From NCBI RefSeq assembly GCF_003234185.1, contig NZ_QKSM01000009.1, positions 62,001-126,000 of the forward strand: a DNA stretch of 64,000 bases, written 5' to 3'. The notes beneath the pieces are model-generated. The model worked only from the letters and a program-made list of their open reading frames with translations, had not been told where the DNA came from and did no database searches. The DNA is from Curtobacterium sp. MCSS17_008. GTDB lineage: Bacteria; Actinomycetota; Actinomycetes; Actinomycetales; Microbacteriaceae. Of this stretch, positions 1 to 64,000 are shown one piece after another. Within the stretch, counting starts at the first letter, position 1. Each line of letters starts with the position of its first letter. Position numbers and translations under genes: made by a program.

Positions 1-958
1 CGGGCGTGACGCCCTCGGCCTGGTCCACGATCGCGTCGTCGAGGTCGGCGAGGTACTTCTCGGCGTCGAGCGCCGCGACCGTACCGGAACCGGCGGCCGT
101 GATCGCCTGCCGGTAGGTCGGGTCGATGACGTCACCCGCGGCGAAGACGCCCGGCAGGTTGGTCTTCGACGAACGGCCCTGGACGGCGATGGTGCCCTCG
201 GGCGCGATGTCGATCTGGCCGTGGATCAGGTGCGTGCGCGGGTCGTTGCCGATCGCGATGAAGAGACCGTCGAGCGCGAGCTCCGACTCCTCGCCCGTCA
301 CGGTGTCCTTCAGGGTCACGCCGGTGACCGCGGAGTCACCCTGGATGCCCGTGACCTCCTTGTTCCACGCGAACTCGATCTTCGGGTCGTTCATCGCGCG
401 GTCCTGCATGATCTTCGATGCACGCAGGGTGTCCTTGCGGTGGATCACCGTGACCTTGTCGGCGAAGCGGGTGAGGAACGTCGCCTCTTCCATCGCCGAG
501 TCGCCACCGCCGACGACGGCGATGTTCTTCTGGCGGAAGAAGAAGCCGTCGCACGTGGCACACCAGCTCACGCCGTGGCCGGACAGTCGCTCTTCGTCGG
601 CGAGGCCGAGGTGGCGGTACGCCGAGCCGGTCGCGTAGATGACCGCGAGGGCCTCGTACGTCTCGCCGGAGCCGACCGTGACCTTCTTCACCTCGCCGGT
701 CAGGTCGACCGAGACCGCGTCGTCGTACAGGACCTCGGCGCCGAACTTCTCGGCCTGCTCCTGCATCTTGATCATGAGGTCCGGGCCCTGGATCCCCTCG
801 GGGAAGCCCGGGAAGTTCTCGACCTCGGTGGTCTTGGTGAGCTCGCCGCCGGTCTCGACGCTCGACGCGACGATCAGGGGCTTGAGCTCTGCGCGCGCGG
901 CGTAGATGCCGGCGGTGAACCCGGCGGGACCGGAACCGATGATGATGAGCTGGCGCAT
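1..958 (-). CDS. trxB: Thioredoxin reductase (3' end outside window)
   Basis: NADPH-dependent flavoprotein that reduces thioredoxin in the cytoplasm. The protein starts MRQLIIIGSGPAGFTAGIYA, the N-terminal FAD-binding Rossmann motif. It has the redox-active pair in WCATCDGFF near residue 135, followed by the NADPH-binding GGGDSAMEEA, and a second FAD motif GVFAAGDV near the visible end. About 319 residues are visible, so nearly the whole enzyme is present; only the extreme C-terminus is cut by the window edge. The ATG at 958 is preceded by a GCGAGG-like ribosome binding site. It lies 89 bases downstream of murJ on the same strand, the usual murJ-trxB order of actinobacterial origin regions. 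Family identity is certain. Confidence 0.97.
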   Translation of the reverse strand, partial: MRQLIIIGSGPAGFTAGIYAARAELKPLIVASSVETGGELTKTTEVENFPGFPEGIQGPDLMIKMQEQAEKFGAEVLYDDAVSVDLTGEVKKVTVGSGETYEALAVIYATGSAYRHLGLADEERLSGHGVSWCATCDGFFFRQKNIAVVGGGDSAMEEATFLTRFADKVTVIHRKDTLRASKIMQDRAMNDPKIEFAWNKEVTGIQGDSAVTGVTLKDTVTGEESELALDGLFIAIGNDPRTHLIHGQIDIAPEGTIAVQGRSSKTNLPGVFAAGDVIDPTYRQAITAAGSGTVAALDAEKYLADLDDAIVDQAEGVTP

Positions 959-1047
959 GCCTCGCTGCCCTTCCGTTGAGTGCTGACAGGGTCAACACAT
1001 GCTACCGGCGGGACATTCCGGCCCACCGGTGTGCGTGCAGGCGGCGG

Positions 1048-4000
1048 TCAGCGGCCGAGGCGCTTGCGGAGCAGCGCGACGGCGCCCGAGATCTCACCGT
1101 TCTTCGCCACCACCAGAGCGCCGAAGTACACCACGGCCATGACGGCGCCGGCGAGGGCGATCGTGACGAGCGCACCGGTGCGGTCGGACATCGCGAACCC
1201 GTCCTCCGAGAAGGCGCCCAGTGCGTACACGACGACCGCTCCGGCGACACCGGCGATGAGCGCGGCGATGACGAACTGCACGTGCGAGCGCGTCACGACG
1301 GGCCCCTCGATGCCGTTGAGGCGTCGGCGCACGAGCACCAGCGCGACGATGGTCTGCGCGGTGCCGGCGAGCGTCGTGCACGCCGCGATCGAGACGCCGA
1401 CGAGGTCCTGCGGGAACGTCGCCACGGCGAGGGCACCGATGACGAACAGGACCGACTGCACGCACTGCATGAGGAAGGGCGTGCGGTGGTCGTGCAAGGC
1501 CCAGAACACCCGCTGGATGATGAAGAGCATGCTGAACAGCACCAGGCCGGGCATGTAGGCGAGCAGCACCGAGCCGATGACGAGGGCTCCGTCGAAGGTG
1601 TTCGCGAACATCCGGCCGAAGGGCACCGAGACGACGACGAGCGCCACCGACGCGAAGACCGTGAACAGTCCGACGATCCGGAGCGAGAGCGAGAGGTTCC
1701 GCCGGACGGCGTCGAGGTCCCCGCGCTCGGCGTCGTGGCTCATCCGGGTGAAGTACGCCGTCGCGATGGACACCGCGAAGATCGAGTGCGGGAGCATGAA
1801 GAGCAGCCAGGCGTTCTGGAGGACCGCGTTGCCCGCGGCTCCGGTACCGAGCGACGCGACGCGGGACTGCACGATGCCGGCGAGCTGCGTGACGAGGATC
1901 ATCGCGAAGAGCCAGCCCGCCGCCGTACCCGTGGCCTTGAGGCCGACCCCGCGCCAGCGGAAGTCCGGCCGGAACGACAGGCCGGCACGCTTCCAGAAGA
2001 ACGGCAGGAAGGCGGCCTGCGCGAAGACGCCGAGCGACGCGCTGCCCGCGAGCACGGCGATCTTGAGCGGGGTCCAGGCGCCGACGGACGAGTTCACGTC
2101 CTGCCCGCCGAACATCGCGATGAACACGACGAGGCCGGCGATGGCGATGACGTTGTTGATGAGCGGCGCCCACGTGAAGGGGCCGAAGTACTGCTTCGCG
2201 TTGAGGACCTCGCCGAGGAGCGAGTACAGCGCGTAGAAGAGGATCTGCGGCAGGCACCAGAACGCGAACGCCACGGCGAGGTCGGTCTGCGCCGGCGAGA
2301 AGCCCTTGCCGTCCTCGCTCGCCTGCTGGCTGTACACGAACACGAGGAACGGTGCGAGGACGGTCGCGATGATCGTGATGACGACGAAGACGCTCGCGCC
2401 GAGCGTGACGATCTTGTTCACGTAGGCGGCACCACCGTCGGTGCTCTGCTGCATCGAGCGGACGATCTGCGGGATGAGCACCGCGGAGAGCAGGCCGCCG
2501 GCGATGAGCGCGTAGATGTTGTTCGGCAGCTGGTTCGCGAGCGCGAAGGCGTCCGCACCCGGCGACTGCGCCTGACCGATGGCGTACGCCAGCACGAACG
2601 TCTTGCCGAAGCCGAGGACGCGCGAGAGCATCGTGCCGGCCGCGAGCATCGCACTCGCCCGTCCGAGGTTCCGCTCGGCGGCGGGCTCCGCGTCGACGGC
2701 GGGCTGTTGCTGCGTGCTGATGGTCGGCTCCTCGGGGTCGGTGACGGGCTCGTCACGGTCACGCGGTCCGGCCTGGAGGCTCGGTCCGCGCCCGTCGCGC
2801 ACCTGCGCGTCCGCAGGACGCGGACCCGCCTGCTCCGGTGCTGTCCGCGCCGTGGCGGGCACGGTGGTGGTGCCGGCCACGGCGGCGGCGGGGGCCGCCT
2901 GCGCGACGGCGGACGCGCCTCCCGGCCGTCGGGGCGCACCGGGGGCCTCCGGCTGCACCTCGAGCGGGCGGTTCGGGTCGTCGTCGTCCTCGTCGTCGAG
3001 CTCGCCGTTCCGCCGACGGATGCGCTTGCGGATGCTGCGGAAGACACCGAAGCCGAAGAGCGCCACGAGACCGATCGCGGCGACGGCCGTGATCACCGTC
3101 TCCCACTGCGCCTGCACGTTGAGCTCGACGGTCGACGGCTGCGAGATGTCGACACCGGTCGGGGTCGTCAACGACATCGTCAGCACGACCTTGCCGTTCG
3201 CGACCGAGCGGACAGGGATGGTCGCACGGGTGGACGACTGCGGCTGGACCTTGACCTCGACGTCGTTTCGGACGATCCGCAGGGCGGAGCTCGACGGGCG
3301 GACGCTCAGCCGCACGGTGACCGGGAAGTCGGTGCGGTTGCGGACGGACACCGGGAGGGAGGACCGGTCGCCGAGCAGCGTCAGGGAGCTCGAGTCCGGG
3401 ATGCTGACCTTGCTCGTGGTCTGCGCCCAGCTCGCCGCCTGTTCGTCGATGGCCGCGGACAGTGCGTCCTGGTCGTCCCGCCAGGCGTTCGACGCCAGCG
3501 CGAGGAGCGACAGACGGGCCGGAGCGGTGACGGCTGCGGGGTCGTCGACCGCGGAGGCGAACCCGGTCAGGTCCTGCTCCGCGTCCACCAGCCGCCGGAG
3601 CTGTTCGAGGCGGGCACCACCGTCGTCGGACGGCGCGAGGGTGAGTGAGCCACCCGGTGCCTTCGCGGCCGTCGAGAGGTCGGACGGTGAGACCCAGGGG
3701 GTGTCCTCGAGGGCGTCGAGCGCCCGGCTCAGGTCGCTGGAGTCGGACGGCCACGAACGCCCGAGGGTCAGGAGGACCGGGCTCGTCGCGGTGCCGGCGC
3801 GGGCCGCGGTCGCGAGGGTCGCGGTGAGTTCGGCCATCGCGGTGCGCCAGGTCTGCTCGTCCTGGGCGTCCGCGGCGTCGCGCAGCAGCGCCGACATGCC
3901 CTGGTCGGAGACGAGCACGCGCTCGTCGCCGATCCGCTCCGACGCGGCGATGGTCGTGTCGGGGCCGGCCGAGGTGTTGCCACTCGAGACGATCGTGGCC

Positions 4001-5181
4001 TCGGTGCCGTCCTTCGCCAGCGCCGGCAGGTCGTCGGTCGCCACGGTGCCGTCCACGGGCCAGGCGATGCCGTCCATGGAGTACGGGAAGTCGAGGAGGC
4101 TCTGGGTGGTGGGGAGCGTCGGGGCGGTCTCCCCCTGGTCGGTGCCGTCCTGCCCGGTGCCCGGTGTGGCGGCACCCGAGGGCATGGCCGGCGCGGTCGG
4201 GGTGGCTGAGGCGCCGGGGGTGGCGCTGCCGGTCGGCGCGGTCGGGGTCGGGGTGCTGGCTCCCGGGAAGTCGTCCTCCTCGACCTCCTGGTCCAGGGAG
4301 ATGACGCCGGGGATTCCGTCCGCTCCCGCCTGTCGGAGCCCGGTGACGTCGGCGTCGGCGTACCGCAGCGCGAAGGTCTCGTTCCGGAGCCCCTCGAGCC
4401 GTTCGAGCCACGTCCGGGCGGTCGACGGGGCGTTCTCGCCGAGGATGCGGATCGACGCGATGATGCGCGGGTCGACGGCGACGGCGACGTTGTGGTCCTC
4501 CGCCGCGTCGAGCTGCTGCCTGAGGGTGCCGTCGAGCGAGGTCGCCGACGCCAGCTCGTTCGCGCCGATGAGCCCCTCGGTCGTGCTCGGCAGGGTGATC
4601 GGCATCGCCACCGAGACGCCCACCGGGGTCTGCTGGAAGTCCGGGTACCAGGTGATGGCCGACCGCGCGACGGCGAAGGTGTCGCCGGCCGAGTACTCCG
4701 CGGCGATGCGTCGGGCCCCGAACGACGAGTACCCACCGAGCGCGACGTTGCCCGGGACGATCCGCACCGTCTGCGTCACCGATCGGTGCGCCGGGACGGC
4801 CGGGACGTCCACATCGTCCATCGGGGCGCCGAGGTAACCGGTTGTACTGGTGTCGCTGAGCCAGTCGGAGAGCACGTCTCGTGTGCTCTCCGAGCGGAAG
4901 ATGTCGAGCTCGACCGTGCCCGCGGGGACGTCGGCGTCGGTGTCGTTCGTGATCGTCACCGTGAGCTCGAGGTCCTCGTCGCGCCGGACGATGCCGCGGT
5001 CGGCCGGGGCGATCGAGACCGTGGTCCTCCCCTGTTCCGCCGCGTCCGGTCCGGCCGTGCCGGTGGTGGTCGCGCCCGAGGTGGCGGCGTGGGCTGGGTC
5101 CGTGATCGCGGGCGTGGCGACGAGACCGATGGCGACGAGGGCCGTCGCGGCGGCGGCGAGCGTGGAGCGGAGGATCTGCAT
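1048..5181 (-). CDS. murJ: DUF6049-MurJ fusion: secreted domain joined to lipid II flippase
   Basis: One uninterrupted 1377-residue frame. Residues 1-30 are a signal peptide (MQILRSTLAAAATALVAIGL). Residues ~35-690 match the large extracytoplasmic protein (DUF6049 type) that normally sits beside murJ in Microbacteriaceae, with an Ala/Pro/Thr-rich insert near 300-340. A membrane helix at ~693-712 is followed by RKRIRRR and a disordered, acidic then Pro/Ala-rich linker to ~836. MurJ proper starts near residue 837 (NLGRASAMLAAGTMLSRV) and runs ~540 residues with about 14 membrane helices, the normal MurJ length. MurJ flips the peptidoglycan precursor lipid II. The start at 5181 was chosen because it begins the signal peptide; the frame stays open upstream to 5598 with no coding character. 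Fusion rather than two genes is the unusual point: no stop separates the halves. Confidence 0.88.
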   Translation of the reverse strand: MQILRSTLAAAATALVAIGLVATPAITDPAHAATSGATTTGTAGPDAAEQGRTTVSIAPADRGIVRRDEDLELTVTITNDTDADVPAGTVELDIFRSESTRDVLSDWLSDTSTTGYLGAPMDDVDVPAVPAHRSVTQTVRIVPGNVALGGYSSFGARRIAAEYSAGDTFAVARSAITWYPDFQQTPVGVSVAMPITLPSTTEGLIGANELASATSLDGTLRQQLDAAEDHNVAVAVDPRIIASIRILGENAPSTARTWLERLEGLRNETFALRYADADVTGLRQAGADGIPGVISLDQEVEEDDFPGASTPTPTAPTGSATPGASATPTAPAMPSGAATPGTGQDGTDQGETAPTLPTTQSLLDFPYSMDGIAWPVDGTVATDDLPALAKDGTEATIVSSGNTSAGPDTTIAASERIGDERVLVSDQGMSALLRDAADAQDEQTWRTAMAELTATLATAARAGTATSPVLLTLGRSWPSDSSDLSRALDALEDTPWVSPSDLSTAAKAPGGSLTLAPSDDGGARLEQLRRLVDAEQDLTGFASAVDDPAAVTAPARLSLLALASNAWRDDQDALSAAIDEQAASWAQTTSKVSIPDSSSLTLLGDRSSLPVSVRNRTDFPVTVRLSVRPSSSALRIVRNDVEVKVQPQSSTRATIPVRSVANGKVVLTMSLTTPTGVDISQPSTVELNVQAQWETVITAVAAIGLVALFGFGVFRSIRKRIRRRNGELDDEDDDDPNRPLEVQPEAPGAPRRPGGASAVAQAAPAAAVAGTTTVPATARTAPEQAGPRPADAQVRDGRGPSLQAGPRDRDEPVTDPEEPTISTQQQPAVDAEPAAERNLGRASAMLAAGTMLSRVLGFGKTFVLAYAIGQAQSPGADAFALANQLPNNIYALIAGGLLSAVLIPQIVRSMQQSTDGGAAYVNKIVTLGASVFVVITIIATVLAPFLVFVYSQQASEDGKGFSPAQTDLAVAFAFWCLPQILFYALYSLLGEVLNAKQYFGPFTWAPLINNVIAIAGLVVFIAMFGGQDVNSSVGAWTPLKIAVLAGSASLGVFAQAAFLPFFWKRAGLSFRPDFRWRGVGLKATGTAAGWLFAMILVTQLAGIVQSRVASLGTGAAGNAVLQNAWLLFMLPHSIFAVSIATAYFTRMSHDAERGDLDAVRRNLSLSLRIVGLFTVFASVALVVVSVPFGRMFANTFDGALVIGSVLLAYMPGLVLFSMLFIIQRVFWALHDHRTPFLMQCVQSVLFVIGALAVATFPQDLVGVSIAACTTLAGTAQTIVALVLVRRRLNGIEGPVVTRSHVQFVIAALIAGVAGAVVVYALGAFSEDGFAMSDRTGALVTIALAGAVMAVVYFGALVVAKNGEISGAVALLRKRLGR

Positions 5182-5305
5182 ACAGGAGGGCCCGAGGGTC
5201 GGTTCCGGCCGAGCACGAGTGTATGAGGCACAGACGGGGACGATCCCGTGCGCGCTGGGGTTGTGCAGAACTCGTGGACGGTCATCTGGGAAGATGAGGT
5301 CCGTC

Positions 5306-6742
5306 ATGCAGTCCGTTGCCCAGGCCGTCGAACGACTCGACGCACTCGCATCCACCGAGCCCGTCGCCCTCCTCGCTCGGGCGTTCGCCGACGCCGGACA
5401 CGAGTTGGCCCTGGTCGGCGGTCCGGTGCGCGACGCGTTCCTCGGGCGCCCGGTGACCGACCTCGACTTCACGACCGACGCCCGGCCGGACGACGTCCTG
5501 CGCATCGTCGAGCCGATCGCGAGCGCCACGTGGGACGTCGGCCGGCAGTTCGGCACCATCGCCGCACGGGTCGCCGGCGAGCAGGTCGAGATCACCACCT
5601 ACCGCAGCGACGTGTACGACGGCGAGACGCGGAAGCCCGAGGTGGCGTTCGGCGACACCATCGAGGACGACCTCCTCCGGCGCGACTTCACGGTGAACGC
5701 CATGGCGCTCCGACTCCCCCAGCGCGAGCTCGTCGACGTGCACGGTGGCGTCGAGGACCTGCTCGCCGAGCGGCTGCACACGCCGCAGGCCGCACTCGTC
5801 TCGTTCCGGGACGACCCGCTGCGCATGATGCGGGCGGCGCGCTTCACCTCGCAGCTCGGCTTCACCGTGTCCGACGAGGTCCGCGACGCGATGACCGAGC
5901 TCGCGGACTCGATCGGCATCGTCTCCGCCGAACGCGTGCGTGACGAGCTCGTCAAGCTGCTGGACACCTCCGAGCCGGTCACGGGCATCCGCCTGCTGGT
6001 CGACACCGGGCTCGCCGAGCGGTTCCTGCCCGAGCTGCCGGCGATGCGGCTCGAGATCGACGAGCACCACCACCACAAGGACGTGTACGAGCACTCGCTC
6101 ACGGTGCTGACCCAGGCGATCGGGTACGAGGCGGAGCGGCACCCGGGCGAGGCCCCGGACACCGTGCTCCGGCTCGCTGCGCTCCTGCACGACATCGGCA
6201 AGCCGGCGACCCGCAAGCTCGAGCCCGGAGGGGCCGTGAGCTTCCACCACCACGACCTGGTCGGCGCGAAGCTCGCGAAGAAGCGCCTCCGCGCGCTGCG
6301 CTTCGACAACGACACCATCGCCGCGGTCTCGCGCCTGATCGAGCTGCACCTGCGCTTCTTCGGGTACACCGAGGGCGCCTGGACCGACTCGGCCGTGCGC
6401 CGCTACGTCCGCGACGCCGGGCCGCTGCTCGAGCGGCTGCACGAGCTCACCCGCTCCGACGTCACCACCCGGAACCGTCGCAAGGCCGACCGGCTCGGGT
6501 TCGCGTACGACGACCTCGAGGACCGCATCAAGGCGCTCGCCGACCAGGAGGAACTGGACGCCATCCGTCCCGACCTCACCGGCGACGACATCATGCGGAT
6601 CCTCGACATCCCGCCGGGGCGGGCCGTGGGCGAGGCGTACCGCTTCCTGCTCGAGCTCCGCATGGACGAGGGGCCCCTCGGGCCGGAGGACGCCGAGCAG
6701 CGTCTGCGCGGCTGGTGGGCCGAGCGCGACGCCACCGCCTGA
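5306..6742 (+). CDS. cca: CCA tRNA nucleotidyltransferase
   Basis: Adds or repairs the 3'-CCA of tRNAs. The 478-residue protein has the class II nucleotidyltransferase head (LVGGPVRDAFLGRPVTDLDF, with the DxD metal site), the RRDFTVNAMA motif, and an HD domain (HHHHKDVYEHS, later LLHDIGKP) typical of actinobacterial and Gram-negative enzymes. Start ATG 5306 has GAGGT five bases upstream; an in-frame ATG at 5294 is possible. It is divergent from DUF6049-murJ across 124 bases, a conserved pairing. Confidence 0.95.
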   Translation: MQSVAQAVERLDALASTEPVALLARAFADAGHELALVGGPVRDAFLGRPVTDLDFTTDARPDDVLRIVEPIASATWDVGRQFGTIAARVAGEQVEITTYRSDVYDGETRKPEVAFGDTIEDDLLRRDFTVNAMALRLPQRELVDVHGGVEDLLAERLHTPQAALVSFRDDPLRMMRAARFTSQLGFTVSDEVRDAMTELADSIGIVSAERVRDELVKLLDTSEPVTGIRLLVDTGLAERFLPELPAMRLEIDEHHHHKDVYEHSLTVLTQAIGYEAERHPGEAPDTVLRLAALLHDIGKPATRKLEPGGAVSFHHHDLVGAKLAKKRLRALRFDNDTIAAVSRLIELHLRFFGYTEGAWTDSAVRRYVRDAGPLLERLHELTRSDVTTRNRRKADRLGFAYDDLEDRIKALADQEELDAIRPDLTGDDIMRILDIPPGRAVGEAYRFLLELRMDEGPLGPEDAEQRLRGWWAERDATA

Positions 6743-6880
6743 CGGGCGCGATCGGTCTCCACAGCCGGTGGCGCGCCTCCAGGCCGTCCGCTAGGCTTGT
6801 GGGGTTGTCCGCCCGCTCCTGCGTGGCCGGACACATGCATCAACCCTCCTGCTCCGGGAACCGCCCGGAGCCGCCGAGAC

Positions 6881-6889
6881 CAAAGGAGG
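6881..6889 (+). promoter_or_regulatory. Strong Shine-Dalgarno of rpsF
   Basis: CAAAGGAGG sits ten bases before the rpsF ATG at 6900, an almost perfect anti-16S match that fixes the start. A TAGGCT element near 6793 in the preceding 157-base spacer could be the -10 of the operon promoter; this is by eye only. Confidence 0.6.
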
Positions 6890-6899
6890 TGGGTTCCGC

Positions 6900-7271
6900 A
6901 TGCACCAGTACGAACTGATGGCGATCCTCGACCCCGAGATCGACGAGCGCACCGTCGCTCCCAGCCTGGACAAGTTCCTCGCGGTCATCCGCAACGACGG
7001 TGGCACCGTCGACAACGTGGACGTCTGGGGCCGTCGTCGCCTGGCCTACGAGATCGCGAAGAAGTCCGAGGGCATCTACGCCGTCGTCGACTTCACCTCG
7101 ACCCCCGAGGCCGCCAAGGAGCTCGACCGTCAGCTCGGTCTCTCCGAGGCCGTCCTCCGCACGAAGGTCCTCCGCGCCGAAGAGGCGATCGCCCAGGTCG
7201 CCGCGCAGAAGCAGCGCGACGAGGCCCGCGCGGCCCGCAAGGCCGCGAACGCGACCGCGAGCGCCGAGTAG
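6900..7271 (+). CDS. rpsF: 30S ribosomal protein S6
   Basis: Small-subunit protein that pairs with S18. The 123-residue product begins [19 protein letters not shown] and contains [21 protein letters not shown], the canonical S6 core. An Ala/Lys/Arg-rich tail follows, typical of high-GC Gram-positives. It is first in the conserved rpsF-ssb-rpsR-rplI operon, with three bases between its stop and ssb. Confidence 0.98.
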
Positions 7272-7274
7272 GTC

Positions 7275-7856
7275 ATGGCCGGCGAAACCGTCATCACGGT
7301 GGTGGGCAACCTCACCGCGGACCCCGAGCTGCGCTACACGCAGAACGGGCTCGCGGTGGCGAACTTCACCATCGCATCCACCCCTCGCACGTTCGACCGT
7401 CAGGCGAACGAGTGGAAGGACGGCGACGCGCTGTTCCTCCGTGCGAGCGTGTGGCGCGAGTTCGCCGAGCACGTGGCGGGCTCGCTGACGAAGGGCTCCC
7501 GCGTCATCGCGCAGGGTCGTCTGCGTCAGCGCTCCTACCAGGACCGTGAGGGCCAGCAGCGCACGAGCATCGAGCTCGAGGTCGACGAGATCGGCCCGTC
7601 GCTCCGCTACGCGACCGCCCAGGTCACCCGCGCCGCGGGTGGTTCCGGTGGCGGCCGCGGCCAGGTCGGCGGCAACGCCGGTGGCCAGGGCGGCAACGGC
7701 GGCGGCTGGGCTGGGAACAACGGCGCTGGCAACAACGGCGGCGGTCAGTCGGACGCACCGTGGTCGCCCCAGGGCGGCCAGCAGGGCGGCAACGCACAGT
7801 CGAACGACGTGTGGAGCACCCCGGGCGGCTCGTACGACGACGAGACCCCGTTCTGA
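7275..7856 (+). CDS. ssb: Single-stranded DNA-binding protein
   Basis: Coats single-stranded DNA in replication and repair. Residues 1-110 are the OB fold ([20 protein letters not shown]; later [14 protein letters not shown]). Residues ~120-180 are a Gly/Asn/Gln-rich flexible linker, and the tail ends in the acidic tip DDETPF that recruits partner proteins. 193 residues. ATG 7275 follows rpsF by three bases, indicating coupled translation. Confidence 0.98.
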
Positions 7857-7906
7857 TCCTCAGCGGTCTGACGGACACACAACTTCTTCTTCTCTAAGGA
7901 ATCACA

Positions 7907-8164
7907 ATGGCTGGAAAGAGCACCGGCGACCGCCGGAAGCCTCGCGGCAAGGGCGGCAAGAACGCCGCTCCCGCGAAGTCGATCAAGGTCGGCGTCATCG
8001 ACTACAAGGACGTCGCGACCCTTCGCAAGTTCATCTCCGAGCGCGGCAAGATCCGCGCCCGTCGCATCACCGGCGTCTCCGTCCAGGAGCAGCGCCTCAT
8101 CGCCCGTGCCGTGAAGAACGCCCGTGAGATGGCGCTCCTCCCCTACGCCGGCTCCGGCCGCTGA
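7907..8164 (+). CDS. rpsR: 30S ribosomal protein S18
   Basis: 85-residue small-subunit protein with a basic, disordered N-terminus ([18 protein letters not shown]) and the core [19 protein letters not shown]. It has no Cys ligands, so it is the zinc-independent form. CTAAGGAAT upstream of the ATG supplies the ribosome binding site. The gap after ssb is 50 bases. Confidence 0.97.
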
Positions 8165-8178
8165 TCGGAGGACTTCAC

Positions 8179-8631
8179 ATGTCGAAGCTCATCCTCACCC
8201 ACGAGGTCTCCGGCCTCGGTTCCGCCGGTGACGTCGTCGACGTCAAGAACGGCTACGCCCGCAACTACCTGATCCCGCAGGGCTTCGCCGTGGCGTGGTC
8301 CAAGGGCGGCGAGAAGCAGGTCGAGTCGATCCGTGCGGCCCGTGCCGCTCGCGAGCTCGCCACCATCGAAGAGGCACAGGACCTCAAGATGAAGCTCGAG
8401 AACGCGACCATCAAGCTGACCGTCAAGGCCGGCAAGGACGGCCGTCTGTTCGGCTCGGTCCGCCCGGCGGACGTCGCCGACGCGGTCCAGGCGCAGGGCG
8501 TCGGCTCGCTGGACAAGCGCAAGGTCGAGGTCCCCGCGACCATCAAGACCGTCGGTGACCACGAGGCCACCGTGCGTCTGCGCGAGGACATCACTGCGGT
8601 GATCTCCCTCCAGGTCGTCGCCGCCAAGTAA
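8179..8631 (+). CDS. rplI: 50S ribosomal protein L9
   Basis: 150 residues. The N-terminal rRNA-binding domain ([35 protein letters not shown]) and the long connecting helix with the C-terminal domain are both present. A GGAGG site precedes the ATG. Last gene of the rpsF operon; a terminator follows. Confidence 0.98.
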
Positions 8632-8650
8632 GCAGCGTCACCACCGTCGC

Positions 8651-8682
8651 AAGGGCGGGTCTCCTCCGGGAGGCCCGCCCTT
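8651..8682 (+). terminator. Rho-independent terminator of the rpsF-rplI operon
   Basis: Perfect nine-base stem AAGGGCGGG / CCCGCCCTT enclosing a second CTCC/GGAG stem, 20 bases after the rplI stop. The A-run on the left arm makes a T-rich right flank, so it may work in both directions. Confidence 0.85.
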
Positions 8683-9167
8683 CGTCGTCTGCTCCCGATG
8701 CGGTCGGCCGGGAGGCGCGTCTCGCCGCATGGGCGAACGTCGCGCTGGGCTGACGGGTTACCGCTCAGCCCCCGCGGGACTCGCTGGGAGCAGCCCGAGA
8801 ACGCTCCCCACAGGAGGGTCCTTTGTCAAGTCGTTCTACACAGCTCGAACGCCCCAGCTGTGAACCTTCAAGGTGCAGTTGAACCCGGGTTGTCCACACA
8901 CGTTGTGAAACACGAAAGCCCAGGTCAAACGGTCGAACGTGTGTTCCTCCGACGACTTGTCCACATACTCCTCCACAGTTGTCCACACGGCTCTCCGGCG
9001 TGTTCCGCAACCTCTCCACAGAGTTATCCACAGCCATGTTTGCTGGGGATAACTCTGTACCCGTAGCTTGGCCGAGCGACTCGACGGACGTCAGGGGATG
9101 TCGGTCGTCCGGGGTAGAAATCCGGTGCGGGCCGAGGTCCGCGTCGATCCAACAAGAGGGAGTCCGT
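8683..9167. promoter_or_regulatory. Gene-free region before dnaB with a DnaA-box cluster
   Basis: About 485 bases without a credible gene. It contains TTGTCCACA at 8890-8898, 8957-8965 and 8979-8987, and TTATCCACA at 9024-9032, all on the plus strand. Weaker relatives are TTCTACACA (8834-8842), CTCTCCACA (9012-9020) and, on the minus strand, TTATCCCCA (9043-9051). TTGTCCACA is the DnaA box of high-GC actinobacteria and TTATCCACA the E. coli form. A perfect 12-base inverted repeat (9018-9029 with 9047-9058) faces the last box against its minus-strand partner. DnaA binding here is inferred; the boxes themselves are read directly. Confidence 0.75.
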
Positions 9168-10532
9168 GTGTCGATCGCGCATCTCGATCCGTCCCCGCAG
9201 GACATGGCCGACCGTGGGATGGAACGGACGCCGCCGCACGACCTGCTCGCGGAGCAGTCGACCATCGGCGGCATGCTGCTGTCGAAGGACGCCGTCGCCG
9301 ACGTCATCGAGACCGCGCGCGGAGTCGACTTCTACATCCCGAAGCACGAGGTCATCTTCGACGCGATCCTGTCGCTCTACTCGCACGGTGAGCCGACGGA
9401 CGTGATCGCCGTCACCGACGAGCTGACGAAGACCGGCCTGCTCTCCCGCGCGGGCGGCGCCGAGTACCTGCACAGCGTCACGAGCATGGTGCCCACCGCC
9501 GCGAACGCCGGGTACTACGCCGCGATCGTCGCCGAGAAGGCCGTGCTCCGCCGCCTGGTCGACGCCGGCACGCGCATCGTCCAGATGGGCTACGCGTCCG
9601 AGGGCGAGGTCACGGACCTCGTCAACAGCGCCCAGGCGGAGGTCTACAACGTCGCCGGCGGCGTGCAGACCGAGGACTACGTGCCGCTCACCGACGCGAT
9701 CGGTGCGGCGATCGACGAGATCGAGGCAGCCAAGGGCCGCGACGGCCAGATGACCGGCGTGCCGACCGGGTTCAGTCAGCTCGACGGCCTGACGAACGGC
9801 TTCCACCCCGGACAGCTCATCATCGTCGCCGCCCGACCCGCACTCGGCAAGTCGACGCTGGCGCTCGACCTGTGCCGCGCCGCGGCGCTGAAGCACAACC
9901 AGACCGCAGCGTTCTTCTCGCTCGAGATGGGTCGCGCCGAGATCGCGATGCGTCTCCTGTCGGCAGAGTCGAGTGTGCCGCTGCAGAACATGCGCAAGGG
10001 CACGGTGGACTCCCGCGACTGGACGACCATCGCGCAGACCCGGGGCCGCATCAACGACGCCCCGTTCTACATCGACGACTCCCCCAACATGACGCTCGTG
10101 GAGATCCGGGCGAAGTGCCGTCGACTCAAGCAGCAGCACAACCTGAAGCTCGTGGTCATCGACTACCTGCAGCTGATGACCTCGGGCAAGAAGGTCGAGA
10201 GCCGTCAGCAGGAGGTCTCGGAGTTCTCGCGTGCGCTGAAGCTCATGGCGAAGGAGCTCGGCGTGCCGGTCATCGCGCTGTCGCAGCTGAACCGTGGTCC
10301 GGAGCAGCGTGCGGACAAGAAGCCGCAGATCTCCGACCTGCGTGAGTCGGGGTCGATCGAGCAGGACGCCGACATGGTCATCCTGCTGCACCGTGAGTCG
10401 GCGTACGAGAAGGACAACCCGCGTCAGGGCGAGGCGGACCTCATCGTCGCGAAGCACCGCAACGGCCCGACGGACACCATCACGGTGGCGTTCCACGGTA
10501 TGTTCTCGCGGTTCGTCGACATGCCGCAGTAG
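9168..10532 (+). CDS. dnaB: Replicative DNA helicase DnaB
   Basis: Hexameric 5'-3' helicase of the replication fork. The 454-residue protein has the N-terminal DnaG-interacting domain (PPHDLLAEQSTIGGMLLSKD). Its RecA-like C-terminal domain carries Walker A ARPALGKST, Walker B VVIDYLQLM and the arginine-finger region SDLRESGSIEQDADM. No intein is present. Start GTG 9168 has AGAGGGAG five bases upstream; the frame is open further upstream without coding character. It follows rplI as in most actinobacteria, but with an unusually box-rich leader. Confidence 0.96.
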   Translation: MSIAHLDPSPQDMADRGMERTPPHDLLAEQSTIGGMLLSKDAVADVIETARGVDFYIPKHEVIFDAILSLYSHGEPTDVIAVTDELTKTGLLSRAGGAEYLHSVTSMVPTAANAGYYAAIVAEKAVLRRLVDAGTRIVQMGYASEGEVTDLVNSAQAEVYNVAGGVQTEDYVPLTDAIGAAIDEIEAAKGRDGQMTGVPTGFSQLDGLTNGFHPGQLIIVAARPALGKSTLALDLCRAAALKHNQTAAFFSLEMGRAEIAMRLLSAESSVPLQNMRKGTVDSRDWTTIAQTRGRINDAPFYIDDSPNMTLVEIRAKCRRLKQQHNLKLVVIDYLQLMTSGKKVESRQQEVSEFSRALKLMAKELGVPVIALSQLNRGPEQRADKKPQISDLRESGSIEQDADMVILLHRESAYEKDNPRQGEADLIVAKHRNGPTDTITVAFHGMFSRFVDMPQ

Positions 10533-10584
10533 GGCCGTTTGTGTCTGTGACTAGGCGGGTGAAAATGTCTGGAAGTGATTCAGA

Positions 10585-10623
10585 CTGTCTGTTTCGGCGT
10601 CAGTTTGTCTCGTTTCGGCGTGA
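10585..10623 (+). repeat. Direct repeat, possible remnant of a transposon end
   Basis: Two copies of a TGTCT(C)GTTTCGGCGTSA unit, 10585-10602 and 10605-10623, offset by 20 bases (two helical turns). Further TGTCT words lie at 10541 and 10566. The arrangement resembles transposase-binding repeats at the end of a mobile element, and it marks the change from backbone (dnaB) to accessory DNA. No transposase gene is attached. Confidence 0.35.
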
Positions 10624-10750
10624 CCGCCAGCGCGACTGTTCAGGTCGTCCGCTCGAGCCGCCACGCGCTGTGACCTCGTACCCGCTCTGGGATCTCAGCC
10701 AGCTCGTCAGCGTCCGTACGCCTAGAGGAGTTCGCTCGAATCCGGGTCGA

Positions 10751-10951
10751 TCAAGCCCTGCTCTCCCGTGGTGCGGCGACCTGATCCGCATACGCCTCAC
10801 GGAGCTTCTCGGCATTTTCGTTCGTCAAGTCCATCTCGTACACGGACCCGTCGACGCCGAACTGAACGGTCTTTCCCGAGCCCGGTCCGATCGTTTCGCA
10901 GGGTAGATCGGCAACAAGTGTGGTGATGAGCTTCTGGGTCAGGCTGATCCG
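10751..10951 (-). pseudogene. Truncated Lsr2-like nucleoid protein remnant
   Basis: Reading leftward from 10945 the frame gives SLTQKLITTLVADLPCETIG, then GKTVQFGVDGSVYEMDL and TNENAEKLREAYADQVAA, ending at a stop at 10751. This is the N-terminal dimerisation domain of Lsr2, the actinobacterial xenogeneic silencer that binds AT-rich foreign DNA. The C-terminal AT-hook-like DNA-binding half (about 40 residues) is absent. There is no ATG or GTG: a stop TAG (10952-10954) lies two codons before the homology begins. It is therefore probably a decayed fragment; a CTG start is a remote alternative. It sits directly upstream of and divergent from the Mrr-type nuclease. Confidence 0.7.
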
Positions 10952-11050
10952 CTAACGAGGTTCGTCGGCCGCATCGCGCAGTTGAAGCCTTCTCGCGCGA
11001 AGCCGCAACTGTCGGAACCGGTTTGTAGGCTTGTCATGGAGAGGATCTCG

Positions 11051-12769
11051 ATGAGCAGCGATTACAAGCGCGTCGAGCGCGTGGAGTGGGGGCGGCTTGA
11101 CGAGGATGAGTTCAACAGGCTCGTAGACCTCCTCATCACAACGCACTACCAAAATCTTGGGTTCGACGCAACGGCTGTCGATGGGCGCGGTGGCGATGAC
11201 GGAATCGACATCGAGGTCCGTCATCGGGAGACAGGCGCCTTGGTTCACATCTTTCAGGTGAAGTACTTCCCGGAGGGGTTCCCGACAACGCGCGGGAGCC
11301 GAATCAAGCAGATCAGGCGCTCATTCAAGACAGCGGAGCAGCACGAACCCCCGGATTGGTCGTTGGTCATGCCGTCAAAGGGGACGATCCGAGAGCGAAA
11401 GGTCATCACCGGGCTCAAGTCAAAGAAAATCCCGCGTACCCACACGGTGGGAACGGTTGAGCTCGATCAGATGATGGCGAAGAACCCTGACATCAACGAG
11501 TGGGCGGTCCGTAGCGAACGCGACAGGGCGCTGGCTCTTGTAGGGCGCCCTGATGTTCTGCCGAAGACCGACGACCAGTTTCAACACGCTCTTGGGGATC
11601 TCCTCGACCGAGCCAATAGGTTCAGCCCCTACTGGGAACGTCGGATCGGCGTCTTCGACGGCCACCCCGTCGCTGAACTGGTCGCCAAGCGTGAGGATGC
11701 GGCTGAGAAGGAACCGCTCGGGTTGACGATCAACACCGCGTTCGGGCAGAGCGACAAAGACGTTGAGCGTCAGTGGCGGGAAGTAGTTGGGTACGGCCGG
11801 AACCTTCGAGTGACCCTGCCTCAGAGTGCGGTCAAGTCGATCGTCAAGCACGGACCCGAGGAATGGTTCGCAGGCGAGATCGGGCCGTCGGAAGTTGTCG
11901 TAGTCCCGGAGGCGCGAGAGCACGAGTCCGTGCCTGTCCACGTCGTGCTGCACGACGCCGAAGGCAACGAGACCGCCCGTCTCGAAGGCGACACCGTCGC
12001 TCAGGGCGCTGGCGTCATGGGCGGGGTCATCGAGGTCGACCTCGACGGAGGGCTCCACCAGGCCTGGTTCGTCGACAAGCCCGGTGAGACTGGCAGGACG
12101 GAGCAAACGTTCGATGTCGCGGGCGTCCCAGCACGAGAGGTCGCCCGCGCGCTTCGCTTCACTGACGCGATCAAGAGCGCCGCCGACATGACGCTGGTCA
12201 TCGCCGGACAGGAGATCATTGCCGCCGTCACCGATCCCTCAGTGCCGGCGTTTCCGATCAACGTCACCGAGTACATCGACGACCTCGCTGCTATCGAGCG
12301 GCTCGCCGACGTGAAGATCCCGGTTCCGAAGCGCTTGCCGACCACGACAGGTCGTATCTGGGCGCGTGTGGTCCGCATGCTGCTAGAGGGCAAGCGACCA
12401 GCTGCTCCCACCCGTACGATGGAGGTCAACTTTCAACGAGCGTCGGGCGAAGGAGTGGGCGACTACTTCGACAATGGGGCGGCGATCTACGTCCCAGGAG
12501 ACCCGAGGCACCTCGGTCATCTGGAGATTGAAGGCAGGTCGGTGCCGGTGCCGTTGCTCTCGCTGGCTCACTCCAACGCCGTGATCGATTCCAGACGGTG
12601 GGATGGACCGATCGAGAAGCTAACGATGCGGATCAACGACGGAACTCCGTTCCGCCTCTTCTGCAGCGAAGAGCTTCCAGAAGACGATCACAGCATGTAC
12701 GAGACCCCGGATCCTTGGGGAATCACCGGCATCCCGGAAGCCATCGACGTCTACGCACAGCGGATGTAG
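11051..12769 (+). CDS. Large Mrr-type restriction endonuclease-like protein
   Basis: 572 residues. Residues ~15-100 have the restriction-endonuclease fold signature: GGDDGIDIEV (Asp53) followed by VHIFQVKYF (Gln69, Lys71), the D...QxK arrangement of Mrr/type IV nucleases, which cut modified or foreign DNA. Residues ~100-160 may complete that domain. The remaining ~400 residues are not recognised; no Walker motif or HTH is visible. It stands alone with no methyltransferase, which fits a modification-dependent or abortive-infection nuclease, but that role is inference. GGAGAGGA five bases before ATG 11051 decides the start (ATG 11036 is also in frame). Its base composition is less GC-rich than dnaB, suggesting acquisition. 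Confidence 0.6.
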   Translation: MSSDYKRVERVEWGRLDEDEFNRLVDLLITTHYQNLGFDATAVDGRGGDDGIDIEVRHRETGALVHIFQVKYFPEGFPTTRGSRIKQIRRSFKTAEQHEPPDWSLVMPSKGTIRERKVITGLKSKKIPRTHTVGTVELDQMMAKNPDINEWAVRSERDRALALVGRPDVLPKTDDQFQHALGDLLDRANRFSPYWERRIGVFDGHPVAELVAKREDAAEKEPLGLTINTAFGQSDKDVERQWREVVGYGRNLRVTLPQSAVKSIVKHGPEEWFAGEIGPSEVVVVPEAREHESVPVHVVLHDAEGNETARLEGDTVAQGAGVMGGVIEVDLDGGLHQAWFVDKPGETGRTEQTFDVAGVPAREVARALRFTDAIKSAADMTLVIAGQEIIAAVTDPSVPAFPINVTEYIDDLAAIERLADVKIPVPKRLPTTTGRIWARVVRMLLEGKRPAAPTRTMEVNFQRASGEGVGDYFDNGAAIYVPGDPRHLGHLEIEGRSVPVPLLSLAHSNAVIDSRRWDGPIEKLTMRINDGTPFRLFCSEELPEDDHSMYETPDPWGITGIPEAIDVYAQRM

Positions 12770-12915
12770 CTTCCGCGCGTTCACGGCGACGACTAGGTTC
12801 TTCGGCACGACATGGCATCACGCATGATGGTCCTCTTCAGCGGTAGATGGCACTTCTCATCGAGCTGCTCTGCTCAATGGAAGCGGAAGTGCTTGCCGTC
12901 TGCCAGTCTCAATCC

Positions 12916-13353
12916 ATGATCTGTCCTAAATTGCGGCTTGGCCGGGGCGCTGCTGCACTGACCGTCACCTTGTCTCTCAGTTTCGCTCTCGTCGGATGCG
13001 CTCAGCAGGAGGCCGACCCGCTCGAGGTCACGAACACGACGACGATCAACGACATTACGGACAACACCGACACCGGCTACTACACCGTCGATTCCGCTGT
13101 CCTCAACACGACGTCATTCGGCACCGAGCTGACCCTCGGGTTCACCATCATCAACAGCAATGGGATCAAGTTCAGCCCGGTATCGACGATCACGTTTAGT
13201 GATGGCACTAGATTGACCTGCGAGGCAGATGATCCCCGAAGAGTGCCGTCTCTCGTAGACACCACGGACTCCTGGGGCTTCGCTTGTGATGCAGCTGATT
13301 TCCCGACGGACGGCGACGGCGCGACGCTCACCGTCGTCGATGACTACAACTGA
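12916..13353 (+). CDS. Putative lipoprotein of unknown function
   Basis: 145 residues. The N-terminus PKLRLGRGAAALTVTLSLSF followed by ALVGC is a lipoprotein signal peptide with Cys at the lipobox. The mature part is β-rich (TVDSAVLNTTSFGTELTLGF), with two further Cys that could form a disulfide. This resembles small extracellular immunoglobulin-like (DUF4352-type) domains, but no family is claimed. ATG 12916 was chosen because it starts the signal peptide; the frame is open to 12847. Confidence 0.55.
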   Translation: MICPKLRLGRGAAALTVTLSLSFALVGCAQQEADPLEVTNTTTINDITDNTDTGYYTVDSAVLNTTSFGTELTLGFTIINSNGIKFSPVSTITFSDGTRLTCEADDPRRVPSLVDTTDSWGFACDAADFPTDGDGATLTVVDDYN

Positions 13354-13509
13354 GATCAAGGCTGCTGGAATCTCGCCCGGTCCGCGCGCACCGCCACCCC
13401 GTGGTTCGCCTTCGATCAAGGACTGAAGGGTAGAGCGTCCTGGCGACGCGGGGCTGAGGGGACTCCGGACCGAGCGGCGCCGTCTCGATGCGGCCGGGCG
13501 TTTCGTCGG

Positions 13510-14433
13510 TCAATCGTTGATCATGTCCGTCGCGATCCGAGCGGCGTCGTCGATGGGGATCGCGAAGCCGATTCCGATGTTCCCGGACCTGTACCCGAGC
13601 GTCGCGATCGAGCTGTTTACGCCGACGACGCGGCCGTCGAGGTCGACGAGCGGTCCGCCGGAGTTCCCCGGGTTAATCGACGCATCGGTCTGCACGAGCG
13701 ATTGCGTCGAGCGCTGCGAGGTGCGGTCGAGTGCGCTGACGATGCCGGACGTGACGGTGCCGTTCAGTCCGAGCGGCGAGCCGACGGCGATGACCTGCTG
13801 ACCGATGCGGAGATCGTCGCTGACGCCGAGCTCGACCGCCGGGGCGGAGAGGCCCTGCGCCTCGATGACGGCGATGTCGCTGTCTTCGTCGCTGCCGAGG
13901 ACGCGTCCGGGGACGTCGCTGCCGTCGGGCAGGACGAGGGACACGCGATCGGAGCCGTCGACGACGTGGTGGTTCGTCATCACGTGGCCTGCGTCGTCGA
14001 TCACGAAGCCCGACCCCGAACCGGAGGACGTCCGCACCTGGACGACGCTGCGGAGCATCAGTTGCGCGGCTGCCTCCGCGTCGCTCTGCGTCGAGGTGGT
14101 CGACGGCGCCTCCTGCGTCTGTCGCATGACGTTCGGGGCGGTGGTCGCGTCCGGGGTGACGAGGAGGGCACCGGTGACGCCGGCGGTTCCGCCGAGGGCG
14201 ATGGCGGCGACGAGGACACCAACAGACCCTCGTCGTGGCCGAGCGCGGAGCCGCCCGGGTCCGGTCGTGTCGACGGGAGCCAGCTGCGGCTCGGGGGCGC
14301 TGGTGAAGGCGGACTGGAGGCGCGGTGCGGGCCGGTGGGGCGGCTCCAGTCCGGTCGGTGGTGCGTCGGGCGGCCCGGCGATCCATGTCTGCGGGCCTCG
14401 GGGCTGTCCGATGCCGTGCGGCTGGTCAGTCAT
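13510..14433 (-). CDS. Membrane-anchored S1C (HtrA-like) serine protease without PDZ
   Basis: Trypsin-fold protease, 307 residues. A Pro-rich cytoplasmic N-terminus precedes one membrane helix (GVLVAAIALGGTAGVTGALL), and the protease domain lies outside the cell. The triad is visible: His in MTNHHVV, Asp in DEDSDIAVIEA, Ser in INPGNSGGPL. The PDZ domain usual in HtrA/DegP is missing; the protein stops soon after the protease fold. It is last in a leftward operon, 16 bases after the VWA gene. A role in envelope quality control is inference from family. Confidence 0.88.
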   Translation of the reverse strand: MTDQPHGIGQPRGPQTWIAGPPDAPPTGLEPPHRPAPRLQSAFTSAPEPQLAPVDTTGPGRLRARPRRGSVGVLVAAIALGGTAGVTGALLVTPDATTAPNVMRQTQEAPSTTSTQSDAEAAAQLMLRSVVQVRTSSGSGSGFVIDDAGHVMTNHHVVDGSDRVSLVLPDGSDVPGRVLGSDEDSDIAVIEAQGLSAPAVELGVSDDLRIGQQVIAVGSPLGLNGTVTSGIVSALDRTSQRSTQSLVQTDASINPGNSGGPLVDLDGRVVGVNSSIATLGYRSGNIGIGFAIPIDDAARIATDMIND

Positions 14434-14449
14434 TGCGCTGTCCTTATCG

Positions 14450-15448
14450 TCAGATGATGCGGGAGAACCAGCGGAGCGAGAGCGCGCCGGCGACGAGGGC
14501 GAGGAGCATGCCGAGCAGGGCGACGTAGGGCGTGATGTCGACGGGTTCGACGTGCCAGCCGATGGAGGATCCGATGTCTTGGTAGACGTCCCGAAGTTCC
14601 TCCGTGCTCGACGCCCGGTAGAAGCGACCGTCGGTGTCCTCGGCCAGCTGGCGGAGTGTCGACTCGTCGACCGGGACCGCCTGCTCGTTCCCCCAGATGT
14701 TCGCGGTGCCGTCGGCGGTGCCGTACGCGATCGTCGACACCGGCATCCCGGCTTCGCGGGCCGCGGCAGCAGCAGCCGCCGGCTCGCGGCCGGTGGTGTT
14801 CGCACCGTCCGACAGCAGGACGAGGCGTGCGGGGATGCGTTCTGCTGGGTCCGGGGCGGACGACGGCGTCGGGGTTGGCGCAGACGCAGACGCAGCGCCG
14901 TCGTCGCTCAACCTGTCCACCTCTCCGACCGCTTCGAACACGGCCTCGCCGATTGCGGTGCCGCCGCCGCCGTCACCCATCGCCGCGATGGCCTGCCGGA
15001 CGCTGTCGCGGTCCTCGGTTGCGCGGGCGATCACCTCGGCACCACCCGCGAAGGAGATGGCGCCGACGTTGAAGCCCTCGGGCATCTCGTCGACGAACTG
15101 CTCGGCGGCGGACTTCGCGGCCTCCAGCCGGTTCGGGCGCACGTCGTCGGCCTGCATTGACCCGGACGTGTCGATCGCGACGATCACGGTGGCCCGTTCG
15201 TAGGGCACGCGGATGTCGATCTGGGGTTGCGCCGCGGCGAGGCCGAGGCTGGCGAGTCCGAGCAGGACCAGCGACGCGGGGAGGTGCTTCCGCCATCGGG
15301 GGCGCTTCGGGATGAGCTTGTCGAGCATCGGCAGGGTTGCGAAGCGGACGGCGTAGCGCTGACGTCGGCGCTGCACGAGGACGTAGGCAATCGCGAGTGC
15401 TGCGACCGGGACGAGCGCGAGCAGCAACCAGGGGGTGGTGAAGGTCAT
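14450..15448 (-). CDS. VWA-domain membrane protein (BatA/BatB-like)
   Basis: 332 residues with two N-terminal membrane helices (residues ~5-25 and ~58-76), a von Willebrand A domain with the metal-binding DTSGS near residue 93, and a final membrane helix (YVALLGMLLALVAGALSLRW). Such proteins are the usual partners of MoxR ATPases and DUF58 proteins, thought to act in metal-dependent assembly or stress functions. The start ATG overlaps the DUF58 stop by four bases. The insert DDGAASASAPTPTPSSAP is low complexity. Confidence 0.85.
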   Translation of the reverse strand: MTFTTPWLLLALVPVAALAIAYVLVQRRRQRYAVRFATLPMLDKLIPKRPRWRKHLPASLVLLGLASLGLAAAQPQIDIRVPYERATVIVAIDTSGSMQADDVRPNRLEAAKSAAEQFVDEMPEGFNVGAISFAGGAEVIARATEDRDSVRQAIAAMGDGGGGTAIGEAVFEAVGEVDRLSDDGAASASAPTPTPSSAPDPAERIPARLVLLSDGANTTGREPAAAAAAAREAGMPVSTIAYGTADGTANIWGNEQAVPVDESTLRQLAEDTDGRFYRASSTEELRDVYQDIGSSIGWHVEPVDITPYVALLGMLLALVAGALSLRWFSRII

Positions 15449-16359
15449 CGGGTCCTCCGGGCTGGTCGGGTGGGGGTGCGGTGACGACGGTGGATGAACC
15501 GGGTGAGCACGCGGGCGAGGTCGTCGTCGGTGCGGAGTACGAGGTGTGCGGCGCCGGAGCCGGCGACCGCTGCCGCCGTGGCTGCACGGTGGGAAGCCGC
15601 GCCGGTGGCGTAGGCAGCCCGCAGCCGTCGGTCGGAGGTGTCGACTTCGCGTTGCGCGCCGGATTCGGGGTCGACGAAGACGATCTGTCCGACGTTGGGG
15701 AGTTCGAGCTCGCGGGGGTCGACGACCTCGATGACGATGACGTCGTTACGGGCGGCGAGCTTCCGCAGCGGCTGCTCCCAGGCGAACGGACCGGTCGTCG
15801 CGCCGATCGGGTCGAGTAGGTCGGAGACGATGACGCGCAGGCCGCGGCGGGGCGCCTGGGCCCCGAGTCGTCCGAGTGCTGCGCCCAGGTCCATGGCGGT
15901 CTCGCCGTCCCGCTCCCCCTCAGCAGCGCGCAGCATCCGTCGGGCCGCGATCCGCCCGGGCCCTGGCGGCAGCCACCGGACAGTGTCGGTACCGATCAGG
16001 CCGATGCCGACCCGGTCTCCGCCGCCTTGAGTGAGGAGGCCGACCGCCGCGGCGGCCCAGGCAGCGACGTCTGCCTTCTCGCGGTCCGTCGTCCCGAAGG
16101 CCATGCTCGGCGATCGGTCGACGAGGGCCCAGGTTTCCAGTGCGTGTTCGGCGCGTGTGAGCCACACAAATGGTTCGCCGGCGCGTGCGCTGGCGTTCCA
16201 GTCGATCCGTCGGACGTCGTGGCCGGGCTGGTAGCGGACAAGTTCCTCGGGGTCGCTGCCCGTGCCGAGCGAGAGCCCCTGGTGGTCGCCGTGGACGACA
16301 CCGTCGATTCGGCGCCGGACGGTGAGTTCGAGCCGGCGGAACGCGAGGTCGTCGGTCAT
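15445..16359 (-). CDS. DUF58 domain protein
   Basis: 304 residues. It carries the DUF58 signature (GLSLGTGSDPEELVRYQPGH, DVRRIDWNASARAGEPFV) and a degenerate VWA-like core (LVDRSPSMAFGT). It lacks the long N-terminal membrane segments of many DUF58 proteins. Translation is coupled to the MoxR ATPase upstream (four-base overlap) and the VWA gene downstream (four-base overlap), so the three are almost certainly made together. Confidence 0.85.
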   Translation of the reverse strand: MTDDLAFRRLELTVRRRIDGVVHGDHQGLSLGTGSDPEELVRYQPGHDVRRIDWNASARAGEPFVWLTRAEHALETWALVDRSPSMAFGTTDREKADVAAWAAAAVGLLTQGGGDRVGIGLIGTDTVRWLPPGPGRIAARRMLRAAEGERDGETAMDLGAALGRLGAQAPRRGLRVIVSDLLDPIGATTGPFAWEQPLRKLAARNDVIVIEVVDPRELELPNVGQIVFVDPESGAQREVDTSDRRLRAAYATGAASHRAATAAAVAGSGAAHLVLRTDDDLARVLTRFIHRRHRTPTRPARRTR

Positions 16360-17477
16360 CGGCGGTCGCCGTCGTGTGCTGGGGTCGCCGCCCGTGCGGT
16401 GGTGTCGTGAGCGGTCGCGGCGGGGGGCTGCGCAGCTGGGGGGTACTGCCTTCCTGCTCCCGCCGCGACCGCGCTCGGGTCCTCGGATGCGGCAATCCGA
16501 GGCTGTGGGACGACCGACAGCACGGTCTCCACAGCGGTTCTGGGGTCGACACCGTCGGCGACGGCGTCGAAGGTCAGCACGAGACGGTGCGCCAGCACGT
16601 CCGATGCGATGTCCGCGATGTCGCCGGGGAGGACGTAGTCGCGTCCGCGCAGGAGTGCGAGCGCCCGCGCCGCGGCGACGAGGCCGAGGGAGCCGCGGGC
16701 GCTGACGCCGTACTCGAGCACGCCGTCGAGGGTGTGGATGCCGTAGCGGTGCGGGTGCCGCGTGGCCATCACCAGCTGCACGGCGTACAGCGCGACGGCG
16801 TGGTGCACGAAGACCCGCTCGGCTTCGGCTTGCAGGTGCAGGACGTCGGTCATGGTGAGGATCTGCTGGGCGACGGGACGCGCCGCGCTCATCCGCTGCA
16901 CGATCGTGAGCTCCTCGAGCTCGTCGGCGTGGTCCACGTCGACCTTGAGCAGGAACCGGTCGCGCTGCGCTTCCGGCAACTGGTAAACGCCGTCGTTCTC
17001 GATCGGGTTCTGGGTCGCGAGGACGAGGAACGGGTCGGGCAGCCGGTGCGTGCTGCCACCGATCGAGACCTGCTGCTCGGCCATCGCCTCGAGGAGCGCG
17101 GACTGCACCTTCGCCGGGGCGCGGTTGATCTCGTCGGCGAGCACGAGGTTCGCGAACACCGGCCCGCGCTCGACGTCGAAGGTCTCCGTCGACGGCCGCC
17201 AGACCCGGGTGCCCACAATGTCCGACGGCATCAGGTCCGGTGTGAACTGCAGGCGAACGAAATCGCCGCCAACGACGGTCGCCAGGGTCCGGACGGCGAG
17301 GGTCTTCGCGACGCCCGGCACACCCTCGAGCAGAACGTGCCCACGGGCGAGCAACCCGATCATCATGCGTTCGACCATCGCGTCCTGCCCGACGATGACG
17401 TGCTTCACCTCGAAGAGCGCGCGTTCGAGGACGGCTGCTGCGGACGGGATCGGTGCTGCGTGTGCTGCATCGGTCAT
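16356..17477 (-). CDS. MoxR-family AAA+ ATPase
   Basis: 373 residues. Walker A LLEGVPGVAKT, Walker B LVLADEINRAPAKVQ, and the MoxR-specific LEAMAEQQVSIGG and ATQNPIENDGVYQLPEAQ are all clear. MoxR ATPases act as chaperones activating VWA-domain partners, here encoded immediately downstream. The C-terminal ~40 residues are a disordered Ala/Pro tail. Start ATG 17477 has AGGAGG eight bases upstream. It heads the operon moxR-DUF58-VWA-S1C protease, divergent from the two-component system. Confidence 0.92.
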   Translation of the reverse strand: MTDAAHAAPIPSAAAVLERALFEVKHVIVGQDAMVERMMIGLLARGHVLLEGVPGVAKTLAVRTLATVVGGDFVRLQFTPDLMPSDIVGTRVWRPSTETFDVERGPVFANLVLADEINRAPAKVQSALLEAMAEQQVSIGGSTHRLPDPFLVLATQNPIENDGVYQLPEAQRDRFLLKVDVDHADELEELTIVQRMSAARPVAQQILTMTDVLHLQAEAERVFVHHAVALYAVQLVMATRHPHRYGIHTLDGVLEYGVSARGSLGLVAAARALALLRGRDYVLPGDIADIASDVLAHRLVLTFDAVADGVDPRTAVETVLSVVPQPRIAASEDPSAVAAGAGRQYPPAAQPPAATAHDTTARAATPAHDGDRR

Positions 17478-17616
17478 GAGTGGTCCTCCTGTCGTTCGTG
17501 AGGTCCCACTCCAGTCCGGAGGGGCGAAAACGACGGGAAGGAGAAGCGAAACCCGACCGAAAGGGGTGGTCCCGCAGTCCCTGGTCCCCCGCAACACCCG
17601 CGATTAGGTTCGCCAC

Positions 17617-18405
17617 ATGCGAGTGCTGCTGGTGGAGGACGAGACCGGGCTGGTGAGTGCGCTGCGCGTCGCCCTGCAGCGCGAGGGGTACGCCGTTGAC
17701 ACCGCGCTCCGCCTGTCCGAAGCTCGCGAGAAGCTGACGGCGACCGAGTACGACATCGTGCTGCTCGACGTGAACCTGCCGGACGGCACGGGGTTCGACC
17801 TGGCGGACGACATCCGCTCCGGCAGGCTCGGTTCCGTTCCGTCCCACCCGCTGGGGCACGGCCCTGGAGGCTCCGCTGACGTCGCCGACGTCGGCCCACG
17901 CATCCTCATGCTCACCGCGCGCGGTCAGCTCCGGGACCGGGTACGCGGCCTCGATCTCGGCGCCGACGACTACCTCGTCAAGCCCTTCGCGCTCGTCGAG
18001 CTGACGGCGCGGATGCGGGCGCTTACCCGGCGCTCCGGAGAGGCGGCATCGTCCGTGCTCGTCGACGGCCCGATCGTCCTCGACACCGCCCGGCAGCTCG
18101 CCCGTCGGGGCGACCGTGAGCTCGCCCTGACGCTCAAGGAGTTCGGCGTCCTGCGCTACCTGCTCCGCCGGGTCGGGTACGTCGTGCCCGCCGAGGAACT
18201 CCTCGAGCACGTCTGGGACGAGAATGCCGACCCGTTCACGCAGACGGTCCGCGTGACCGTCGGGACCCTCCGTCGAAAACTGAGCGTCGACGACGAGGAC
18301 CCGGCGATCGAGACCGTCGTCGGCCGCGGGTACCGGCTGCGTGACCTCGCTACCCCGGACGGCCGAGACGTCCTGGGTTCCCCGACGGTCGGTTCAGCGT
18401 CATGA
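17617..18405 (+). CDS. OmpR-family response regulator with a receiver insertion
   Basis: 262 residues. The receiver begins MRVLLVEDETGLVSALRVAL, with acidic E7/D8, phospho-acceptor Asp51 in LLDVNLPDG and the conserved Lys in YLVKPF. The winged-helix output domain (ELALTLKEFGVLRYLLRR, VRVTVGTLRRKL, ETVVGRGYRL) is complete. About 25 extra Gly/Pro/Ser-rich residues (~69-93) sit between β3 and β4, making the protein longer than the usual 225-235. It overlaps its histidine kinase by four bases. Confidence 0.93.
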   Translation: MRVLLVEDETGLVSALRVALQREGYAVDTALRLSEAREKLTATEYDIVLLDVNLPDGTGFDLADDIRSGRLGSVPSHPLGHGPGGSADVADVGPRILMLTARGQLRDRVRGLDLGADDYLVKPFALVELTARMRALTRRSGEAASSVLVDGPIVLDTARQLARRGDRELALTLKEFGVLRYLLRRVGYVVPAEELLEHVWDENADPFTQTVRVTVGTLRRKLSVDDEDPAIETVVGRGYRLRDLATPDGRDVLGSPTVGSAS

Positions 18406-19673
18406 CCGCACTCGACCGTGCGCGCCGGGAGTTCGGTGGTCGTCGCTTCCTCCGGCTGCCGAGCTGGGCGCGCACGATCCGGATGCGGCTGACCCTGACG
18501 TACAGCGCGGTCCTCTTCGGCATCACGGCCGCGGCACTAGCCGCCGTCTACGTCGCGCTCTCGAGCACCGTCAGCGCCGCACCCCTCAACCCGGTGACCA
18601 TTAAGAAGTTCTACAAGGCCGCCGACGGGACCATCGTCTACAAGCCCGGCGAACAGTTTCAGGTCGCTGACCTTGCGACCGTTCAGCGAGCGGTCAACTA
18701 CGCGTCACTGCAGTCGCTGCAGACCTACTCGATCGTCGCGCTGGTGGTGATGTTCGCCCTGAGCCTCGTCATCGGGTGGTGGGTAGCGGGACGTGCTCTG
18801 CGCCCCGTCGACGCCATCGCGAAGGCGACGCAGGAGATCACCGCGACGGACCTGTCGCGGCGCATCGACGCCGCGGGGCCGCCGGACGAATTGCACACCC
18901 TCGCGGACACGATCGACGGCATGCTCGACCGGCTCGATACCGCGTTCCGGGCGGAGCGGATGCTCGTCGAAGATGTCTCGCACGAACTGCGCAACCCGGT
19001 GGCGGTCGTGCAGTCCAACGTCGAGGCCGTGCTCGCGGACGACCACGCGACCCCTGACGAACGACGCGCGGCCGCAGAGGTCGTCCTGCAGTCGACGCAC
19101 CGGATGACCCGGCTGCTCGAGGACCTCCTCGCGACGGCACGCGCACGGTCCGAAGCGTTCACTGACCGCGACGTCGATGTCGCCGGTCTCGCCCGGACCG
19201 CGGCGTCCGAGTACCGGGTCCTGGCGGACCGGCGCGATCTCACGATCCGCGAGCGGATCAACGACGGGCCCGTCGTGTTCGCTGACCCGGATGCGATCGC
19301 CCGAGCGCTCGGGAACCTGCTCTCGAACGCCGTCCGGCTCGCGCCCACCGGGTCGACGATCACCATCGGCGTCGGAAGCAGCCGCGGCTGGGCGTGGGTC
19401 GCGGTGCGGGACGAAGGACCGGGCATCGCCGAGGACGAACGTTCCCGCGTGTTCGACCGGTTCTTCCGGAGCGCCGACGAGGCACACCGTTCCACGGGCA
19501 CCGGTCTCGGCCTCTCCATCGCACGACAGATCGTGGAGAGCCACGAGGGTCGCCTCCGGCTCGCGAGCCGCGGCACCGCCGGGTCGACGTTCACCATCTG
19601 GCTGCCGGAGCGTGCGCTTCCCGGTGCGCCCACCCGGACGGAAGAACCGCCGACCGGCGATCCGCTGTCCTGA
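18402..19673 (+). CDS. Sensor histidine kinase
   Basis: 423 residues with two membrane helices (~28-50 and ~108-128) flanking a short ~55-residue extracytoplasmic sensor. A HAMP domain follows (GRALRPVDAIAKATQEITA), then the H-box DVSHELRNPVAVVQSNVEAV, the N-box LGNLLSNAVRLAP, and the G-boxes DEGPGIAEDERSRVFDRFF and GTGLGLSIARQIVESH. Partner of the preceding response regulator. The adjacent divergent moxR operon is a plausible target; that is inference. Confidence 0.93.
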   Translation: MTALDRARREFGGRRFLRLPSWARTIRMRLTLTYSAVLFGITAAALAAVYVALSSTVSAAPLNPVTIKKFYKAADGTIVYKPGEQFQVADLATVQRAVNYASLQSLQTYSIVALVVMFALSLVIGWWVAGRALRPVDAIAKATQEITATDLSRRIDAAGPPDELHTLADTIDGMLDRLDTAFRAERMLVEDVSHELRNPVAVVQSNVEAVLADDHATPDERRAAAEVVLQSTHRMTRLLEDLLATARARSEAFTDRDVDVAGLARTAASEYRVLADRRDLTIRERINDGPVVFADPDAIARALGNLLSNAVRLAPTGSTITIGVGSSRGWAWVAVRDEGPGIAEDERSRVFDRFFRSADEAHRSTGTGLGLSIARQIVESHEGRLRLASRGTAGSTFTIWLPERALPGAPTRTEEPPTGDPLS

Positions 19674-19676
19674 CGT

Positions 19677-19715
19677 GCTGCGGGCCCCGGTGCACGTGCA
19701 CCGGGGCCCCGCAGC
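19677..19715. terminator. Bidirectional terminator between kinase and MFS genes
   Basis: Arms of about 18 bases: GCTGCGG-GCCCCGGTGCA pairs with TGCACCGGGGCCCCGCAGC with a single bulged G and a two-base loop. It lies between the stops of two convergent genes. Confidence 0.85.
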
Positions 19716-19729
19716 GTGACGTGAGCGCG

Positions 19730-21163
19730 TCAGCGGCCGTTCGCGGCACGAGCGCGAGCTCGCCGGTCGGCCGGCAGCACCAGCGCCAGCGTGGCGACGA
19801 GTGCGATCACCAGCATCACGGCCGCACCGGTGTAGGCGTCGGACACCCGACCGGACAGGGTCGCCGCGGCCGCTCCGACCGCGGTGAGGACGGCGACCCC
19901 GAGCGTGGAACCCAGCTGGTGCGCGGTGTTCACCAGGCCGGAGGCCGCACCGGCGTCCTCCGCCGGCGCCCCGGCGATCCCCGCGGCGGTCAGTGGTCCG
20001 AAGCTCAGGCCCTGCCCGATACCGAACAGCACGAGGGGGCCGGCGAACCCCGCGAGGTAGCCGACGTCCGGCGTGATGCGGGTGAGCCAGAGCACAGCGA
20101 CGAGGACGATGGCGATGCCGCCGGCGACGAGGACCGCGTTGCCGAACCGGCGGGTCAGCCCGGGGACGAACAGCGACACGGCGAACTGCAGGAGCGTCAT
20201 CGGCAGGAACGCGATGCCGGCCTGCAGGGCGGACCAGCCGTACACGCCCTGCAGGAACTGCGTCGTGAAGAAGAAGAACGCGATCCCGGTGCCGGCGAAC
20301 AACAGGCGGGAGACCGCGGCGCCGGAACGACCCGCGTCGGCGAAGAGCCGGAGCGGCATGATCGGGTGGACCGCTCGCCACTCGTTGAGGACGAACACGG
20401 CCAGGACCACGGCCCCGACGGCGACCGGAACGAGGGTGGCCGTCGCGGTCCACCCGAGGTCGCCACCGTTCACGATGCCGTACACCAGCGAACCCATGCC
20501 GATGGTCGACGTGACGGCGCCGGGCAGGTCGAAGTGGCCGCGGATCGTCGCGATCTGCGGCAGGTACCGGACAGCGAGGACGATCATCACCAGGGCGATG
20601 GGCACGTTGATGAAGAACCCGGCGCGCCACGACACCAACCCCGCCAACGCACCCCCGACGACCATGCCGAGGCTCGCGCCGACTCCGGCGGTGGTGCCGT
20701 AGAGCGAGACGGCACGGGTCCGCTCCGGGCCGGCCGGGAACGTCGCGGTGATGAGGGACAGGGACGACGGTGCGACGATGGCGGCACCGACTCCCTGGAA
20801 CGCCCGCGCGGCGATGATCCACGCCTCGTTCTGCGCCGTCCCGACGAGCAGTGACGCCAGTCCGAACAGCGCCAGCCCGACGACGAACACCCGCTGGCGC
20901 CCGAGGAGGTCGCCAGCGCGGGCGCCGAGCAGCAGCAGGCCACCGAACACGAGCGTGTACGCGTTCTGCACCCACGACAGCGCCGTCGGCGACAGGTCCA
21001 TCCCGCGCTGGATCTCGGGCAGCCCGGTGAAGATGATCGAGTTGTCGAGGACGATCATGAAGTAGCTGACGAGGACGATGGCGAGAACCACGGTGCGGTG
21101 CACGGTGGGGGGCGCCACCGGTCCGCTCGTCCGGGTGGATGCGGTGTCGGGCGTGACGGTCAT
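19730..21163 (-). CDS. MFS drug exporter, DHA2/EmrB-QacA type
   Basis: 477 residues with about 14 membrane helices. Motifs of the 14-helix family are visible: FMIVLDNSIIFTGLPEIQ in helix 1 (motif D1), ARAGDLLGRQRVFVVG (motif A) and ARAFQGVGAAIVAPSSLSL (motif B/C region). A proton-driven exporter of drugs or toxic organics is the family role; the substrate is unknown. It is divergent from an MmyB/MltR-type regulator, which probably controls it. Confidence 0.88.
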   Translation of the reverse strand: MTVTPDTASTRTSGPVAPPTVHRTVVLAIVLVSYFMIVLDNSIIFTGLPEIQRGMDLSPTALSWVQNAYTLVFGGLLLLGARAGDLLGRQRVFVVGLALFGLASLLVGTAQNEAWIIAARAFQGVGAAIVAPSSLSLITATFPAGPERTRAVSLYGTTAGVGASLGMVVGGALAGLVSWRAGFFINVPIALVMIVLAVRYLPQIATIRGHFDLPGAVTSTIGMGSLVYGIVNGGDLGWTATATLVPVAVGAVVLAVFVLNEWRAVHPIMPLRLFADAGRSGAAVSRLLFAGTGIAFFFFTTQFLQGVYGWSALQAGIAFLPMTLLQFAVSLFVPGLTRRFGNAVLVAGGIAIVLVAVLWLTRITPDVGYLAGFAGPLVLFGIGQGLSFGPLTAAGIAGAPAEDAGAASGLVNTAHQLGSTLGVAVLTAVGAAAATLSGRVSDAYTGAAVMLVIALVATLALVLPADRRARARAANGR

Positions 21164-21198
21164 GGACGTCAGTCCATCGTGACGCGCCACTGGGCGGC

Positions 21199-21233
21199 AG
21201 TGACGGTGTTTCCGTGTACCAGCAGTCCCTCCT
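21199..21233. promoter_or_regulatory. Operator-like element shared with 30387-30421 (copy 1)
   Basis: Blocks AGTGACGG, TCCGTGTAC, CAGTC and CTCCT with spacers of 4, 3 and 1 bases. The same blocks and spacers recur at 30387-30421, in front of the paralogous regulator. It lies in the divergent intergenic region between the MFS exporter and regulator 1. Use as the regulator's binding site is inference. Confidence 0.6.
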
Positions 21234-21264
21234 TCAGCAGCACGGCGACGCGTACCGTGGTCGC

Positions 21265-22191
21265 ATGGAGCACCTCCCCGGCGACGCGCGCGACGGCACC
21301 GAGCACCGCGCGGAGATCAGCGACTTCCTGCAGAGTCGACGCGGCCGGATCACGCCGGAACGAGCCGGAATCATCGGTGGTGGCCGTCGGCGCGTGCCCG
21401 GGCTCCGACGGGAAGAGCTGGCGATGCTCGCGGGAGTGAGCTCCGACTACTACGCCAAAATGGAACGCGGTCACCTCGCCGGTGTCTCCGACGAGGTACT
21501 CGACGCACTGGCACGCGCACTCCAGCTCGACGAAGCGGAAACCGACCACCTGCTGGACCTCGCTCGAGCCGACTCGCCCGTACCGGTGCGGCGACGCTCG
21601 CCGAAGCCGACTGATCTCGCGGTCCGCCCGAGCCTGCAGCGCTTCCTCGACACGATCACCGGCACACCGACCATCGTGCAGAACCGCCGCAGCGACATCG
21701 TCGCGACGAACCCCCTCGGTCGTGCGCTGCTCTCCCCGCTCCTCGACGACCCTGCGAACCAGGGCAACAACGCTCGCTTCACCTTCCTCAGTCCGGCGTC
21801 GCGGAACTTCTACGTCGACTGGGAGCAGGGCGCCTCGAGCCTCGTCGCCTCGATGCGGAGCCACGCCGGCAAGAACCCGCACGACCGTGACCTGACCGAC
21901 CTCATCGGCGAGCTCGTGACGCGCAGCGACGACTTCCGCCGTCGATGGGCTGCGCACGACGTCCACTTCCACCGCTCCGGTACGAAGCGACTGCACCACC
22001 CTGCGGTCGGCGATGTCGAGGTGCTGTTCGAAGCGATGCACCTGCCGGACAGCCCCGGCTGGACGATGTACGCGTACACGACCGTGCCCGGATCACCCAG
22101 CGACGAGCGCATGCAACTCCTCGGCAGCATCGCCGCGAGCGAGACCGCCCCGGCCACCGGCTCCTCGTCGGACACCACCGGGACCAGGTGA
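21265..22191 (+). CDS. XRE regulator with MmyB/MltR-type ligand-binding domain (1)
   Basis: 308 residues. N-terminal helix-turn-helix ([40 protein letters not shown]), then a ~180-residue PAS-like domain typical of MmyB/MltR-LBD regulators ([69 protein letters not shown]). These regulators sense small ligands, possibly fatty acids or aromatic compounds, and usually control neighbouring oxidoreductases. Its stop overlaps the apbE GTG start (GTGA), so the two may be co-translated. Paralogue of 30454-31335. ATG 21265 chosen; the open frame extends to 21214. Confidence 0.88.
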   Translation: MEHLPGDARDGTEHRAEISDFLQSRRGRITPERAGIIGGGRRRVPGLRREELAMLAGVSSDYYAKMERGHLAGVSDEVLDALARALQLDEAETDHLLDLARADSPVPVRRRSPKPTDLAVRPSLQRFLDTITGTPTIVQNRRSDIVATNPLGRALLSPLLDDPANQGNNARFTFLSPASRNFYVDWEQGASSLVASMRSHAGKNPHDRDLTDLIGELVTRSDDFRRRWAAHDVHFHRSGTKRLHHPAVGDVEVLFEAMHLPDSPGWTMYAYTTVPGSPSDERMQLLGSIAASETAPATGSSSDTTGTR

Positions 22192-23066
22192 ACGCTCCCC
22201 ACGGGTTCGCGTTCGGCGGCATCGGGACCCGCTGGCAGCTCGACGCCGCGGAGCCGATCGCGTCGGACACCCGCCAGGCGGTCCTCGACGCGGTCGAGGA
22301 CTTCGACCGCACGTGGTCCCGCTTCCGGAAGGACTCCCTCGTCACCCGGATGCGCTCCGCCGACCGTGGTGGCGCGTTCGTGTTCCCCGCCGAGGACACG
22401 GCGCTCTTCGACCTCTACGACACGCTGCACGACGCGACCGACGGCGCCGTGGACCCGCTCGTCGGCGCCGACCTCGAGGCCCTCGGGTACGACGCCGACT
22501 ACTCCCTCCGCCCCGTCGATCCACCCCCTCCCGCGCCGCGGCCGTACCGGTGGTGGACCGATGTCCACCGCGACGGACCCGTCCTGGTCATCGACGGGCC
22601 GGTGACCCTCGACGTCGGCGCGGTCGGCAAGGGGTTCCTGGTCGACCGGCTCGCTGATCTCCTCCGCGCGGACGGACACGAGACGCTCATCGTCGACGGC
22701 AGTGGTGACATCACTGTCCGTGGTGCGGACTCGCTGCGCGTCGGGCTCGAGCACCCGTCGGATCCCGAGCGCATCGTCGGCATCGCAGAGCTGGCGGATG
22801 CTGCGATCTGCGCGTCTGCGACGAACCGGCGTCGGTGGGGGCATGGCCTGCACCACGTCGTCGATGCGCGGACCGGACGACCGACCGACGACGTCGTCGC
22901 GACGTGGGCGATCGCCCCCTCCGCCGCAGTGGCAGACGGGTGGGCGACTGCACTGTTCTTCGTCGACCGGCTGATCGCTGACGCGAGCGGCATCGAGTGG
23001 GCACGGGTGACTGCCGGCGGCCGACTCGAGTCGTCGCGGAACTTCCCCGGCGAGCTCTATGCCTGA
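22188..23066 (+). CDS. apbE: FAD:protein FMN transferase (ApbE)
   Basis: 292 residues. ApbE attaches FMN covalently to Thr/Ser of exported FMN-binding domains. Visible family features are GTRWQLDAAEP, DRTWSRFRKDSLVTRM, the core LDVGAVGKGFLVDRLADLL, IVDGSGDITVRG and the C-terminal HHVVDARTGRPTDDV. There is no signal peptide, so it would act inside the cell before export or with no lipoprotein anchor. GTG start overlaps the regulator's stop. The next gene encodes its likely substrate. Confidence 0.9.
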   Translation: MNAPHGFAFGGIGTRWQLDAAEPIASDTRQAVLDAVEDFDRTWSRFRKDSLVTRMRSADRGGAFVFPAEDTALFDLYDTLHDATDGAVDPLVGADLEALGYDADYSLRPVDPPPPAPRPYRWWTDVHRDGPVLVIDGPVTLDVGAVGKGFLVDRLADLLRADGHETLIVDGSGDITVRGADSLRVGLEHPSDPERIVGIAELADAAICASATNRRRWGHGLHHVVDARTGRPTDDVVATWAIAPSAAVADGWATALFFVDRLIADASGIEWARVTAGGRLESSRNFPGELYA

Positions 23067-23136
23067 GACACCCGACAAGCTCGACGTGGAAGGGGGGAAC
23101 AGCGGAACCCCTCAGATCGTCGATCGTCGGACTTGC

Positions 23137-23622
23137 ATGGAGGGCATGGCGACCACGAACCGGATCCGGACCCTGACCGCCCTCGCTGCGGCCTCCACCG
23201 TCATCGGACTGACCGCGGGATGCTCCACGAGCGGCCCCGGCACGACGACCACGACCGACTCCCCGACCTCCGGCTCGAGCGATCAGGCAGCCGAAACGAG
23301 CCCCAGCGGCGATACCACCGCCGGAGACGCTGACTACCGTGACGGCGACTACGAGGCCACCGGCGAGTACGGCGGCCTCCCCAGCCACCTCGACGTCGCG
23401 CTGACGATCGCCGACGGTGACATCACCAACGTGACGGTCACACCGACCGCGACGAACGAGACGTCGCTCGGCTACCAGCAGGACTTCGCCGACGCCGTGC
23501 CCGACGTCGTGATCGGCAAGCCCCTGGCAGAGGTGTCCGTCGGCAAGCTCGCGGGTTCGAGCAGCTGCGGCGACGGCTTCAACGACGCGATCGCGCAGAT
23601 CCGGGAACAGGCAGCCGCCTGA
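23137..23622 (+). CDS. FMN-binding domain lipoprotein
   Basis: 161 residues. Lipoprotein signal ending GLTAGC, then a Thr/Ser/Gly-rich spacer, then an FMN-binding domain (YRDGDYEATGEYGGLPSHLD, LGYQQDFADAV, FNDAIAQIREQ). Such domains are flavinylated by ApbE, encoded immediately upstream, and carry electrons outside the membrane. The usual flavinylation motif (DxxSGAT) is degenerate: the corresponding stretch reads KLAGSSSCGDGF, so Ser or Cys may replace the Thr, or FMN may be held non-covalently. Start uncertain between ATG 23137 and 23146. Confidence 0.8.
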   Translation: MEGMATTNRIRTLTALAAASTVIGLTAGCSTSGPGTTTTTDSPTSGSSDQAAETSPSGDTTAGDADYRDGDYEATGEYGGLPSHLDVALTIADGDITNVTVTPTATNETSLGYQQDFADAVPDVVIGKPLAEVSVGKLAGSSSCGDGFNDAIAQIREQAAA

Positions 23623-23675
23623 CGCGCCCGACCGTGACCGCCATGAGCACCAGAACGGACAACGAAAGGAACACC

Positions 23676-24500
23676 ATGAGCACCTGGCTCATCACCGGAA
23701 CGTCCAGCGGCCTCGGCCGCGCCTTCGCACAGGAGGCACTCGCCCGCGGCCACAACATCGTCGTCACCGCCCGCGACGCCGCAAAGGTCCGCGACCTCGA
23801 GGAGCAGTACCCCGACACCGCCCTGGCGGCATCCCTCGACGTCACCGACGCGGACAGCGTCGCCGCCGCCGTCCGCGCGGGCGAGGAACGCTTCGGCGCG
23901 ATCGACGTCCTGATCAACAACGCCGGCTACGGCTACCGCGCCGCCGTCGAGGAAGGCGACGACGGCGACGTCGCGAAGCTGTTCGACACCCACATCCACG
24001 GCACTGTGCGAACGATCAAGGCCGTGCTCCCGGGCATGCGCGAACGCCGATCGGGTACGATTGTCAACTTCTCCTCGATCGGGGCCCGGACGACCGGTCC
24101 CGGTTCCGGCTACTACGGAGCGGCGAAGGCCGCGGTCGAGCAGCTCACGATGGCGCTGCGCACCGAGGTCGCCCCGCTCGGCATCACGGCGACGGTGGTC
24201 GAGCCGGGCGCGTTCCGAACCGACTTCTCCGGACGCTCGCTGACCCAGTCCGACACCGTGATCGACGACTACGCCGAGACCGCCGGCAAGCGCCGCATCG
24301 AGAACGACACGACCCACGGCACGCAGCCTGGGGACCCGGCCAAGGCCGCATCCGTCCTCGTCGACGCGGTGGACGGCGGCGAACTGCCCTACCTGCTCCT
24401 GCTCGGCTCCGACGCGGTCCCGACGGTCCGCAAGGCGCTTGCCGCGCTCAGCGCGGACATCGACGCGTGGGAGTCGAAGAGCGTCACGACGGACATCTGA
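23676..24500 (+). CDS. Short-chain dehydrogenase/reductase (1)
   Basis: 274 residues, classical SDR: TGTSSGLGR cofactor motif at residues ~8-16, NNAGYGY, and the catalytic Ser with YYGAAK. The absence of an acidic residue after β2 (VVTARDAAKV) favours NADP(H). Substrate unknown. AAAGGA precedes the ATG. It is close in type to the minus-strand SDR at 27094-27924. Confidence 0.88.
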   Translation: MSTWLITGTSSGLGRAFAQEALARGHNIVVTARDAAKVRDLEEQYPDTALAASLDVTDADSVAAAVRAGEERFGAIDVLINNAGYGYRAAVEEGDDGDVAKLFDTHIHGTVRTIKAVLPGMRERRSGTIVNFSSIGARTTGPGSGYYGAAKAAVEQLTMALRTEVAPLGITATVVEPGAFRTDFSGRSLTQSDTVIDDYAETAGKRRIENDTTHGTQPGDPAKAASVLVDAVDGGELPYLLLLGSDAVPTVRKALAALSADIDAWESKSVTTDI

Positions 24501-24520
24501 CGCAAGCAGCGACGGACGGA

Positions 24521-24548
24521 AGGCGCGGTACCGGTCGGTACCGCGCCT
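24521..24548. terminator. Bidirectional terminator
   Basis: Perfect 12-base stem AGGCGCGGTACC / GGTACCGCGCCT with a four-base loop, between two convergent SDR genes. Shares the GGCGCGGT...CCGCGCC core with hairpins at 29455 and 38767. Confidence 0.85.
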
Positions 24549-24556
24549 CCCGCCGG

Positions 24557-25324
24557 TCACCAGCGGTCAGGCGTCCTTCCCGCGATCTCGGTGACGTCGC
24601 GCCACGCACGCCACCCGTCGAGGCGGTCCGCGTAGAGCTGCTCGACGAACTCCACCATCCCGGCACCGAACAGCACCCGCAGCGGCGGCTGCTCCGCGTC
24701 CAAGACCCGCAGGAGCGCCTCCGCCGCGGCAACGGGGTCGCCCGGGCTCGCCGTGCGGTGGTACTCATTCATCCCAGCACGAGCGTCGTCGTACTGGGGC
24801 AACGGCTCGGGGCGGGCCGCGGACGGCCCGCCCCAGTCGGTCGCGAACCCGGACGGTTCGACGATCGTGACGGAGACGCCGGTCCCTACGAGTTCCTGCG
24901 CCAGCGACTCGCTGAGTGCCTCAAGCGCCCACTTCGGTGCGTTGTACCCGCCGAGCGTGGGAAACGCTCCGATGCCGCCCGTCGACGAGATCTGCACGAT
25001 GTGCCCGCTGCCCTGATGGCGAAGCGTCGGCAGCACCGCTTGCGTGACGCTGAGCGCACCGATGACGTTCGTCTCGAACTGCGCCCGGAGGTCGTCGAGG
25101 TCGAGTTCCTCGACCGCTCCGAACAGGCCGTACCCGGCGTTGTTCACGACGACGTCCAACCCGCCAAACCTCGTGGTGGCGGTGTCGACCGCAACGGCGA
25201 CCGCAGCCGAATCGTTGACGTCGAGGGTCAGCGGAAGCACGGAGTCGCCGTACCGCTGCAGCAGGTCGTCGAGCATCGCCAACTTCCGCGCGGTCGCTGC
25301 GACGCGGTCGCCTCGTCGAAGCGC
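24557..25324 (-). pseudogene. 5'-truncated short-chain dehydrogenase
   Basis: Strong SDR from residue ~24 onward: VVVNNAGYGLFGAVEELD, SGHIVQISSTGGIGAFPTLG, GYNAPKWALEAL. The closely similar intact gene at 33120 shows what is missing: homology starts abruptly at ALRRGD (position 25324). The first ~23 residues, containing the TGxxxGxG nucleotide-binding motif, are absent, as are a promoter and an ATG. Upstream lie a poly-C tract and the cupin gene's hairpin, so a deletion joined the middle of this gene to the hairpin. The catalytic YNAPK also has Pro where Ala/Ser is usual. A TTG start at 25282 would give 241 residues, but without a Rossmann motif activity is unlikely. Confidence 0.75.
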
Positions 25325-25361
25325 CCACAGATGTTCCGAGGTACCGTCGTTCCCCCCCCTT

Positions 25362-25410
25362 CACGAACAGAACGCCCCCGGCCGTGCGGGGCGGGGGCGT
25401 TCTGTTCGTG
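25362..25410. terminator. Long hairpin after the cupin gene
   Basis: Perfect 19-base arms, 25362-25380 and 25392-25410 (CACGAACAGAACGCCCCCG and its complement), 11-base loop. It lies eight bases past the cupin stop, so it serves as the cupin terminator on the minus strand and abuts the truncated SDR. Confidence 0.85.
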
Positions 25411-25417
25411 ATAGGCC

Positions 25418-25819
25418 TCAGCGGCCCTCGTACTCGTCGTCAGTGATGTGCTCCAGCCACGTCGTGCTCGTTGCGGGGTCGTCGCCGCTCTCCACCATGG
25501 CGATGTGTTCCATGAAGACACCAGGCGCCGCGGCGTGCCAGTGCTCCTCGCCGGGCGGGGTGTACAGCGTCTGTCCTGGGTGCACCTCGATGATCCCGCC
25601 GGTGCGGGTGCCGAACCGGCCGACGCCCTGCGTCACCCGCAGGTACTGACCCTTCTCGTGCGAGTGCCATGCAGTCCGGCCGCCCGGGGCGAAACGAACC
25701 GTGGCGACGGTCATGTGCTGGTCGTCCTCGTGCGGGGAGGCGATCGGGTCGAGCCACACGTCGCCGGCAAAGCGCTCGGGCGGGTTCTTGCTGGTCGGGA
25801 CCTCGGGCTCGATGTGCAT
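25418..25819 (-). CDS. Small cupin-domain protein
   Basis: 133 residues, single cupin barrel. Metal-ligand pattern HSHEKGQYLRV (motif 1) and PPGEEHWHAA (motif 2) is complete. Similar proteins accompany carboxymuconolactone decarboxylase or (R)-mandelonitrile lyase families, but the substrate cannot be told from sequence. It is probably co-expressed with the MFS gene upstream (57-base gap). Confidence 0.8.
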   Translation of the reverse strand: MHIEPEVPTSKNPPERFAGDVWLDPIASPHEDDQHMTVATVRFAPGGRTAWHSHEKGQYLRVTQGVGRFGTRTGGIIEVHPGQTLYTPPGEEHWHAAAPGVFMEHIAMVESGDDPATSTTWLEHITDDEYEGR

Positions 25820-25876
25820 GGTGCTCCTCTGCTTGGCAGTGTCGGTACGAAGTCGGTTCGGCCGGGACGCCAAGCG

Positions 25877-27097
25877 TCAGGGCCTGGTTGCGGCGCGCTG
25901 TGCTCCGCGGAGCGCGACGATCGCGACCACGGCTGCGACGAGGACGAGCGCGCCGTACCCGTACGCGATCTGGTCCGGTGCCATGAACGTCGCCAGGCGC
26001 CCCGCGATGAGCCCCGGGGCTGCGGCACCGGCGTACGAGATCAGGTACAAGGTGGCGAGCAGGCCGGCACGGTCGGCGGGTGCCGCCTCACCGAGGACGG
26101 CACGCATGCCGCCGGCGTTGGCACTGCCCTGCGCGACCCCGGCGAAGGCGCTCGCTGCCAGGAACCACCAGATGGCGGCCAAATGCAGTGTGATGAGGAC
26201 GGCCGCGGTGGCGACAACGAACACGATCAGTCCGACCCGCATCGCGGACGGCGCACGCCACCTTCCGGTGAGGAGACCACCGATCGGGCTGAGGATGACG
26301 ATCGACGAGAACACGAGGGCCACGATGAAGGCGTTTGTGGTACCGAGCTCATCTGCGGCGAGCACGGGTGAGAAGGCTTGGTAGAAGCCGCTGAGTGCCC
26401 ACGTGCCGGCGAGTCCGGCGCCGACCGCGAACAGCAGTCGCCCCTGCCCAGCCGGGACGAGCACGCGTGGGATGAGGGATCGCAGCGCGCCCGGACGCCG
26501 GCCGACGGTCTCCGGGCAGAACACGAGGACGACTGCCAGTACGACGAGCAGGACCGCGACGACCGTGTAGATGAAGGCGGTCGGAGCGGGGCCGTACTGC
26601 ACGAGCAGTCCGGACACGAGCGCTCCGAGGGGGATCGCGAACGGTGGGGCGTTGCTCGTGATCACGGGGCCGAGCCACGCCGGTCGACGGGGCGCGAGGT
26701 CGAGGACGTACGATCCGAGCGCGCTCGATGCGACTCCGCATGCGATGCCCTGCAGCATCCGGCCGATGAGCAGCAGCCCGAGGCTGTGGACCTCGAGCAT
26801 GACGAGGCACCCTGCGGCGGCGCAGAGCGCGGCTCCGATCGCCATCGGTCGTCGACCGACGTGGTTGGAGAGCCGACCGGTGGTGAGCAGCGCGACAGCG
26901 GTGGTGGCGAGGTACGCCACCGTCGTGACGGCGAGTCCGGCGCTCGTCACGCCGTCGTCAGCGCGGTAGGTGTTGTACAGCGGTACCGGCGTCCCCGACG
27001 CGAGGAACACCGCGACGAACGTCAAGGCGACCACGCCGAAAGCCACCCCACCCGAGATGCGTGGCCGGACCGTGCTCACGGAATTGGTAGCGGTCAC
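25877..27097 (-). CDS. MFS transporter, 12-helix type
   Basis: 406 residues with about 12 membrane helices, GRLSNHVGRRPMAIG (motif A) after helix 2 and GRMLQGIACGVASSALGSY (motif C region). Resembles sugar/aromatic or drug efflux members; substrate unknown. The GTG start overlaps the stop of the upstream SDR (GTGA), indicating coupling. Confidence 0.85.
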   Translation of the reverse strand: MTATNSVSTVRPRISGGVAFGVVALTFVAVFLASGTPVPLYNTYRADDGVTSAGLAVTTVAYLATTAVALLTTGRLSNHVGRRPMAIGAALCAAAGCLVMLEVHSLGLLLIGRMLQGIACGVASSALGSYVLDLAPRRPAWLGPVITSNAPPFAIPLGALVSGLLVQYGPAPTAFIYTVVAVLLVVLAVVLVFCPETVGRRPGALRSLIPRVLVPAGQGRLLFAVGAGLAGTWALSGFYQAFSPVLAADELGTTNAFIVALVFSSIVILSPIGGLLTGRWRAPSAMRVGLIVFVVATAAVLITLHLAAIWWFLAASAFAGVAQGSANAGGMRAVLGEAAPADRAGLLATLYLISYAGAAAPGLIAGRLATFMAPDQIAYGYGALVLVAAVVAIVALRGAQRAATRP

Positions 27098-27924
27098 GAC
27101 GCGCTGTCGTCCGCGTCGGTGCTGCGGGTGAGGTGTTCGAACCGATCGACGTCTTCCGCGGCTTCACCGGCGGCGGCCTGGAACCCACCGAGCGCGTCCG
27201 TCCCGAGGACCAGCAGCTTCGGCGGTTCCCGGTGTTCCACCGCTTCGAGGATCGCCGCGGCGGCCTTCGCCGGGTCGCCGCGCTGCGCGCTGAGGGCGGC
27301 ACCGCCGGATCGGCCGAGCACGTCGTCGTACGCGCTGATCTCGCTCGCGCTCCGGTCCGCGGAACGGCCGCGGAAGTCGGTACGGAACGAGCCCGGTTCG
27401 ACGACCATCACGTGCACGCCGAAGGGCTCGACCTCCTTCCGCAGCGACCCGGACAGCCCCTCGAGGGCGGCCTTGGCCGCGGAGTAGTAGCCGCCGCCCG
27501 GGATCGTGATGCGGGCACCGACGGAGGAGATGTTCACGATCGTGCCGGTGCGACGCTCGCGCATACCGGGCAGGACTGCCTTGATGAGGTCGACCGGGCC
27601 GAAGAAGTTCGTCGCGAAGAGCCGCGCCACGGCGTCGTCCTCGCCTTCCTCGACGGCTGCGGTGTACCCGTAGCCGGCGTTGTTCACCAGGACGTCGACG
27701 CCACCGAACGCCTTGTTCGCGGCGTCGACCGCGCGACCGATCGAACCGGGGTCGGTGACGTCGAGCGCCACAGGGAGTGCCGTGTCCGGGTACGACCGGA
27801 CCAGGTCCTCGACCGCGTCGGTGTTGCGAGCGGTCGCGACGACCCGGTGACCGGTAGCCAGGACGTGCTCAGCGATCGCACGGCCGAGGCCGCTCGACGA
27901 TCCGGTGATCAGCCAGGTGGACAT
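27094..27924 (-). CDS. Short-chain dehydrogenase/reductase (2)
   Basis: 276 residues, classical SDR with TGSSSGLGR, NNAGYGY and catalytic YYSAAK. Closely similar in layout to the plus-strand SDR at 23676, so the two are probably duplicates. First of an SDR-MFS-cupin operon read leftward. Confidence 0.88.
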   Translation of the reverse strand: MSTWLITGSSSGLGRAIAEHVLATGHRVVATARNTDAVEDLVRSYPDTALPVALDVTDPGSIGRAVDAANKAFGGVDVLVNNAGYGYTAAVEEGEDDAVARLFATNFFGPVDLIKAVLPGMRERRTGTIVNISSVGARITIPGGGYYSAAKAALEGLSGSLRKEVEPFGVHVMVVEPGSFRTDFRGRSADRSASEISAYDDVLGRSGGAALSAQRGDPAKAAAAILEAVEHREPPKLLVLGTDALGGFQAAAGEAAEDVDRFEHLTRSTDADDSAS

Positions 27925-27977
27925 CGTGATCCTCCTTCTGCCTGCGACGCAGGCGGTGTCTTCGATCCGCTTTGGAT

Positions 27978-28736
27978 TCAGCCGCGCAGACGAACGCGGG
28001 CGAGGTCATCGACGACGCGCTGCGGCTCCTGTTCGAGCGGCAGGTTGTCCGCGTCGCCGGCGCCGTCGATCGAGTCGACATCATCCGCCGGCAGCGCGCC
28101 GAACACCGGGCCGAGGTCCTGCTGTTCCGGGCCATGCTCGGCGACGAGTTCGAACGTGCGGTGCTCGGCTTCCGGACTGGTGAGGCTCTCGACGAGGACC
28201 CGAGCGATCTGCCGCCGGGCGATGACACCGTCGGCCGGGCCGCCGGTCTGGTGGGTGTCGCCCTGGCGCGGTGCGATGCGGAGCTGGTCGTCGTCGTTGT
28301 AGTCGAACCACCCCGGACGGACAATCGTGTACTCGTTGCCGCTCGCACGGACGAGCCGCTCGCCGCGGCGCTTCCACTCGGAGCTGTCCCGCAGGGCGGT
28401 CACGCCGATCGTGGTCATCAGGGCGATGCGCACCGGGGGGCCGTCCAGGGCGTCGAGGACGTTCTTGACGGCGCCGTAGTTCACGGCTTCGGCGTTCCCG
28501 TTGTCGCCGTGGGTGAAGATGACCGCGTCGATGTCGGCGACGGCACTGTGCAGGCTGGCCGCGTCGGTGAGGTCGCCGATGACGACGTCGACACCGCGGG
28601 CGAGGCCCTGCGCTTTGTAGGGGCTGCGGGCGAGGGCACGGGTCCGGTGCCCTGCGGCGACGGCGGTCGCGACGACGTGACGCCCGACGCTGCCGGTTGC
28701 CCCGACGACGAGGACGGTCAGTTGCTGGCCAGTCAT
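27978..28736 (-). CDS. NAD(P)-binding NmrA-like reductase (atypical SDR)
   Basis: 252 residues. Begins with the glycine-rich GATGSVGRHVV of atypical SDRs and contains YTIVRPGWFDYNDDDQLRI, which replaces the classical YxxxK. Such proteins act as NAD(P)H sensors or reductases. ATG 28736 has GAAAGG upstream; an ATG at 28751 overlapping the flavodoxin stop (ATGA) is an equally reasonable coupled start. Confidence 0.82.
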   Translation of the reverse strand: MTGQQLTVLVVGATGSVGRHVVATAVAAGHRTRALARSPYKAQGLARGVDVVIGDLTDAASLHSAVADIDAVIFTHGDNGNAEAVNYGAVKNVLDALDGPPVRIALMTTIGVTALRDSSEWKRRGERLVRASGNEYTIVRPGWFDYNDDDQLRIAPRQGDTHQTGGPADGVIARRQIARVLVESLTSPEAEHRTFELVAEHGPEQQDLGPVFGALPADDVDSIDGAGDADNLPLEQEPQRVVDDLARVRLRG

Positions 28737-28747
28737 GGGGGTGCCTT

Positions 28748-29431
28748 TCATACGAGACCGGCGGCGCTGAGCCACCGGTCGACGTCTGATCCGGTGCCGC
28801 TGTCGCGAACCTCTTCGCCGCGGATGGCGAGGCCGTCACCCAGGCGGGCGCCTGTGCCGAGGTCGCGGTAGAAGGACACGGTGCTGCCGAGCCCGCTCAC
28901 GGCGTAGGTGACGAACGGACGGAGCGACTTGTCGGTGAGGTCGACTCCCTCCGCGAACGTCGCCATGATCATCGGTGGTTGGACGTTCCAGATCGGGCTA
29001 CCGAGCAGGACGGTGTCGTACTGGGTGAGGTCGGGAAGGTCGCCGACGATGCGCGGACGGGCGTCGTTGTTCTGTTCCTTGACGTTCCGCTGAACGGTCG
29101 CGTCGTACCGGTCCGAGTACGGCTCGGCGGCTTCGATGCGGAACACGTCACAGTCGATGCGGTCGCGGATGAGGTCGGCGAGGACCTCGGTGTTGCCGGT
29201 GTCGAGCGTGCGCCGGCCGCCGTTCCAGTAGTTCTCGCCGGCGCGGGAGAAGTAGGCGAGCAAGATGCGGTTGCCGTTGTCGGAGGGTGCCACGGAACGT
29301 CCTGTCGAGGGTGTTCGGGTTGGGTTCGGCGCGGCCGGGGTGCACGCAGCGAGCGTCGCGACTGCGGCGGCGGCAGCTGCCGCGCCCGCTCCGCGGAAGA
29401 GACTGCGGCGGGTGAGTGCGGGACGGGTCAT
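28748..29431 (-). CDS. Exported flavodoxin (Tat/lipoprotein signal) 1
   Basis: 227 residues. The N-terminus TRRSLFRGAG is a twin-arginine motif and LAAC at ~residue 29 a lipobox, so the folded protein should be exported and lipid-anchored. The rest is a flavodoxin-like domain: ILLAYFSRAGENYWNGG (phosphate-binding loop region) and LPDLTQYDTVLLGSPIWNVQ. Flavodoxins are normally cytoplasmic; an exported form suits the extracytoplasmic flavin chain in this region. A second copy is at 36682. Confidence 0.82.
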   Translation of the reverse strand: MTRPALTRRSLFRGAGAAAAAAAVATLAACTPAAPNPTRTPSTGRSVAPSDNGNRILLAYFSRAGENYWNGGRRTLDTGNTEVLADLIRDRIDCDVFRIEAAEPYSDRYDATVQRNVKEQNNDARPRIVGDLPDLTQYDTVLLGSPIWNVQPPMIMATFAEGVDLTDKSLRPFVTYAVSGLGSTVSFYRDLGTGARLGDGLAIRGEEVRDSGTGSDVDRWLSAAGLV

Positions 29432-29454
29432 CGGGGAGTGCTCCGTTCGCTGGG

Positions 29455-29492
29455 CCGGGAGGCGCGGTGTCAACTGGCACCGCGCCTCCCGG
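29455..29492. terminator. Terminator of the GGGAGGCGCGG family
   Basis: Perfect 15-base stem CCGGGAGGCGCGGTG / CACCGCGCCTCCCGG, eight-base loop, just after the aldo/keto reductase stop on the minus strand and upstream of the flavodoxin. Confidence 0.85.
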
Positions 29493-29503
29493 CCGTCAGG
29501 GGT

Positions 29504-30352
29504 TCAGCCCAGGCGACGGGCGCTGAGCCAGCGCACCATCTCGGGGTCCTGGTGGTCGAAGAACTGGGACTCGCCGGTGTGGAGATCGGCGATCTGCGCC
29601 ATCTGCGTCTCGGTGAGCTCGAAGTCGAAGACGTCGATGTTCTGCGCCATACGGTCCGGGTTGACGGACTTGGGGATCGCGACGACGCCTCGCTGGGTCA
29701 GCCAACGGAGGACGACCTGCGCGACGGACTTGCCGTGGTCCTTGCCGATGCCCTCGAGGACCTCGTTCGTGAACAGGCCGTTCTTGCCCTCCGCGAAGGG
29801 GCCCCACGACTCGATCTGGACGCCCTCGCCGCGCATGAGCTCCTGGTAGTCGGTGTTCTGCTTGAACGGGTGCGTCTCGATCTGGTTGACCGCCGGGACG
29901 ATCTCGTTGTTGATGATGAGGTCGAGCAGCTGGTCCGGCGCGAAGTTGGACACGCCGATCGCGCGCGCCTTGCCGGCCTTGTTCGCCTGCTCCATTGCGC
30001 GCCACTGGCCGTAGTAGTCGCCGAACGGCTGGTGGATCAGGTAGAGGTCGATGTAGTCGAGACCGAGCTTCTGGAGCGAGTCGTCGAGCGCCTTGGTGGT
30101 GTTCTGCTCGGCGGGGGCGTCCTGGATCCAGAGCTTCGTGGTGACGAAGAGTTCATCGCGCGGGATGCCCGACTTCGCGATCGCCGCGCCGACGGCCTCT
30201 TCGTTGCCGTACGCAGCGGCGGTGTCGAGGAGCCGGTAGCCCGCGTTCAGCGCGGCGGTGACGGCGGCCTCGGTCGCGTCGTTGTCGACCTGGAACACAC
30301 CGAAGCCGAGGATCGGCATTTCGATGCCGTTGTTGAGAGTGACTGTCTGCAT
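29504..30352 (-). CDS. Aldo/keto reductase (2,5-diketogluconate reductase type)
   Basis: 282 residues, AKR5-like. TIM-barrel catalytic residues are visible as [11 protein letters not shown] (Asp, Tyr), VTTKLWI (Lys) and LYLIHQP (His), with the cofactor-binding [11 protein letters not shown] near the C-terminus. NADPH-dependent reduction of aldehydes or ketones. Divergent from regulator 2; the shared operator-like element lies between them. Confidence 0.9.
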
Positions 30353-30386
30353 GGGACCATCCGACTCCTGTGCACCTGCGCGTGGG

Positions 30387-30421
30387 AGTGACGGCTTATC
30401 CGTGTACTGACAGTCACTCCT
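30387..30421. promoter_or_regulatory. Operator-like element shared with 21199-21233 (copy 2)
   Basis: Same blocks and spacing as copy 1: AGTGACGG, TCCGTGTAC, CAGTC, CTCCT. Here the outer parts also form an inverted repeat GGAGTGAC (30385-30392) / GTCACTCC (30413-30420), the two-fold symmetry expected of a dimer-binding site. Confidence 0.6.
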
Positions 30422-30453
30422 CCGGGCTGGAGCGCCGCCGTACGGTGGCCGGC

Positions 30454-31335
30454 ATGGACAACCAGGCAGAGGTCAGCGAGTTCCTCCGGACCCGCCGTGC
30501 CCGGATCACCCCGGAACAGGCCGGCATCATCGGCGGCGGTCGACGCCGCGTGCCGGGGCTGCGCCGCGACGAAGTAGCGATGCTCGCCGGGATGAGCGTC
30601 GATTACTTCGCGAAGATGGAGCGCGGGCACCTCGCCGGCGTCTCCGCCGAGGTACTGGACGCACTCGCCAGAGCACTCCAGCTCGACGAAGCCGAAACGG
30701 AGCACCTGCACGACCTCGCCCGAGGAGCGGGACCCACGCCTGTCCGCCGCCGAACGCGCACGACGGACAGCAACACGGTGCGACCGAGCCTGCAACGCTT
30801 CCTCGACACCGTCACCGGCACCCCGACATGGGTGCGGAACCGACAGATGGACATCGTCGCCACCAACCCGCTCGCGCGCGCCCTGTTCGCCCCCCTCTTC
30901 GACGGCCCGTCCGGTCGCGGCAACAACGCACGCTTCATGTTCTTCGATCCGGCAGCTCGGACGTTCTACCCCGACTGGGAGGCCGGCGCGAGCAGCATCG
31001 TCGCCACGCTCCGCTCCGACGCCGGACGGAACCCGCACGACAAGGAGCTCACGGGCCTCATCGGGGAGCTCGTCACCCGATCCGACGACTTCCGCAGGCG
31101 TTGGGCCACGCACGACGTCCGATACCACCGGACCGGCACGAAGCGGATCCACCATCCCGAGGTAGGCGACCTCGAGTTCGCCTACGAGGCGTTCGATCTT
31201 CCCGACAGTCCCGGCTGGAGCATGTACGCGTGCACGGCCGCCGTCGGGTCCCCCACCGAGGAACGGCTCTCCATCCTCGGCAGTCTCGCGGCGAGTTCCC
31301 CCGCCGCCACCGCGCTCCCTCGCTCCGGCGACTAG
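30454..31335 (+). CDS. XRE regulator with MmyB/MltR-type ligand-binding domain (2)
   Basis: 293 residues, paralogue of the regulator at 21265 along its whole length ([60 protein letters not shown]). N-terminal HTH and C-terminal PAS-like ligand pocket. It heads a co-directional run of SDR, AKR, SDR-NTF2 and AKR genes and is divergent from another AKR, so carbonyl compounds or their conjugates are plausible inducers (inference). Confidence 0.88.
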
Positions 31336-31356
31336 CGCTGACCGGAAAGGCATCCC

Positions 31357-32082
31357 ATGTCAGAACCCACCAACCGCGTCGCCGTCATCACCGGTGCATC
31401 GTCCGGCATCGGCGAGGCGACCGCTCGTTCCCTCCGCGCGGCCGGCTACCGTGTCGCGCTGCTCGCTCGCCGCCAGGACCGGATCGAGACGATCGCTAAC
31501 GAGCTCGGCGAGGGCGCGATCGCGATCGTCGCCGACGTCACGGACCGCGACAGCCTCGTCGCGGCCGCTGCACGCGTCCAGGACGAACTCGGCGGTGCCA
31601 CCGTGCTGGTGAACAACGCCGGGATCATGCTCCTCGGCCCGTTCTCAACCGACCAGCGCGACGACTACCGCCGGATGATCGAGAGCAACCTGCTCGGCGC
31701 CATCACGACGACGGAGGTCTTCCTCGACCAGATCACCCGCGACGGCGGCGACATCGTCAACATCTCCTCCGTCGCCGGCCGCACCGCCCGAGCCGGCAAC
31801 GGCGTCTACGCCGCCACGAAGTGGGGTTTGAACGGATGGTCGGAGTCGCTGCGGCAGGAGCTGCTCCCCGCGGTGCGCGTCACGCTCATCGAGCCGGGTG
31901 TCGTCGCCACCGAGCTCCCGACGCACATCACGCACGAGGAGACCAACGCGGCGGTGAACGACATGTACAGCCAGGCGACGGTCACCGCCGAGGACGTCGC
32001 CGAGGTCATCGCCTTCGCGCTCTCGCGGCCACGCCACCTCGCCCTGAACGAGATCCTCCTCCGCCCGTCCACGCAGGCCTGA
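31357..32082 (+). CDS. Short-chain dehydrogenase/reductase (3)
   Basis: 241 residues, classical SDR of the YdfG-like type: TGASSGIGEA, NNAGIMLLGP, catalytic VYAATKWGLNGWSESL. Arg residues after β2 (LARRQDR) favour NADP(H). 21 bases after regulator 2, with GGAAAGG before the ATG. Confidence 0.9.
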   Translation: MSEPTNRVAVITGASSGIGEATARSLRAAGYRVALLARRQDRIETIANELGEGAIAIVADVTDRDSLVAAAARVQDELGGATVLVNNAGIMLLGPFSTDQRDDYRRMIESNLLGAITTTEVFLDQITRDGGDIVNISSVAGRTARAGNGVYAATKWGLNGWSESLRQELLPAVRVTLIEPGVVATELPTHITHEETNAAVNDMYSQATVTAEDVAEVIAFALSRPRHLALNEILLRPSTQA

Positions 32083-32128
32083 CCCAGACCGCCTCGCTCG
32101 GGCGACGCCCGACGACGAAAGGAACCAC

Positions 32129-33115
32129 ATGCAGTACGCACGACTCGGCAACTCCGGCCTCCGCGTCAGCCGCATCGCACTCGGATGCATGAGCTTCGGC
32201 GACCCCGCCAGCGGACACCTGCAGTGGTCGCTCCCGCAGGACGACGCGCTGCCGTACTTCCGGCAGGCACTCGACCACGGCATCACGTTCTGGGACACCG
32301 CGAACGTCTACTCCTACGGGGACTCCGAGCGCATCGTCGGCGAGGCGCTGCGCCGGTTCACCAAGCGCGACGAGATCGTCCTGGCGACCAAGGCCTACTT
32401 CTCGGACACCCCGGGCAACACTCCGGGCATGAACGTCGCAGGGTTGTCACGCAAGGCGATCATGCAGCAGATCGACGCCTCCCTGACCCGCCTCGGGACT
32501 GACTACGTCGACCTTTACCAGATCCACCGGTTCGACCCGGAGACGCCCGTCGAGGAGACGATGGAGGCCCTGCACGACGTCGTCAAGGCCGGCAAGGTCC
32601 GATACCTCGGCGCGTCCGCGATGTGGGCGTGGCAGTTCGCGAAGATGCAGCACGCGGCAGACCTGCACGGGTGGACGCGGTTCGTGTCCATGCAGGACCA
32701 GTACTCCCTGCTCTACCGCGAAGAGGAGCGGGAGATGTTCGGCCTGCTCGCCGACCAGGGCGTCGGGAGCATCCCCTACAGCCCTCTCGCGAAGGGCCGG
32801 GTCGCCCGTCCCGCGGGCGAAGGCACGAAGCGTTCGTCCGACGACCCCGTCGGGAACACCTTCTTCGCCGACACCGAACGGGACCGGCCGGTCATCGACG
32901 CGGTGCAGCGCATCGCGTCGGACCGCGGGGTACCGATGGCACAGATCGCGATGGCCTGGGTGCTGAAAAACCCCGTCGTCACCGCACCGATCATCGGCGC
33001 CACCAAGCCGCACCACCTCGACGACGCGGTCGCCGCGGTCGACATCGAGCTCACCCCCGACGAAATCACCGCGCTCGACGAGCACTACACCGTCCGCGAC
33101 GCAGGGGGGTTCTGA
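32129..33115 (+). CDS. Aldo/keto reductase (AKR) 2
   Basis: 328 residues, YhdN/AKR11-type: MQYARLGNSGLRVSRIALGC, FWDTANVYSYGDSERIVG (Asp, Tyr), LATKAYF (Lys), DLYQIHRFD (His) and the C-terminal NADP-binding PIIGATKPHHL. It is closely similar to the gene at 34432; both are common in plant-associated actinobacteria. Five bases separate it from the next gene. Confidence 0.9.
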   Translation: MQYARLGNSGLRVSRIALGCMSFGDPASGHLQWSLPQDDALPYFRQALDHGITFWDTANVYSYGDSERIVGEALRRFTKRDEIVLATKAYFSDTPGNTPGMNVAGLSRKAIMQQIDASLTRLGTDYVDLYQIHRFDPETPVEETMEALHDVVKAGKVRYLGASAMWAWQFAKMQHAADLHGWTRFVSMQDQYSLLYREEEREMFGLLADQGVGSIPYSPLAKGRVARPAGEGTKRSSDDPVGNTFFADTERDRPVIDAVQRIASDRGVPMAQIAMAWVLKNPVVTAPIIGATKPHHLDDAVAAVDIELTPDEITALDEHYTVRDAGGF

Positions 33116-33119
33116 CTAG

Positions 33120-34370
33120 ATGCAGCATCCCAAGGTCTGGTTCATCACGGGAGCGGGGCGCGGTTTCGGCCGGGAGTTCACGCTCGCGGCCCTCAGACGT
33201 GGCGACAAGGTGGGAGCGGCGGTGCGGGACCCCGCCGTCCTGGACGCCCTCGTCGCCGAGTACGGCGACGCAGTCGTACCACTGCGTGTCGACGTGACCG
33301 ACCGGGATGCAGTCGACGCGGCAGTCCACCGTACCGAGCAGGTGTTCGGTCGCCTCGACGTCGTCGTCAACAACGCCGGTTACGGACTGTTCGGCGCAGT
33401 GGAGGAACTCGACCCGGACGCGCTCCGAGCACAGTTCGACACCAACGTGGTCGGCGTGCTGCACGTCATCCAAGCGGCCCTGCCCGTCCTCCGACGTCAG
33501 GGCTCGGGGCACATCGTGCAGATCTCCTCCACAGGCGGTGTCGGTGCCTTCCCGACGCTCGGCGGGTACAACGCCTCGAAGTGGGCCGTGGAAGCACTGA
33601 ACGACGCCCTCTCGCAGGAGGTCGCAGGCTCCGGCGTGCGAGTGACCATCGTCGAGCCGTCCGGGTTCGACACGGATTGGGGCGGACCGTCCGCGGCGAC
33701 GTCCCGTGCACTGCCCGAGTACGACGGTGCCCGAGCTGGCATGGACGAGTACCACCGGACTGCGCGGCCGGGGAACCCGGCTGCGGCCGCTGCTGCACTG
33801 CTCGAGATCGTCGATGCCGACCAGCCGCCGCTCCGCGTGCTGTTCGGTTCCGGGATGGTCGAGTTCATGGAGGGCCTCTACGAGGACCGACTGCAGACGT
33901 GGAGGGCATGGCGGGACGTGACGGAACGGGCACAGGGAAACACGCCGGCGGAGGGTGATCAGCACCACGTGCATGCCCCCGACGCTGCGCACACCACGAC
34001 GGACGCCACCGAGGCCGAGCTCACCGACGCGTGGGGCGCGATCAGCGAGGCGATGACGAGCAACGACTCCGAGCGACTCGGCGCGCTGCTCGCTGACGAC
34101 TTCGTCCTCGTTCACATGACCGGGCACGTGCAACCCCGCGCTGACTGGCTCGCCGAGATCGCAGCAGGAACCGCGATCTACCACTCGGTGTCGACCACCG
34201 ACACCGACGTGCGGGACGTGACGCCGAGCGGCGGCGTCCTCACCGCCCGGACGCACACCGACGTCACCATCGGGGGAGAGCGCGGCACGTGGCCGACGCA
34301 GTTCCGCCTCACGTTCACCAGGGACGACGGCCGATGGGTGGCCACCCGCGCTGACGGCAGCTCCTGGTGA
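33120..34370 (+). CDS. SDR fused to an NTF2-like (DUF4440/SnoaL) domain
   Basis: 416 residues. Residues 1-~275 are a classical SDR (TGAGRGFGR, NNAGYGLFG, GYNASKWAVEAL). After a His-rich linker, residues ~295-416 form an NTF2-like domain: ELTDAWGAISEAMTSNDSER, LLADDFVLVHMTGH, FRLTFTRDDGRWVATR. The domains are usually separate; the fusion suggests two steps on one substrate or a cone-shaped binding pocket feeding the reductase. The frame is continuous with no stop at the junction. Intact paralogue of the truncated gene at 24557. Confidence 0.85.
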   Translation: MQHPKVWFITGAGRGFGREFTLAALRRGDKVGAAVRDPAVLDALVAEYGDAVVPLRVDVTDRDAVDAAVHRTEQVFGRLDVVVNNAGYGLFGAVEELDPDALRAQFDTNVVGVLHVIQAALPVLRRQGSGHIVQISSTGGVGAFPTLGGYNASKWAVEALNDALSQEVAGSGVRVTIVEPSGFDTDWGGPSAATSRALPEYDGARAGMDEYHRTARPGNPAAAAAALLEIVDADQPPLRVLFGSGMVEFMEGLYEDRLQTWRAWRDVTERAQGNTPAEGDQHHVHAPDAAHTTTDATEAELTDAWGAISEAMTSNDSERLGALLADDFVLVHMTGHVQPRADWLAEIAAGTAIYHSVSTTDTDVRDVTPSGGVLTARTHTDVTIGGERGTWPTQFRLTFTRDDGRWVATRADGSSW

Positions 34371-34431
34371 CCGTCAGCGTGGAGTGACTCCTCCCTCGGA
34401 TCCGAATCGCCACAACCACACGGAGAACACC

Positions 34432-35415
34432 ATGCAGTACACACGGCTCGGCACGTCCGGGCTCACCGTCAGCCGCATCGCGCTCGGCTGCATGAGCTTC
34501 GGTGACGGCTCACGCGGGATGAGCTGGGCGTTGGACGCAGATGCAGCGGAACCGCTGTTCCGGCAGGCGCTCGACCTCGGGATCACGTTCTGGGACACCG
34601 CGAACGTCTACGGGCTCGGCAGCTCGGAACGGATCGTCGGCGAGGCGATCCGGAAGTACACCCGCCGCGAGTCGATCGTGCTCGCAACGAAGCTGTTCAA
34701 CCGTATGGGTGACGGGCCCGGTGAGTCCGGAACGTCCCGCCGCGCAGTGATGGAGCAGATCGACGCCTCGCTGACACGTCTCGGCACCGACTACGTCGAC
34801 CTGTACCAGGTGCACCGCTTCGACCCGAACACCCCGATCGAGGAGACGATGGAGGCACTCCACGACGTCGTCAAGGCAGGCAAGGTGCGCTACATCGGCG
34901 CGTCGAGCATGTGGGCATGGCAGTTCGCGAAGATGCAGGGAGCAGCTCGCGCCAACGGCTGGACCCCGTTCGTGTCGATGCAGGATCAGTACTCGCTCAT
35001 CATGCGCGAGGAAGAACGGGAGATGTTCCCGCTCCTCGCCAACGAGGGGGTCTCGAGCATCCCGTGGAGCCCGCTCGCCGCTGGCGTCACCGCACGTCCG
35101 TGGGGCCAGAAGAGCACGGCGCGTGGAACCGCCAACCCCGACACCGACCCGAACGGACGGCCGCTGTGGATCCCGGAGGACGAGGCCGTCGTCGGCGCGA
35201 TCGAGCGGATCGCCCAGGCGCGTGGTGTCTCGATGGCGCAGATCGCGCTCGCCTGGGTGCTGCATAACCCGGTCGTCGCGGCTCCGATCGTCGGCGCGAC
35301 GAAGGAGCATCACCTCGCCGACGCCGTCGCCGCGCTCGACGTGGTGCTCTCCGACGAGGAGGTCACCGCACTCGAGGCGGGGTACGTGCAGCGGCAGCCG
35401 ACGTACTTCAACTGA
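34432..35415 (+). CDS. Aldo/keto reductase (AKR) 3
   Basis: 327 residues, near-duplicate in layout of the AKR at 32129 (MQYTRLGTSGLTVSRIALGC, FWDTANVYGLGSSERIVG, DLYQVHRFD, PIVGATKEHHL). Start ATG 34432 was chosen by alignment with that paralogue; the open frame extends to 34384. Confidence 0.9.
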   Translation: MQYTRLGTSGLTVSRIALGCMSFGDGSRGMSWALDADAAEPLFRQALDLGITFWDTANVYGLGSSERIVGEAIRKYTRRESIVLATKLFNRMGDGPGESGTSRRAVMEQIDASLTRLGTDYVDLYQVHRFDPNTPIEETMEALHDVVKAGKVRYIGASSMWAWQFAKMQGAARANGWTPFVSMQDQYSLIMREEEREMFPLLANEGVSSIPWSPLAAGVTARPWGQKSTARGTANPDTDPNGRPLWIPEDEAVVGAIERIAQARGVSMAQIALAWVLHNPVVAAPIVGATKEHHLADAVAALDVVLSDEEVTALEAGYVQRQPTYFN

Positions 35416-35424
35416 TCGGTACCC

Positions 35425-35468
35425 GACGAGGCCATCGACCGAGCAGCGCTCGGGTCGGTGGCCTCGTC
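35425..35468 (+). terminator. Terminator after AKR 3
   Basis: 16-base arms GACGAGGCCATCGACC / GGTCGGTGGCCTCGTC with one mismatch, loop GAGCAGCGCTCG itself foldable. Ends the regulator 2-SDR-AKR run. Confidence 0.75.
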
Positions 35469-35622
35469 CGTGCGCCGACGTCGCTGGTCCGCCGGCCGGA
35501 GGCTCCCCCGGATCTCCCGCCGAAAGCGCACCGAAAAGGGTGTACCCGGAGTCCCTCCTATCCCGTCCGCCTCGGAAATACGTTCGTCTCATCAGCTTCG
35601 ACGAACGCAAGGAGACCGACGG

Positions 35623-36603
35623 ATGCAGCAGACGCGGACAATCACAGTCGGGGCCGTGCTGAGCCTCGCCGTCCTGCTGCTCGCCGGCTGCACGGCCGCC
35701 GACAGCGGCGGTCGGACCGTTGCCGAGGTGACGGCGACCGGAGCCGAGCGCGCAACCACCGGCGACATCGACTCTCCGGCGGACGAACAGGGCACCGTCA
35801 CGCGGGTCGACTACCCGACCGAGTACGACGGCGACGCGATCCGGAAGCACGCCCTCGTCTACACACCCGCGGGCTACGACCAGGACGGCACCGACCGGTA
35901 TGACATCGTCTACCTCATGCACGGCGCCGGCGGGAACGCCGACAGCTGGCTCGGGCGAACCGGTGACGATCCCACCCGCTTGCAGAACCTGCTCGACAAC
36001 ATGATCGAGGATGACCGGATCGACCCGGTCATCGTCGTGACGCCGACGTTCTACCCGGACGACGACTCGAGCATGGACCTCCACTACGCCGGCGAGCTGG
36101 ACCGGCAGTTCCACGTCGAGCTCGAGAACGACCTCATGCCGGCAGTGGAGTCCCGGTTCCGCACCTACGCGACGACCGCTGACGCCGACGGCTTCCGCGC
36201 GTCACGCGACCACCGCGCGTTCGGCGGGTTCTCAATGGGCGGCGTGACCACCTGGTACACGTTCATCAACGACCTCGACACGTTCCGCTACTTCATGCCG
36301 ATGGCCGGTGACAGCTGGGCCATCGCCGACTCCGGCGGACTCGTCGAGCCCGAGCGCACCGCCGCGCAGCTCGACCGGGTCGCCCGCCAGTCCGGGTTCG
36401 GCAAGGGCGACTACCGCATCCTCGCTTCGGTCGGGGGCAGTGACGGCACGATCGGCCAGATGCAGCCCCAGGTCGACGAGATGCGGGAGTTCCCCGACAG
36501 CTTCGACGACAGCAACCTTCGCTTCACCATCGACGCGGGCGGCGGGCACGACGACGACTCGTTCCTCCAGCAGTTGCACACCTCGATTCAGCAGATCTTC
36601 TGA
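35623..36603 (+). CDS. Secreted esterase lipoprotein (feruloyl/acetyl-xylan esterase-like)
   Basis: 326 residues. Lipoprotein signal peptide ending LLLAGC. The α/β-hydrolase domain of the esterase D/feruloyl esterase type (PF00756) has the oxyanion-hole loop IVYLMHGAGGNADSWL, nucleophile GGFSMGG, and GGGHDDDSF carrying the catalytic His. Likely cleaves ester side chains from plant polysaccharides or other acyl esters; specificity is inference. Start ATG 35623 lies after AAGGAGAC. Confidence 0.85.
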   Translation: MQQTRTITVGAVLSLAVLLLAGCTAADSGGRTVAEVTATGAERATTGDIDSPADEQGTVTRVDYPTEYDGDAIRKHALVYTPAGYDQDGTDRYDIVYLMHGAGGNADSWLGRTGDDPTRLQNLLDNMIEDDRIDPVIVVTPTFYPDDDSSMDLHYAGELDRQFHVELENDLMPAVESRFRTYATTADADGFRASRDHRAFGGFSMGGVTTWYTFINDLDTFRYFMPMAGDSWAIADSGGLVEPERTAAQLDRVARQSGFGKGDYRILASVGGSDGTIGQMQPQVDEMREFPDSFDDSNLRFTIDAGGGHDDDSFLQQLHTSIQQIF

Positions 36604-36681
36604 TCCGTCTGTCCGCGAACACTCGGACGACGATCCAGCTCAACGGCCACCAGCCGCCCGACCCACCAGAAGGAGGACACC

Positions 36682-37350
36682 ATGACCGCTCCCACCCGCC
36701 GAACGTTCCTCTCCCTGGCTGCCGTGACCGCCGTCGGCGCCGTCTTGGCCGGCTGCTCCCGCGGCAGCACGTCGACGGGCGAGGCGCTCGACGCCCCCAT
36801 CGGGGGCGACCGCACGCTCGTCACGTACTTCTCCGTCCCCCTCACGGACCGTCCCGAGGGCATGGACCAGGACGAGGAGAACAGCACCCACGTCGTCGAC
36901 GGCAAGGTGTACGGGAACGTCCAGTACCTCGCGCAGCTCATCGAGGCCCGGCTCGGCGCCGAGGTGTTCCGCATCGAGACCGCCGAGGACCTGCCGACGT
37001 CGTACCAGCCGCTCGCTGACCTCGCGCTCGAGCAGCAGGAAGCCGGCACGCGCCCCGAGCTCAAGGACGGGATGCCCGACCTCGCCGACTTCGACACGGT
37101 GTTCATCGGTTACCCGATCTTCTGGTACGACATCCCGATGCCGCTGTACTCGTTCCTCGAGCAGAACGACTTCTCCGGCAAGAACATCGTCCTCTTCAGC
37201 GTGCACGGCGGCAGTCAGCTCTCCGGCAGCGTCGAGACGATCACGGAGGCACTGCCCGACGCGACGGTGTCGACGAACGCGTTCTCGATCTCACGCGACG
37301 ACATGGACGACTCCGAGTCGCAGATCCGCGACTGGCTGGACAGCCTGTGA
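36682..37350 (+). CDS. Exported flavodoxin (Tat/lipoprotein signal) 2
   Basis: 222 residues. TRRTFLSLAAV is a twin-arginine motif and LAGC a lipobox. The flavodoxin-like domain includes LVTYFSVPLTDRPEGMDQDE and DTVFIGYPIFWYDIP. It resembles flavodoxin family members proposed to reduce quinones or nitro compounds, but exported. The stop overlaps the GTG of the next small gene (GTGA); operon flavodoxin-small membrane protein-ferric reductase-like protein. Confidence 0.82.
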   Translation: MTAPTRRTFLSLAAVTAVGAVLAGCSRGSTSTGEALDAPIGGDRTLVTYFSVPLTDRPEGMDQDEENSTHVVDGKVYGNVQYLAQLIEARLGAEVFRIETAEDLPTSYQPLADLALEQQEAGTRPELKDGMPDLADFDTVFIGYPIFWYDIPMPLYSFLEQNDFSGKNIVLFSVHGGSQLSGSVETITEALPDATVSTNAFSISRDDMDDSESQIRDWLDSL

Positions 37351-37478
37351 GCCGCACGGTGAAGACGATCGTGCTCGCCGTGGTCCTGGTCGTCGCCTTC
37401 GTCGCACTCATCACCGTCAACCGCGCCCACATCCGTGAGGTCGGCGGCTTCGCATCCTCGGCCGTGGAGACACGGTGA
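37347..37478 (+). CDS. Small single-helix membrane protein (43 residues)
   Basis: Starts at GTG 37347 overlapping the flavodoxin stop and ends overlapping the GTG of the ferric-reductase-like gene, both by four bases. The product has one membrane helix (TIVLAVVLVVAFVALITV) and a short polar tail. Overlaps at both ends are strong evidence that it is real and made together with its neighbours; perhaps an anchor or subunit of the membrane flavoprotein. No family recognised. Confidence 0.7.
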   Translation: MSRTVKTIVLAVVLVVAFVALITVNRAHIREVGGFASSAVETR

Positions 37479-38758
37479 CGACATTCATCCGGCGGCTCGG
37501 CTTCTGGGCAGCGGCCGTCGTGTTCCCCCTCCCCCTCGTCATCGTCTACGACGTGTCCGCTCGCGAACCGGACATGCTCAAGTTTCCGATCGTCCTCGGT
37601 CTCACCGCGTACTCGTGGTGGCTGCTCGCCGTCCTGCTGAGCCTGCGGCCGCCGTGGCTCGAGCGGGTCGTTGGACTCCCGGCGATCTACGGTCTGCACG
37701 GCATGCTGGGCGTCCTCGCGGTCGTCCTCGCGCACTTCCACCGCACGAGCCTCTACGCCGGTGAAGCCCTCGCCATCTTGCTGGGCGACTGGAGCTTCTG
37801 GATCGCGCTCGGCGTCCTCTGCTGGTCCGTGTTCTTCATGAGCGGCTGGCTCGTCGACCGCGTCGCGCTGCTGCTCCGAGCCAAGCGCCTCGTCGAACCC
37901 GTCGTCCGCCACCAGGTGTCCGTGTGGGTGCACCGACTCAACCTCGTCGTCATCGCGATGATCTGGCTCCACGCCCACCTGCTCGTCCGGGTCAACCAAT
38001 ACTTCTGGTTCATGACCCTCCTGGACGCCTACACACTCGTCGTCCTCGCGCTCTACGTCTGGAAGAAGTGGATCGCCCCCGACGGGTACCTCAGCGGCAA
38101 CGTAGTCGCCAACGCCGCCCTCGGCGACACGTCGCGGGAGATCACCGTGCGGCTAGACCGACCCGCCACGTCGCTCCGGCCGGGCGACTTCTTCTTCACC
38201 CGCTTCGAGACCCGGGGCGTCGCTCATCGTGACTGGCACCCCTTCTCGGTCACGGGCACCGACCAGTCCACGCTCACGTTCACGATCCGGCAGAACGGCG
38301 ACCACACGAACCGGCTCGCGTCACTCCCCGACGGAGCCCGGGTGCGGTTCGAGGGCCCGTTCGGGCGCTTCGGCCGGACCGCGGAGCGGCATGACGCCGC
38401 ACATCCTCTCGTCCTCATCGGCATGGGAGCCGGCGTCGCGCCCCTCATGAGCCTGCTCGAGGCACACCACACGACCCGTCCCGTGCACCTGCTCTGGTCG
38501 GTCCGGCGGGAGGCCGACGCGTACTTCCGCGACGACCTCGAGCAGCGCGTCGCGGCCTCGAACGGCCGCCTCGCAGTGACGATCCGCGTCGGTCGGTTCC
38601 GCCGGGAGGACCTCGCCGCGACGATCCCCCGCCGCGCGGTGCAGTCGGGTGCGTTCTTCGTTGTCGGTCCGAACGCCGCGGTCCTCGCGAACCAGCGCAT
38701 GCTCCGTCGGCTGGGTGTGTCGTCCCGGCGCATCCACCAGGAGCGGCTCACGATGTGA
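37475..38758 (+). CDS. Ferric-reductase-like membrane flavoprotein
   Basis: 427 residues. The first ~210 have about six membrane helices with paired His for b-type haem (GLHGMLGVLAVVLAHFHR; VWVHRLNLVVIAMIWLHAHL), the ferric-reductase transmembrane domain. The C-terminal FAD/NAD module shows HPFSVTG, IGMGAGVAPLMSLLE and FFVVGPN. It should move electrons from NAD(P)H across the membrane to an extracytoplasmic acceptor, plausibly the FMN-binding lipoprotein and exported flavodoxins encoded here. Confidence 0.87.
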   Translation: MTTFIRRLGFWAAAVVFPLPLVIVYDVSAREPDMLKFPIVLGLTAYSWWLLAVLLSLRPPWLERVVGLPAIYGLHGMLGVLAVVLAHFHRTSLYAGEALAILLGDWSFWIALGVLCWSVFFMSGWLVDRVALLLRAKRLVEPVVRHQVSVWVHRLNLVVIAMIWLHAHLLVRVNQYFWFMTLLDAYTLVVLALYVWKKWIAPDGYLSGNVVANAALGDTSREITVRLDRPATSLRPGDFFFTRFETRGVAHRDWHPFSVTGTDQSTLTFTIRQNGDHTNRLASLPDGARVRFEGPFGRFGRTAERHDAAHPLVLIGMGAGVAPLMSLLEAHHTTRPVHLLWSVRREADAYFRDDLEQRVAASNGRLAVTIRVGRFRREDLAATIPRRAVQSGAFFVVGPNAAVLANQRMLRRLGVSSRRIHQERLTM

Positions 38759-38766
38759 GCCGACCG

Positions 38767-38820
38767 CATGACGGACGGGAGGCGCGGTGCCAGCTGGCGT
38801 CGCGCCTCCCGTCCGTCATG
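38767..38820. terminator. 54-base near-perfect palindrome, bidirectional terminator
   Basis: Perfect 20-base arms, 38767-38786 and 38801-38820, around a loop that itself contains GCCAGCTGGC. Core GGGAGGCGCG as in the hairpins at 24521 and 29455. Lies between convergent genes. Confidence 0.88.
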
Positions 38821-38837
38821 CGGTCCGGTCCACCGCC

Positions 38838-39992
38838 TCAGCTGCCGGCGAAGCTCCTGCTGAACCCCTGGCCGGACTCCACCATCCGCTGCACCGCCAT
38901 CAGTCGTTCCGCCTCGTACCTGCGCAGCGCCGCGGGCACGTCCCCGGTACCGGCGCCCGCGAACGCGGTCCTGATCGACTCGGCGTCCTCGACGGACTCG
39001 TCGAACCCGGAACCCGTCATCGGAGTCGGGACGTGCGCCGCGTTGCCAACGAGGGCTAGCCGACCGTGCACCAGGCGGGTCGGGACGAACTCGGCGATCG
39101 GCGTGCCCGTCACTCGGCCGCGGCGGAAAGCCGCGCGGATGATCGCTGCCCACGGCTGCGGCCACTCGGCGAGTCCGGCGGCGACTTCGGTCACGAGGTC
39201 TGCTGGGATGTCGGCCGGACGGAGCGAGTGCTGCACCACGGTGCCTTCGACCACGCCCAGTCGACGCATCGCGGGGCCACGGTCAGCGTCGTAGAGCGCG
39301 AAGGACACGATCCGGTGCCCGGGCGCCGAAGAGCCGTCGTCGCCGGCGAAGGCGTGCGCGAAGAGGATGCCGCGGCCCCACTCCATCACGCCGTCGTCGC
39401 TCTCCGGGAGCCAAAGCTCCTCCGGGAGCTCCGCCTCGTGGAGGCTGCCGACCCACAGCAGGTAGCCGGCGTAGCGGGCATGGGATGCCTCCGGCGACAC
39501 GCATGGACGGACGATGCTCCGATGACCGTCAGCGCCGATCACCAGCGCCGCGGTGATCCGCTCCCCTGTGGCGAGGTCCACCCAAGCCGAGTCGTCGGCC
39601 TGTCCGACGTCGACAACCGCGGCGCGGTCGCGCAGCTCGATCAGCGGGTCGGCAGCCGCGGCAGCGCGCAGCCGTCCATGGATCCGGAACCACGGCTCGA
39701 CGGAGTGATCCCTGCCGCCCGACGCGACCTCGCGCAGACTCGGCGCTTCCGTGCCGTCGAAGCGCAGCATTGTTCGACGACGTCCGCGAGCGGCCCGGAG
39801 GAACGCCCCCTGGATGCCGTGGCGAACGGCGCGTTCGAGCACGGTGACGTGCCAGCCGTCGGATGCGAGTGCGAGCGCGGTGAGCAGCCCGGAGAGAGAA
39901 CCGCCGACGACGATCGCCCTGTGCGATGAATCGGTGCGGTCAACGGTTCGGTCGGCAGTAGCGGAAGTTTCTGACGGTCTGATCGAGTGCAT
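38838..39992 (-). CDS. FAD-dependent monooxygenase (PHBH-like)
   Basis: 384 residues. N-terminal FAD motif IVVGGSLSGLLTALALASDG, middle motif LVIGADGHRSIVR and C-terminal LALVGNAAHVPTPMTGSGFD are the three fingerprints of class A flavin monooxygenases; a Gly-x-Ser variant replaces the usual GxGxxG. Hydroxylates an aromatic or similar organic substrate, unknown here. Start ATG 39992 chosen; upstream in-frame sequence lacks coding character. Confidence 0.85.
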   Translation of the reverse strand: MHSIRPSETSATADRTVDRTDSSHRAIVVGGSLSGLLTALALASDGWHVTVLERAVRHGIQGAFLRAARGRRRTMLRFDGTEAPSLREVASGGRDHSVEPWFRIHGRLRAAAAADPLIELRDRAAVVDVGQADDSAWVDLATGERITAALVIGADGHRSIVRPCVSPEASHARYAGYLLWVGSLHEAELPEELWLPESDDGVMEWGRGILFAHAFAGDDGSSAPGHRIVSFALYDADRGPAMRRLGVVEGTVVQHSLRPADIPADLVTEVAAGLAEWPQPWAAIIRAAFRRGRVTGTPIAEFVPTRLVHGRLALVGNAAHVPTPMTGSGFDESVEDAESIRTAFAGAGTGDVPAALRRYEAERLMAVQRMVESGQGFSRSFAGS

Positions 39993-40463
39993 TGCACGAT
40001 CAACGCTAAGCGTGTGACTCTTCTCTTGGGAGGGGCTTTGATTACCCCCTTCATAGTTCACGCGATCACCCGCCCTTCTCGCACGTCGAACCCGCGGGCT
40101 GTGCCACCACCGATGCACCCTCAAAGCGGAGCTTCACCCTGACGGTGTCGTTCCGGCTGAATCGTGTGCAAAGCGAACGATGATCATTCGGTCGATCACG
40201 TTCGTCTTTCGAAGCCGGCAGTTCTGGAGGTCACGAGTTGCCGGTTTGAGAGGGCGGGTGCGCTTACTGGGCATCAATCATCCCGACCCGTGGTTCACCG
40301 TGCAGTCGTCACTGCAGTGCCGTCGGCACCCCTCCGGGCTGGTGCTGAACGGCTGCTCAAGCAGGTTCAACCGTAGACCCCCGCAGAATTCAGCGCCGAA
40401 CCCGGCACTGAGCCCTGGAGATCTTGCATCCACAGGACGAAGTGAACGTCCCGGCGAGGGGTC
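39993..40463. other. Intergenic stretch, no supported gene
   Basis: About 470 bases at the junction between the redox region and the accessory island. AT-richer than its surroundings, with in-frame stops. Open stretches at 40164-40467 show no ribosome binding site or family resemblance. Possible promoter of the monooxygenase near 40010-40060. Confidence 0.5.
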
Positions 40464-40865
40464 TTAGGCGATCGCCATCTCCGTGCCGTGTGCCACTTGT
40501 GTGGAGCTTTCGCGGTGCACATAGTAGAAGCTCTGCGGGATTGAGGGAGCCAGTTCGGACAGCGGACGCGGCTGACCGTACCGTATGGCCTTGTCCACGA
40601 CGAATGCGACCGCGTTCACGGCGGAGGCGTAATACTCGCCGAAGCTGTGTCGGTCAATCACGCCTACTGCTCCGTATCGAGCCCAGATTCGCTCGGGAGC
40701 GTCGACGACGGTTTCCCTGATACGGAACTCACCGACGACCTTCTGAACTGGCGCGGTGGCGTAAATGACGATTGTCTCGATGTCATCAGCAAGCTTGCGC
40801 TTTCGGAATTCGACTTGCTTTGTTCCCTGAAGGATTGCGTCGGCGTATACCGGGTGAATCGCCAT
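40464..40865 (-). CDS. ASCH-domain protein
   Basis: 133 residues. MAIHPVYADAILQGTKQVEF, FRKRKL and VIYATAPVQKVVGEF are the ASCH fold signature, a PUA-related RNA-binding or nucleoside-hydrolysing β-barrel. The start ATG lies five bases after the stop of the PIN-GNAT gene, so the two are co-translated. The partnership suggests an RNA-directed function. A longer start at 40898 would overlap the partner by 28 bases. Confidence 0.75.
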   Translation of the reverse strand: MAIHPVYADAILQGTKQVEFRKRKLADDIETIVIYATAPVQKVVGEFRIRETVVDAPERIWARYGAVGVIDRHSFGEYYASAVNAVAFVVDKAIRYGQPRPLSELAPSIPQSFYYVHRESSTQVAHGTEMAIA

Positions 40866-40870
40866 AACCG

Positions 40871-42391
40871 CTACCCGCTCAGTTGCTGAAGTATCCACGC
40901 TCGCCCTTCCTCGCTCGCAGCCCGTGTGATCGTCTGTGGTGGGCCGTTCAGGACGCCCATCGCCACGAGTTCGTCAAGTGACCACGCCTCGTCCAGGAAC
41001 CGGTCCTGACGGAACAGAACCGCGATGACGCCACTCTGACACATGCGACTGACTTCCTCTGCCGTGTATACGGTGCGTCGTCCGACGAAGGAGAGCACGA
41101 CTGACGGGTCGCTGCTTCGAAGGGTTTGCTCCACAACGCCGATCGCTCTGACCGCTCCCTGACCGCCTCGAGCTCCTGCCGATCGGTAGAACAAGATGAC
41201 CGAACCAGCAGGGAGAGATTTCCGGGTCGAGTTGCTGAGGTACGCCTTCCTGAGCGCGTTGCCGAACGGTCGTATCTCGACGTTAGAGAACCCAGGGAGG
41301 GTGAGGGTTCCATCTAGGCTCGGACTGTCGGGGAACAGCCCCTCATACCAAGTCGGCCGGATAGGTATGACGAACACGTCACTCCCACTCGCGACGGCTG
41401 GAGGTCCGTAGCGAACGTGGTAGGTCAGCGGGTCCGTAGGTGCATTGGCGCCGGACCTGAGGTTCTTTTCAAGGACCCACTCGTCGTCGGTGCCAGGCAG
41501 TCGCCCCACATTGACGAAGCCAAACGTGTCAAGGAAACGCATCAGCACCTGCTTAGCGTCGTCATTGATGACCGTCACGAACAGCGCGTCGACGCGCTGA
41601 ACATGTGCCCACTGCAACACCGTTTTGAGAAGGAGCTCCCCGAGCTTCTCTCCCTCCGCACGGTCGTCAACCTTGAAGGTTGAGATTTTCGTGAGTTGCC
41701 GTCCGGCCTCCAACGGGTGGTCATCGTCTCGTTTAACAATCGCGATCGCTCGATAGCCACCGGCTGCGTCTTCGACGATCCACACTCGACGAGATGGATC
41801 CGGAGCTACCTTGTTCCTAATCCAGCCGTCAAAGTCTGGGTAATCGCGTCGCAGCGAATCAAAAATCGGCTCATCGAGTCTCAGTTCGGCCGCCATCACC
41901 ATCCGCACTTGCGGCGGCGCCGGTGGATCGTCCGGATGCAGCGTCCGGAGCAGCGCGAGCGCCTCCGCCGGCCGAAGGACCTGCTCCTCGAAACCCAGCC
42001 GGGTAGCCCGACGTATCAGTCGGCCGTCGTTCGTCACAAAGTGGGTTGCCGCCCCCGCGGTCACCGCAGCAAGCAGCCGGATGTCTCGCAGGTCGTTCGA
42101 GCCGGGCGGCGGGTTCCCTGCCGCCTCGATGAGTTCATCGGGGAGGGGGGGCTCGCCAATCCGTTCGTACTTTTCTAGCGCACGCAGGTTGGCTGCGCGA
42201 TGCTCGGGGTTGACGGTTTCACGGAGGTCGTCGAAGTTCGCCGGATGAACAACAACATGATGACCGTGTTCCCGAGCGAGGCGAAGAAACTGCGCAAGCG
42301 TGGACCGGGTTGCCTCCTCGCTTCCGTCGAACGGCTCGAGAGCGATCACCGCGTTCGTGTCAAGGAGGAACCGCAGTCGTGGCGCAACCAT
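40871..42391 (-). CDS. PIN-GNAT-PUA-like three-domain protein
   Basis: 506 residues. Residues 1-~155 are a PIN-type nuclease domain (FLLDTNAVIALE with Asp11; NDLRDIRLLAA; FVTNDGRLIRRA). Residues ~165-315 resemble a GNAT acetyltransferase (RVWIVEDAAGGYRAIAIVKR, LGELLLKTVLQWAHVQRVDA, RFLDTFGFVNVG). Residues ~320-506 look PUA/ASCH-like (SVILFYRSAGARGGQGAVRA, IGVVEQTLRS). Combining an RNase domain, an acetyltransferase and an RNA-binding fold suggests action on tRNA or another RNA. No cognate antitoxin of known type is adjacent, only the ASCH protein. Domain calls are by motif and layout. Confidence 0.65.
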   Translation of the reverse strand: MVAPRLRFLLDTNAVIALEPFDGSEEATRSTLAQFLRLAREHGHHVVVHPANFDDLRETVNPEHRAANLRALEKYERIGEPPLPDELIEAAGNPPPGSNDLRDIRLLAAVTAGAATHFVTNDGRLIRRATRLGFEEQVLRPAEALALLRTLHPDDPPAPPQVRMVMAAELRLDEPIFDSLRRDYPDFDGWIRNKVAPDPSRRVWIVEDAAGGYRAIAIVKRDDDHPLEAGRQLTKISTFKVDDRAEGEKLGELLLKTVLQWAHVQRVDALFVTVINDDAKQVLMRFLDTFGFVNVGRLPGTDDEWVLEKNLRSGANAPTDPLTYHVRYGPPAVASGSDVFVIPIRPTWYEGLFPDSPSLDGTLTLPGFSNVEIRPFGNALRKAYLSNSTRKSLPAGSVILFYRSAGARGGQGAVRAIGVVEQTLRSSDPSVVLSFVGRRTVYTAEEVSRMCQSGVIAVLFRQDRFLDEAWSLDELVAMGVLNGPPQTITRAASEEGRAWILQQLSG

Positions 42392-42711
42392 GCCGTTCCC
42401 TCCGTCTGGACCTGATCCGAACGTAGCCGACGCAGAGGCGTTCTCGATGATCCTCCTTCGTGCGAGTTGCGGAGCCGCAGAAGCACCATCGGCGGATCAG
42501 AATTGGAGCCACGTGCTATTACCCCGATGCGGCGCGGGCTAGCGACCGGTCGCCCTCCTGCCTCGAGCTCCTCGCACCAGCTCCGTCATTGACGCTGCTG
42601 CCGGTACAGGTTCGGTATGGCCGTGACCCTACGATCCGATGTTTGTCAACTCGTCCTACAGTGCGATCAGAGAATCGCGCGGCCGCGTTCGATCAGACAT
42701 AAGCTACATGG
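42392..42711. other. Intergenic region between divergent genes
   Basis: 320 bases with no supported gene; presumably holds the promoters of the PIN-GNAT/ASCH pair (minus) and the unknown gene at 42712 (plus). Nothing else recognised. Confidence 0.45.
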
Positions 42712-43800
42712 ATGTATCTCGGCATACGACCGGAAGGCGTTGCGCTCACGTCGGAGCAAGCGAAGTTGCTCGATGATGAGTTCTTCCTCGCGAATCCGCT
42801 TGAGCACTTCACGGCCAGGATTCATCTCCTCCTTAGCTCGGAGTTAAATGCCCCGACGAGGAGCACCCATCCCAAGTTCTTCGAGGCCCTTGGGCTGGCG
42901 GGCGTCGACACACTTCCCACCGAGAAGCAGCGACAGGACGTGCACCGCGCGATCGACGCTGTCGTGCTCCGCCACCAGTGCGCGGAAGCGTTGGAGCGGT
43001 TTCTCTACGCTCTCACCGCTGCTCGACCACGAGGCGACGATGCTCAGTGCACCTGGTTAGCGGTCGCCGACAGCCCTGCCGGCATGCACGCAGTTGCTAC
43101 AGCGACCAAACAGGCGTTTGACGAGGACGAGCACCTCCTCCTCAAACTCCTCTACCCCGCCGGGACGGTGATCACCGAAGAACTTGCATCCGGTTGCACA
43201 ACGGCGCTGGCCTGGATCAACCACGCGACTCACCTTCTCCTCGATGACGAACTACCCGTCAACGCTGCATACAACAAGCTCAAGCACGGTCTCGCGGTGA
43301 CAACACGAGATGACGTTCGGATTGAACTGATCACGACTGAGCCCAGCGCGGACGGCACCGTACCGCTCAGCGCCTTCGGCGAAGGGCGGTCTACGCCGAT
43401 CTTCGACCGGCCACTGGTCACTTACCTCACCCGTCCACGCACCAAAGGGAAGCAGCCACAGGCAGGTGTCGAAGCGATCACGTTGCGCATCGACGTCCCG
43501 ACGGTCCTCGCCGAAACCTGGATGATGGCGAACATCTACGCGACCCTTTTTCACATGGCAGCGGTCAGACATCACAACGGTGCTCCGCCGGAAGGGATTG
43601 CTCCGCGACCCGCTCTCGTCGTCGATCGCACCCCCGACAGGGTTCTTCGAGGTCAACCACTCGGGTATCGCAGCCCGGTCACCCTGCCCCGCGACGAGAT
43701 AGCATCCACTCGTCCGGAAGGCCTCGCTTTCGCCGGTCAGTTCATCCCCATGAGGATCGACCTGAGTAGCCGACGCCGAGGACGCATCGTGGAGGGCTAG
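42712..43800 (+). CDS. Unrecognised 362-residue protein
   Basis: No family recognised. Largely helical N-terminal half (LTSEQAKLLDDEFFLANPLE, VHRAIDAVVLRHQCAEALER). A notable AAYNKLKHGLAV segment near residue 185 recalls the N-K-x-K-H-G words of HEPN-like and abortive-infection proteins, but the match is too short for a claim. A β-rich C-terminal part follows. No signal peptide or membrane helix, so cytoplasmic. It lies in the accessory island between PIN-GNAT/ASCH and the DUF6414-like gene. Lower GC than backbone genes. Confidence 0.5.
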   Translation: MYLGIRPEGVALTSEQAKLLDDEFFLANPLEHFTARIHLLLSSELNAPTRSTHPKFFEALGLAGVDTLPTEKQRQDVHRAIDAVVLRHQCAEALERFLYALTAARPRGDDAQCTWLAVADSPAGMHAVATATKQAFDEDEHLLLKLLYPAGTVITEELASGCTTALAWINHATHLLLDDELPVNAAYNKLKHGLAVTTRDDVRIELITTEPSADGTVPLSAFGEGRSTPIFDRPLVTYLTRPRTKGKQPQAGVEAITLRIDVPTVLAETWMMANIYATLFHMAAVRHHNGAPPEGIAPRPALVVDRTPDRVLRGQPLGYRSPVTLPRDEIASTRPEGLAFAGQFIPMRIDLSSRRRGRIVEG

Positions 43801-43929
43801 AAGCCGTACCCGCGGCGCCAGCAGCTCGCTCGGCCAGCCGGCGCCCCCGTCGCAAGTGACAACTTCCCGACTCCTACTGACCCTGATTGAGCCTCCGGGG
43901 ATGTCGCTCCCCGTGAGTAGCGTGTGACC

Positions 43930-44724
43930 ATGCTTCGCCAATTCAGCTACCTCAACACGGCGCTCCTCGGTCAGTTCATCAGCGCGTTAGAGGGCGGTCA
44001 GGTCGGTGCCCGTTCGCAACGTGACACCACGAAGCGAGACCGCTCAGCCGGAGCCAACCTACGTGTTGCGCATGGCGAAGGGTCGAACGGCTCTGAGAGT
44101 GAGACACAGCAGGAGTTCGTTGACACGCCCGCCGCGCAGTTCGACCGTCTCCTGCGTTTCGCGGCTGCGGATCCCGACGCGCTGCATTGGATCGATGTCT
44201 CCCAGCCGGACCTCGAGTTCGCCAATGCAACACGAGGCGCGATGGTGTCCTGGGATTGCGAGGTGTACACGCCTGAGATTGTCCAAACATTCGGTGCGTC
44301 GAGTGGCACGGGAGACCTCCTGCGCACACTGGGTCAAATGATCCCGGCCGCGCAGCAACTGGGGCTCGACATGGAAGGGGTTCCCGACCAGGGCACCGTT
44401 CAAGCAATGGGTAACTTCATGGACGCCGTTGATATCGATCAAGTGATCGTCGGCGATAGAGACGACACCGCCTGGAAGATCATCGCGAAGGTGCTCCCCA
44501 CCCACACGCTGGAGCCTGTCGATGGACCGCTGCAGCTGGTGGGGAAGGTCCGCCGCGTTGTTCCTGCTGGCACCTGGCACCCTCTGGTGAACCTCCCGGG
44601 TACTGCAATGGGCTCGCGCGAGCAGCGGCGGGCGCAGGCACGGCAAGCGCCAGCACCTGGGCAGGAGAAGAACTACCTCGAGGGTCCCGCAGTTGAACTG
44701 GATCTGCTCGCCGCGTTCGCCTGA
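43930..44724 (+). CDS. DUF6414-like protein
   Basis: 264 residues. The start FSYLNTALLGQFISALEGG, an unstructured polar stretch, then LHWIDVSQPDLEFAN, GAMVSWDCEVYTPEI and a C-terminal YLEGPAVELDLLAAF match my recollection of the DUF6414 family, which is widespread in actinobacteria without known function. Start could be GTG 43924 or ATG 43930. Stand-alone gene. Confidence 0.55.
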   Translation: MLRQFSYLNTALLGQFISALEGGQVGARSQRDTTKRDRSAGANLRVAHGEGSNGSESETQQEFVDTPAAQFDRLLRFAAADPDALHWIDVSQPDLEFANATRGAMVSWDCEVYTPEIVQTFGASSGTGDLLRTLGQMIPAAQQLGLDMEGVPDQGTVQAMGNFMDAVDIDQVIVGDRDDTAWKIIAKVLPTHTLEPVDGPLQLVGKVRRVVPAGTWHPLVNLPGTAMGSREQRRAQARQAPAPGQEKNYLEGPAVELDLLAAFA

Positions 44725-44919
44725 GTCGTGGGGTTGTTGGCTGTCTACCAGTTCAATCCAGGGCGACGGGCCGTTGGGGCTAGCCGCTCGGTAAATCTAC
44801 CGACATCGGGGTAGCTCCCGCGCATCGACGAAGGCGCAGATCCGGGAACCGACGTCACCGTCGCAGTCCAAATGGGTGACTTGCGCTCGATGAATACGCT
44901 TGGGCGTTGTGCGAGCACG
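44725..44919. other. Short intergenic stretch between convergent genes
   Basis: 195 bases, no gene and no clear hairpin recognised between the DUF6414-like gene and the end of the seven-gene operon. Confidence 0.4.
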
Positions 44920-45948
44920 TCAACTCGGCAGGTTGTGACGGAGGTCGTAGCCGGTGTCGGCCAGGAACTGCAGCCGGTCTCGTACTTCTTCAAGCGAGGC
45001 CGCGTCGTGATCGTTACGCATGTCGGCGCGGAGGAGCGTGTTCGCAGTGATGAAGTCGTCGGTGCGGTCCGTGTAGCCGGCGGCGGCTGCGGTGAGGAAG
45101 ATCGTGGGATCGGCGGGCCGGATGAGTTCGCTGCCGGCGAAGCCGATCGTGTCTGGTTCGAAGCCGAGCGCTGCCATGTCGACCTCCTCCTCGGTGAACG
45201 CGACGACCCGGTAGGGCATCTCTCGCTTGCTGATGGCGGGGTAGCCGGGCCGGTCGGAGATGGCACGGCCGGAAATGCGGCAGCCCGCGTCCATGAGCCG
45301 CTCCGCTTGCTCGACCAGCGGCAGGTCTGACGTCCACCGGGTCCTGACACCTCCCGGTCCGGGGTAGCAGGCGATCGCGAAGTCCACGAGACCGCCCACC
45401 TGGCGCGACTCCCACCCGATGTCGGTGCGGTGCACGCGTTTCCCTAGACGTGCGAGAGCGTCGTCAACCTGCCCTGCGGTCAGCCCTGCCCGCACGAGCT
45501 TGTCGAAGGTGGCGCCGTTGACCGCGAGCATCCGTGCGACGGCAAAGGTGATGTAGATCGGTGCGGCGTCCTTCCAGCGCTCCTGCACGCCGAGGATCTG
45601 TCTTCCGTCGACCCAGACGCGGCGCTGGTCGACGTCGACCAGCAGCACGGTCGTGGTCTGTTCCGCGAGTGCGATCTGCGTCGTCGTCACGGTCCGCGGC
45701 GCCAACAGGAGCAGTTCCGCGTCGTCCGGGTCGTCGTCACGGGGGCGTTGAGTGCTTGTTGGGAAGCGTGCGCGGCGGCCGTCGGCGAGGCGGATCGTGT
45801 CGTGCGACTCCACGACCGCGCGAAGCCCCGCCATTTTCAGGACCGCTAGAGCGTTGGTGAGGTCGGTGGTGTCGCCGAGCCCGTACGGCATCGTGATCTG
45901 CGGCCGACCCGCGTATGCGGCGGCGACCCATTCGAGCCCGGGCCCCAC
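44920..45948 (-). CDS. AbiEi-like winged-helix protein, copy B
   Basis: 342 residues, paralogue of the protein at 47384. Shared landmarks are MPYGLGDTTDLTNALAVLKM, the β-pair RRVWVDGRQI, a winged-helix stretch (LVRAGLTAGQVDDALARLGK, RVHRTDIGWES), LVDFAIACYPGPGGVRTRW, GRAISDRPGYP, and DLRHNLPS at the end. The order (N-terminal β domain, wHTH, then L-x-D...YPGPGG) recalls AbiEi-type antitoxins of type IV toxin-antitoxin systems, but no AbiEii-like nucleotidyltransferase toxin is present. GTG start overlaps the upstream stop by one base (TAGTG). Last gene of the operon. Confidence 0.6.
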   Translation of the reverse strand: MGPGLEWVAAAYAGRPQITMPYGLGDTTDLTNALAVLKMAGLRAVVESHDTIRLADGRRARFPTSTQRPRDDDPDDAELLLLAPRTVTTTQIALAEQTTTVLLVDVDQRRVWVDGRQILGVQERWKDAAPIYITFAVARMLAVNGATFDKLVRAGLTAGQVDDALARLGKRVHRTDIGWESRQVGGLVDFAIACYPGPGGVRTRWTSDLPLVEQAERLMDAGCRISGRAISDRPGYPAISKREMPYRVVAFTEEEVDMAALGFEPDTIGFAGSELIRPADPTIFLTAAAAGYTDRTDDFITANTLLRADMRNDHDAASLEEVRDRLQFLADTGYDLRHNLPS

Positions 45949-46193
45949 TAGCTGCGCTCGTCTCGGGTGTCGGGTTGGGTGAGGGCGATGAGCCAGCGGG
46001 TTTCTTCGAGAAACGGTTCCCATCCGTCGCGGGGGTCGCCGTGGGCTGGTTCGCAGATGTTGCCGGTGTCGGTGCTGCGGATGATGACTTGCCGCAGCTC
46101 GGAGCTGGGTGGGTCGCGGAAGAACACGTGCCCGTGTACGCCGGTGACGTCGTAGGCGATGTTGAGGAGGAACAGGTCTGGCCGGCTGGTCAT
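45948..46193 (-). CDS. Small repeated-domain protein, copy 4 (81 residues)
   Basis: Paralogue of the 92-residue protein at 47092 and of the N-terminus of the protein at 46190: LFLLNIAYDVTGVHGHVFFR aligns with LLSLTLAYDDTRFFGSVMFT and LVSMHLSNDRILWGHVLLED. It ends with a helix (EPFLEETRWLIALTQP) in the same position as the others. Probably one β-sheet plus one helix. ATG overlaps the previous stop by four bases (ATGA). No known family. Confidence 0.6.
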   Translation of the reverse strand: MTSRPDLFLLNIAYDVTGVHGHVFFRDPPSSELRQVIIRSTDTGNICEPAHGDPRDGWEPFLEETRWLIALTQPDTRDERS

Positions 46194-47053
46194 GGTCGCC
46201 ACCGTCGTCCGCGGAAGAGGGCGATGATCGTCGTTAGCGGTCGTCCTTCCCGCATCCAGTCCAGTGGTGTCAAGACTCGGTCGTCGACGGTGAGGAAGTC
46301 CAGGGGCGTGGTCATGAACTCGGTCATCGCGGCAGCGTCGAGGAGCGGCTGCGGTGCTGCAGCGTAGAGGACATCGAGGCCGGGCAGCAGTGACGACGGA
46401 TCACCGAACTCGGGGAGTGCGGGCTTCACGAGCTGCCAGTCGGGGATACGTTCTTCGCCGTCGAGGTCGAAGCTCGTCAGCCGGCACGAATCGAACAGCT
46501 CCCCGACCTCGTCGATGCTGATCTGCAGGGCCGCAGCAACTTCCGGCTCCGTGAGGGTCGTGTTAAGCAGGTTCCGGCGGATGCGGGCTTGCGTGGTCTG
46601 CCACCAGTCCTCGGGCACGTCCGCCGGGCCGACGGCGCTCGGTCCGGGCGCGCGGGGGATCTGTCGGCCTTTGTCGGCGTACGCGGACAGCTGTTCGCGG
46701 GTGACTTCCCCTCGGGCGTACATCCACAGCTGCGACTGCCACGGCATGTCGTCCGGGAACCCCTCCAAGTAGCCGGAGTGGATCACCGCCCGGACGGCTT
46801 TCTCCCGTCGTGCGATCTCGGAGGCGGGGATGAGGAGGGTCTGCACGATCCGGTTCGCTTCCCGTACCGCCGGCACCGTCAGGTCCGACAGGACCGTGTT
46901 TGTCCTGTCGTAGAGCTCGTACCCGGGCTCGACGTCGACGGGGCGGACGAGGATCTGCGCCAAGTGTGCGTCCGGGTTCTCGGTGTCCTCGAGGAGGACA
47001 TGCCCCCAGAGGATCCGGTCGTTCGACAGGTGCATGGACACCAGACGCATCAT
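46190..47053 (-). CDS. Repeated domain (copy 3) fused to HTH and MbcA/Xre-like tail
   Basis: 287 residues. Residues 1-~85 are the small repeated domain (LVSMHLSNDRILWGHVLLED ... EANRIVQTLL). Residues ~150-205 form an excisionase/MerR-type helix-turn-helix (LTEPEVAAALQISIDEVGEL, FDSCRL, IPDWQLV). Residues ~210-287 (LPGLDVLYAAAPQ, TEFMTTPLDFLTVDDRVLTP, LDWMREGRPLTTIIALF) resemble the C-terminal domain of Xre/MbcA/ParS-type antitoxins, where 'TPLDWLREG' is a hallmark. It may be the operon's regulator or antitoxin. Strong GGAGG nine bases before ATG 47053. Confidence 0.6.
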   Translation of the reverse strand: MMRLVSMHLSNDRILWGHVLLEDTENPDAHLAQILVRPVDVEPGYELYDRTNTVLSDLTVPAVREANRIVQTLLIPASEIARREKAVRAVIHSGYLEGFPDDMPWQSQLWMYARGEVTREQLSAYADKGRQIPRAPGPSAVGPADVPEDWWQTTQARIRRNLLNTTLTEPEVAAALQISIDEVGELFDSCRLTSFDLDGEERIPDWQLVKPALPEFGDPSSLLPGLDVLYAAAPQPLLDAAAMTEFMTTPLDFLTVDDRVLTPLDWMREGRPLTTIIALFRGRRWRP

Positions 47054-47091
47054 CAGCAACTACCTCCAAAGTTGGGCATGAGAAGGGCGGG

Positions 47092-47370
47092 TTAGGGCTG
47101 GGGGAAGTCGGCGCGGGTGCGGCCGAGGCGTTCGGGTGTGTAGCGGAGGAGGAACCGCATGATGCGTTCCGCTTCGACCATCGCCGGCACCGTCGGAGCC
47201 TGACTGTCCGGGTCGACGTTGGTGAGGCGGAACCAGGGAGGTTCGTCGGCGTGGTCGATGAGGACCGTGGCCGGCTTGTCGTCCGGGTGATCCGGGTCGG
47301 TGAACATGACGGAGCCGAAGAAGCGGGTGTCGTCGTATGCCAACGTGAGGGACAGCAGCTGCAGCATCAT
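47092..47370 (-). CDS. Small repeated-domain protein, copy 2 (92 residues)
   Basis: LLSLTLAYDDTRFFGSVMFT, then VLIDHADEPPWFRLTNV, then a helix VPAMVEAERIMRFLLRYTPE. The same helix (V-x-x-E-A-x-R-I) is found in the protein at 46190. Stand-alone version of the domain; no known family. 13 bases after the stop of AbiEi-like copy A. Confidence 0.6.
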   Translation of the reverse strand: MMLQLLSLTLAYDDTRFFGSVMFTDPDHPDDKPATVLIDHADEPPWFRLTNVDPDSQAPTVPAMVEAERIMRFLLRYTPERLGRTRADFPQP

Positions 47371-47383
47371 CGGGCTCGCCGGG

Positions 47384-48400
47384 TCAGCTTCCGCTGGGGT
47401 GCCAGCGGAGGTCGTGGGCGAGGTCGGACTGGAAGTGCAGCAGCTGCCGCAATCCGTTCACTGCATCCATGTTCGCGGTAACCCAGCTGTCTTCGTACAG
47501 GACGTGCGCGGTGATGAAGTCGTTCGTGCAGCACCCCTCAGCGCTGCTGAGGACGGTGGTGTCCTGTGGGATGACGACCGACACCGTCGCGTCATCCGCC
47601 GCCGCAGGCTCGTAGCCGAGCGCCTGCATGTCCGGGTGGTCGGCGAAGAGCGCAGTCAACCGGTCCGGGGGAACGAGCACCCCGGACTGCTGCGCCGCCC
47701 ACCGGTCCGACATCACCCCACCCAGCCCGATCAGCTGATCCGCCTGCGCATCGATCGTGTCGTTCCGTCGCCAGCAGGTGCGGACTCCGCCATAGCCTGG
47801 GTAGGCCGCCAGGGCCCAGTCGACCAGGACGGGCCGGTCGGCGGCTTCCCACCCGATGGGCGTGTGGAACACGTGCGGACCGAGGGCCGACATGGCGGCG
47901 CGGACTTCGCCCATGGGGATGCCGGTGCGGTCCGCGATCGCGTGCGTGCCGCCGCCGTGCATGACGACGCTGCGGGCGATCGCGAACACGGTCCGCCACC
48001 CCGGGGTCGCTTTTCGCTGCATCGACGTGCCATGCACCTGCCGGCCGTTCGCCCACACGCGCCCGCGTTTCCCGTTCACGACCACGAGGTCCGGGTAGCG
48101 GCGGACCAGTGACAGCACCCCGCCCTCGGACCCGCCCGGCAGGAGGATCACATCATCCACACGGCTCTCGGCACCGTCGTCGCCGTCGGTCACGGTGGTA
48201 GTCGGGTCCGGGGTGGCGAGGAACGCGGCGCGGCCGTCGTCGAACCGGAGCCGGTCGAACGCCTCCACCCGTGCCGGCATCCCGGCAGCCGCGAGGGCGG
48301 TGAGCGTCTGGGTGATGTCGATCGTGTACCCGAGCCCAAACGGCAACGACAAAATCGACTGTTCGCGCCGAATGTCCTGCACCCACCGCCGATCAGACAT
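47384..48400 (-). CDS. AbiEi-like winged-helix protein, copy A
   Basis: 338 residues, paralogue of the protein at 44920 over its whole length: LPFGLGYTIDITQTLTALAA, GRVWANGRQVHG, IADRTGIPMGEVRAAMSALG (wHTH), TPIGWEAADRPVLVDWALAA, YPGYGGVRTCW, CTNDFITAHVL. As in copy B, layout recalls AbiEi-type antitoxins. No signal peptide or membrane helix. The start ATG overlaps the upstream small gene by eight bases. Confidence 0.6.
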   Translation of the reverse strand: MSDRRWVQDIRREQSILSLPFGLGYTIDITQTLTALAAAGMPARVEAFDRLRFDDGRAAFLATPDPTTTVTDGDDGAESRVDDVILLPGGSEGGVLSLVRRYPDLVVVNGKRGRVWANGRQVHGTSMQRKATPGWRTVFAIARSVVMHGGGTHAIADRTGIPMGEVRAAMSALGPHVFHTPIGWEAADRPVLVDWALAAYPGYGGVRTCWRRNDTIDAQADQLIGLGGVMSDRWAAQQSGVLVPPDRLTALFADHPDMQALGYEPAAADDATVSVVIPQDTTVLSSAEGCCTNDFITAHVLYEDSWVTANMDAVNGLRQLLHFQSDLAHDLRWHPSGS

Positions 48401-48707
48401 CAGCCGACCCCACCGCATCCGCACGACGCCCCACCGCGCGAAGCTTCACCAGCACGTCCATCACCTGCGTCGCCGATTCCAGGAGCGGGTCAGCAGGGTC
48501 CGTCAACGGTGCTCCGTTGAGGAGCGTGAACACCCGCTCGTCTTCCGTGGTGCGGACGTTGACGGTTCGTTGCAGAATCTTCGGCCCGGTGGAGTTCGCG
48601 AACGTCATACCCGCCACCGTCGGCCAGATCACGGCGTCGAACTGCGCCGACAACGACAGCAGCCGCAACGGAACCGGCTCGAACCGCGGCGCCCGACGCT
48701 CAGGCAT
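48393..48707 (-). CDS. Small repeated-domain protein, copy 1 (104 residues)
   Basis: LRLLSLSAQFDAVIWPTVAG at residues ~14-33, then NVRTTEDERVFTLLNGAPLT, and a helix with LLESATQVMDVLVKL. Same strand-strand-helix order as the copies at 47092, 46190 and 45948, though more diverged. Overlaps both neighbours by eight bases, so translation is coupled on both sides. Confidence 0.55.
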   Translation of the reverse strand: MPERRAPRFEPVPLRLLSLSAQFDAVIWPTVAGMTFANSTGPKILQRTVNVRTTEDERVFTLLNGAPLTDPADPLLESATQVMDVLVKLRAVGRRADAVGSADV

Positions 48708-49404
48708 CGTCAGCCAGCCGTGGGTCGTCCTCCGACAGACGCTCCAAGCCCAGTCCTGAGGCGTCGAGGATCGCGTTCTCCGACTCTTCGGTAGCGACGA
48801 ACGACCCGATCTGCGCGTTGATCGCGACAAGAGTCCCTATCCGACTCCGTGCGTCCAACACGACCGCGGTGACCTCCTCCTCCGTGCAGTTCGAGGTCAG
48901 TTCGGGCTTCGACGGGTGAAGGGCGGGGAACTCGAGCTGCTGCACGGGCGGGTGCCACTTGACGCCGATGCGGAGCATCCGGCCGTCCTTGTCGTTGCGG
49001 TAGAACATCGACCCGAACGGGTGACCCATGTCGAGGGTGAGGTCCGCGCCATGAAGCGTCCACCCGGTCGCCGCGTAAGCCGGATCCCACCGCTGAACTA
49101 TGAGCGAGCCGATACCCATCGTGAGACCGGAGATGAGGGCCTGGTCTTCTCGCACTTCGACGAGGAGAGCTTCCAGGTCGGGCTGGTTGACCCCCCGAAG
49201 GTCGGACAGTGAGATTCGAGACAGTCTCTGGCCGGACCCTGACTGCAGCCGAGACTCCGGACGCCTGTTCTTCGGGACGAAGGGCGAGTCGTGGTCGCTC
49301 ACGCGCGGGCTGTCCCAGGTAGCTGCGACGCCACTCTGGCGGTGGCAGCGCAGCTCGGCATTGAATGCTGTGGTGCACTGGTCATAAGACACTCCTTCTA
49401 GCAA
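48700..49404 (-). CDS. Unrecognised protein, first gene of the seven-gene operon
   Basis: Up to 234 residues. The coding-like part is IGSLIVQRWDPAYAATGWTL, HGADLTLDMGHPFGSMFYRN, RIGVKWHPPVQQLEFPALHP, EEEVTAVVLDARSRIGTLVA. No family recognised; no signal peptide. The start is uncertain: TTG 49404 opens the frame, GTG 49302 (before SDHDSPFVPKN) gives about 200 residues, and an AGAAGGAG site at 49392-49399 points to a start near 49385 that is out of frame with the long protein (a short leader of 28 codons). Confidence 0.5.
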   Translation of the reverse strand: MLEGVSYDQCTTAFNAELRCHRQSGVAATWDSPRVSDHDSPFVPKNRRPESRLQSGSGQRLSRISLSDLRGVNQPDLEALLVEVREDQALISGLTMGIGSLIVQRWDPAYAATGWTLHGADLTLDMGHPFGSMFYRNDKDGRMLRIGVKWHPPVQQLEFPALHPSKPELTSNCTEEEVTAVVLDARSRIGTLVAINAQIGSFVATEESENAILDASGLGLERLSEDDPRLADDA

Positions 49405-49433
49405 CGTACGGCTAGGTGGATAGTGTACTGTCC

Positions 49434-49799
49434 ATGACGGACGATTGGCCAGGGGAGCTTCACGTGACCCACGGGCGTGGCTTTCAGCGCTTCACCGGTT
49501 GGCTCGACGGTTTCGTCGTACCGAACGGAGTGCGACTCGAGTTCGTTGATCTCGGGCGACGCTGTGATGTGCACGTCGTTCGGGGAGGGCGAGCAGTGAC
49601 GGTGGTTGCGGACCTCGCGTTGGGGTGGGCGCTCGTGGAAGACGGCATCGACGATGGCGAGTTGATGGCGCTGGCAAGCGCCCTGCTCGCGCGGCGTAGC
49701 GCGGTGTGGGCAGGGAACCGAACTAGGGCTGCGGACGAGAGTCCTCTGTGGGCGATTGCCGCCTTAGTTCCGAGCGCGAGATGGGTGACGATCGGTTAG
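49434..49799 (+). CDS. Unrecognised 121-residue protein
   Basis: MTDDWPGELHVTHGRGFQRF, then VRLEFVDLGRRCDVHVVRGG and AVTVVADLALGWALVEDGID. Probably a small mixed α/β protein. It starts only 29 bases from the divergent operon, with a TGGATAGTGTACTG stretch between that may carry overlapping promoters. No family recognised. Confidence 0.45.
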   Translation: MTDDWPGELHVTHGRGFQRFTGWLDGFVVPNGVRLEFVDLGRRCDVHVVRGGRAVTVVADLALGWALVEDGIDDGELMALASALLARRSAVWAGNRTRAADESPLWAIAALVPSARWVTIG

Positions 49800-49836
49800 A
49801 TCCCGCGGCGCGGACGCCGGATCCGGAGAGTTGCTC

Positions 49837-50130
49837 TCAGTCGTGGTCGGAAAGAACGCGCCCGGGCCAAAGGTCGGTTGCGAGAGCTCGCTCGAGGCGA
49901 GCAATGGTTGAGAGGGTCGGCCACGCCTTCCCGGCTAGGAGGTTGTTGAGGGTGCCATGGCTGATGCCGGCCCGTTCGGCGAGAGACCGAGCTGTCTCTT
50001 GTCCCATGGCTGCACGGACCCGCAAGATGAAGCGCCGATCCACTTCTGCGATCGGGTCGGACGCGGCTTCATGTGGCCAACCAGTCGGGGAAAGGTCGAC
50101 AGGAGCGCGACGCTGGTGGCTCTCTGTCAC
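49837..50130 (-). CDS. Small XRE-family HTH protein
   Basis: 97 residues with a clear Xre helix-turn-helix: TARSLAERAGISHGTLNNLL followed by AGKAWPTLSTIARLERALAT. GTG start overlaps the stop of the upstream XRE-cupin regulator by four bases, so they form a two-gene operon. Confidence 0.75.
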   Translation of the reverse strand: MTESHQRRAPVDLSPTGWPHEAASDPIAEVDRRFILRVRAAMGQETARSLAERAGISHGTLNNLLAGKAWPTLSTIARLERALATDLWPGRVLSDHD

Positions 50131-50807
50131 CGCTCAAGCGTATGGGACGCCTCGGCCTTGGAGACCGTTTGCTTCTCGATCTCGTCGTGTTCAGGATCGG
50201 TAAGGCATGTCCATGCCATCACTGGTCCCTCGACGGGCGTGTGGCGACGCAGGCCATCGGAAGGGAGCGTCCACAGCAGCTCGGCTCGTTCGCAGTCAGG
50301 AGCAAGGCGGACGGCATGACTTTCGTAGGGAGCGACAGTGAGCACGGCGGAATGGGCCTCGATCCGGTGCTCTGTTCTGCCCAGCGTCACAACTACTGCC
50401 CCGGAGAGCACGCTGACGAACTCCTCGCCCGCGTGGATACACGTGTGAGGCTGAGATGCCTGACGCTCCATTGTTAGAGCGAAGAGTCGGTCACGCCGGC
50501 CAGAAGGAGTCAGTGCCCGCCAATGTCCTTGAGTATTTGACCATTCCTCACGGGCGAGGAAGGGGGAGGGGGGCGACGATCTGTCGATCAGGTCATCGAT
50601 CGATACGCCGAGCTCTCGCCGCAGCTTGACAATGTGCTCTTCTGTCAGCGTGAGCTTGCCTGCTTCGATCCGTGTCACCACGGACGGGTCGCGCTGTAGG
50701 CATGCCGCAACCTCCCGCACGCTCCATCCAGCGTCTTCTCGTAGCTGTTTGAATGCGCGCCCGAGGCGTTCGCGTTCGTCCCCACGCACCTTGTGGAAAT
50801 CGATCAT
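50127..50807 (-). CDS. XRE regulator with cupin sensor domain
   Basis: 226 residues. N-terminal HTH (GRAFKQLREDAGWSVREVAA, RDPSVVTRIEAGKLTLTEEH) and C-terminal cupin (CIHAGEEFVSVLSGAVVVTL, APYESHAVRL), the common ligand-sensing arrangement. Start ATG 50807 begins MIDFHKVRGDER; the frame is open further upstream without coding character. Likely controls this island or the neighbouring small XRE gene. Confidence 0.78.
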   Translation of the reverse strand: MIDFHKVRGDERERLGRAFKQLREDAGWSVREVAACLQRDPSVVTRIEAGKLTLTEEHIVKLRRELGVSIDDLIDRSSPPSPFLAREEWSNTQGHWRALTPSGRRDRLFALTMERQASQPHTCIHAGEEFVSVLSGAVVVTLGRTEHRIEAHSAVLTVAPYESHAVRLAPDCERAELLWTLPSDGLRRHTPVEGPVMAWTCLTDPEHDEIEKQTVSKAEASHTLER

Positions 50808-51130
50808 GCGAGCACAGTACTCAGTGCGCCTGGCGCATCGGATCGTGCGCGACCCGCCGCAACTGGTGTTCCGGAAGAGCTTCGCCTTTACAGTGGCGGC
50901 GATCCGGTGCACACGACAGGGTGTGGCGCGGTAACTAGACTGACCTCGAGCACGCTGAAGGACGGCCAACTCGGCCGTGCGGGCGCTCCCGGGAAGTTGC
51001 GCCGCGTGCTCCCTGCAGTCGAAGAGTGGGTCTCACGTCCGAGCGAGCGTTTCGCGTCGGATCGTTTCACATGCCCGCGAACTTGGCAACCGGATCCGAC
51101 GTTCACGCTGACGATCGGAACTGAACCGCG
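50808..51130. other. Intergenic region before the small HTH gene
   Basis: 323 bases without a supported gene. No repeats of the kind seen at 57.8-58.0 kb were found here, so it does not look like the other transposon end. Confidence 0.45.
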
Positions 51131-51397
51131 ATGCCCACTCCCCCGACCCGCCGCCTTGGCAAGCCCCGCAAGCACCCTCCGGAGGAGGCGGTCGCGCGCG
51201 TGCTCATCGAGCAAGTGCGTCGAGCTGATGAGCGTATCCAGGAAGCCATCGAGGAACGCGCGAAGCTCGCCCTCGCCGCTAACGACGCCGGGCTGAGTAC
51301 GACCCGTCTTGGTAGCGAGATCGGCGTCGGTCAGACGACGATCGCGAAGTGGATTCGTGAGGCTCGCGCAGCAGACGAGCGTAGTTCTAGTGAGTAG
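51131..51397 (+). CDS. Small helix-turn-helix protein upstream of tnsA
   Basis: 88 residues. A Pro/Arg-rich start, a long helix (AVARVLIEQVRRADERIQEA), then a HTH (LSTTRLGSEIGVGQTTIAKW). Could regulate the transposition genes, 143 bases downstream on the same strand. No specific family recognised. Confidence 0.5.
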   Translation: MPTPPTRRLGKPRKHPPEEAVARVLIEQVRRADERIQEAIEERAKLALAANDAGLSTTRLGSEIGVGQTTIAKWIREARAADERSSSE

Positions 51398-51540
51398 CGA
51401 CTGGTTGCTAGATGCCTGTATAGGCGGTACGGTGAACTCGAGCAACCGAGCCTCCATCGAATGGGGTCGGTCTGTGCTTTCACTGGTCTGATCCGAGGAG
51501 CTGACGCGGGGCGGTTCTTCGCGGGAGAAACGCGTTCGCG

Positions 51541-52503
51541 ATGCAAGCTATCGAGCAACTGCAGACGATCCCGCTCGAGGTATCCCCGGGTCGTGAAGTT
51601 GAGGACTGGCACGCGCAACGGTGGCTTCCGCAGCGCTCCCAGAGTTCCGACATCGAACTGCGCGCCCTACTCGAGCGGTTTAGAAGCGAGACCCGTCGAT
51701 CGCCCGGAGTGCGAGCGCGGCTGAACCGTCCAATCGGTGCACCGAAGCAGAGCACCCCACTGCCGCCGCAGCCGACGGGACCTCATCTCGATTACGTGAT
51801 CGCGCTTGGGCGGCGGACCAGTGTGACCCGGCAAGCGGAAGCCGTCACGCTCGCCGACCTCGTCTTCGCGCACCCTCGACGCGACTTCTCGAGGCGGCCG
51901 CATCAGCATCATCACCCCATCGCGCAGTACGCAGGCACCGTTGGCGATCTGGTCATGTGCGAGTCTCAGCTAGAGCGTGCCTTCGTGCTCCTGGCCGATT
52001 TCACTCCGACGGTCTTGCACATCGTCAGTCAGCCGCTGACGATCATGTTCCGTGTCGGATCGCAGATTCGATGGCATACGCCAGACTTCTGTGTCCTACG
52101 TTACGGGGCACCGCCTCTCGTGGTCGACGTCAAACGACCTGAGCAAGCGCTCGTCGTTCGAACCCAGGAGCGGCACTGGCTGGTGGCTGAGGCCCTAGCT
52201 GCTGCAGGTATGCACTACCTCGTGTGGACCGGGCTGGCCGAGCCGGTCGTCGCCAACCTCAGCCTCCTCTCGCGCGCACAAACGCCGATCAGCGGAGAAC
52301 GGCGCAATGTCCTCCGTGATGTGACGGTCCAGTGGGTTCTCGACGGGCCTCAAACCTTCGAAAGTCTGGCCACAGCGCTCACGCGTGAACACTCCGTGCC
52401 AGATCTCGCGGCGAAGACCTTTCTGCGCGAACTCATTTGGCAGCGTCAGCTGCGCATACACATGCACCACTTCCTTCTGCCCGAAAGTGAGGTCTGGGCA
52501 TGA
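51541..52503 (+). CDS. TnsA-like transposon endonuclease
   Basis: 320 residues. The restriction-fold nuclease of Tn7-like elements: VMCESQLERAFVLLADF (Glu), WHTPDFCVLRYGAPP (Asp) and LVVDVKRPEQA (Lys) give the E...D...xxK active site, in the middle of the protein. The C-terminal part (FESLATALTREHSVPDLAAK) is a wHTH-like domain for partner contact. TnsA cuts the 5' strands at the transposon ends, with TnsB cutting the 3' strands, so this element should move by cut-and-paste. Overlaps tnsB by four bases (ATGA). Confidence 0.85.
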   Translation: MQAIEQLQTIPLEVSPGREVEDWHAQRWLPQRSQSSDIELRALLERFRSETRRSPGVRARLNRPIGAPKQSTPLPPQPTGPHLDYVIALGRRTSVTRQAEAVTLADLVFAHPRRDFSRRPHQHHHPIAQYAGTVGDLVMCESQLERAFVLLADFTPTVLHIVSQPLTIMFRVGSQIRWHTPDFCVLRYGAPPLVVDVKRPEQALVVRTQERHWLVAEALAAAGMHYLVWTGLAEPVVANLSLLSRAQTPISGERRNVLRDVTVQWVLDGPQTFESLATALTREHSVPDLAAKTFLRELIWQRQLRIHMHHFLLPESEVWA

Positions 52504-54632
52504 GCCTGCACGAGAGCCAACCGCGCCCGGCTGTTCGAACCATGGCCGTTGGTACGCGGCTTCAGTGGTTCGGGCACGACGTCCACATCGGTCGAATCGG
52601 CGTCTTCGAAGTAGATCTCGTCTCCGTGAACGGCGCACTGCTCGGGACCGCACCGATCAAAGACGTCCTCGTCGCCCTACAACAACCCGGCTCCAACACA
52701 CAGCTGTGGCGCGATCAAGATCCCGCTGAGATACTCCGCGACGACGCGGCGGCACTGCAGGAGTATCGCGAAAAATACGACATCATCCACCGACTCCTCA
52801 CCGGCTTAGCAACTGACGCGCCAGCTGGCGCTGTACCCCGCCCCGAGCAGGACCCGAAATACGCGAAGCTACCGAAACGAATGCGAGCTCTTGCCGAGCA
52901 GCGCTACCGGGACCCACGGGTGAAAGGCCGCCGGACGGGAACGACCGTCACGCTCGAGTCGGAGCTGACCTACATTCGCCGCACCTATCGCAAGTGGCTC
53001 GAGAAGGGGCCGATGGGGCTCGTGCACGCGTCCCGGCTGCGCGCACGGGACCCGATGGACAACCCAATTCGGGCGGCAGTTGCTGAGTTCATGACATCAC
53101 AAGTGAAGGGCACCAAACGCACGGCCCAATCGTGGGCTCGTCTGTTCAGGGCGTGGGCGCAGAAGGAGCGGGCCGATCTTCGCCTACCGGAGGACGTCAC
53201 GCTTGCGGACTACATCTCGGCATGGGTGCGAGCGCGAGACCATGCCGGCGGAACGGCGAAGAGTCAACGATCTGCAGCGAACAGGCCTGCGATGTCGCCA
53301 CGGCTTCGCGTTGCTACGCGCGCGGGGGAACTTGTGCTGTTCGACACCACGAAGGTCAACGTTTGGGTGCGGAACCCGGAGGGATCCGGCTTGGTTCGGC
53401 TGGAGCTGACGGTAGCTCTTGACCTCTACTCACGAGCGATCGTCGGTATCGCGCTTACCCACACGACACCAGCGCAAGCAATAGCCCTCTGTCTCGCCGA
53501 CGTCATCGTGCCCAAGGCGCAGGAAGCGCTGGAGGAGTGGCGCGGCGATCCGCCGACGCCCTATGTCGGTTGCCCGGCGGAGCTTGACTTCTTCGCCCGA
53601 ATCGAAGACCCGGATGCGCGAGGATTCCTGCCGGAAACCGTACATACAGACAATGGCAGCGCCTACGTATCCTCAACCATGGTGGCGCTCTGTGCCTACT
53701 TCCAAATCTCCTATGAGCAGTCCCGTGCCTACACGCCGACCGACAAAGCGCAGATCGAGCGGGTGTTCCTCACGATCAAGCAGATGCTCGAAGAGCTACT
53801 TCCCGGCTTCCTCGGCGGAAGCACTGACGACCGTGGCGAGGGCACCGAGCGCCACGCGACACTGACTCCCGGCGACTACGAACTCGCCGTCCGGAGATTC
53901 GCCTACGTCTACAACCGCCGTGTCATGGAAACGCTCCACACGGAGGACGATCCGTACACCGCCATGAGTCCGATGGAAATGTTCGAGTACTCCTTGCGCC
54001 GCCACGGGGCGATTCGGCTGCCGGCCCACGCACTCGACCCCATCCGGCTGCTCCCGTTCTCCGATCTCGCCGTCGATGCTGGGCGAGTGTTCTGCCGTCG
54101 GCTGTACTACCGCAGTCCCGTGTTGGCGGAGATCGCCTCCGACCCACTCGCCGTCAACGATGCTCGTCAGCTCCGCATCTACTACGACCCGACAGATATG
54201 CGGCAGGTCTACGTCTTCGACTCCGCGGGACGGTGCCACGAGATCCCCTGGAAGGATCGGCAGCCCTGGACGCGCCGGTTCGGTCTCTACTTCGCGGGAC
54301 AGGTTCGAGAGCGCCTGGTCGCCGAACACCTCGACCCGGAAGCCGTTGGCACCCTCCTCAACGAGATCATCAACCGATTCGATCGCGATGAACTCCTCGA
54401 ACCGCCAGCGCTGCTGAGCACATCAGAGCAGGTCATGCGGCAGGCAATCGACCCCGTCATGCGGCGATTCCGCGAGCGATTCCAGGTGCCCTCGCCTGTC
54501 TCGCCGAAAGAGATCCGGACAACTAAGGGCAAACGCCAGCAGGCCCCGGCGACGCCTCCTGTCCGCGTGGAAGCCGTCGCGCCTGCCACCACTCGTAAGG
54601 CCATCGAGCCGCTGCCCATCTGGACACCGTGA
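52500..54632 (+). CDS. TnsB-like DDE transposase
   Basis: 710 residues. N-terminal HTH region with RTYRKWLEKGPMGLVHASRL. The RNase-H-fold integrase core has Asp282 (LVLFDTTKVN), Asp384 (VHTDNGSAYVS) and Glu420 (KAQIERVFLTIKQ), a DD35E spacing. A Mu-type C-terminal β-barrel and a Pro/Arg-rich tail follow. Retroviral-type integrases of the TnsB/TniA/MuA group carry out end cleavage and strand transfer. Overlaps both neighbours by four bases. Confidence 0.9.
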   Translation: MSLHESQPRPAVRTMAVGTRLQWFGHDVHIGRIGVFEVDLVSVNGALLGTAPIKDVLVALQQPGSNTQLWRDQDPAEILRDDAAALQEYREKYDIIHRLLTGLATDAPAGAVPRPEQDPKYAKLPKRMRALAEQRYRDPRVKGRRTGTTVTLESELTYIRRTYRKWLEKGPMGLVHASRLRARDPMDNPIRAAVAEFMTSQVKGTKRTAQSWARLFRAWAQKERADLRLPEDVTLADYISAWVRARDHAGGTAKSQRSAANRPAMSPRLRVATRAGELVLFDTTKVNVWVRNPEGSGLVRLELTVALDLYSRAIVGIALTHTTPAQAIALCLADVIVPKAQEALEEWRGDPPTPYVGCPAELDFFARIEDPDARGFLPETVHTDNGSAYVSSTMVALCAYFQISYEQSRAYTPTDKAQIERVFLTIKQMLEELLPGFLGGSTDDRGEGTERHATLTPGDYELAVRRFAYVYNRRVMETLHTEDDPYTAMSPMEMFEYSLRRHGAIRLPAHALDPIRLLPFSDLAVDAGRVFCRRLYYRSPVLAEIASDPLAVNDARQLRIYYDPTDMRQVYVFDSAGRCHEIPWKDRQPWTRRFGLYFAGQVRERLVAEHLDPEAVGTLLNEIINRFDRDELLEPPALLSTSEQVMRQAIDPVMRRFRERFQVPSPVSPKEIRTTKGKRQQAPATPPVRVEAVAPATTRKAIEPLPIWTP

Positions 54633-55732
54633 AGCAGACCCGCCCCGCGGAGCCATGGCTCGACTTGCTCACCGACACCGATCGCGACTTCATCGCCGCC
54701 GTCCGCGGTGAACTCATCCCAGACCCCGGCCTGCTCACCATGCGTTCACTGCGCGCCCTCTCGGATCTGGATCGGGAGCGCTACGCCATGAGGCGCACTA
54801 AATGGCACCGGCACTTCCCCATCATCCGACTGTCGTCGCGTGAGCAAATCTACGAGCAGTTCGAGGTGGACCGCCGCGAAGACGAGTGGTCGCGAGGTGA
54901 CTACGCGGAAGGGCATCCTGTCAGCGTGCTGGACGGACCGCCCGGAGTGGGCAAGTCCACTTTGCTTCGAGCGGAGATTGCAAGCTCGCTTGCCTTGGCC
55001 GCTCGGACCCGATGGCTCGACGAAGACGAAAAAGTCGCTCAACCAAGCACCAGCTACCGACATGTTCCGACGTACCAACCGGTCATCCGATTCCGCCACA
55101 CTTCCGCAAATACTGTCCCGACGATCGTAGCGGGACTACTCGGGAAGCTGGGCCGACCAATCGGGCCACGGCCACACGAGAGCCTTGCGCTGGCGTTGAA
55201 GGAATGCCGCACGTCGCTCATCGTCTTTGACGAGGTGCAGCGCGTGAACTTCGACCGGAAGACTGGGCAACATGTCCACGGGCTTCTTCGAGAACTCAGT
55301 GAAGGCCACAGTCGACTGATTCTCGCTGGAAACGACGCTAGGTGGATGCTCGAACGGCCGAAGATGTTCGGCGCGACGTTCGGAACGGATGCTTCTGCTG
55401 ACCGGTGGATCGTCCTTAGGGTCAATCCCCTTGGGTACGATGATGAAGGTCAACAAGTAGAGTGGCGTCAATTCCTTGCGGCCATTGAGCGCCGCGTCCG
55501 ACTTTGCGACTTGCCGGAGCAGGGATGGCTGTCCGAGGGGCTTGCTGACTACCTGTACGCCCTGTCCGAGGGGCGCTTCAACACTCTGCTTGGAGTCCTG
55601 AAGCGTAGTTTCGTCCGAGCGATCGCAGATGGGTCAGAACATGTCGACCGCGCGCTCCTGGAACGAGCACGTATCGAATGGACGCGTGAGCAGAACCGTC
55701 TATCACGTACGGCAGAGCTCGATGACGACTGA
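54629..55732 (+). CDS. TnsC/TniB-like transposition ATPase
   Basis: 367 residues. AAA+ domain with Walker A DGPPGVGKSTLL (~102-112), Walker B SLIVFDEVQRVNFD and sensor LILAGNDARWML. TnsC couples target selection by TniQ to the TnsA-TnsB transposase. GTG start overlaps the tnsB stop (GTGA). The N-terminal 95 residues (FPIIRLSSREQIYEQFEVDR) resemble the TniB leader. Confidence 0.87.
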   Translation: MKQTRPAEPWLDLLTDTDRDFIAAVRGELIPDPGLLTMRSLRALSDLDRERYAMRRTKWHRHFPIIRLSSREQIYEQFEVDRREDEWSRGDYAEGHPVSVLDGPPGVGKSTLLRAEIASSLALAARTRWLDEDEKVAQPSTSYRHVPTYQPVIRFRHTSANTVPTIVAGLLGKLGRPIGPRPHESLALALKECRTSLIVFDEVQRVNFDRKTGQHVHGLLRELSEGHSRLILAGNDARWMLERPKMFGATFGTDASADRWIVLRVNPLGYDDEGQQVEWRQFLAAIERRVRLCDLPEQGWLSEGLADYLYALSEGRFNTLLGVLKRSFVRAIADGSEHVDRALLERARIEWTREQNRLSRTAELDDD

Positions 55733-57668
55733 TGAAGGCAGGTCCCGCACGCTCTCTGAAATCCCGCAGGTCCTTGGAGTTCAGGTGAAGCTCGGGCCGG
55801 GCGAATGGCTGCAGACGGCGATCAGTCGCTGGGCGTACGAGATGCGATCGTCACGAGGCGAGCTTCTCGACTTCTTCGGGCTGCGCGGCCTACCGCACAA
55901 CGAGCTGATTTCGCTCGGGAATCACGCCCAAGAGGATGTCATCGAACGCATCGCTGTGTCCACGCGCCTGGCGACCGCAGCTTTGCGGGGCTCGCTGATG
56001 AGTAGTCTGAATGGCAAGGCGCTCATCATCGACGACACAACGGAGCGAGCGGCGCACAGCATCGCCCGTCGCAGTCCCCTGGCAAGGCTGGCGGGCACCC
56101 GTTATTGCCCTGCCTGTCTGAGAGAGCAGTCCGGCGTGTACAACCTGACGTGGCGTCTGCACTGGTCCTTCATCTGCCCAATACACAGCTGCCTCCTTCG
56201 CGACACATGCCCGGACTGCGGCCGCACTCCTGCAGACGACCGGAGCAAGACAACCAGGAGCTTCGATCCCGACACTTGCCGCAACCGACTTGATCCGAGC
56301 AGTCGATTCAGTTTCTGTGGATTTCCATATCCAGATGACATCGTCGAGTCGGTCGACCCCGAGGGGCGACCGGCGAAGGCGCAACGACTGATTCTCGACC
56401 ACATCGGCTCACCAGGCGGGGCCCTCGAGCTGCTCAACAATCTCCGCTCCATCGGTGCCGCTTTGCGCGCGACGGGCAACACCGGCCGGATAGCGCGCCT
56501 CGCGAACCTGGAACCGGCAGAACTTGAGGGGATGATTGATCATGAGGAGCACCCCGGCACAACAGCACCACTCGACGCTTTCGCGATGAGCGCTCTCACG
56601 GCAGCAGCAGTAGAGATACTTCACGCTCCGGACGAGATCAGCGCAGAACGTATACGGATCACCACTTTCGAGCGCCCAGTCGGATATGCGCCCGCATCGG
56701 TGCATCTAGGTCCTGGATCTGCCCGAGACCTCATAGCGCACTACCCGGGGGCGCAGCAATCTACGACGCTTCGACGTGCGATTCTCCGGGCACACGACCG
56801 TGACCTGTCCGCTACGCAGCGCATCGTGTGGGGCAGCACCTTGACGAGGGCGGTACGAGACAAGTACCCAGAACTCGCAAAGCCGACACCAGTGGAGTGG
56901 TTAGCGCAGAACGTGCCGCGCAACTTTTGGCCGTCTTGGACCGCCCGGTTCGACGGCGACTCGGGAACCAGCGAGGGAGCTCTGGCTCGGGCTCTTCGTT
57001 TCGTTCTGCTCCACACCGACTCTTGGGAACAAGCTGACCTGTCCCGAGGGCCACGCCACCTGGGGCAGGTGAGGGACAGAGGCATCCTTCCCGCCCTTGG
57101 TGAAGGTCACGCTCTGACACAACGCCTGGCTGGCATTGGGCAGCTGCGACTCGTAATGGAAGCATCGCCGTCCCCAATCGATTACTACGCGCGCACACGG
57201 TTCCCCCTGCGGCAGTTGCTAACTCCAGCCGCATGGAAGCTCGTGGCAGATCGCGCAGGGGTGCCTACTGGCGGCCGTATCGGACTGGCATGTGCTCGGT
57301 GGTACCTCTCGAACCGCGTGACAGGCGTTCGAGAACCCGGGCGAGGTGCGCCCTCGACCGCCGAAGCCGGGGAGACATACACGATCTTCCGTTTGAGCAT
57401 GACGGTCGAGCTGCAGCGGGAGCTCGATGCGCACGCGGGCGCAGTTCTCCGCTCCTTAGACCTACATGGCCCCGTTACTTGGTCGCCCCCTTTGATCGAG
57501 CTGCCGCTGGGCAGCCCAGGGCGAGAACTCAAGGACGTCAATCTCGCGCTCCTACACGAACTACTGCGATCTGGAGAACGACAGCAACGAGTTCTTGCCG
57601 GCGAGCTCGGAGTCAGTCCTCGGCGCGTGCTCTGGGCCGTCGACGAGCAGCCTCCAGGCGCGCAGTGA
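55722..57668 (+). CDS. tniQ: TniQ/TnsD-like target-selection protein
   Basis: 648 residues. TniQ domain with GPGEWLQTAISRWAYEMRSS and a zinc-ribbon: YCPACLREQSGVYNLTWRLH, then FICPIHSCLLRDTCPDCG (CxxC...CxxH...CxxC). The long C-terminal part ends in a HTH-like AGELGVSPRRVLWAVDE, typical of TnsD-type proteins that recognise a specific chromosomal site. It is longer than the TniQ proteins of CRISPR-associated elements. Starts 11 bases inside tnsC. No cas gene is nearby. Confidence 0.87.
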   Translation: MTTDEGRSRTLSEIPQVLGVQVKLGPGEWLQTAISRWAYEMRSSRGELLDFFGLRGLPHNELISLGNHAQEDVIERIAVSTRLATAALRGSLMSSLNGKALIIDDTTERAAHSIARRSPLARLAGTRYCPACLREQSGVYNLTWRLHWSFICPIHSCLLRDTCPDCGRTPADDRSKTTRSFDPDTCRNRLDPSSRFSFCGFPYPDDIVESVDPEGRPAKAQRLILDHIGSPGGALELLNNLRSIGAALRATGNTGRIARLANLEPAELEGMIDHEEHPGTTAPLDAFAMSALTAAAVEILHAPDEISAERIRITTFERPVGYAPASVHLGPGSARDLIAHYPGAQQSTTLRRAILRAHDRDLSATQRIVWGSTLTRAVRDKYPELAKPTPVEWLAQNVPRNFWPSWTARFDGDSGTSEGALARALRFVLLHTDSWEQADLSRGPRHLGQVRDRGILPALGEGHALTQRLAGIGQLRLVMEASPSPIDYYARTRFPLRQLLTPAAWKLVADRAGVPTGGRIGLACARWYLSNRVTGVREPGRGAPSTAEAGETYTIFRLSMTVELQRELDAHAGAVLRSLDLHGPVTWSPPLIELPLGSPGRELKDVNLALLHELLRSGERQQRVLAGELGVSPRRVLWAVDEQPPGAQ

Positions 57669-57795
57669 CTATGGAACAGCTCCCTGCAGACTGAGTGCCT
57701 GAAGTGGACGGCCCTGCCCGAAACGTTCAGGCAGGTGCGCCGCCCGGGCATCGGACGGAAGGTCTAGGCGTCTTCGAGGCGCTCGAGTTGAACAC

Positions 57796-57973
57796 GGACA
57801 GTTTCGGTCGCCGACGCCGCGGACAACTTCCAAGCCAAGTCCGTGCAAGACGGGCCATCCGTCGGACAGAATCGGTGCGCTCTTCACAGTGTCGTCCGCC
57901 AGCTAACTTGTCCAACTGCCACACAACGTGTCCTGAAATACAGAGTTGGACAGGTTGCTTGGCAGCGCGGACA
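57796..57973. repeat. Cluster of GGACA repeats, putative transposon end
   Basis: Seven GGACA words in 178 bases: plus strand at 57796, 57821, 57864, 57948 and 57969; minus strand at 57909-57913 and 57929-57933. The fuller copies share YGGACARNTT (GTTGGACAAGTTAGCTGG on the minus strand, GTTGGACAGGTTGCTTGG on the plus). Repeats of this kind directly after tniQ are what TnsB-binding sites at a Tn7-like end look like. The exact terminus and the partner end were not found. Confidence 0.55.
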
Positions 57974-58249
57974 GCCACGTCGACTAGTGCCAGGCTCAGC
58001 CCTCGAGAGTCGGGAGGCGTCCGTATGGCGTGCGTGGACTGAGAAAGTCCGCGGACCACCTATGTGAGACAGGGTTCACTCCAGAGCAGGGCGTGGGAGT
58101 CCGAAGCCCCCACAGGCATCTCCTGGCTCACGGGCGGATCGCCTATCGAGACGTCGACCAACCGCCTGATTCTCATTGAGGGCACCCCAATCGAGACGCT
58201 TGCGGGCAGAGCTCTCCTTCCCGAATGAGGGTTGGCGTTTCTTCGGCGG
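57974..58249. other. Gene-free region after the transposition genes
   Basis: No supported gene. Contains a small hairpin GGACTGAGAAAGTCC near 58034. If the repeat cluster is a transposon end, the transposon-chromosome junction should lie in or near this interval. Confidence 0.4.
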
Positions 58250-58477
58250 CTACTTCTTCCCGAGGCGGGCTCGTCGCAGTTCTGCGACGATGTGTGCCCG
58301 CTCCGGGTCCTTGGCCAGCGTGCGGTCGTCGACGACGTCCACGATGTGCTTGATCAGCTCCACGACCTGCTTGCGCAGGAGGAAGCCGAGCACGGCGAGG
58401 ACGACTGTGATGACGCCGGTCAGGATGGTGCCGCCGAAGGCCGTCGGCATGTCCACCGTGGTGTCGGTGATGGGCAT
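58250..58477 (-). CDS. Small membrane protein (75 residues)
   Basis: MPITDTTVDMPTAFGGTILT, then one membrane helix (GVITVVLAVLGFLL), then an amphipathic basic tail (VELIKHIVDVVDDRTLAKDP ... RRARLGKK). GAAGGAGGG before the ATG is a strong ribosome binding site. Function unknown; small holin-like or phage/plasmid-associated membrane proteins have this shape. Confidence 0.6.
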   Translation of the reverse strand: MPITDTTVDMPTAFGGTILTGVITVVLAVLGFLLRKQVVELIKHIVDVVDDRTLAKDPERAHIVAELRRARLGKK

Positions 58478-58629
58478 GATCCCTCCTTCGGGTTTGGCCG
58501 TGTGGCCAGCCCGCTCGTTGTGAGCGGGGGTCTAGAGCGTCGGTAGCCGACGCGAGCGCCCGATGGGCGTGTAGTACCCCTATGCGCGGAGCGGTCGGCT
58601 TGCTGTGCTCGCGCGTTGAGGGCATGGAA

Positions 58630-58656
58630 AAGGCCGGCCCTGATGGGTCCGGCCTG
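58630..58656. terminator. Hairpin between small membrane protein and arsN1
   Basis: AGGCCGG (58631-58637) pairs with CCGGCCT (58649-58655), with inner CCC/GGG. A run of A before and TGTT after suits a terminator in either direction. The surrounding stretch 58478-58844 holds no gene. Confidence 0.6.
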
Positions 58657-58844
58657 TTCGTGGTGCTCGGGTGCTGCGCTGAGGGCAGAGTCGTCTCGAG
58701 CGGTTCCAGCCTACGGTTCGGGCCGGATATGACGAAAGCCAGTCCGATGGACTGGCATTCTGCGCGCAATAATGACGCGTGCCACAGCGTAGCGGGTTTT
58801 GGAACGTACCTGCAAGCATGCGGATCGGAGCGTGCCGCTCCCGC

Positions 58845-59363
58845 TCAGGAGCCGGCGTGCGGGCTTCGGCGTTCGACGAGGACGTTGTCGCGCCACTGTC
58901 CGTCCCAGGGGCCGAACGTCATGAGGCCGATGCGTTCGCGGGTGCCGAGTTCGCGGAACCCATGTCGGGCGTGGAGGGCTCGGGAGGCGGTGTTCTCGGG
59001 GAAGATTCCGGACTGGATGGTCCAGATGCCGGCGACCTCGGTCGACGTGACCAGGGCGTCAAGGAGCAGATGTCCGACGCCGCGGCCACGCGCTGCGGCG
59101 CCGACGTAGACGGAGTGCTCGACGACGCCCCGGTACACCGGCCGGGTGGAGGTCGGAGAGACCGCCACCCAGCCGAGAACCGCGTCACCGTCGGCTGCGA
59201 CGAACCGGTGCTCGGGCAGCTTGCCGGCGTCGAATGCTTCCCACGTTGGCGGTGCCGCCTCGAACGTTGCGTTTCCGGTGGCTATGCCCTCCCGGTAGAT
59301 CGCTTCGACGGCGGGCCAGTCCGCGGCGGTCATCGGCCGCACGAGGACCGTGGGGTCGGTCAT
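58845..59363 (-). CDS. arsN1: GNAT acetyltransferase, ArsN1 type
   Basis: 172 residues. RPMTAADWPAVEAIYREGIA, GNATFE, VYVGAAARGRGVGHLLLDAL (acetyl-CoA loop) and WTIQSGIFPENTASRALHAR, HGFRELGTRERIG are hallmarks of the phosphinothricin/arsinothricin N-acetyltransferase group. In an ars operon it most likely acetylates the organoarsenical antibiotic arsinothricin; phosphinothricin is an alternative substrate. ATG overlaps the arsC stop (ATGA). Last gene of the operon. Confidence 0.82.
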   Translation of the reverse strand: MTDPTVLVRPMTAADWPAVEAIYREGIATGNATFEAAPPTWEAFDAGKLPEHRFVAADGDAVLGWVAVSPTSTRPVYRGVVEHSVYVGAAARGRGVGHLLLDALVTSTEVAGIWTIQSGIFPENTASRALHARHGFRELGTRERIGLMTFGPWDGQWRDNVLVERRSPHAGS

Positions 59364-59755
59364 GGGTGCAGGAGCTCGTCCTGGATGCGTGCGGCGACGG
59401 CGTCGCGCATGGGGCGGACGTCGTCGGGGGACCAGGAGTCCGGGTCCGGGAACGACCACTGCAACACCTTCCCGCGGGGCGTCGCGGGCAGGTCGAGGCC
59501 GGGCTTCATCAGGACGACGACGTCGGCCTGATTCAGCAGTTCGGGGGTGACCTTCCGCGGGGTGCGGTCGCTAATGTCGAGGCCGAGTTCCGCGACGGTC
59601 GCGGCGATCGACGGGTTCACCTCGTCGGCGGGGGCGATCCCGGCAGAGGTGGCGGTGTAGCGGTCGTCGGCGGCGAGTTCGAGGAGGGCTGCGCCGAGTT
59701 GGGAGCGGCCGGCGTTGTGCTTGCAGATGAACAGCACGGTGGGCTTGTCGGTCAT
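59360..59755 (-). CDS. arsC: Arsenate reductase, low-molecular-weight phosphatase fold (1)
   Basis: 131 residues. The P-loop CKHNAGRS (C-x5-R-S) sits at residues ~11-18 and DPDSWSPDD near the C-terminus. This is the actinobacterial arsenate-mycothiol transferase or thioredoxin-linked type. Converts arsenate to arsenite for export by ArsB. 11 bases after the flavoprotein gene. Confidence 0.88.
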   Translation of the reverse strand: MTDKPTVLFICKHNAGRSQLGAALLELAADDRYTATSAGIAPADEVNPSIAATVAELGLDISDRTPRKVTPELLNQADVVVLMKPGLDLPATPRGKVLQWSFPDPDSWSPDDVRPMRDAVAARIQDELLHP

Positions 59756-59766
59756 GTGGGTCCGGT

Positions 59767-61164
59767 TTAGTTCGTGCAGCAGGAGCTGCTGGCGGGCGGA
59801 GCGGCCGGGGCGGGTGCGGCGCAGCAGGACGAGCCTTCGGCCGCTTCGTTCGTGGCGGGAACGCCGCAGGAGGATGAGCCGCCAACATCGGTGGTGCAGA
59901 CGCCGGTTTCGGGGAGCACGAGCTGCACGTCGCGGGCGGCCTGGTGGTCGCCGGCGAGTTCCGCGGCGATGGAGCGGACCTGCTCGTAGCCGGTGAGGAG
60001 CAGGAACGTGGGGGCGCGGCCGTAGGACTTCATTCCGGCGATAAAGAAGTTCGGTTCCGGGTGCGCCAGTTCCGCGACGCCGTGCGGCGGAACGGAGCCG
60101 CAGGAGTGCAGGTTCGGGTCGATCAGCGGTGCGAGCGCCCGCGGTGCTTCGACAATGTCGTCGAGGCCGAGGCGGATCTCGCGGAGCATGTCGAGGTCGG
60201 GCCGGAACCCCGTCGCGTTCACGATCACGTCTACCGTCACCGCGAACGCCTCACCGGCACGGCGGCCGGTGACGGTGACCTGGTCGCCGTCCAGGCGGAC
60301 GTCGTCGATCTCGAACGAGGCAAGCTGCTCGATGTGCCCGGACTCGACGAGGCCGTGCACGTTGGAGCCGAGCTGCCCGCGGGCGGCAAGCCCATCGGCG
60401 GCGTCCGCGCCGAGGCGGGCGGTGCCCGCGTTCCGGATCGCCCACAGCAGCGTCGTATCGGGCACGTCCTTCGCGAGGGCGGCGAGCTTGATGAGCGTGT
60501 TCGCTGCCGAGTGACCGGCCCCGACAACGAGAACCCGCTTCCCGGCGAACCGTGCCCGGTCCGCGCCGAGCACATCGGGGAGGGCGTGCACGATGCGGTC
60601 GCCAAGGTCGGCGGCGGGGGCGAGGCCCGCGGCAGTCAGCGGGTTCGGGGACGTGTACGTGCCGGACGTGTCGACGACGGCGCGGGCGGTGACGTCCTCG
60701 ACGCCGTCCGCGGTGTGGAGGCGGAGGAGGAACGGGGTGTCGGCGCGGCCGGCGGAACGGGTGCGGTCCATGCCCTGCCGGGACACCGCCTCGACGCGGA
60801 CCCCGTACCGGATCACCGATGCCAGCTCCGGCGTCTGAGCGAGAGGTTCGAGGTACTGGGCGACGAGGTCGTTGCCGGTCGGCAGCGACGACCGGCGCGG
60901 CTCAGTCCAACCGGTGGGTTCGAGAAGCCGGCGGGCGGCGTCATCGATGACGTACCGCCACGGGGAGAACAGCCTGGTGTGCCCCCACGCCCGGACGGAC
61001 GTGCCGACCTGGTCGCCTGCTTCGTAGACGACGACGGGCAGACCCTGCTCGAGCAGGTGCGCGGCCGCGGCGAGCCCGACGGGGCCGGCGCCGATGACGG
61101 CGACGGGCAGCCCGGTCAAGCGGTCCGCGTCGGCTCGGGGTGGGACGGTGAGGGTGAGCGTCAT
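59767..61164 (-). CDS. ars-operon flavoprotein with Cys-rich tail (ArsO-like)
   Basis: 465 residues. FAD motif VAVIGAGPVGLAAAAHLLEQ, NADP motif VLVVGAGHSAANTLIKLAAL and VNATGFRPDLD are typical of flavin monooxygenase-like oxidoreductases found in ars operons. The last ~60 residues are unlike the rest: VCTTDVGGSSSCG, GSSCCAAP and SSSCCTN, with paired Cys separated by Ser/Pro/Ala linkers. Such a tail could bind arsenite and pass it to ArsB or hold it for oxidation; that is inference. Substrate unproven. Confidence 0.75.
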   Translation of the reverse strand: MTLTLTVPPRADADRLTGLPVAVIGAGPVGLAAAAHLLEQGLPVVVYEAGDQVGTSVRAWGHTRLFSPWRYVIDDAARRLLEPTGWTEPRRSSLPTGNDLVAQYLEPLAQTPELASVIRYGVRVEAVSRQGMDRTRSAGRADTPFLLRLHTADGVEDVTARAVVDTSGTYTSPNPLTAAGLAPAADLGDRIVHALPDVLGADRARFAGKRVLVVGAGHSAANTLIKLAALAKDVPDTTLLWAIRNAGTARLGADAADGLAARGQLGSNVHGLVESGHIEQLASFEIDDVRLDGDQVTVTGRRAGEAFAVTVDVIVNATGFRPDLDMLREIRLGLDDIVEAPRALAPLIDPNLHSCGSVPPHGVAELAHPEPNFFIAGMKSYGRAPTFLLLTGYEQVRSIAAELAGDHQAARDVQLVLPETGVCTTDVGGSSSCGVPATNEAAEGSSCCAAPAPAAPPASSSCCTN

Positions 61165-61185
61165 GGGGGGTGGTCCTTCCGGTGG

Positions 61186-61635
61186 TTAGGCGGATGCTTC
61201 GGTGGGCAGCAGCTCGGCCAGGAGCGCTTGCGCTCGGGTCTTGATCTCGTCGCGGATCGCGCGGACGTCGTCGATGCCCTTCCCGGCGGGGTCGGTGAGG
61301 TCCCAGTCCTCGTACCGCTTGCCGGGGAAGATCGGGCACGCGTCGCCGCAGCCCATCGTGATGACCGCGTCGGACTCACGGACGGCGTCGGTGGTGAGGA
61401 CCTTCGGCTGGTTCCCGGCGATGTCGATGCCGTCCTCCGCCATCGCCTCGATCGCGACAGGGTTGATCTGGTCCTTCGGCGCACTGCCTGCGGAGAGGAC
61501 CTGCACGCGGTCGCCGCCGAGGGCCTGGGCGTAGCCGGCGGCCATCTGGGAGCGGCCGGCGTTGTGGACGCAGACGAACAGGATCGTGGGGGTCGCGGTC
61601 ATGGCGGTGCTTTCGGTAGGGGTGGGCGTGGTCAT
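61186..61635 (-). CDS. arsC: Arsenate reductase, low-molecular-weight phosphatase fold (2)
   Basis: 149 residues. P-loop CVHNAGRS, then [40 protein letters not shown], the thioredoxin-linked ArsC signature with a second Cys pair (CGDAC). ATG 61635 overlaps the arsB stop (ATGA); ATG 61602 would remove 11 residues. Different from the other arsC in length and Cys pattern, so the pair may use different thiol donors. Confidence 0.88.
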
Positions 61636-63035
61636 CGGATGAGGGTGAGCCAGCCGGCGAGGGCTGTCAGGGTGACGGCGAGGACGGGGACGGTCAGCAC
61701 GATGCCGGTGCGGAAGTACTGCCCCCAGCTGATGTGGATGCCCTTCCGGTCGAGCACGTGCAACCACAGCAGGGTCGCCAGCGACCCGATCGGGGTGATC
61801 TTCGGCCCGAGGTCGGAGCCGATGACGTTGGCGTAGATCATCACCTCATGGGTCAGGCCGGTCGCGCCGGCTCCGCCGATCGCGAGGGCGGCGATGAGGA
61901 CAGTCGGCATGTTGTTCATCAGCGACGCGAGAATCGCGATCACGAACCCGACCCCGAGCGCGGTGACGAGGACCCCGTGGTCCCCGAACACGTCGAACAG
62001 GCGGGCGAGGTAGTCGGTGAGGCCCTGGTTCTGCAGCCCGTACACGACGAGGTACATGCCGATCGAGAACAGCACGATCTGCCACGGCGCCTCCCGGATC
62101 GTCTTCCACACCGGAATCACCCGCCCCGACGCGCCAACGGTGCCACCACTGCCGCCGGCGACGGTGGCGGTGCCGCCGGTCGTGACGAGGACCGGGGACG
62201 CAGCCTGACGGGCGAAGAGGAACGCGGGTTGGCGGGCGGCGACGAGGACGATGACGACCGCGCCGACACCAGCGACGGCGGCGAGGGGCACGCCGAGCGG
62301 GTCGGCGGCGAAGTAGCCGACCAGCAGCACGGTGAGGACCACCCATCCGGCGCGGAACGTCGCTCGGTCCTTCACCGCGGCGGCGGGCCGGGTGAGGGCG
62401 AGAACGTCGTACCGCTTCGGGATCGACCGGCCGAAGTACGCCAGCAGCATCCCGAGGGACGCCAGCACGGACACGATGCCGACGGGCACCATGACGGCGG
62501 CGTACTCGGCGAATCCGAGGCCGAAGTAGTCGGCGGAGACGATGTTGACCAGGTTCGACACCACCAGCGGCAGGCTGCCGGTGTCGGCGATGAACCCGGT
62601 GGCGAGGATGAACCCCAGCGCCGCCTTCGCCGGCATGTTCAAGGCGCGGAGCATCCCGACGACGATCGGGGTGAGAATCAGCGCGGCCCCGTCGTTGGCG
62701 AACACGGCCGCGATGACCGCGCCGAGTCCGACGATCAGCACGAACAGCAGCCGACCGTTCCCGCGACCCCACCTGGCTACGTGGAGGGCGGCCCACTCGA
62801 AGAATCCGGCCTCGTCGAGGATCAACGAGATCAGCACCACTGCGACGAACGTCAGCGTCGCGTTCCACACGATCCCGATCACCGTCGGCACATCACCGAG
62901 CCCCACCACCGTGGTCGCGAGGGCGATGACCGCGCCGATGAGCGCGGTGTAGCCGATCGGGAAGCCCTTGGGCTGCCAGATCACCACCACGAGCGTCGCG
63001 ACGAAGATCGCCGCGGCGACAACTGCCAGCACCAT
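61632..63035 (-). CDS. arsB: Arsenite efflux permease ArsB
   Basis: 467 residues with 11-12 membrane helices. Family features: [40 protein letters not shown] and [20 protein letters not shown], the paired substrate-binding hairpins of the ArsB/NhaD type. A Gly/Thr/Ala-rich cytoplasmic loop lies near the middle. Exports arsenite or antimonite using the proton gradient. Overlaps both neighbours. Confidence 0.9.
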
Positions 63036-64000
63036 CAGACGCCCACCCCGGCTCGCTTCGCTGCCGCGGAGGCGCGCTCCCAGCCCTGCGCGGCGACCTG
63101 CACGGCATCCCACGGGGACCCGAGCGGCGGCGTGTAGGAGAGGTCCAAGTCGATGACGTCGTCGACCGACAGGCCGGCGTGCAGGGCGGTGGCGAACGTG
63201 TCGATCCGCTTGCTGATCTCCGCGGTGCGTTCCCCGACGATCTGCGCCCCGAGGAGCCGTCCGGACGTGTGGTCGCCGGTGACACTGATGGTCAACGGCA
63301 CCGCACCCGGGTAGTACCGCTTGTGGTCGTCCGCGACCGTCACACGCGTCAGCGGCGACACGTCCAGCGGGGCGGTTTCGTGGTGGCGGAGGCCGGTGCG
63401 GGCGGCGACGAGGTCGAACACCTTCACCACCTGCGTCCCCACCGAGCCGGCGAAGGTCCGGGACCCGCCGAGCATGTTCTCCCCGGCGACGCGTCCCTGC
63501 TTGTGCGCCGTTGTCCCGAGCGGCAGCCAGGTCGTCTCGAGGAGCCGGTGGTGTGTCACGACGCAGTCACCCGCTGCCCACACGTGCGGCACCCCGGTAC
63601 GCATCTGCTCGTCGACGACGATCGCGCCGGCCTGGCCGAGCTGCGCACCTGCCGCGGCCGCGAGATCCGTCACCGGCCGCACCCCGACACAGACCACCAC
63701 GAGCGCGAACGTTCCCACGGCATCGCCCGACGTGGAGGTAGTCGCGACGCTCCACTGCCGGCCGCCAGCGGAGGTGATTCCGGTGACGGTCGCACCGGTC
63801 AGTACCGTCGCGCCGTGCCGACGGACCTCCGCGGTGACCAGGGACCCGAGTTCCGGGTCGAGGGTGGAGAGCACTTCCGGTCCGCGCTGAATCAGCGTCG
63901 TGTCGAACCCGCGGGCGACGAGCCCCTCGGTCATCTCGAGGCCGATGTAGCCAGCGCCGACGACCGCGACGCGGCTGCCGGCAGGCAGGAGCTCCAGGGC
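63035..64000 (-). CDS. FAD/NAD-linked disulfide oxidoreductase (5' end outside window)
   Basis: At least 320 residues visible. [18 protein letters not shown] is the NAD-binding motif, [13 protein letters not shown] the second FAD motif, and a dimerisation domain follows ([20 protein letters not shown]). Similar to CoA-disulfide reductase/NADH oxidase-like enzymes (Pyr_redox_2) that often open actinobacterial ars operons; it may supply reduced thiols to the arsenate reductases. TGATG overlap with arsB. N-terminus lies beyond the window. Confidence 0.82.

Follow-up and report, generated by a model that had tools for sequence, protein, structure and literature searches.

The window analysed here, a 64-kb stretch of Curtobacterium sp. 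MCSS17_008 DNA to whose positions all coordinates refer, carries the replicative DNA helicase gene dnaB and a tnsA-tnsB-tnsC-tniQ module with a small HTH gene in front of it (Table 1). Given where dnaB lies, the region from 10.5 to 57.9 kb constitutes an island that splits this gene from its usual downstream sequence. The first-pass annotation had described an intact module of four overlapping genes with preserved catalytic, Walker and zinc-ligand residues, and this was borne out: all five open reading frames on the tns side, the HTH gene included, are intact, the tns genes overlap at their starts and stops (with tniQ likely beginning at 55722 and not at 55629), and the residues in question are conserved among homologs.

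TnsA matches NF033179 (TnsA_like_Actin; E 8e-28, 97 bits, just missing the cut-off of 110 bits), and its PD-(D/E)xK-type residues are invariant in 11 homologs. TnsB was matched by HMM search to the rve and Mu-transpos_C families and further matches the PDB TnsB 7svw (E 4e-11), its DD35E residues (D282/D384/E420) being kept in at least 20 of 21 homologs. The Walker A and B residues of TnsC (G106/G108/K109/D201/E202) are invariant in 11 homologs, as are the Cys/His zinc ligands of TniQ in 10. TniQ matches PF06527 (E 3e-15) and its conserved residues are spread over the full 648-aa length of the homolog alignment. A fold search ranked TnsD first, weakly (best E 0.0045), a match that carries little weight since confidence in the underlying AlphaFold model is modest (mean pLDDT 62.7). 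No tnsE was recognised in the window element. Homologs of the HTH gene occupy the equivalent position in seven other elements, with 98% protein identity in a near-identical copy from C. caseinilyticum and 32-45% in six more elements, and a weaker match was found in genome G203; the gene therefore belongs to the module, where it is a candidate regulator or accessory factor.

Table 1. Features of the window element and its surroundings.
Feature	Position	Strand	Evidence or remark
dnaB, replicative DNA helicase, target gene	9168..10532	+	tblastn 95% to Curtobacterium DnaB; ssb-rplI-dnaB synteny
Left target duplication copy, GTGTC	10541..10545		starts 9 bp after dnaB stop
Transposon left end	10546..10611	+	TGTGA terminus; three direct TnsB-site-like repeats
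Left-end TnsB-site-like repeats	10557-10572, 10577-10591, 10596-10611	direct	
577-aa protein	11036..12769	+	cargo; weak PADLOC PDC-M58A match
High-GC cargo block	13510..39992		~26 kb
Candidate anti-phage pair, PDC-M11A (PIN-GNAT) and PDC-M11B (ASCH)	40464..42391	-	E 1e-166, 6e-41
Cargo cluster	44920..49302	-	paralogous pairs
HTH protein gene, 88 aa	51131..51397	+	precedes tnsA in most related elements too
tnsA, restriction-like endonuclease	51541..52503	+	NF033179 match; E145/D182/K198 invariant
tnsB, DD35E transposase	52500..54632	+	rve, Mu-transpos_C and PDB TnsB matches
tnsC, AAA+ ATPase	54629..55732	+	AAA families; Walker residues invariant
tniQ, TnsD-like, 648 aa, presumed target selector	55722..57668	+	PF06527; alignment; fold search
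Transposon right end	57796..57888	-	three inverted TnsB-site-like repeats; terminus TCTTCACA
Right-end TnsB-site-like repeats	57796-57812, 57821-57836, 57864-57879	inverted	
Right target duplication copy, GTGTC	57889..57893		
Left end (TGTCGTCCGCC family) of a different and older Tn7-like element	57890..57965	+	76 bp; window element inserted beside it

Ends, extent and cargo of the element

The element spans 47,343 bp (10546-57888), with the tns module at one end and the left end ~41 kb upstream of tnsA. Its termini read 5'-TGTGA...TCACA-3' and are followed inward by oppositely oriented repeat arrays, which by their sequence pattern are putative TnsB sites; left-end and right-end repeats are only loosely similar, and at either end TGTGA stands 20 bp from the first inner TGTC. 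The insertion lies 8 bp past the dnaB stop codon and is flanked by a perfect 5-bp duplication, the left border reading, from the stop onward, GGCCGTTT-GTGTC-TGTGACTAGG... and the right border ...GCTCTTCACA-GTGTC-GTCCGCC. A plasmid copy and six more elements, of which one lies away from dnaB, likewise have perfect 5-bp duplications. The left end was located via the dnaB comparison, a similarity search with the right end having returned no inverted copies elsewhere in the window. Two other borders were considered and rejected, namely a left border at the 44928 breakpoint, since the TGTGA ends and 5-bp duplications give 10546, and a right end at 57965, the limit of C. caseinilyticum identity, since 57890-57965 is the left end of another family, one that recurs 3' of dnaB in relatives without nearby tns genes. 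The stretch initially annotated, 51541-57973, thus stands as to the module genes and not as to its right limit: with the transposon ending at 57888, 57890-57973 belongs to the neighbouring element.

The high-GC cargo block encodes a trypsin-like peptidase, VWA/DUF58/MoxR genes, a two-component system, MFS transporters, ApbE, SDR and aldo/keto reductases, flavodoxins, an esterase and a FAD monooxygenase-like protein. The cluster at 44920-49302 is, among the elements compared, common only to the window element and the C. caseinilyticum copy; the products encoded at 44920 and 47384 are 32% identical, indicating an internal duplication, and one member of the cluster weakly matches the VbhA antitoxin. 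Right of the element, at 58845-63934, lie arsenic-resistance genes (ArsB, ArsC-type reductases and a flavin monooxygenase), a block whose orientation relative to the transposon is inverted in C. caseinilyticum.

The core gene set tnsA-B-C-tniQ is shared with CRISPR-associated transposons (CASTs), and the element could on that account be taken for one. Neither cas effector genes nor a guide RNA were found with the cargo proteins scanned, which are part of the cargo and include no Cas family, no CRISPR repeat array occurs within 10546-57888, and the insertion sits at a fixed distance from a single gene, all of which make a CAST exceedingly improbable.

Independent insertions 3' of dnaB

Curtobacterium caseinilyticum RHCKG28 encodes a TnsB 99% identical to that of the window, and DNA identity between the two covers 44928-57965. 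Its element, of 53,684 bp, likewise lies 3' of dnaB and is flanked by a duplication of its own, GTCGT; the two insertion points are 2 bp apart, the right ends are 98% identical over 110 bp, the left ends 76% over 50 bp, and to the left of 44928 the two carry unrelated cargo. The different duplication, the 2-bp shift and the unrelated cargo mark the two elements as independent insertions. Most relatives are without the window element, and some show unoccupied junctions at the same point 3' of dnaB, although its exact empty site was found in none of the strains compared; a plasmid megablast with the window tns module gave no match.

In all, nine tns modules in eight Curtobacterium genomes lie 3' of dnaB, every one of them in the orientation of dnaB. 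Nine of 17 full TnsB matches fall within 92 kb 3' of the gene, for which a binomial calculation, over a range chosen post hoc and with related insertions not fully independent, gives a chance probability of ~2e-13. Perfect duplications with both ends present were read for four further dnaB-linked elements (G229, GGGGT; G105, GTTGT; G231, GGTTG; G259, TCTTT); those of G226, G203 and G050 yielded no convincing right end. A Tn7-type end follows the dnaB stop in 21 of 33 sampled loci, where mononucleotide shuffles gave 0.02 on average; the end motif was drawn up with the data in view, and the 76-bp match partly guided the choice of loci. Related elements in another genus and another family share the orientation relative to dnaB: in G050, from another Microbacteriaceae genus, the element lies 1 bp past the dnaB stop, and in G636 and G530, from another Micrococcales family, a TGTCGAGATGCAG end lies immediately 3' of dnaB with tnsB, tnsC and tniQ 9-17 kb beyond it. 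An order-wide TniQ search also returned three genomes (G278, G294 and G596) whose tniQ lies away from dnaB. Most of the dnaB-linked elements cluster in the TnsB tree as one well supported group (ten rows), and G203 and G226 form a separate lineage that is likewise found at dnaB. As a separate observation, dnaB matches in another Micrococcales family are split within ~940-1040-aa frames (G294 C2:173614-175218 and G530 C32:24223-25536), which suggests DnaB inteins.

At the level of sequence, then, the ends, the duplications, the site, its orientation and the independence of insertions are established. The first-pass annotation had called the element a site-directed, CRISPR-independent Tn7-like transposon of Microbacteriaceae with a target other than glmS, and had proposed to look at the ends, the target duplication, the target gene and a TnsB tree; each of these checks came out positive, with the 3' end of dnaB as the attachment site. 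The 10.5-57.9 kb extent, the dnaB target and the stacking described below had escaped it.

The same annotation held that identical genes at one place in all relatives, without borders, would indicate a fossil, that is, immobile genes and ends left from an old insertion and kept at dnaB by descent. Older stacked ends without tns genes do lie 3' of dnaB in many relatives, implying that this site often harbours decayed elements. The window element, however, has borders, is absent from most relatives and has an intact tns side with its catalytic residues kept, its single near-identical copy is an independent insertion, and elements of relatives have moved recently (a 99.87% identical plasmid copy and the G225/G224 empty site, both described below). 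A fossil is thus very unlikely, and we infer present-day activity.

Stacking of elements

The 76-bp end adjoining the window element is common in the genus, often ~10 bp 3' of dnaB, and ends of this TGTCGTCCGCC family bound the intact elements of G105, G231 and G259. C. caseinilyticum, too, has an older element on the far side of the younger one, with a duplication (CGTTC) read by eye from the sequence. As regards target immunity, stacking in the cases examined involves only elements of differing TnsB types or end types. We also observed that window positions 57890-58153, comprising the 76-bp end and ~190 bp of conserved downstream sequence (GCGGACCACCTATGTGAGAC and its surroundings), occur 3' of dnaB in many Curtobacterium without nearby tns genes. 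This marks dnaB as a hotspot for islands in Curtobacterium, which counts plant pathogens among its members.

How the site may be chosen

We put the probability at about 90% that the island is a complete Tn7-like transposon of the actinobacterial type whose TniQ directs insertion 3' of dnaB, where later arrivals stack. By this account, TnsB would bind the repeat arrays at both ends and, together with TnsA, cut the element out and join it to the target, TnsC would link TnsA/TnsB to TniQ, and the long TniQ would serve, like TnsD, as the selector by recognising the conserved 3' end of the dnaB coding sequence. Insertion would then take place 0-8 bp past the stop codon, in a single orientation and with the essential gene left intact, and later arrivals, inserting at the same point, would push older ones outward into stacked islands.

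That the 648-aa TniQ reads the dnaB 3' end is most likely by analogy with TnsD, whose binding site in the case of Tn7 is the final 36 bp of glmS (PMC2918618), and its full-length conservation and the fixed position and orientation of insertions support this. Alternatively, the selector might be a host factor or another protein of the element, such as the HTH protein, with TniQ merely bridging to TnsC, comparable to TnsF in Tn6022. The HTH gene conserved beside tnsA, the mutual identity of only ~27-35% among dnaB-linked TniQ proteins and the use of a second site by relatives with one TniQ would fit such a selector. Yet TniQ is long and conserved over its whole length, like the protein-guided TnsD, and a search upstream of tnsA found no other gene common to the dnaB-linked elements; we therefore consider a selector other than TniQ unlikely.

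Relation to known Tn7-like elements

The element combines the features of Tn7-like transposons, i.e., TnsA, a DDE-type TnsB, the AAA+ ATPase TnsC and a TniQ-family selector, TGT..ACA ends with arrays of ~20-bp sites, a 5-bp duplication, and site- and orientation-specific attachment immediately 3' of a conserved essential gene (for TnsD, PMC2918618). It differs from Tn7 itself in attaching at dnaB instead of glmS, 0-8 bp past the stop compared to ~20 bp in Tn7, in its only remotely similar proteins, in the lack of a recognised tnsE and in the additional HTH gene. It resembles an Actinobacteria-dominated clade of Tn7-like elements (Benler et al. 2021), none of them experimentally characterised (PMC8649781), in host phylum, TnsA family match (NF033179) and defence-type cargo.

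The main text of that study makes no mention of dnaB (PMC8649781), nor is dnaB among the Tn7-like attachment sites named in the main text of a 2024 review, which are glmS, yhiN, comM, parE, tRNA genes, guaC, yciA, ffs and rsmJ (PMC11406308). No paper in the openly licensed literature, covered by main texts and for PMC8297831 by title and abstract, was found to join dnaB with Tn7-like targeting, and within that scope the dnaB site may be new to these elements. A delimited element with its natural target offers a ready system for high-GC Gram-positives, namely a protein-guided integrator placing large DNA at a fixed point past an essential gene.

A possible second kind of target site on mobile DNA

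Closely related elements were also found away from dnaB. The G225 element (19,419 bp, duplication ACGTG) is one of these: removing it together with one duplication copy yields a 1,600-bp sequence with a 100% identical counterpart on contig C112 of the sister genome G224, the exact empty site of this element. An element of the G229 type (23,613 bp) recurs end to end at 99.87% identity on the C. flaccumfaciens plasmid NZ_CP106880.1, with the duplication CAAGA. Both the plasmid and the G225 elements lie near a 22-bp tyrosine-recombinase core-like site, TTCCGAGAATGACTATTATCGG, and in G205, G223 and G227 such Tn7-like ends lie 34-62 bp from variants of it. The motif was seen at this spacing from Tn7-like ends at loci L149, L147, L151, L153 and L154 (around 1501). 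In 66 genomes we counted 19 occurrences of the motif and none of its control, and in 5 of 10 loci read the motif precedes a tyrosine recombinase gene closely related to that of the plasmid.

This sequence pattern suggests that related elements have a second target on mobile DNA, and one may speculate that the resident recombinase takes part in selecting it, perhaps serving, when bound at TTCCGAGAATGACTATTATCGG, as a docking point for TniQ/TnsC. We consider it possible, at rather less than even odds, that this lineage uses two kinds of target in its life cycle, both of them new, homing to dnaB and inserting beside TTCCGAGAATGACTATTATCGG on plasmids or integrative elements, perhaps by docking via bound recombinase.

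The proximity of related elements, at 34-62 bp, to a recombinase core-like site on mobile DNA recalls the res-site hunters Tn5053/Tn402, of which Tn5053 inserts at plasmid resolution sites (PMC11406308, Table 1); here, in contrast, the recombinase belongs to the tyrosine family, the elements carry TnsA and the window element itself sits at dnaB. Tn6022 (TniQ+TnsF, comM) is likewise Tn7-like, with a conserved-gene target and a link to tyrosine recombinases, in its case through TnsF (PMC10293859). Its TniQ is short and it disrupts comM, whereas the window element has a long TniQ and no TnsF that we could find, and spares dnaB. The transposon on plasmid NZ_CP106880.1 (L135:5554-29166) also carries CBASS-like genes, encoding ThiF, DncV-like and SAVED proteins.
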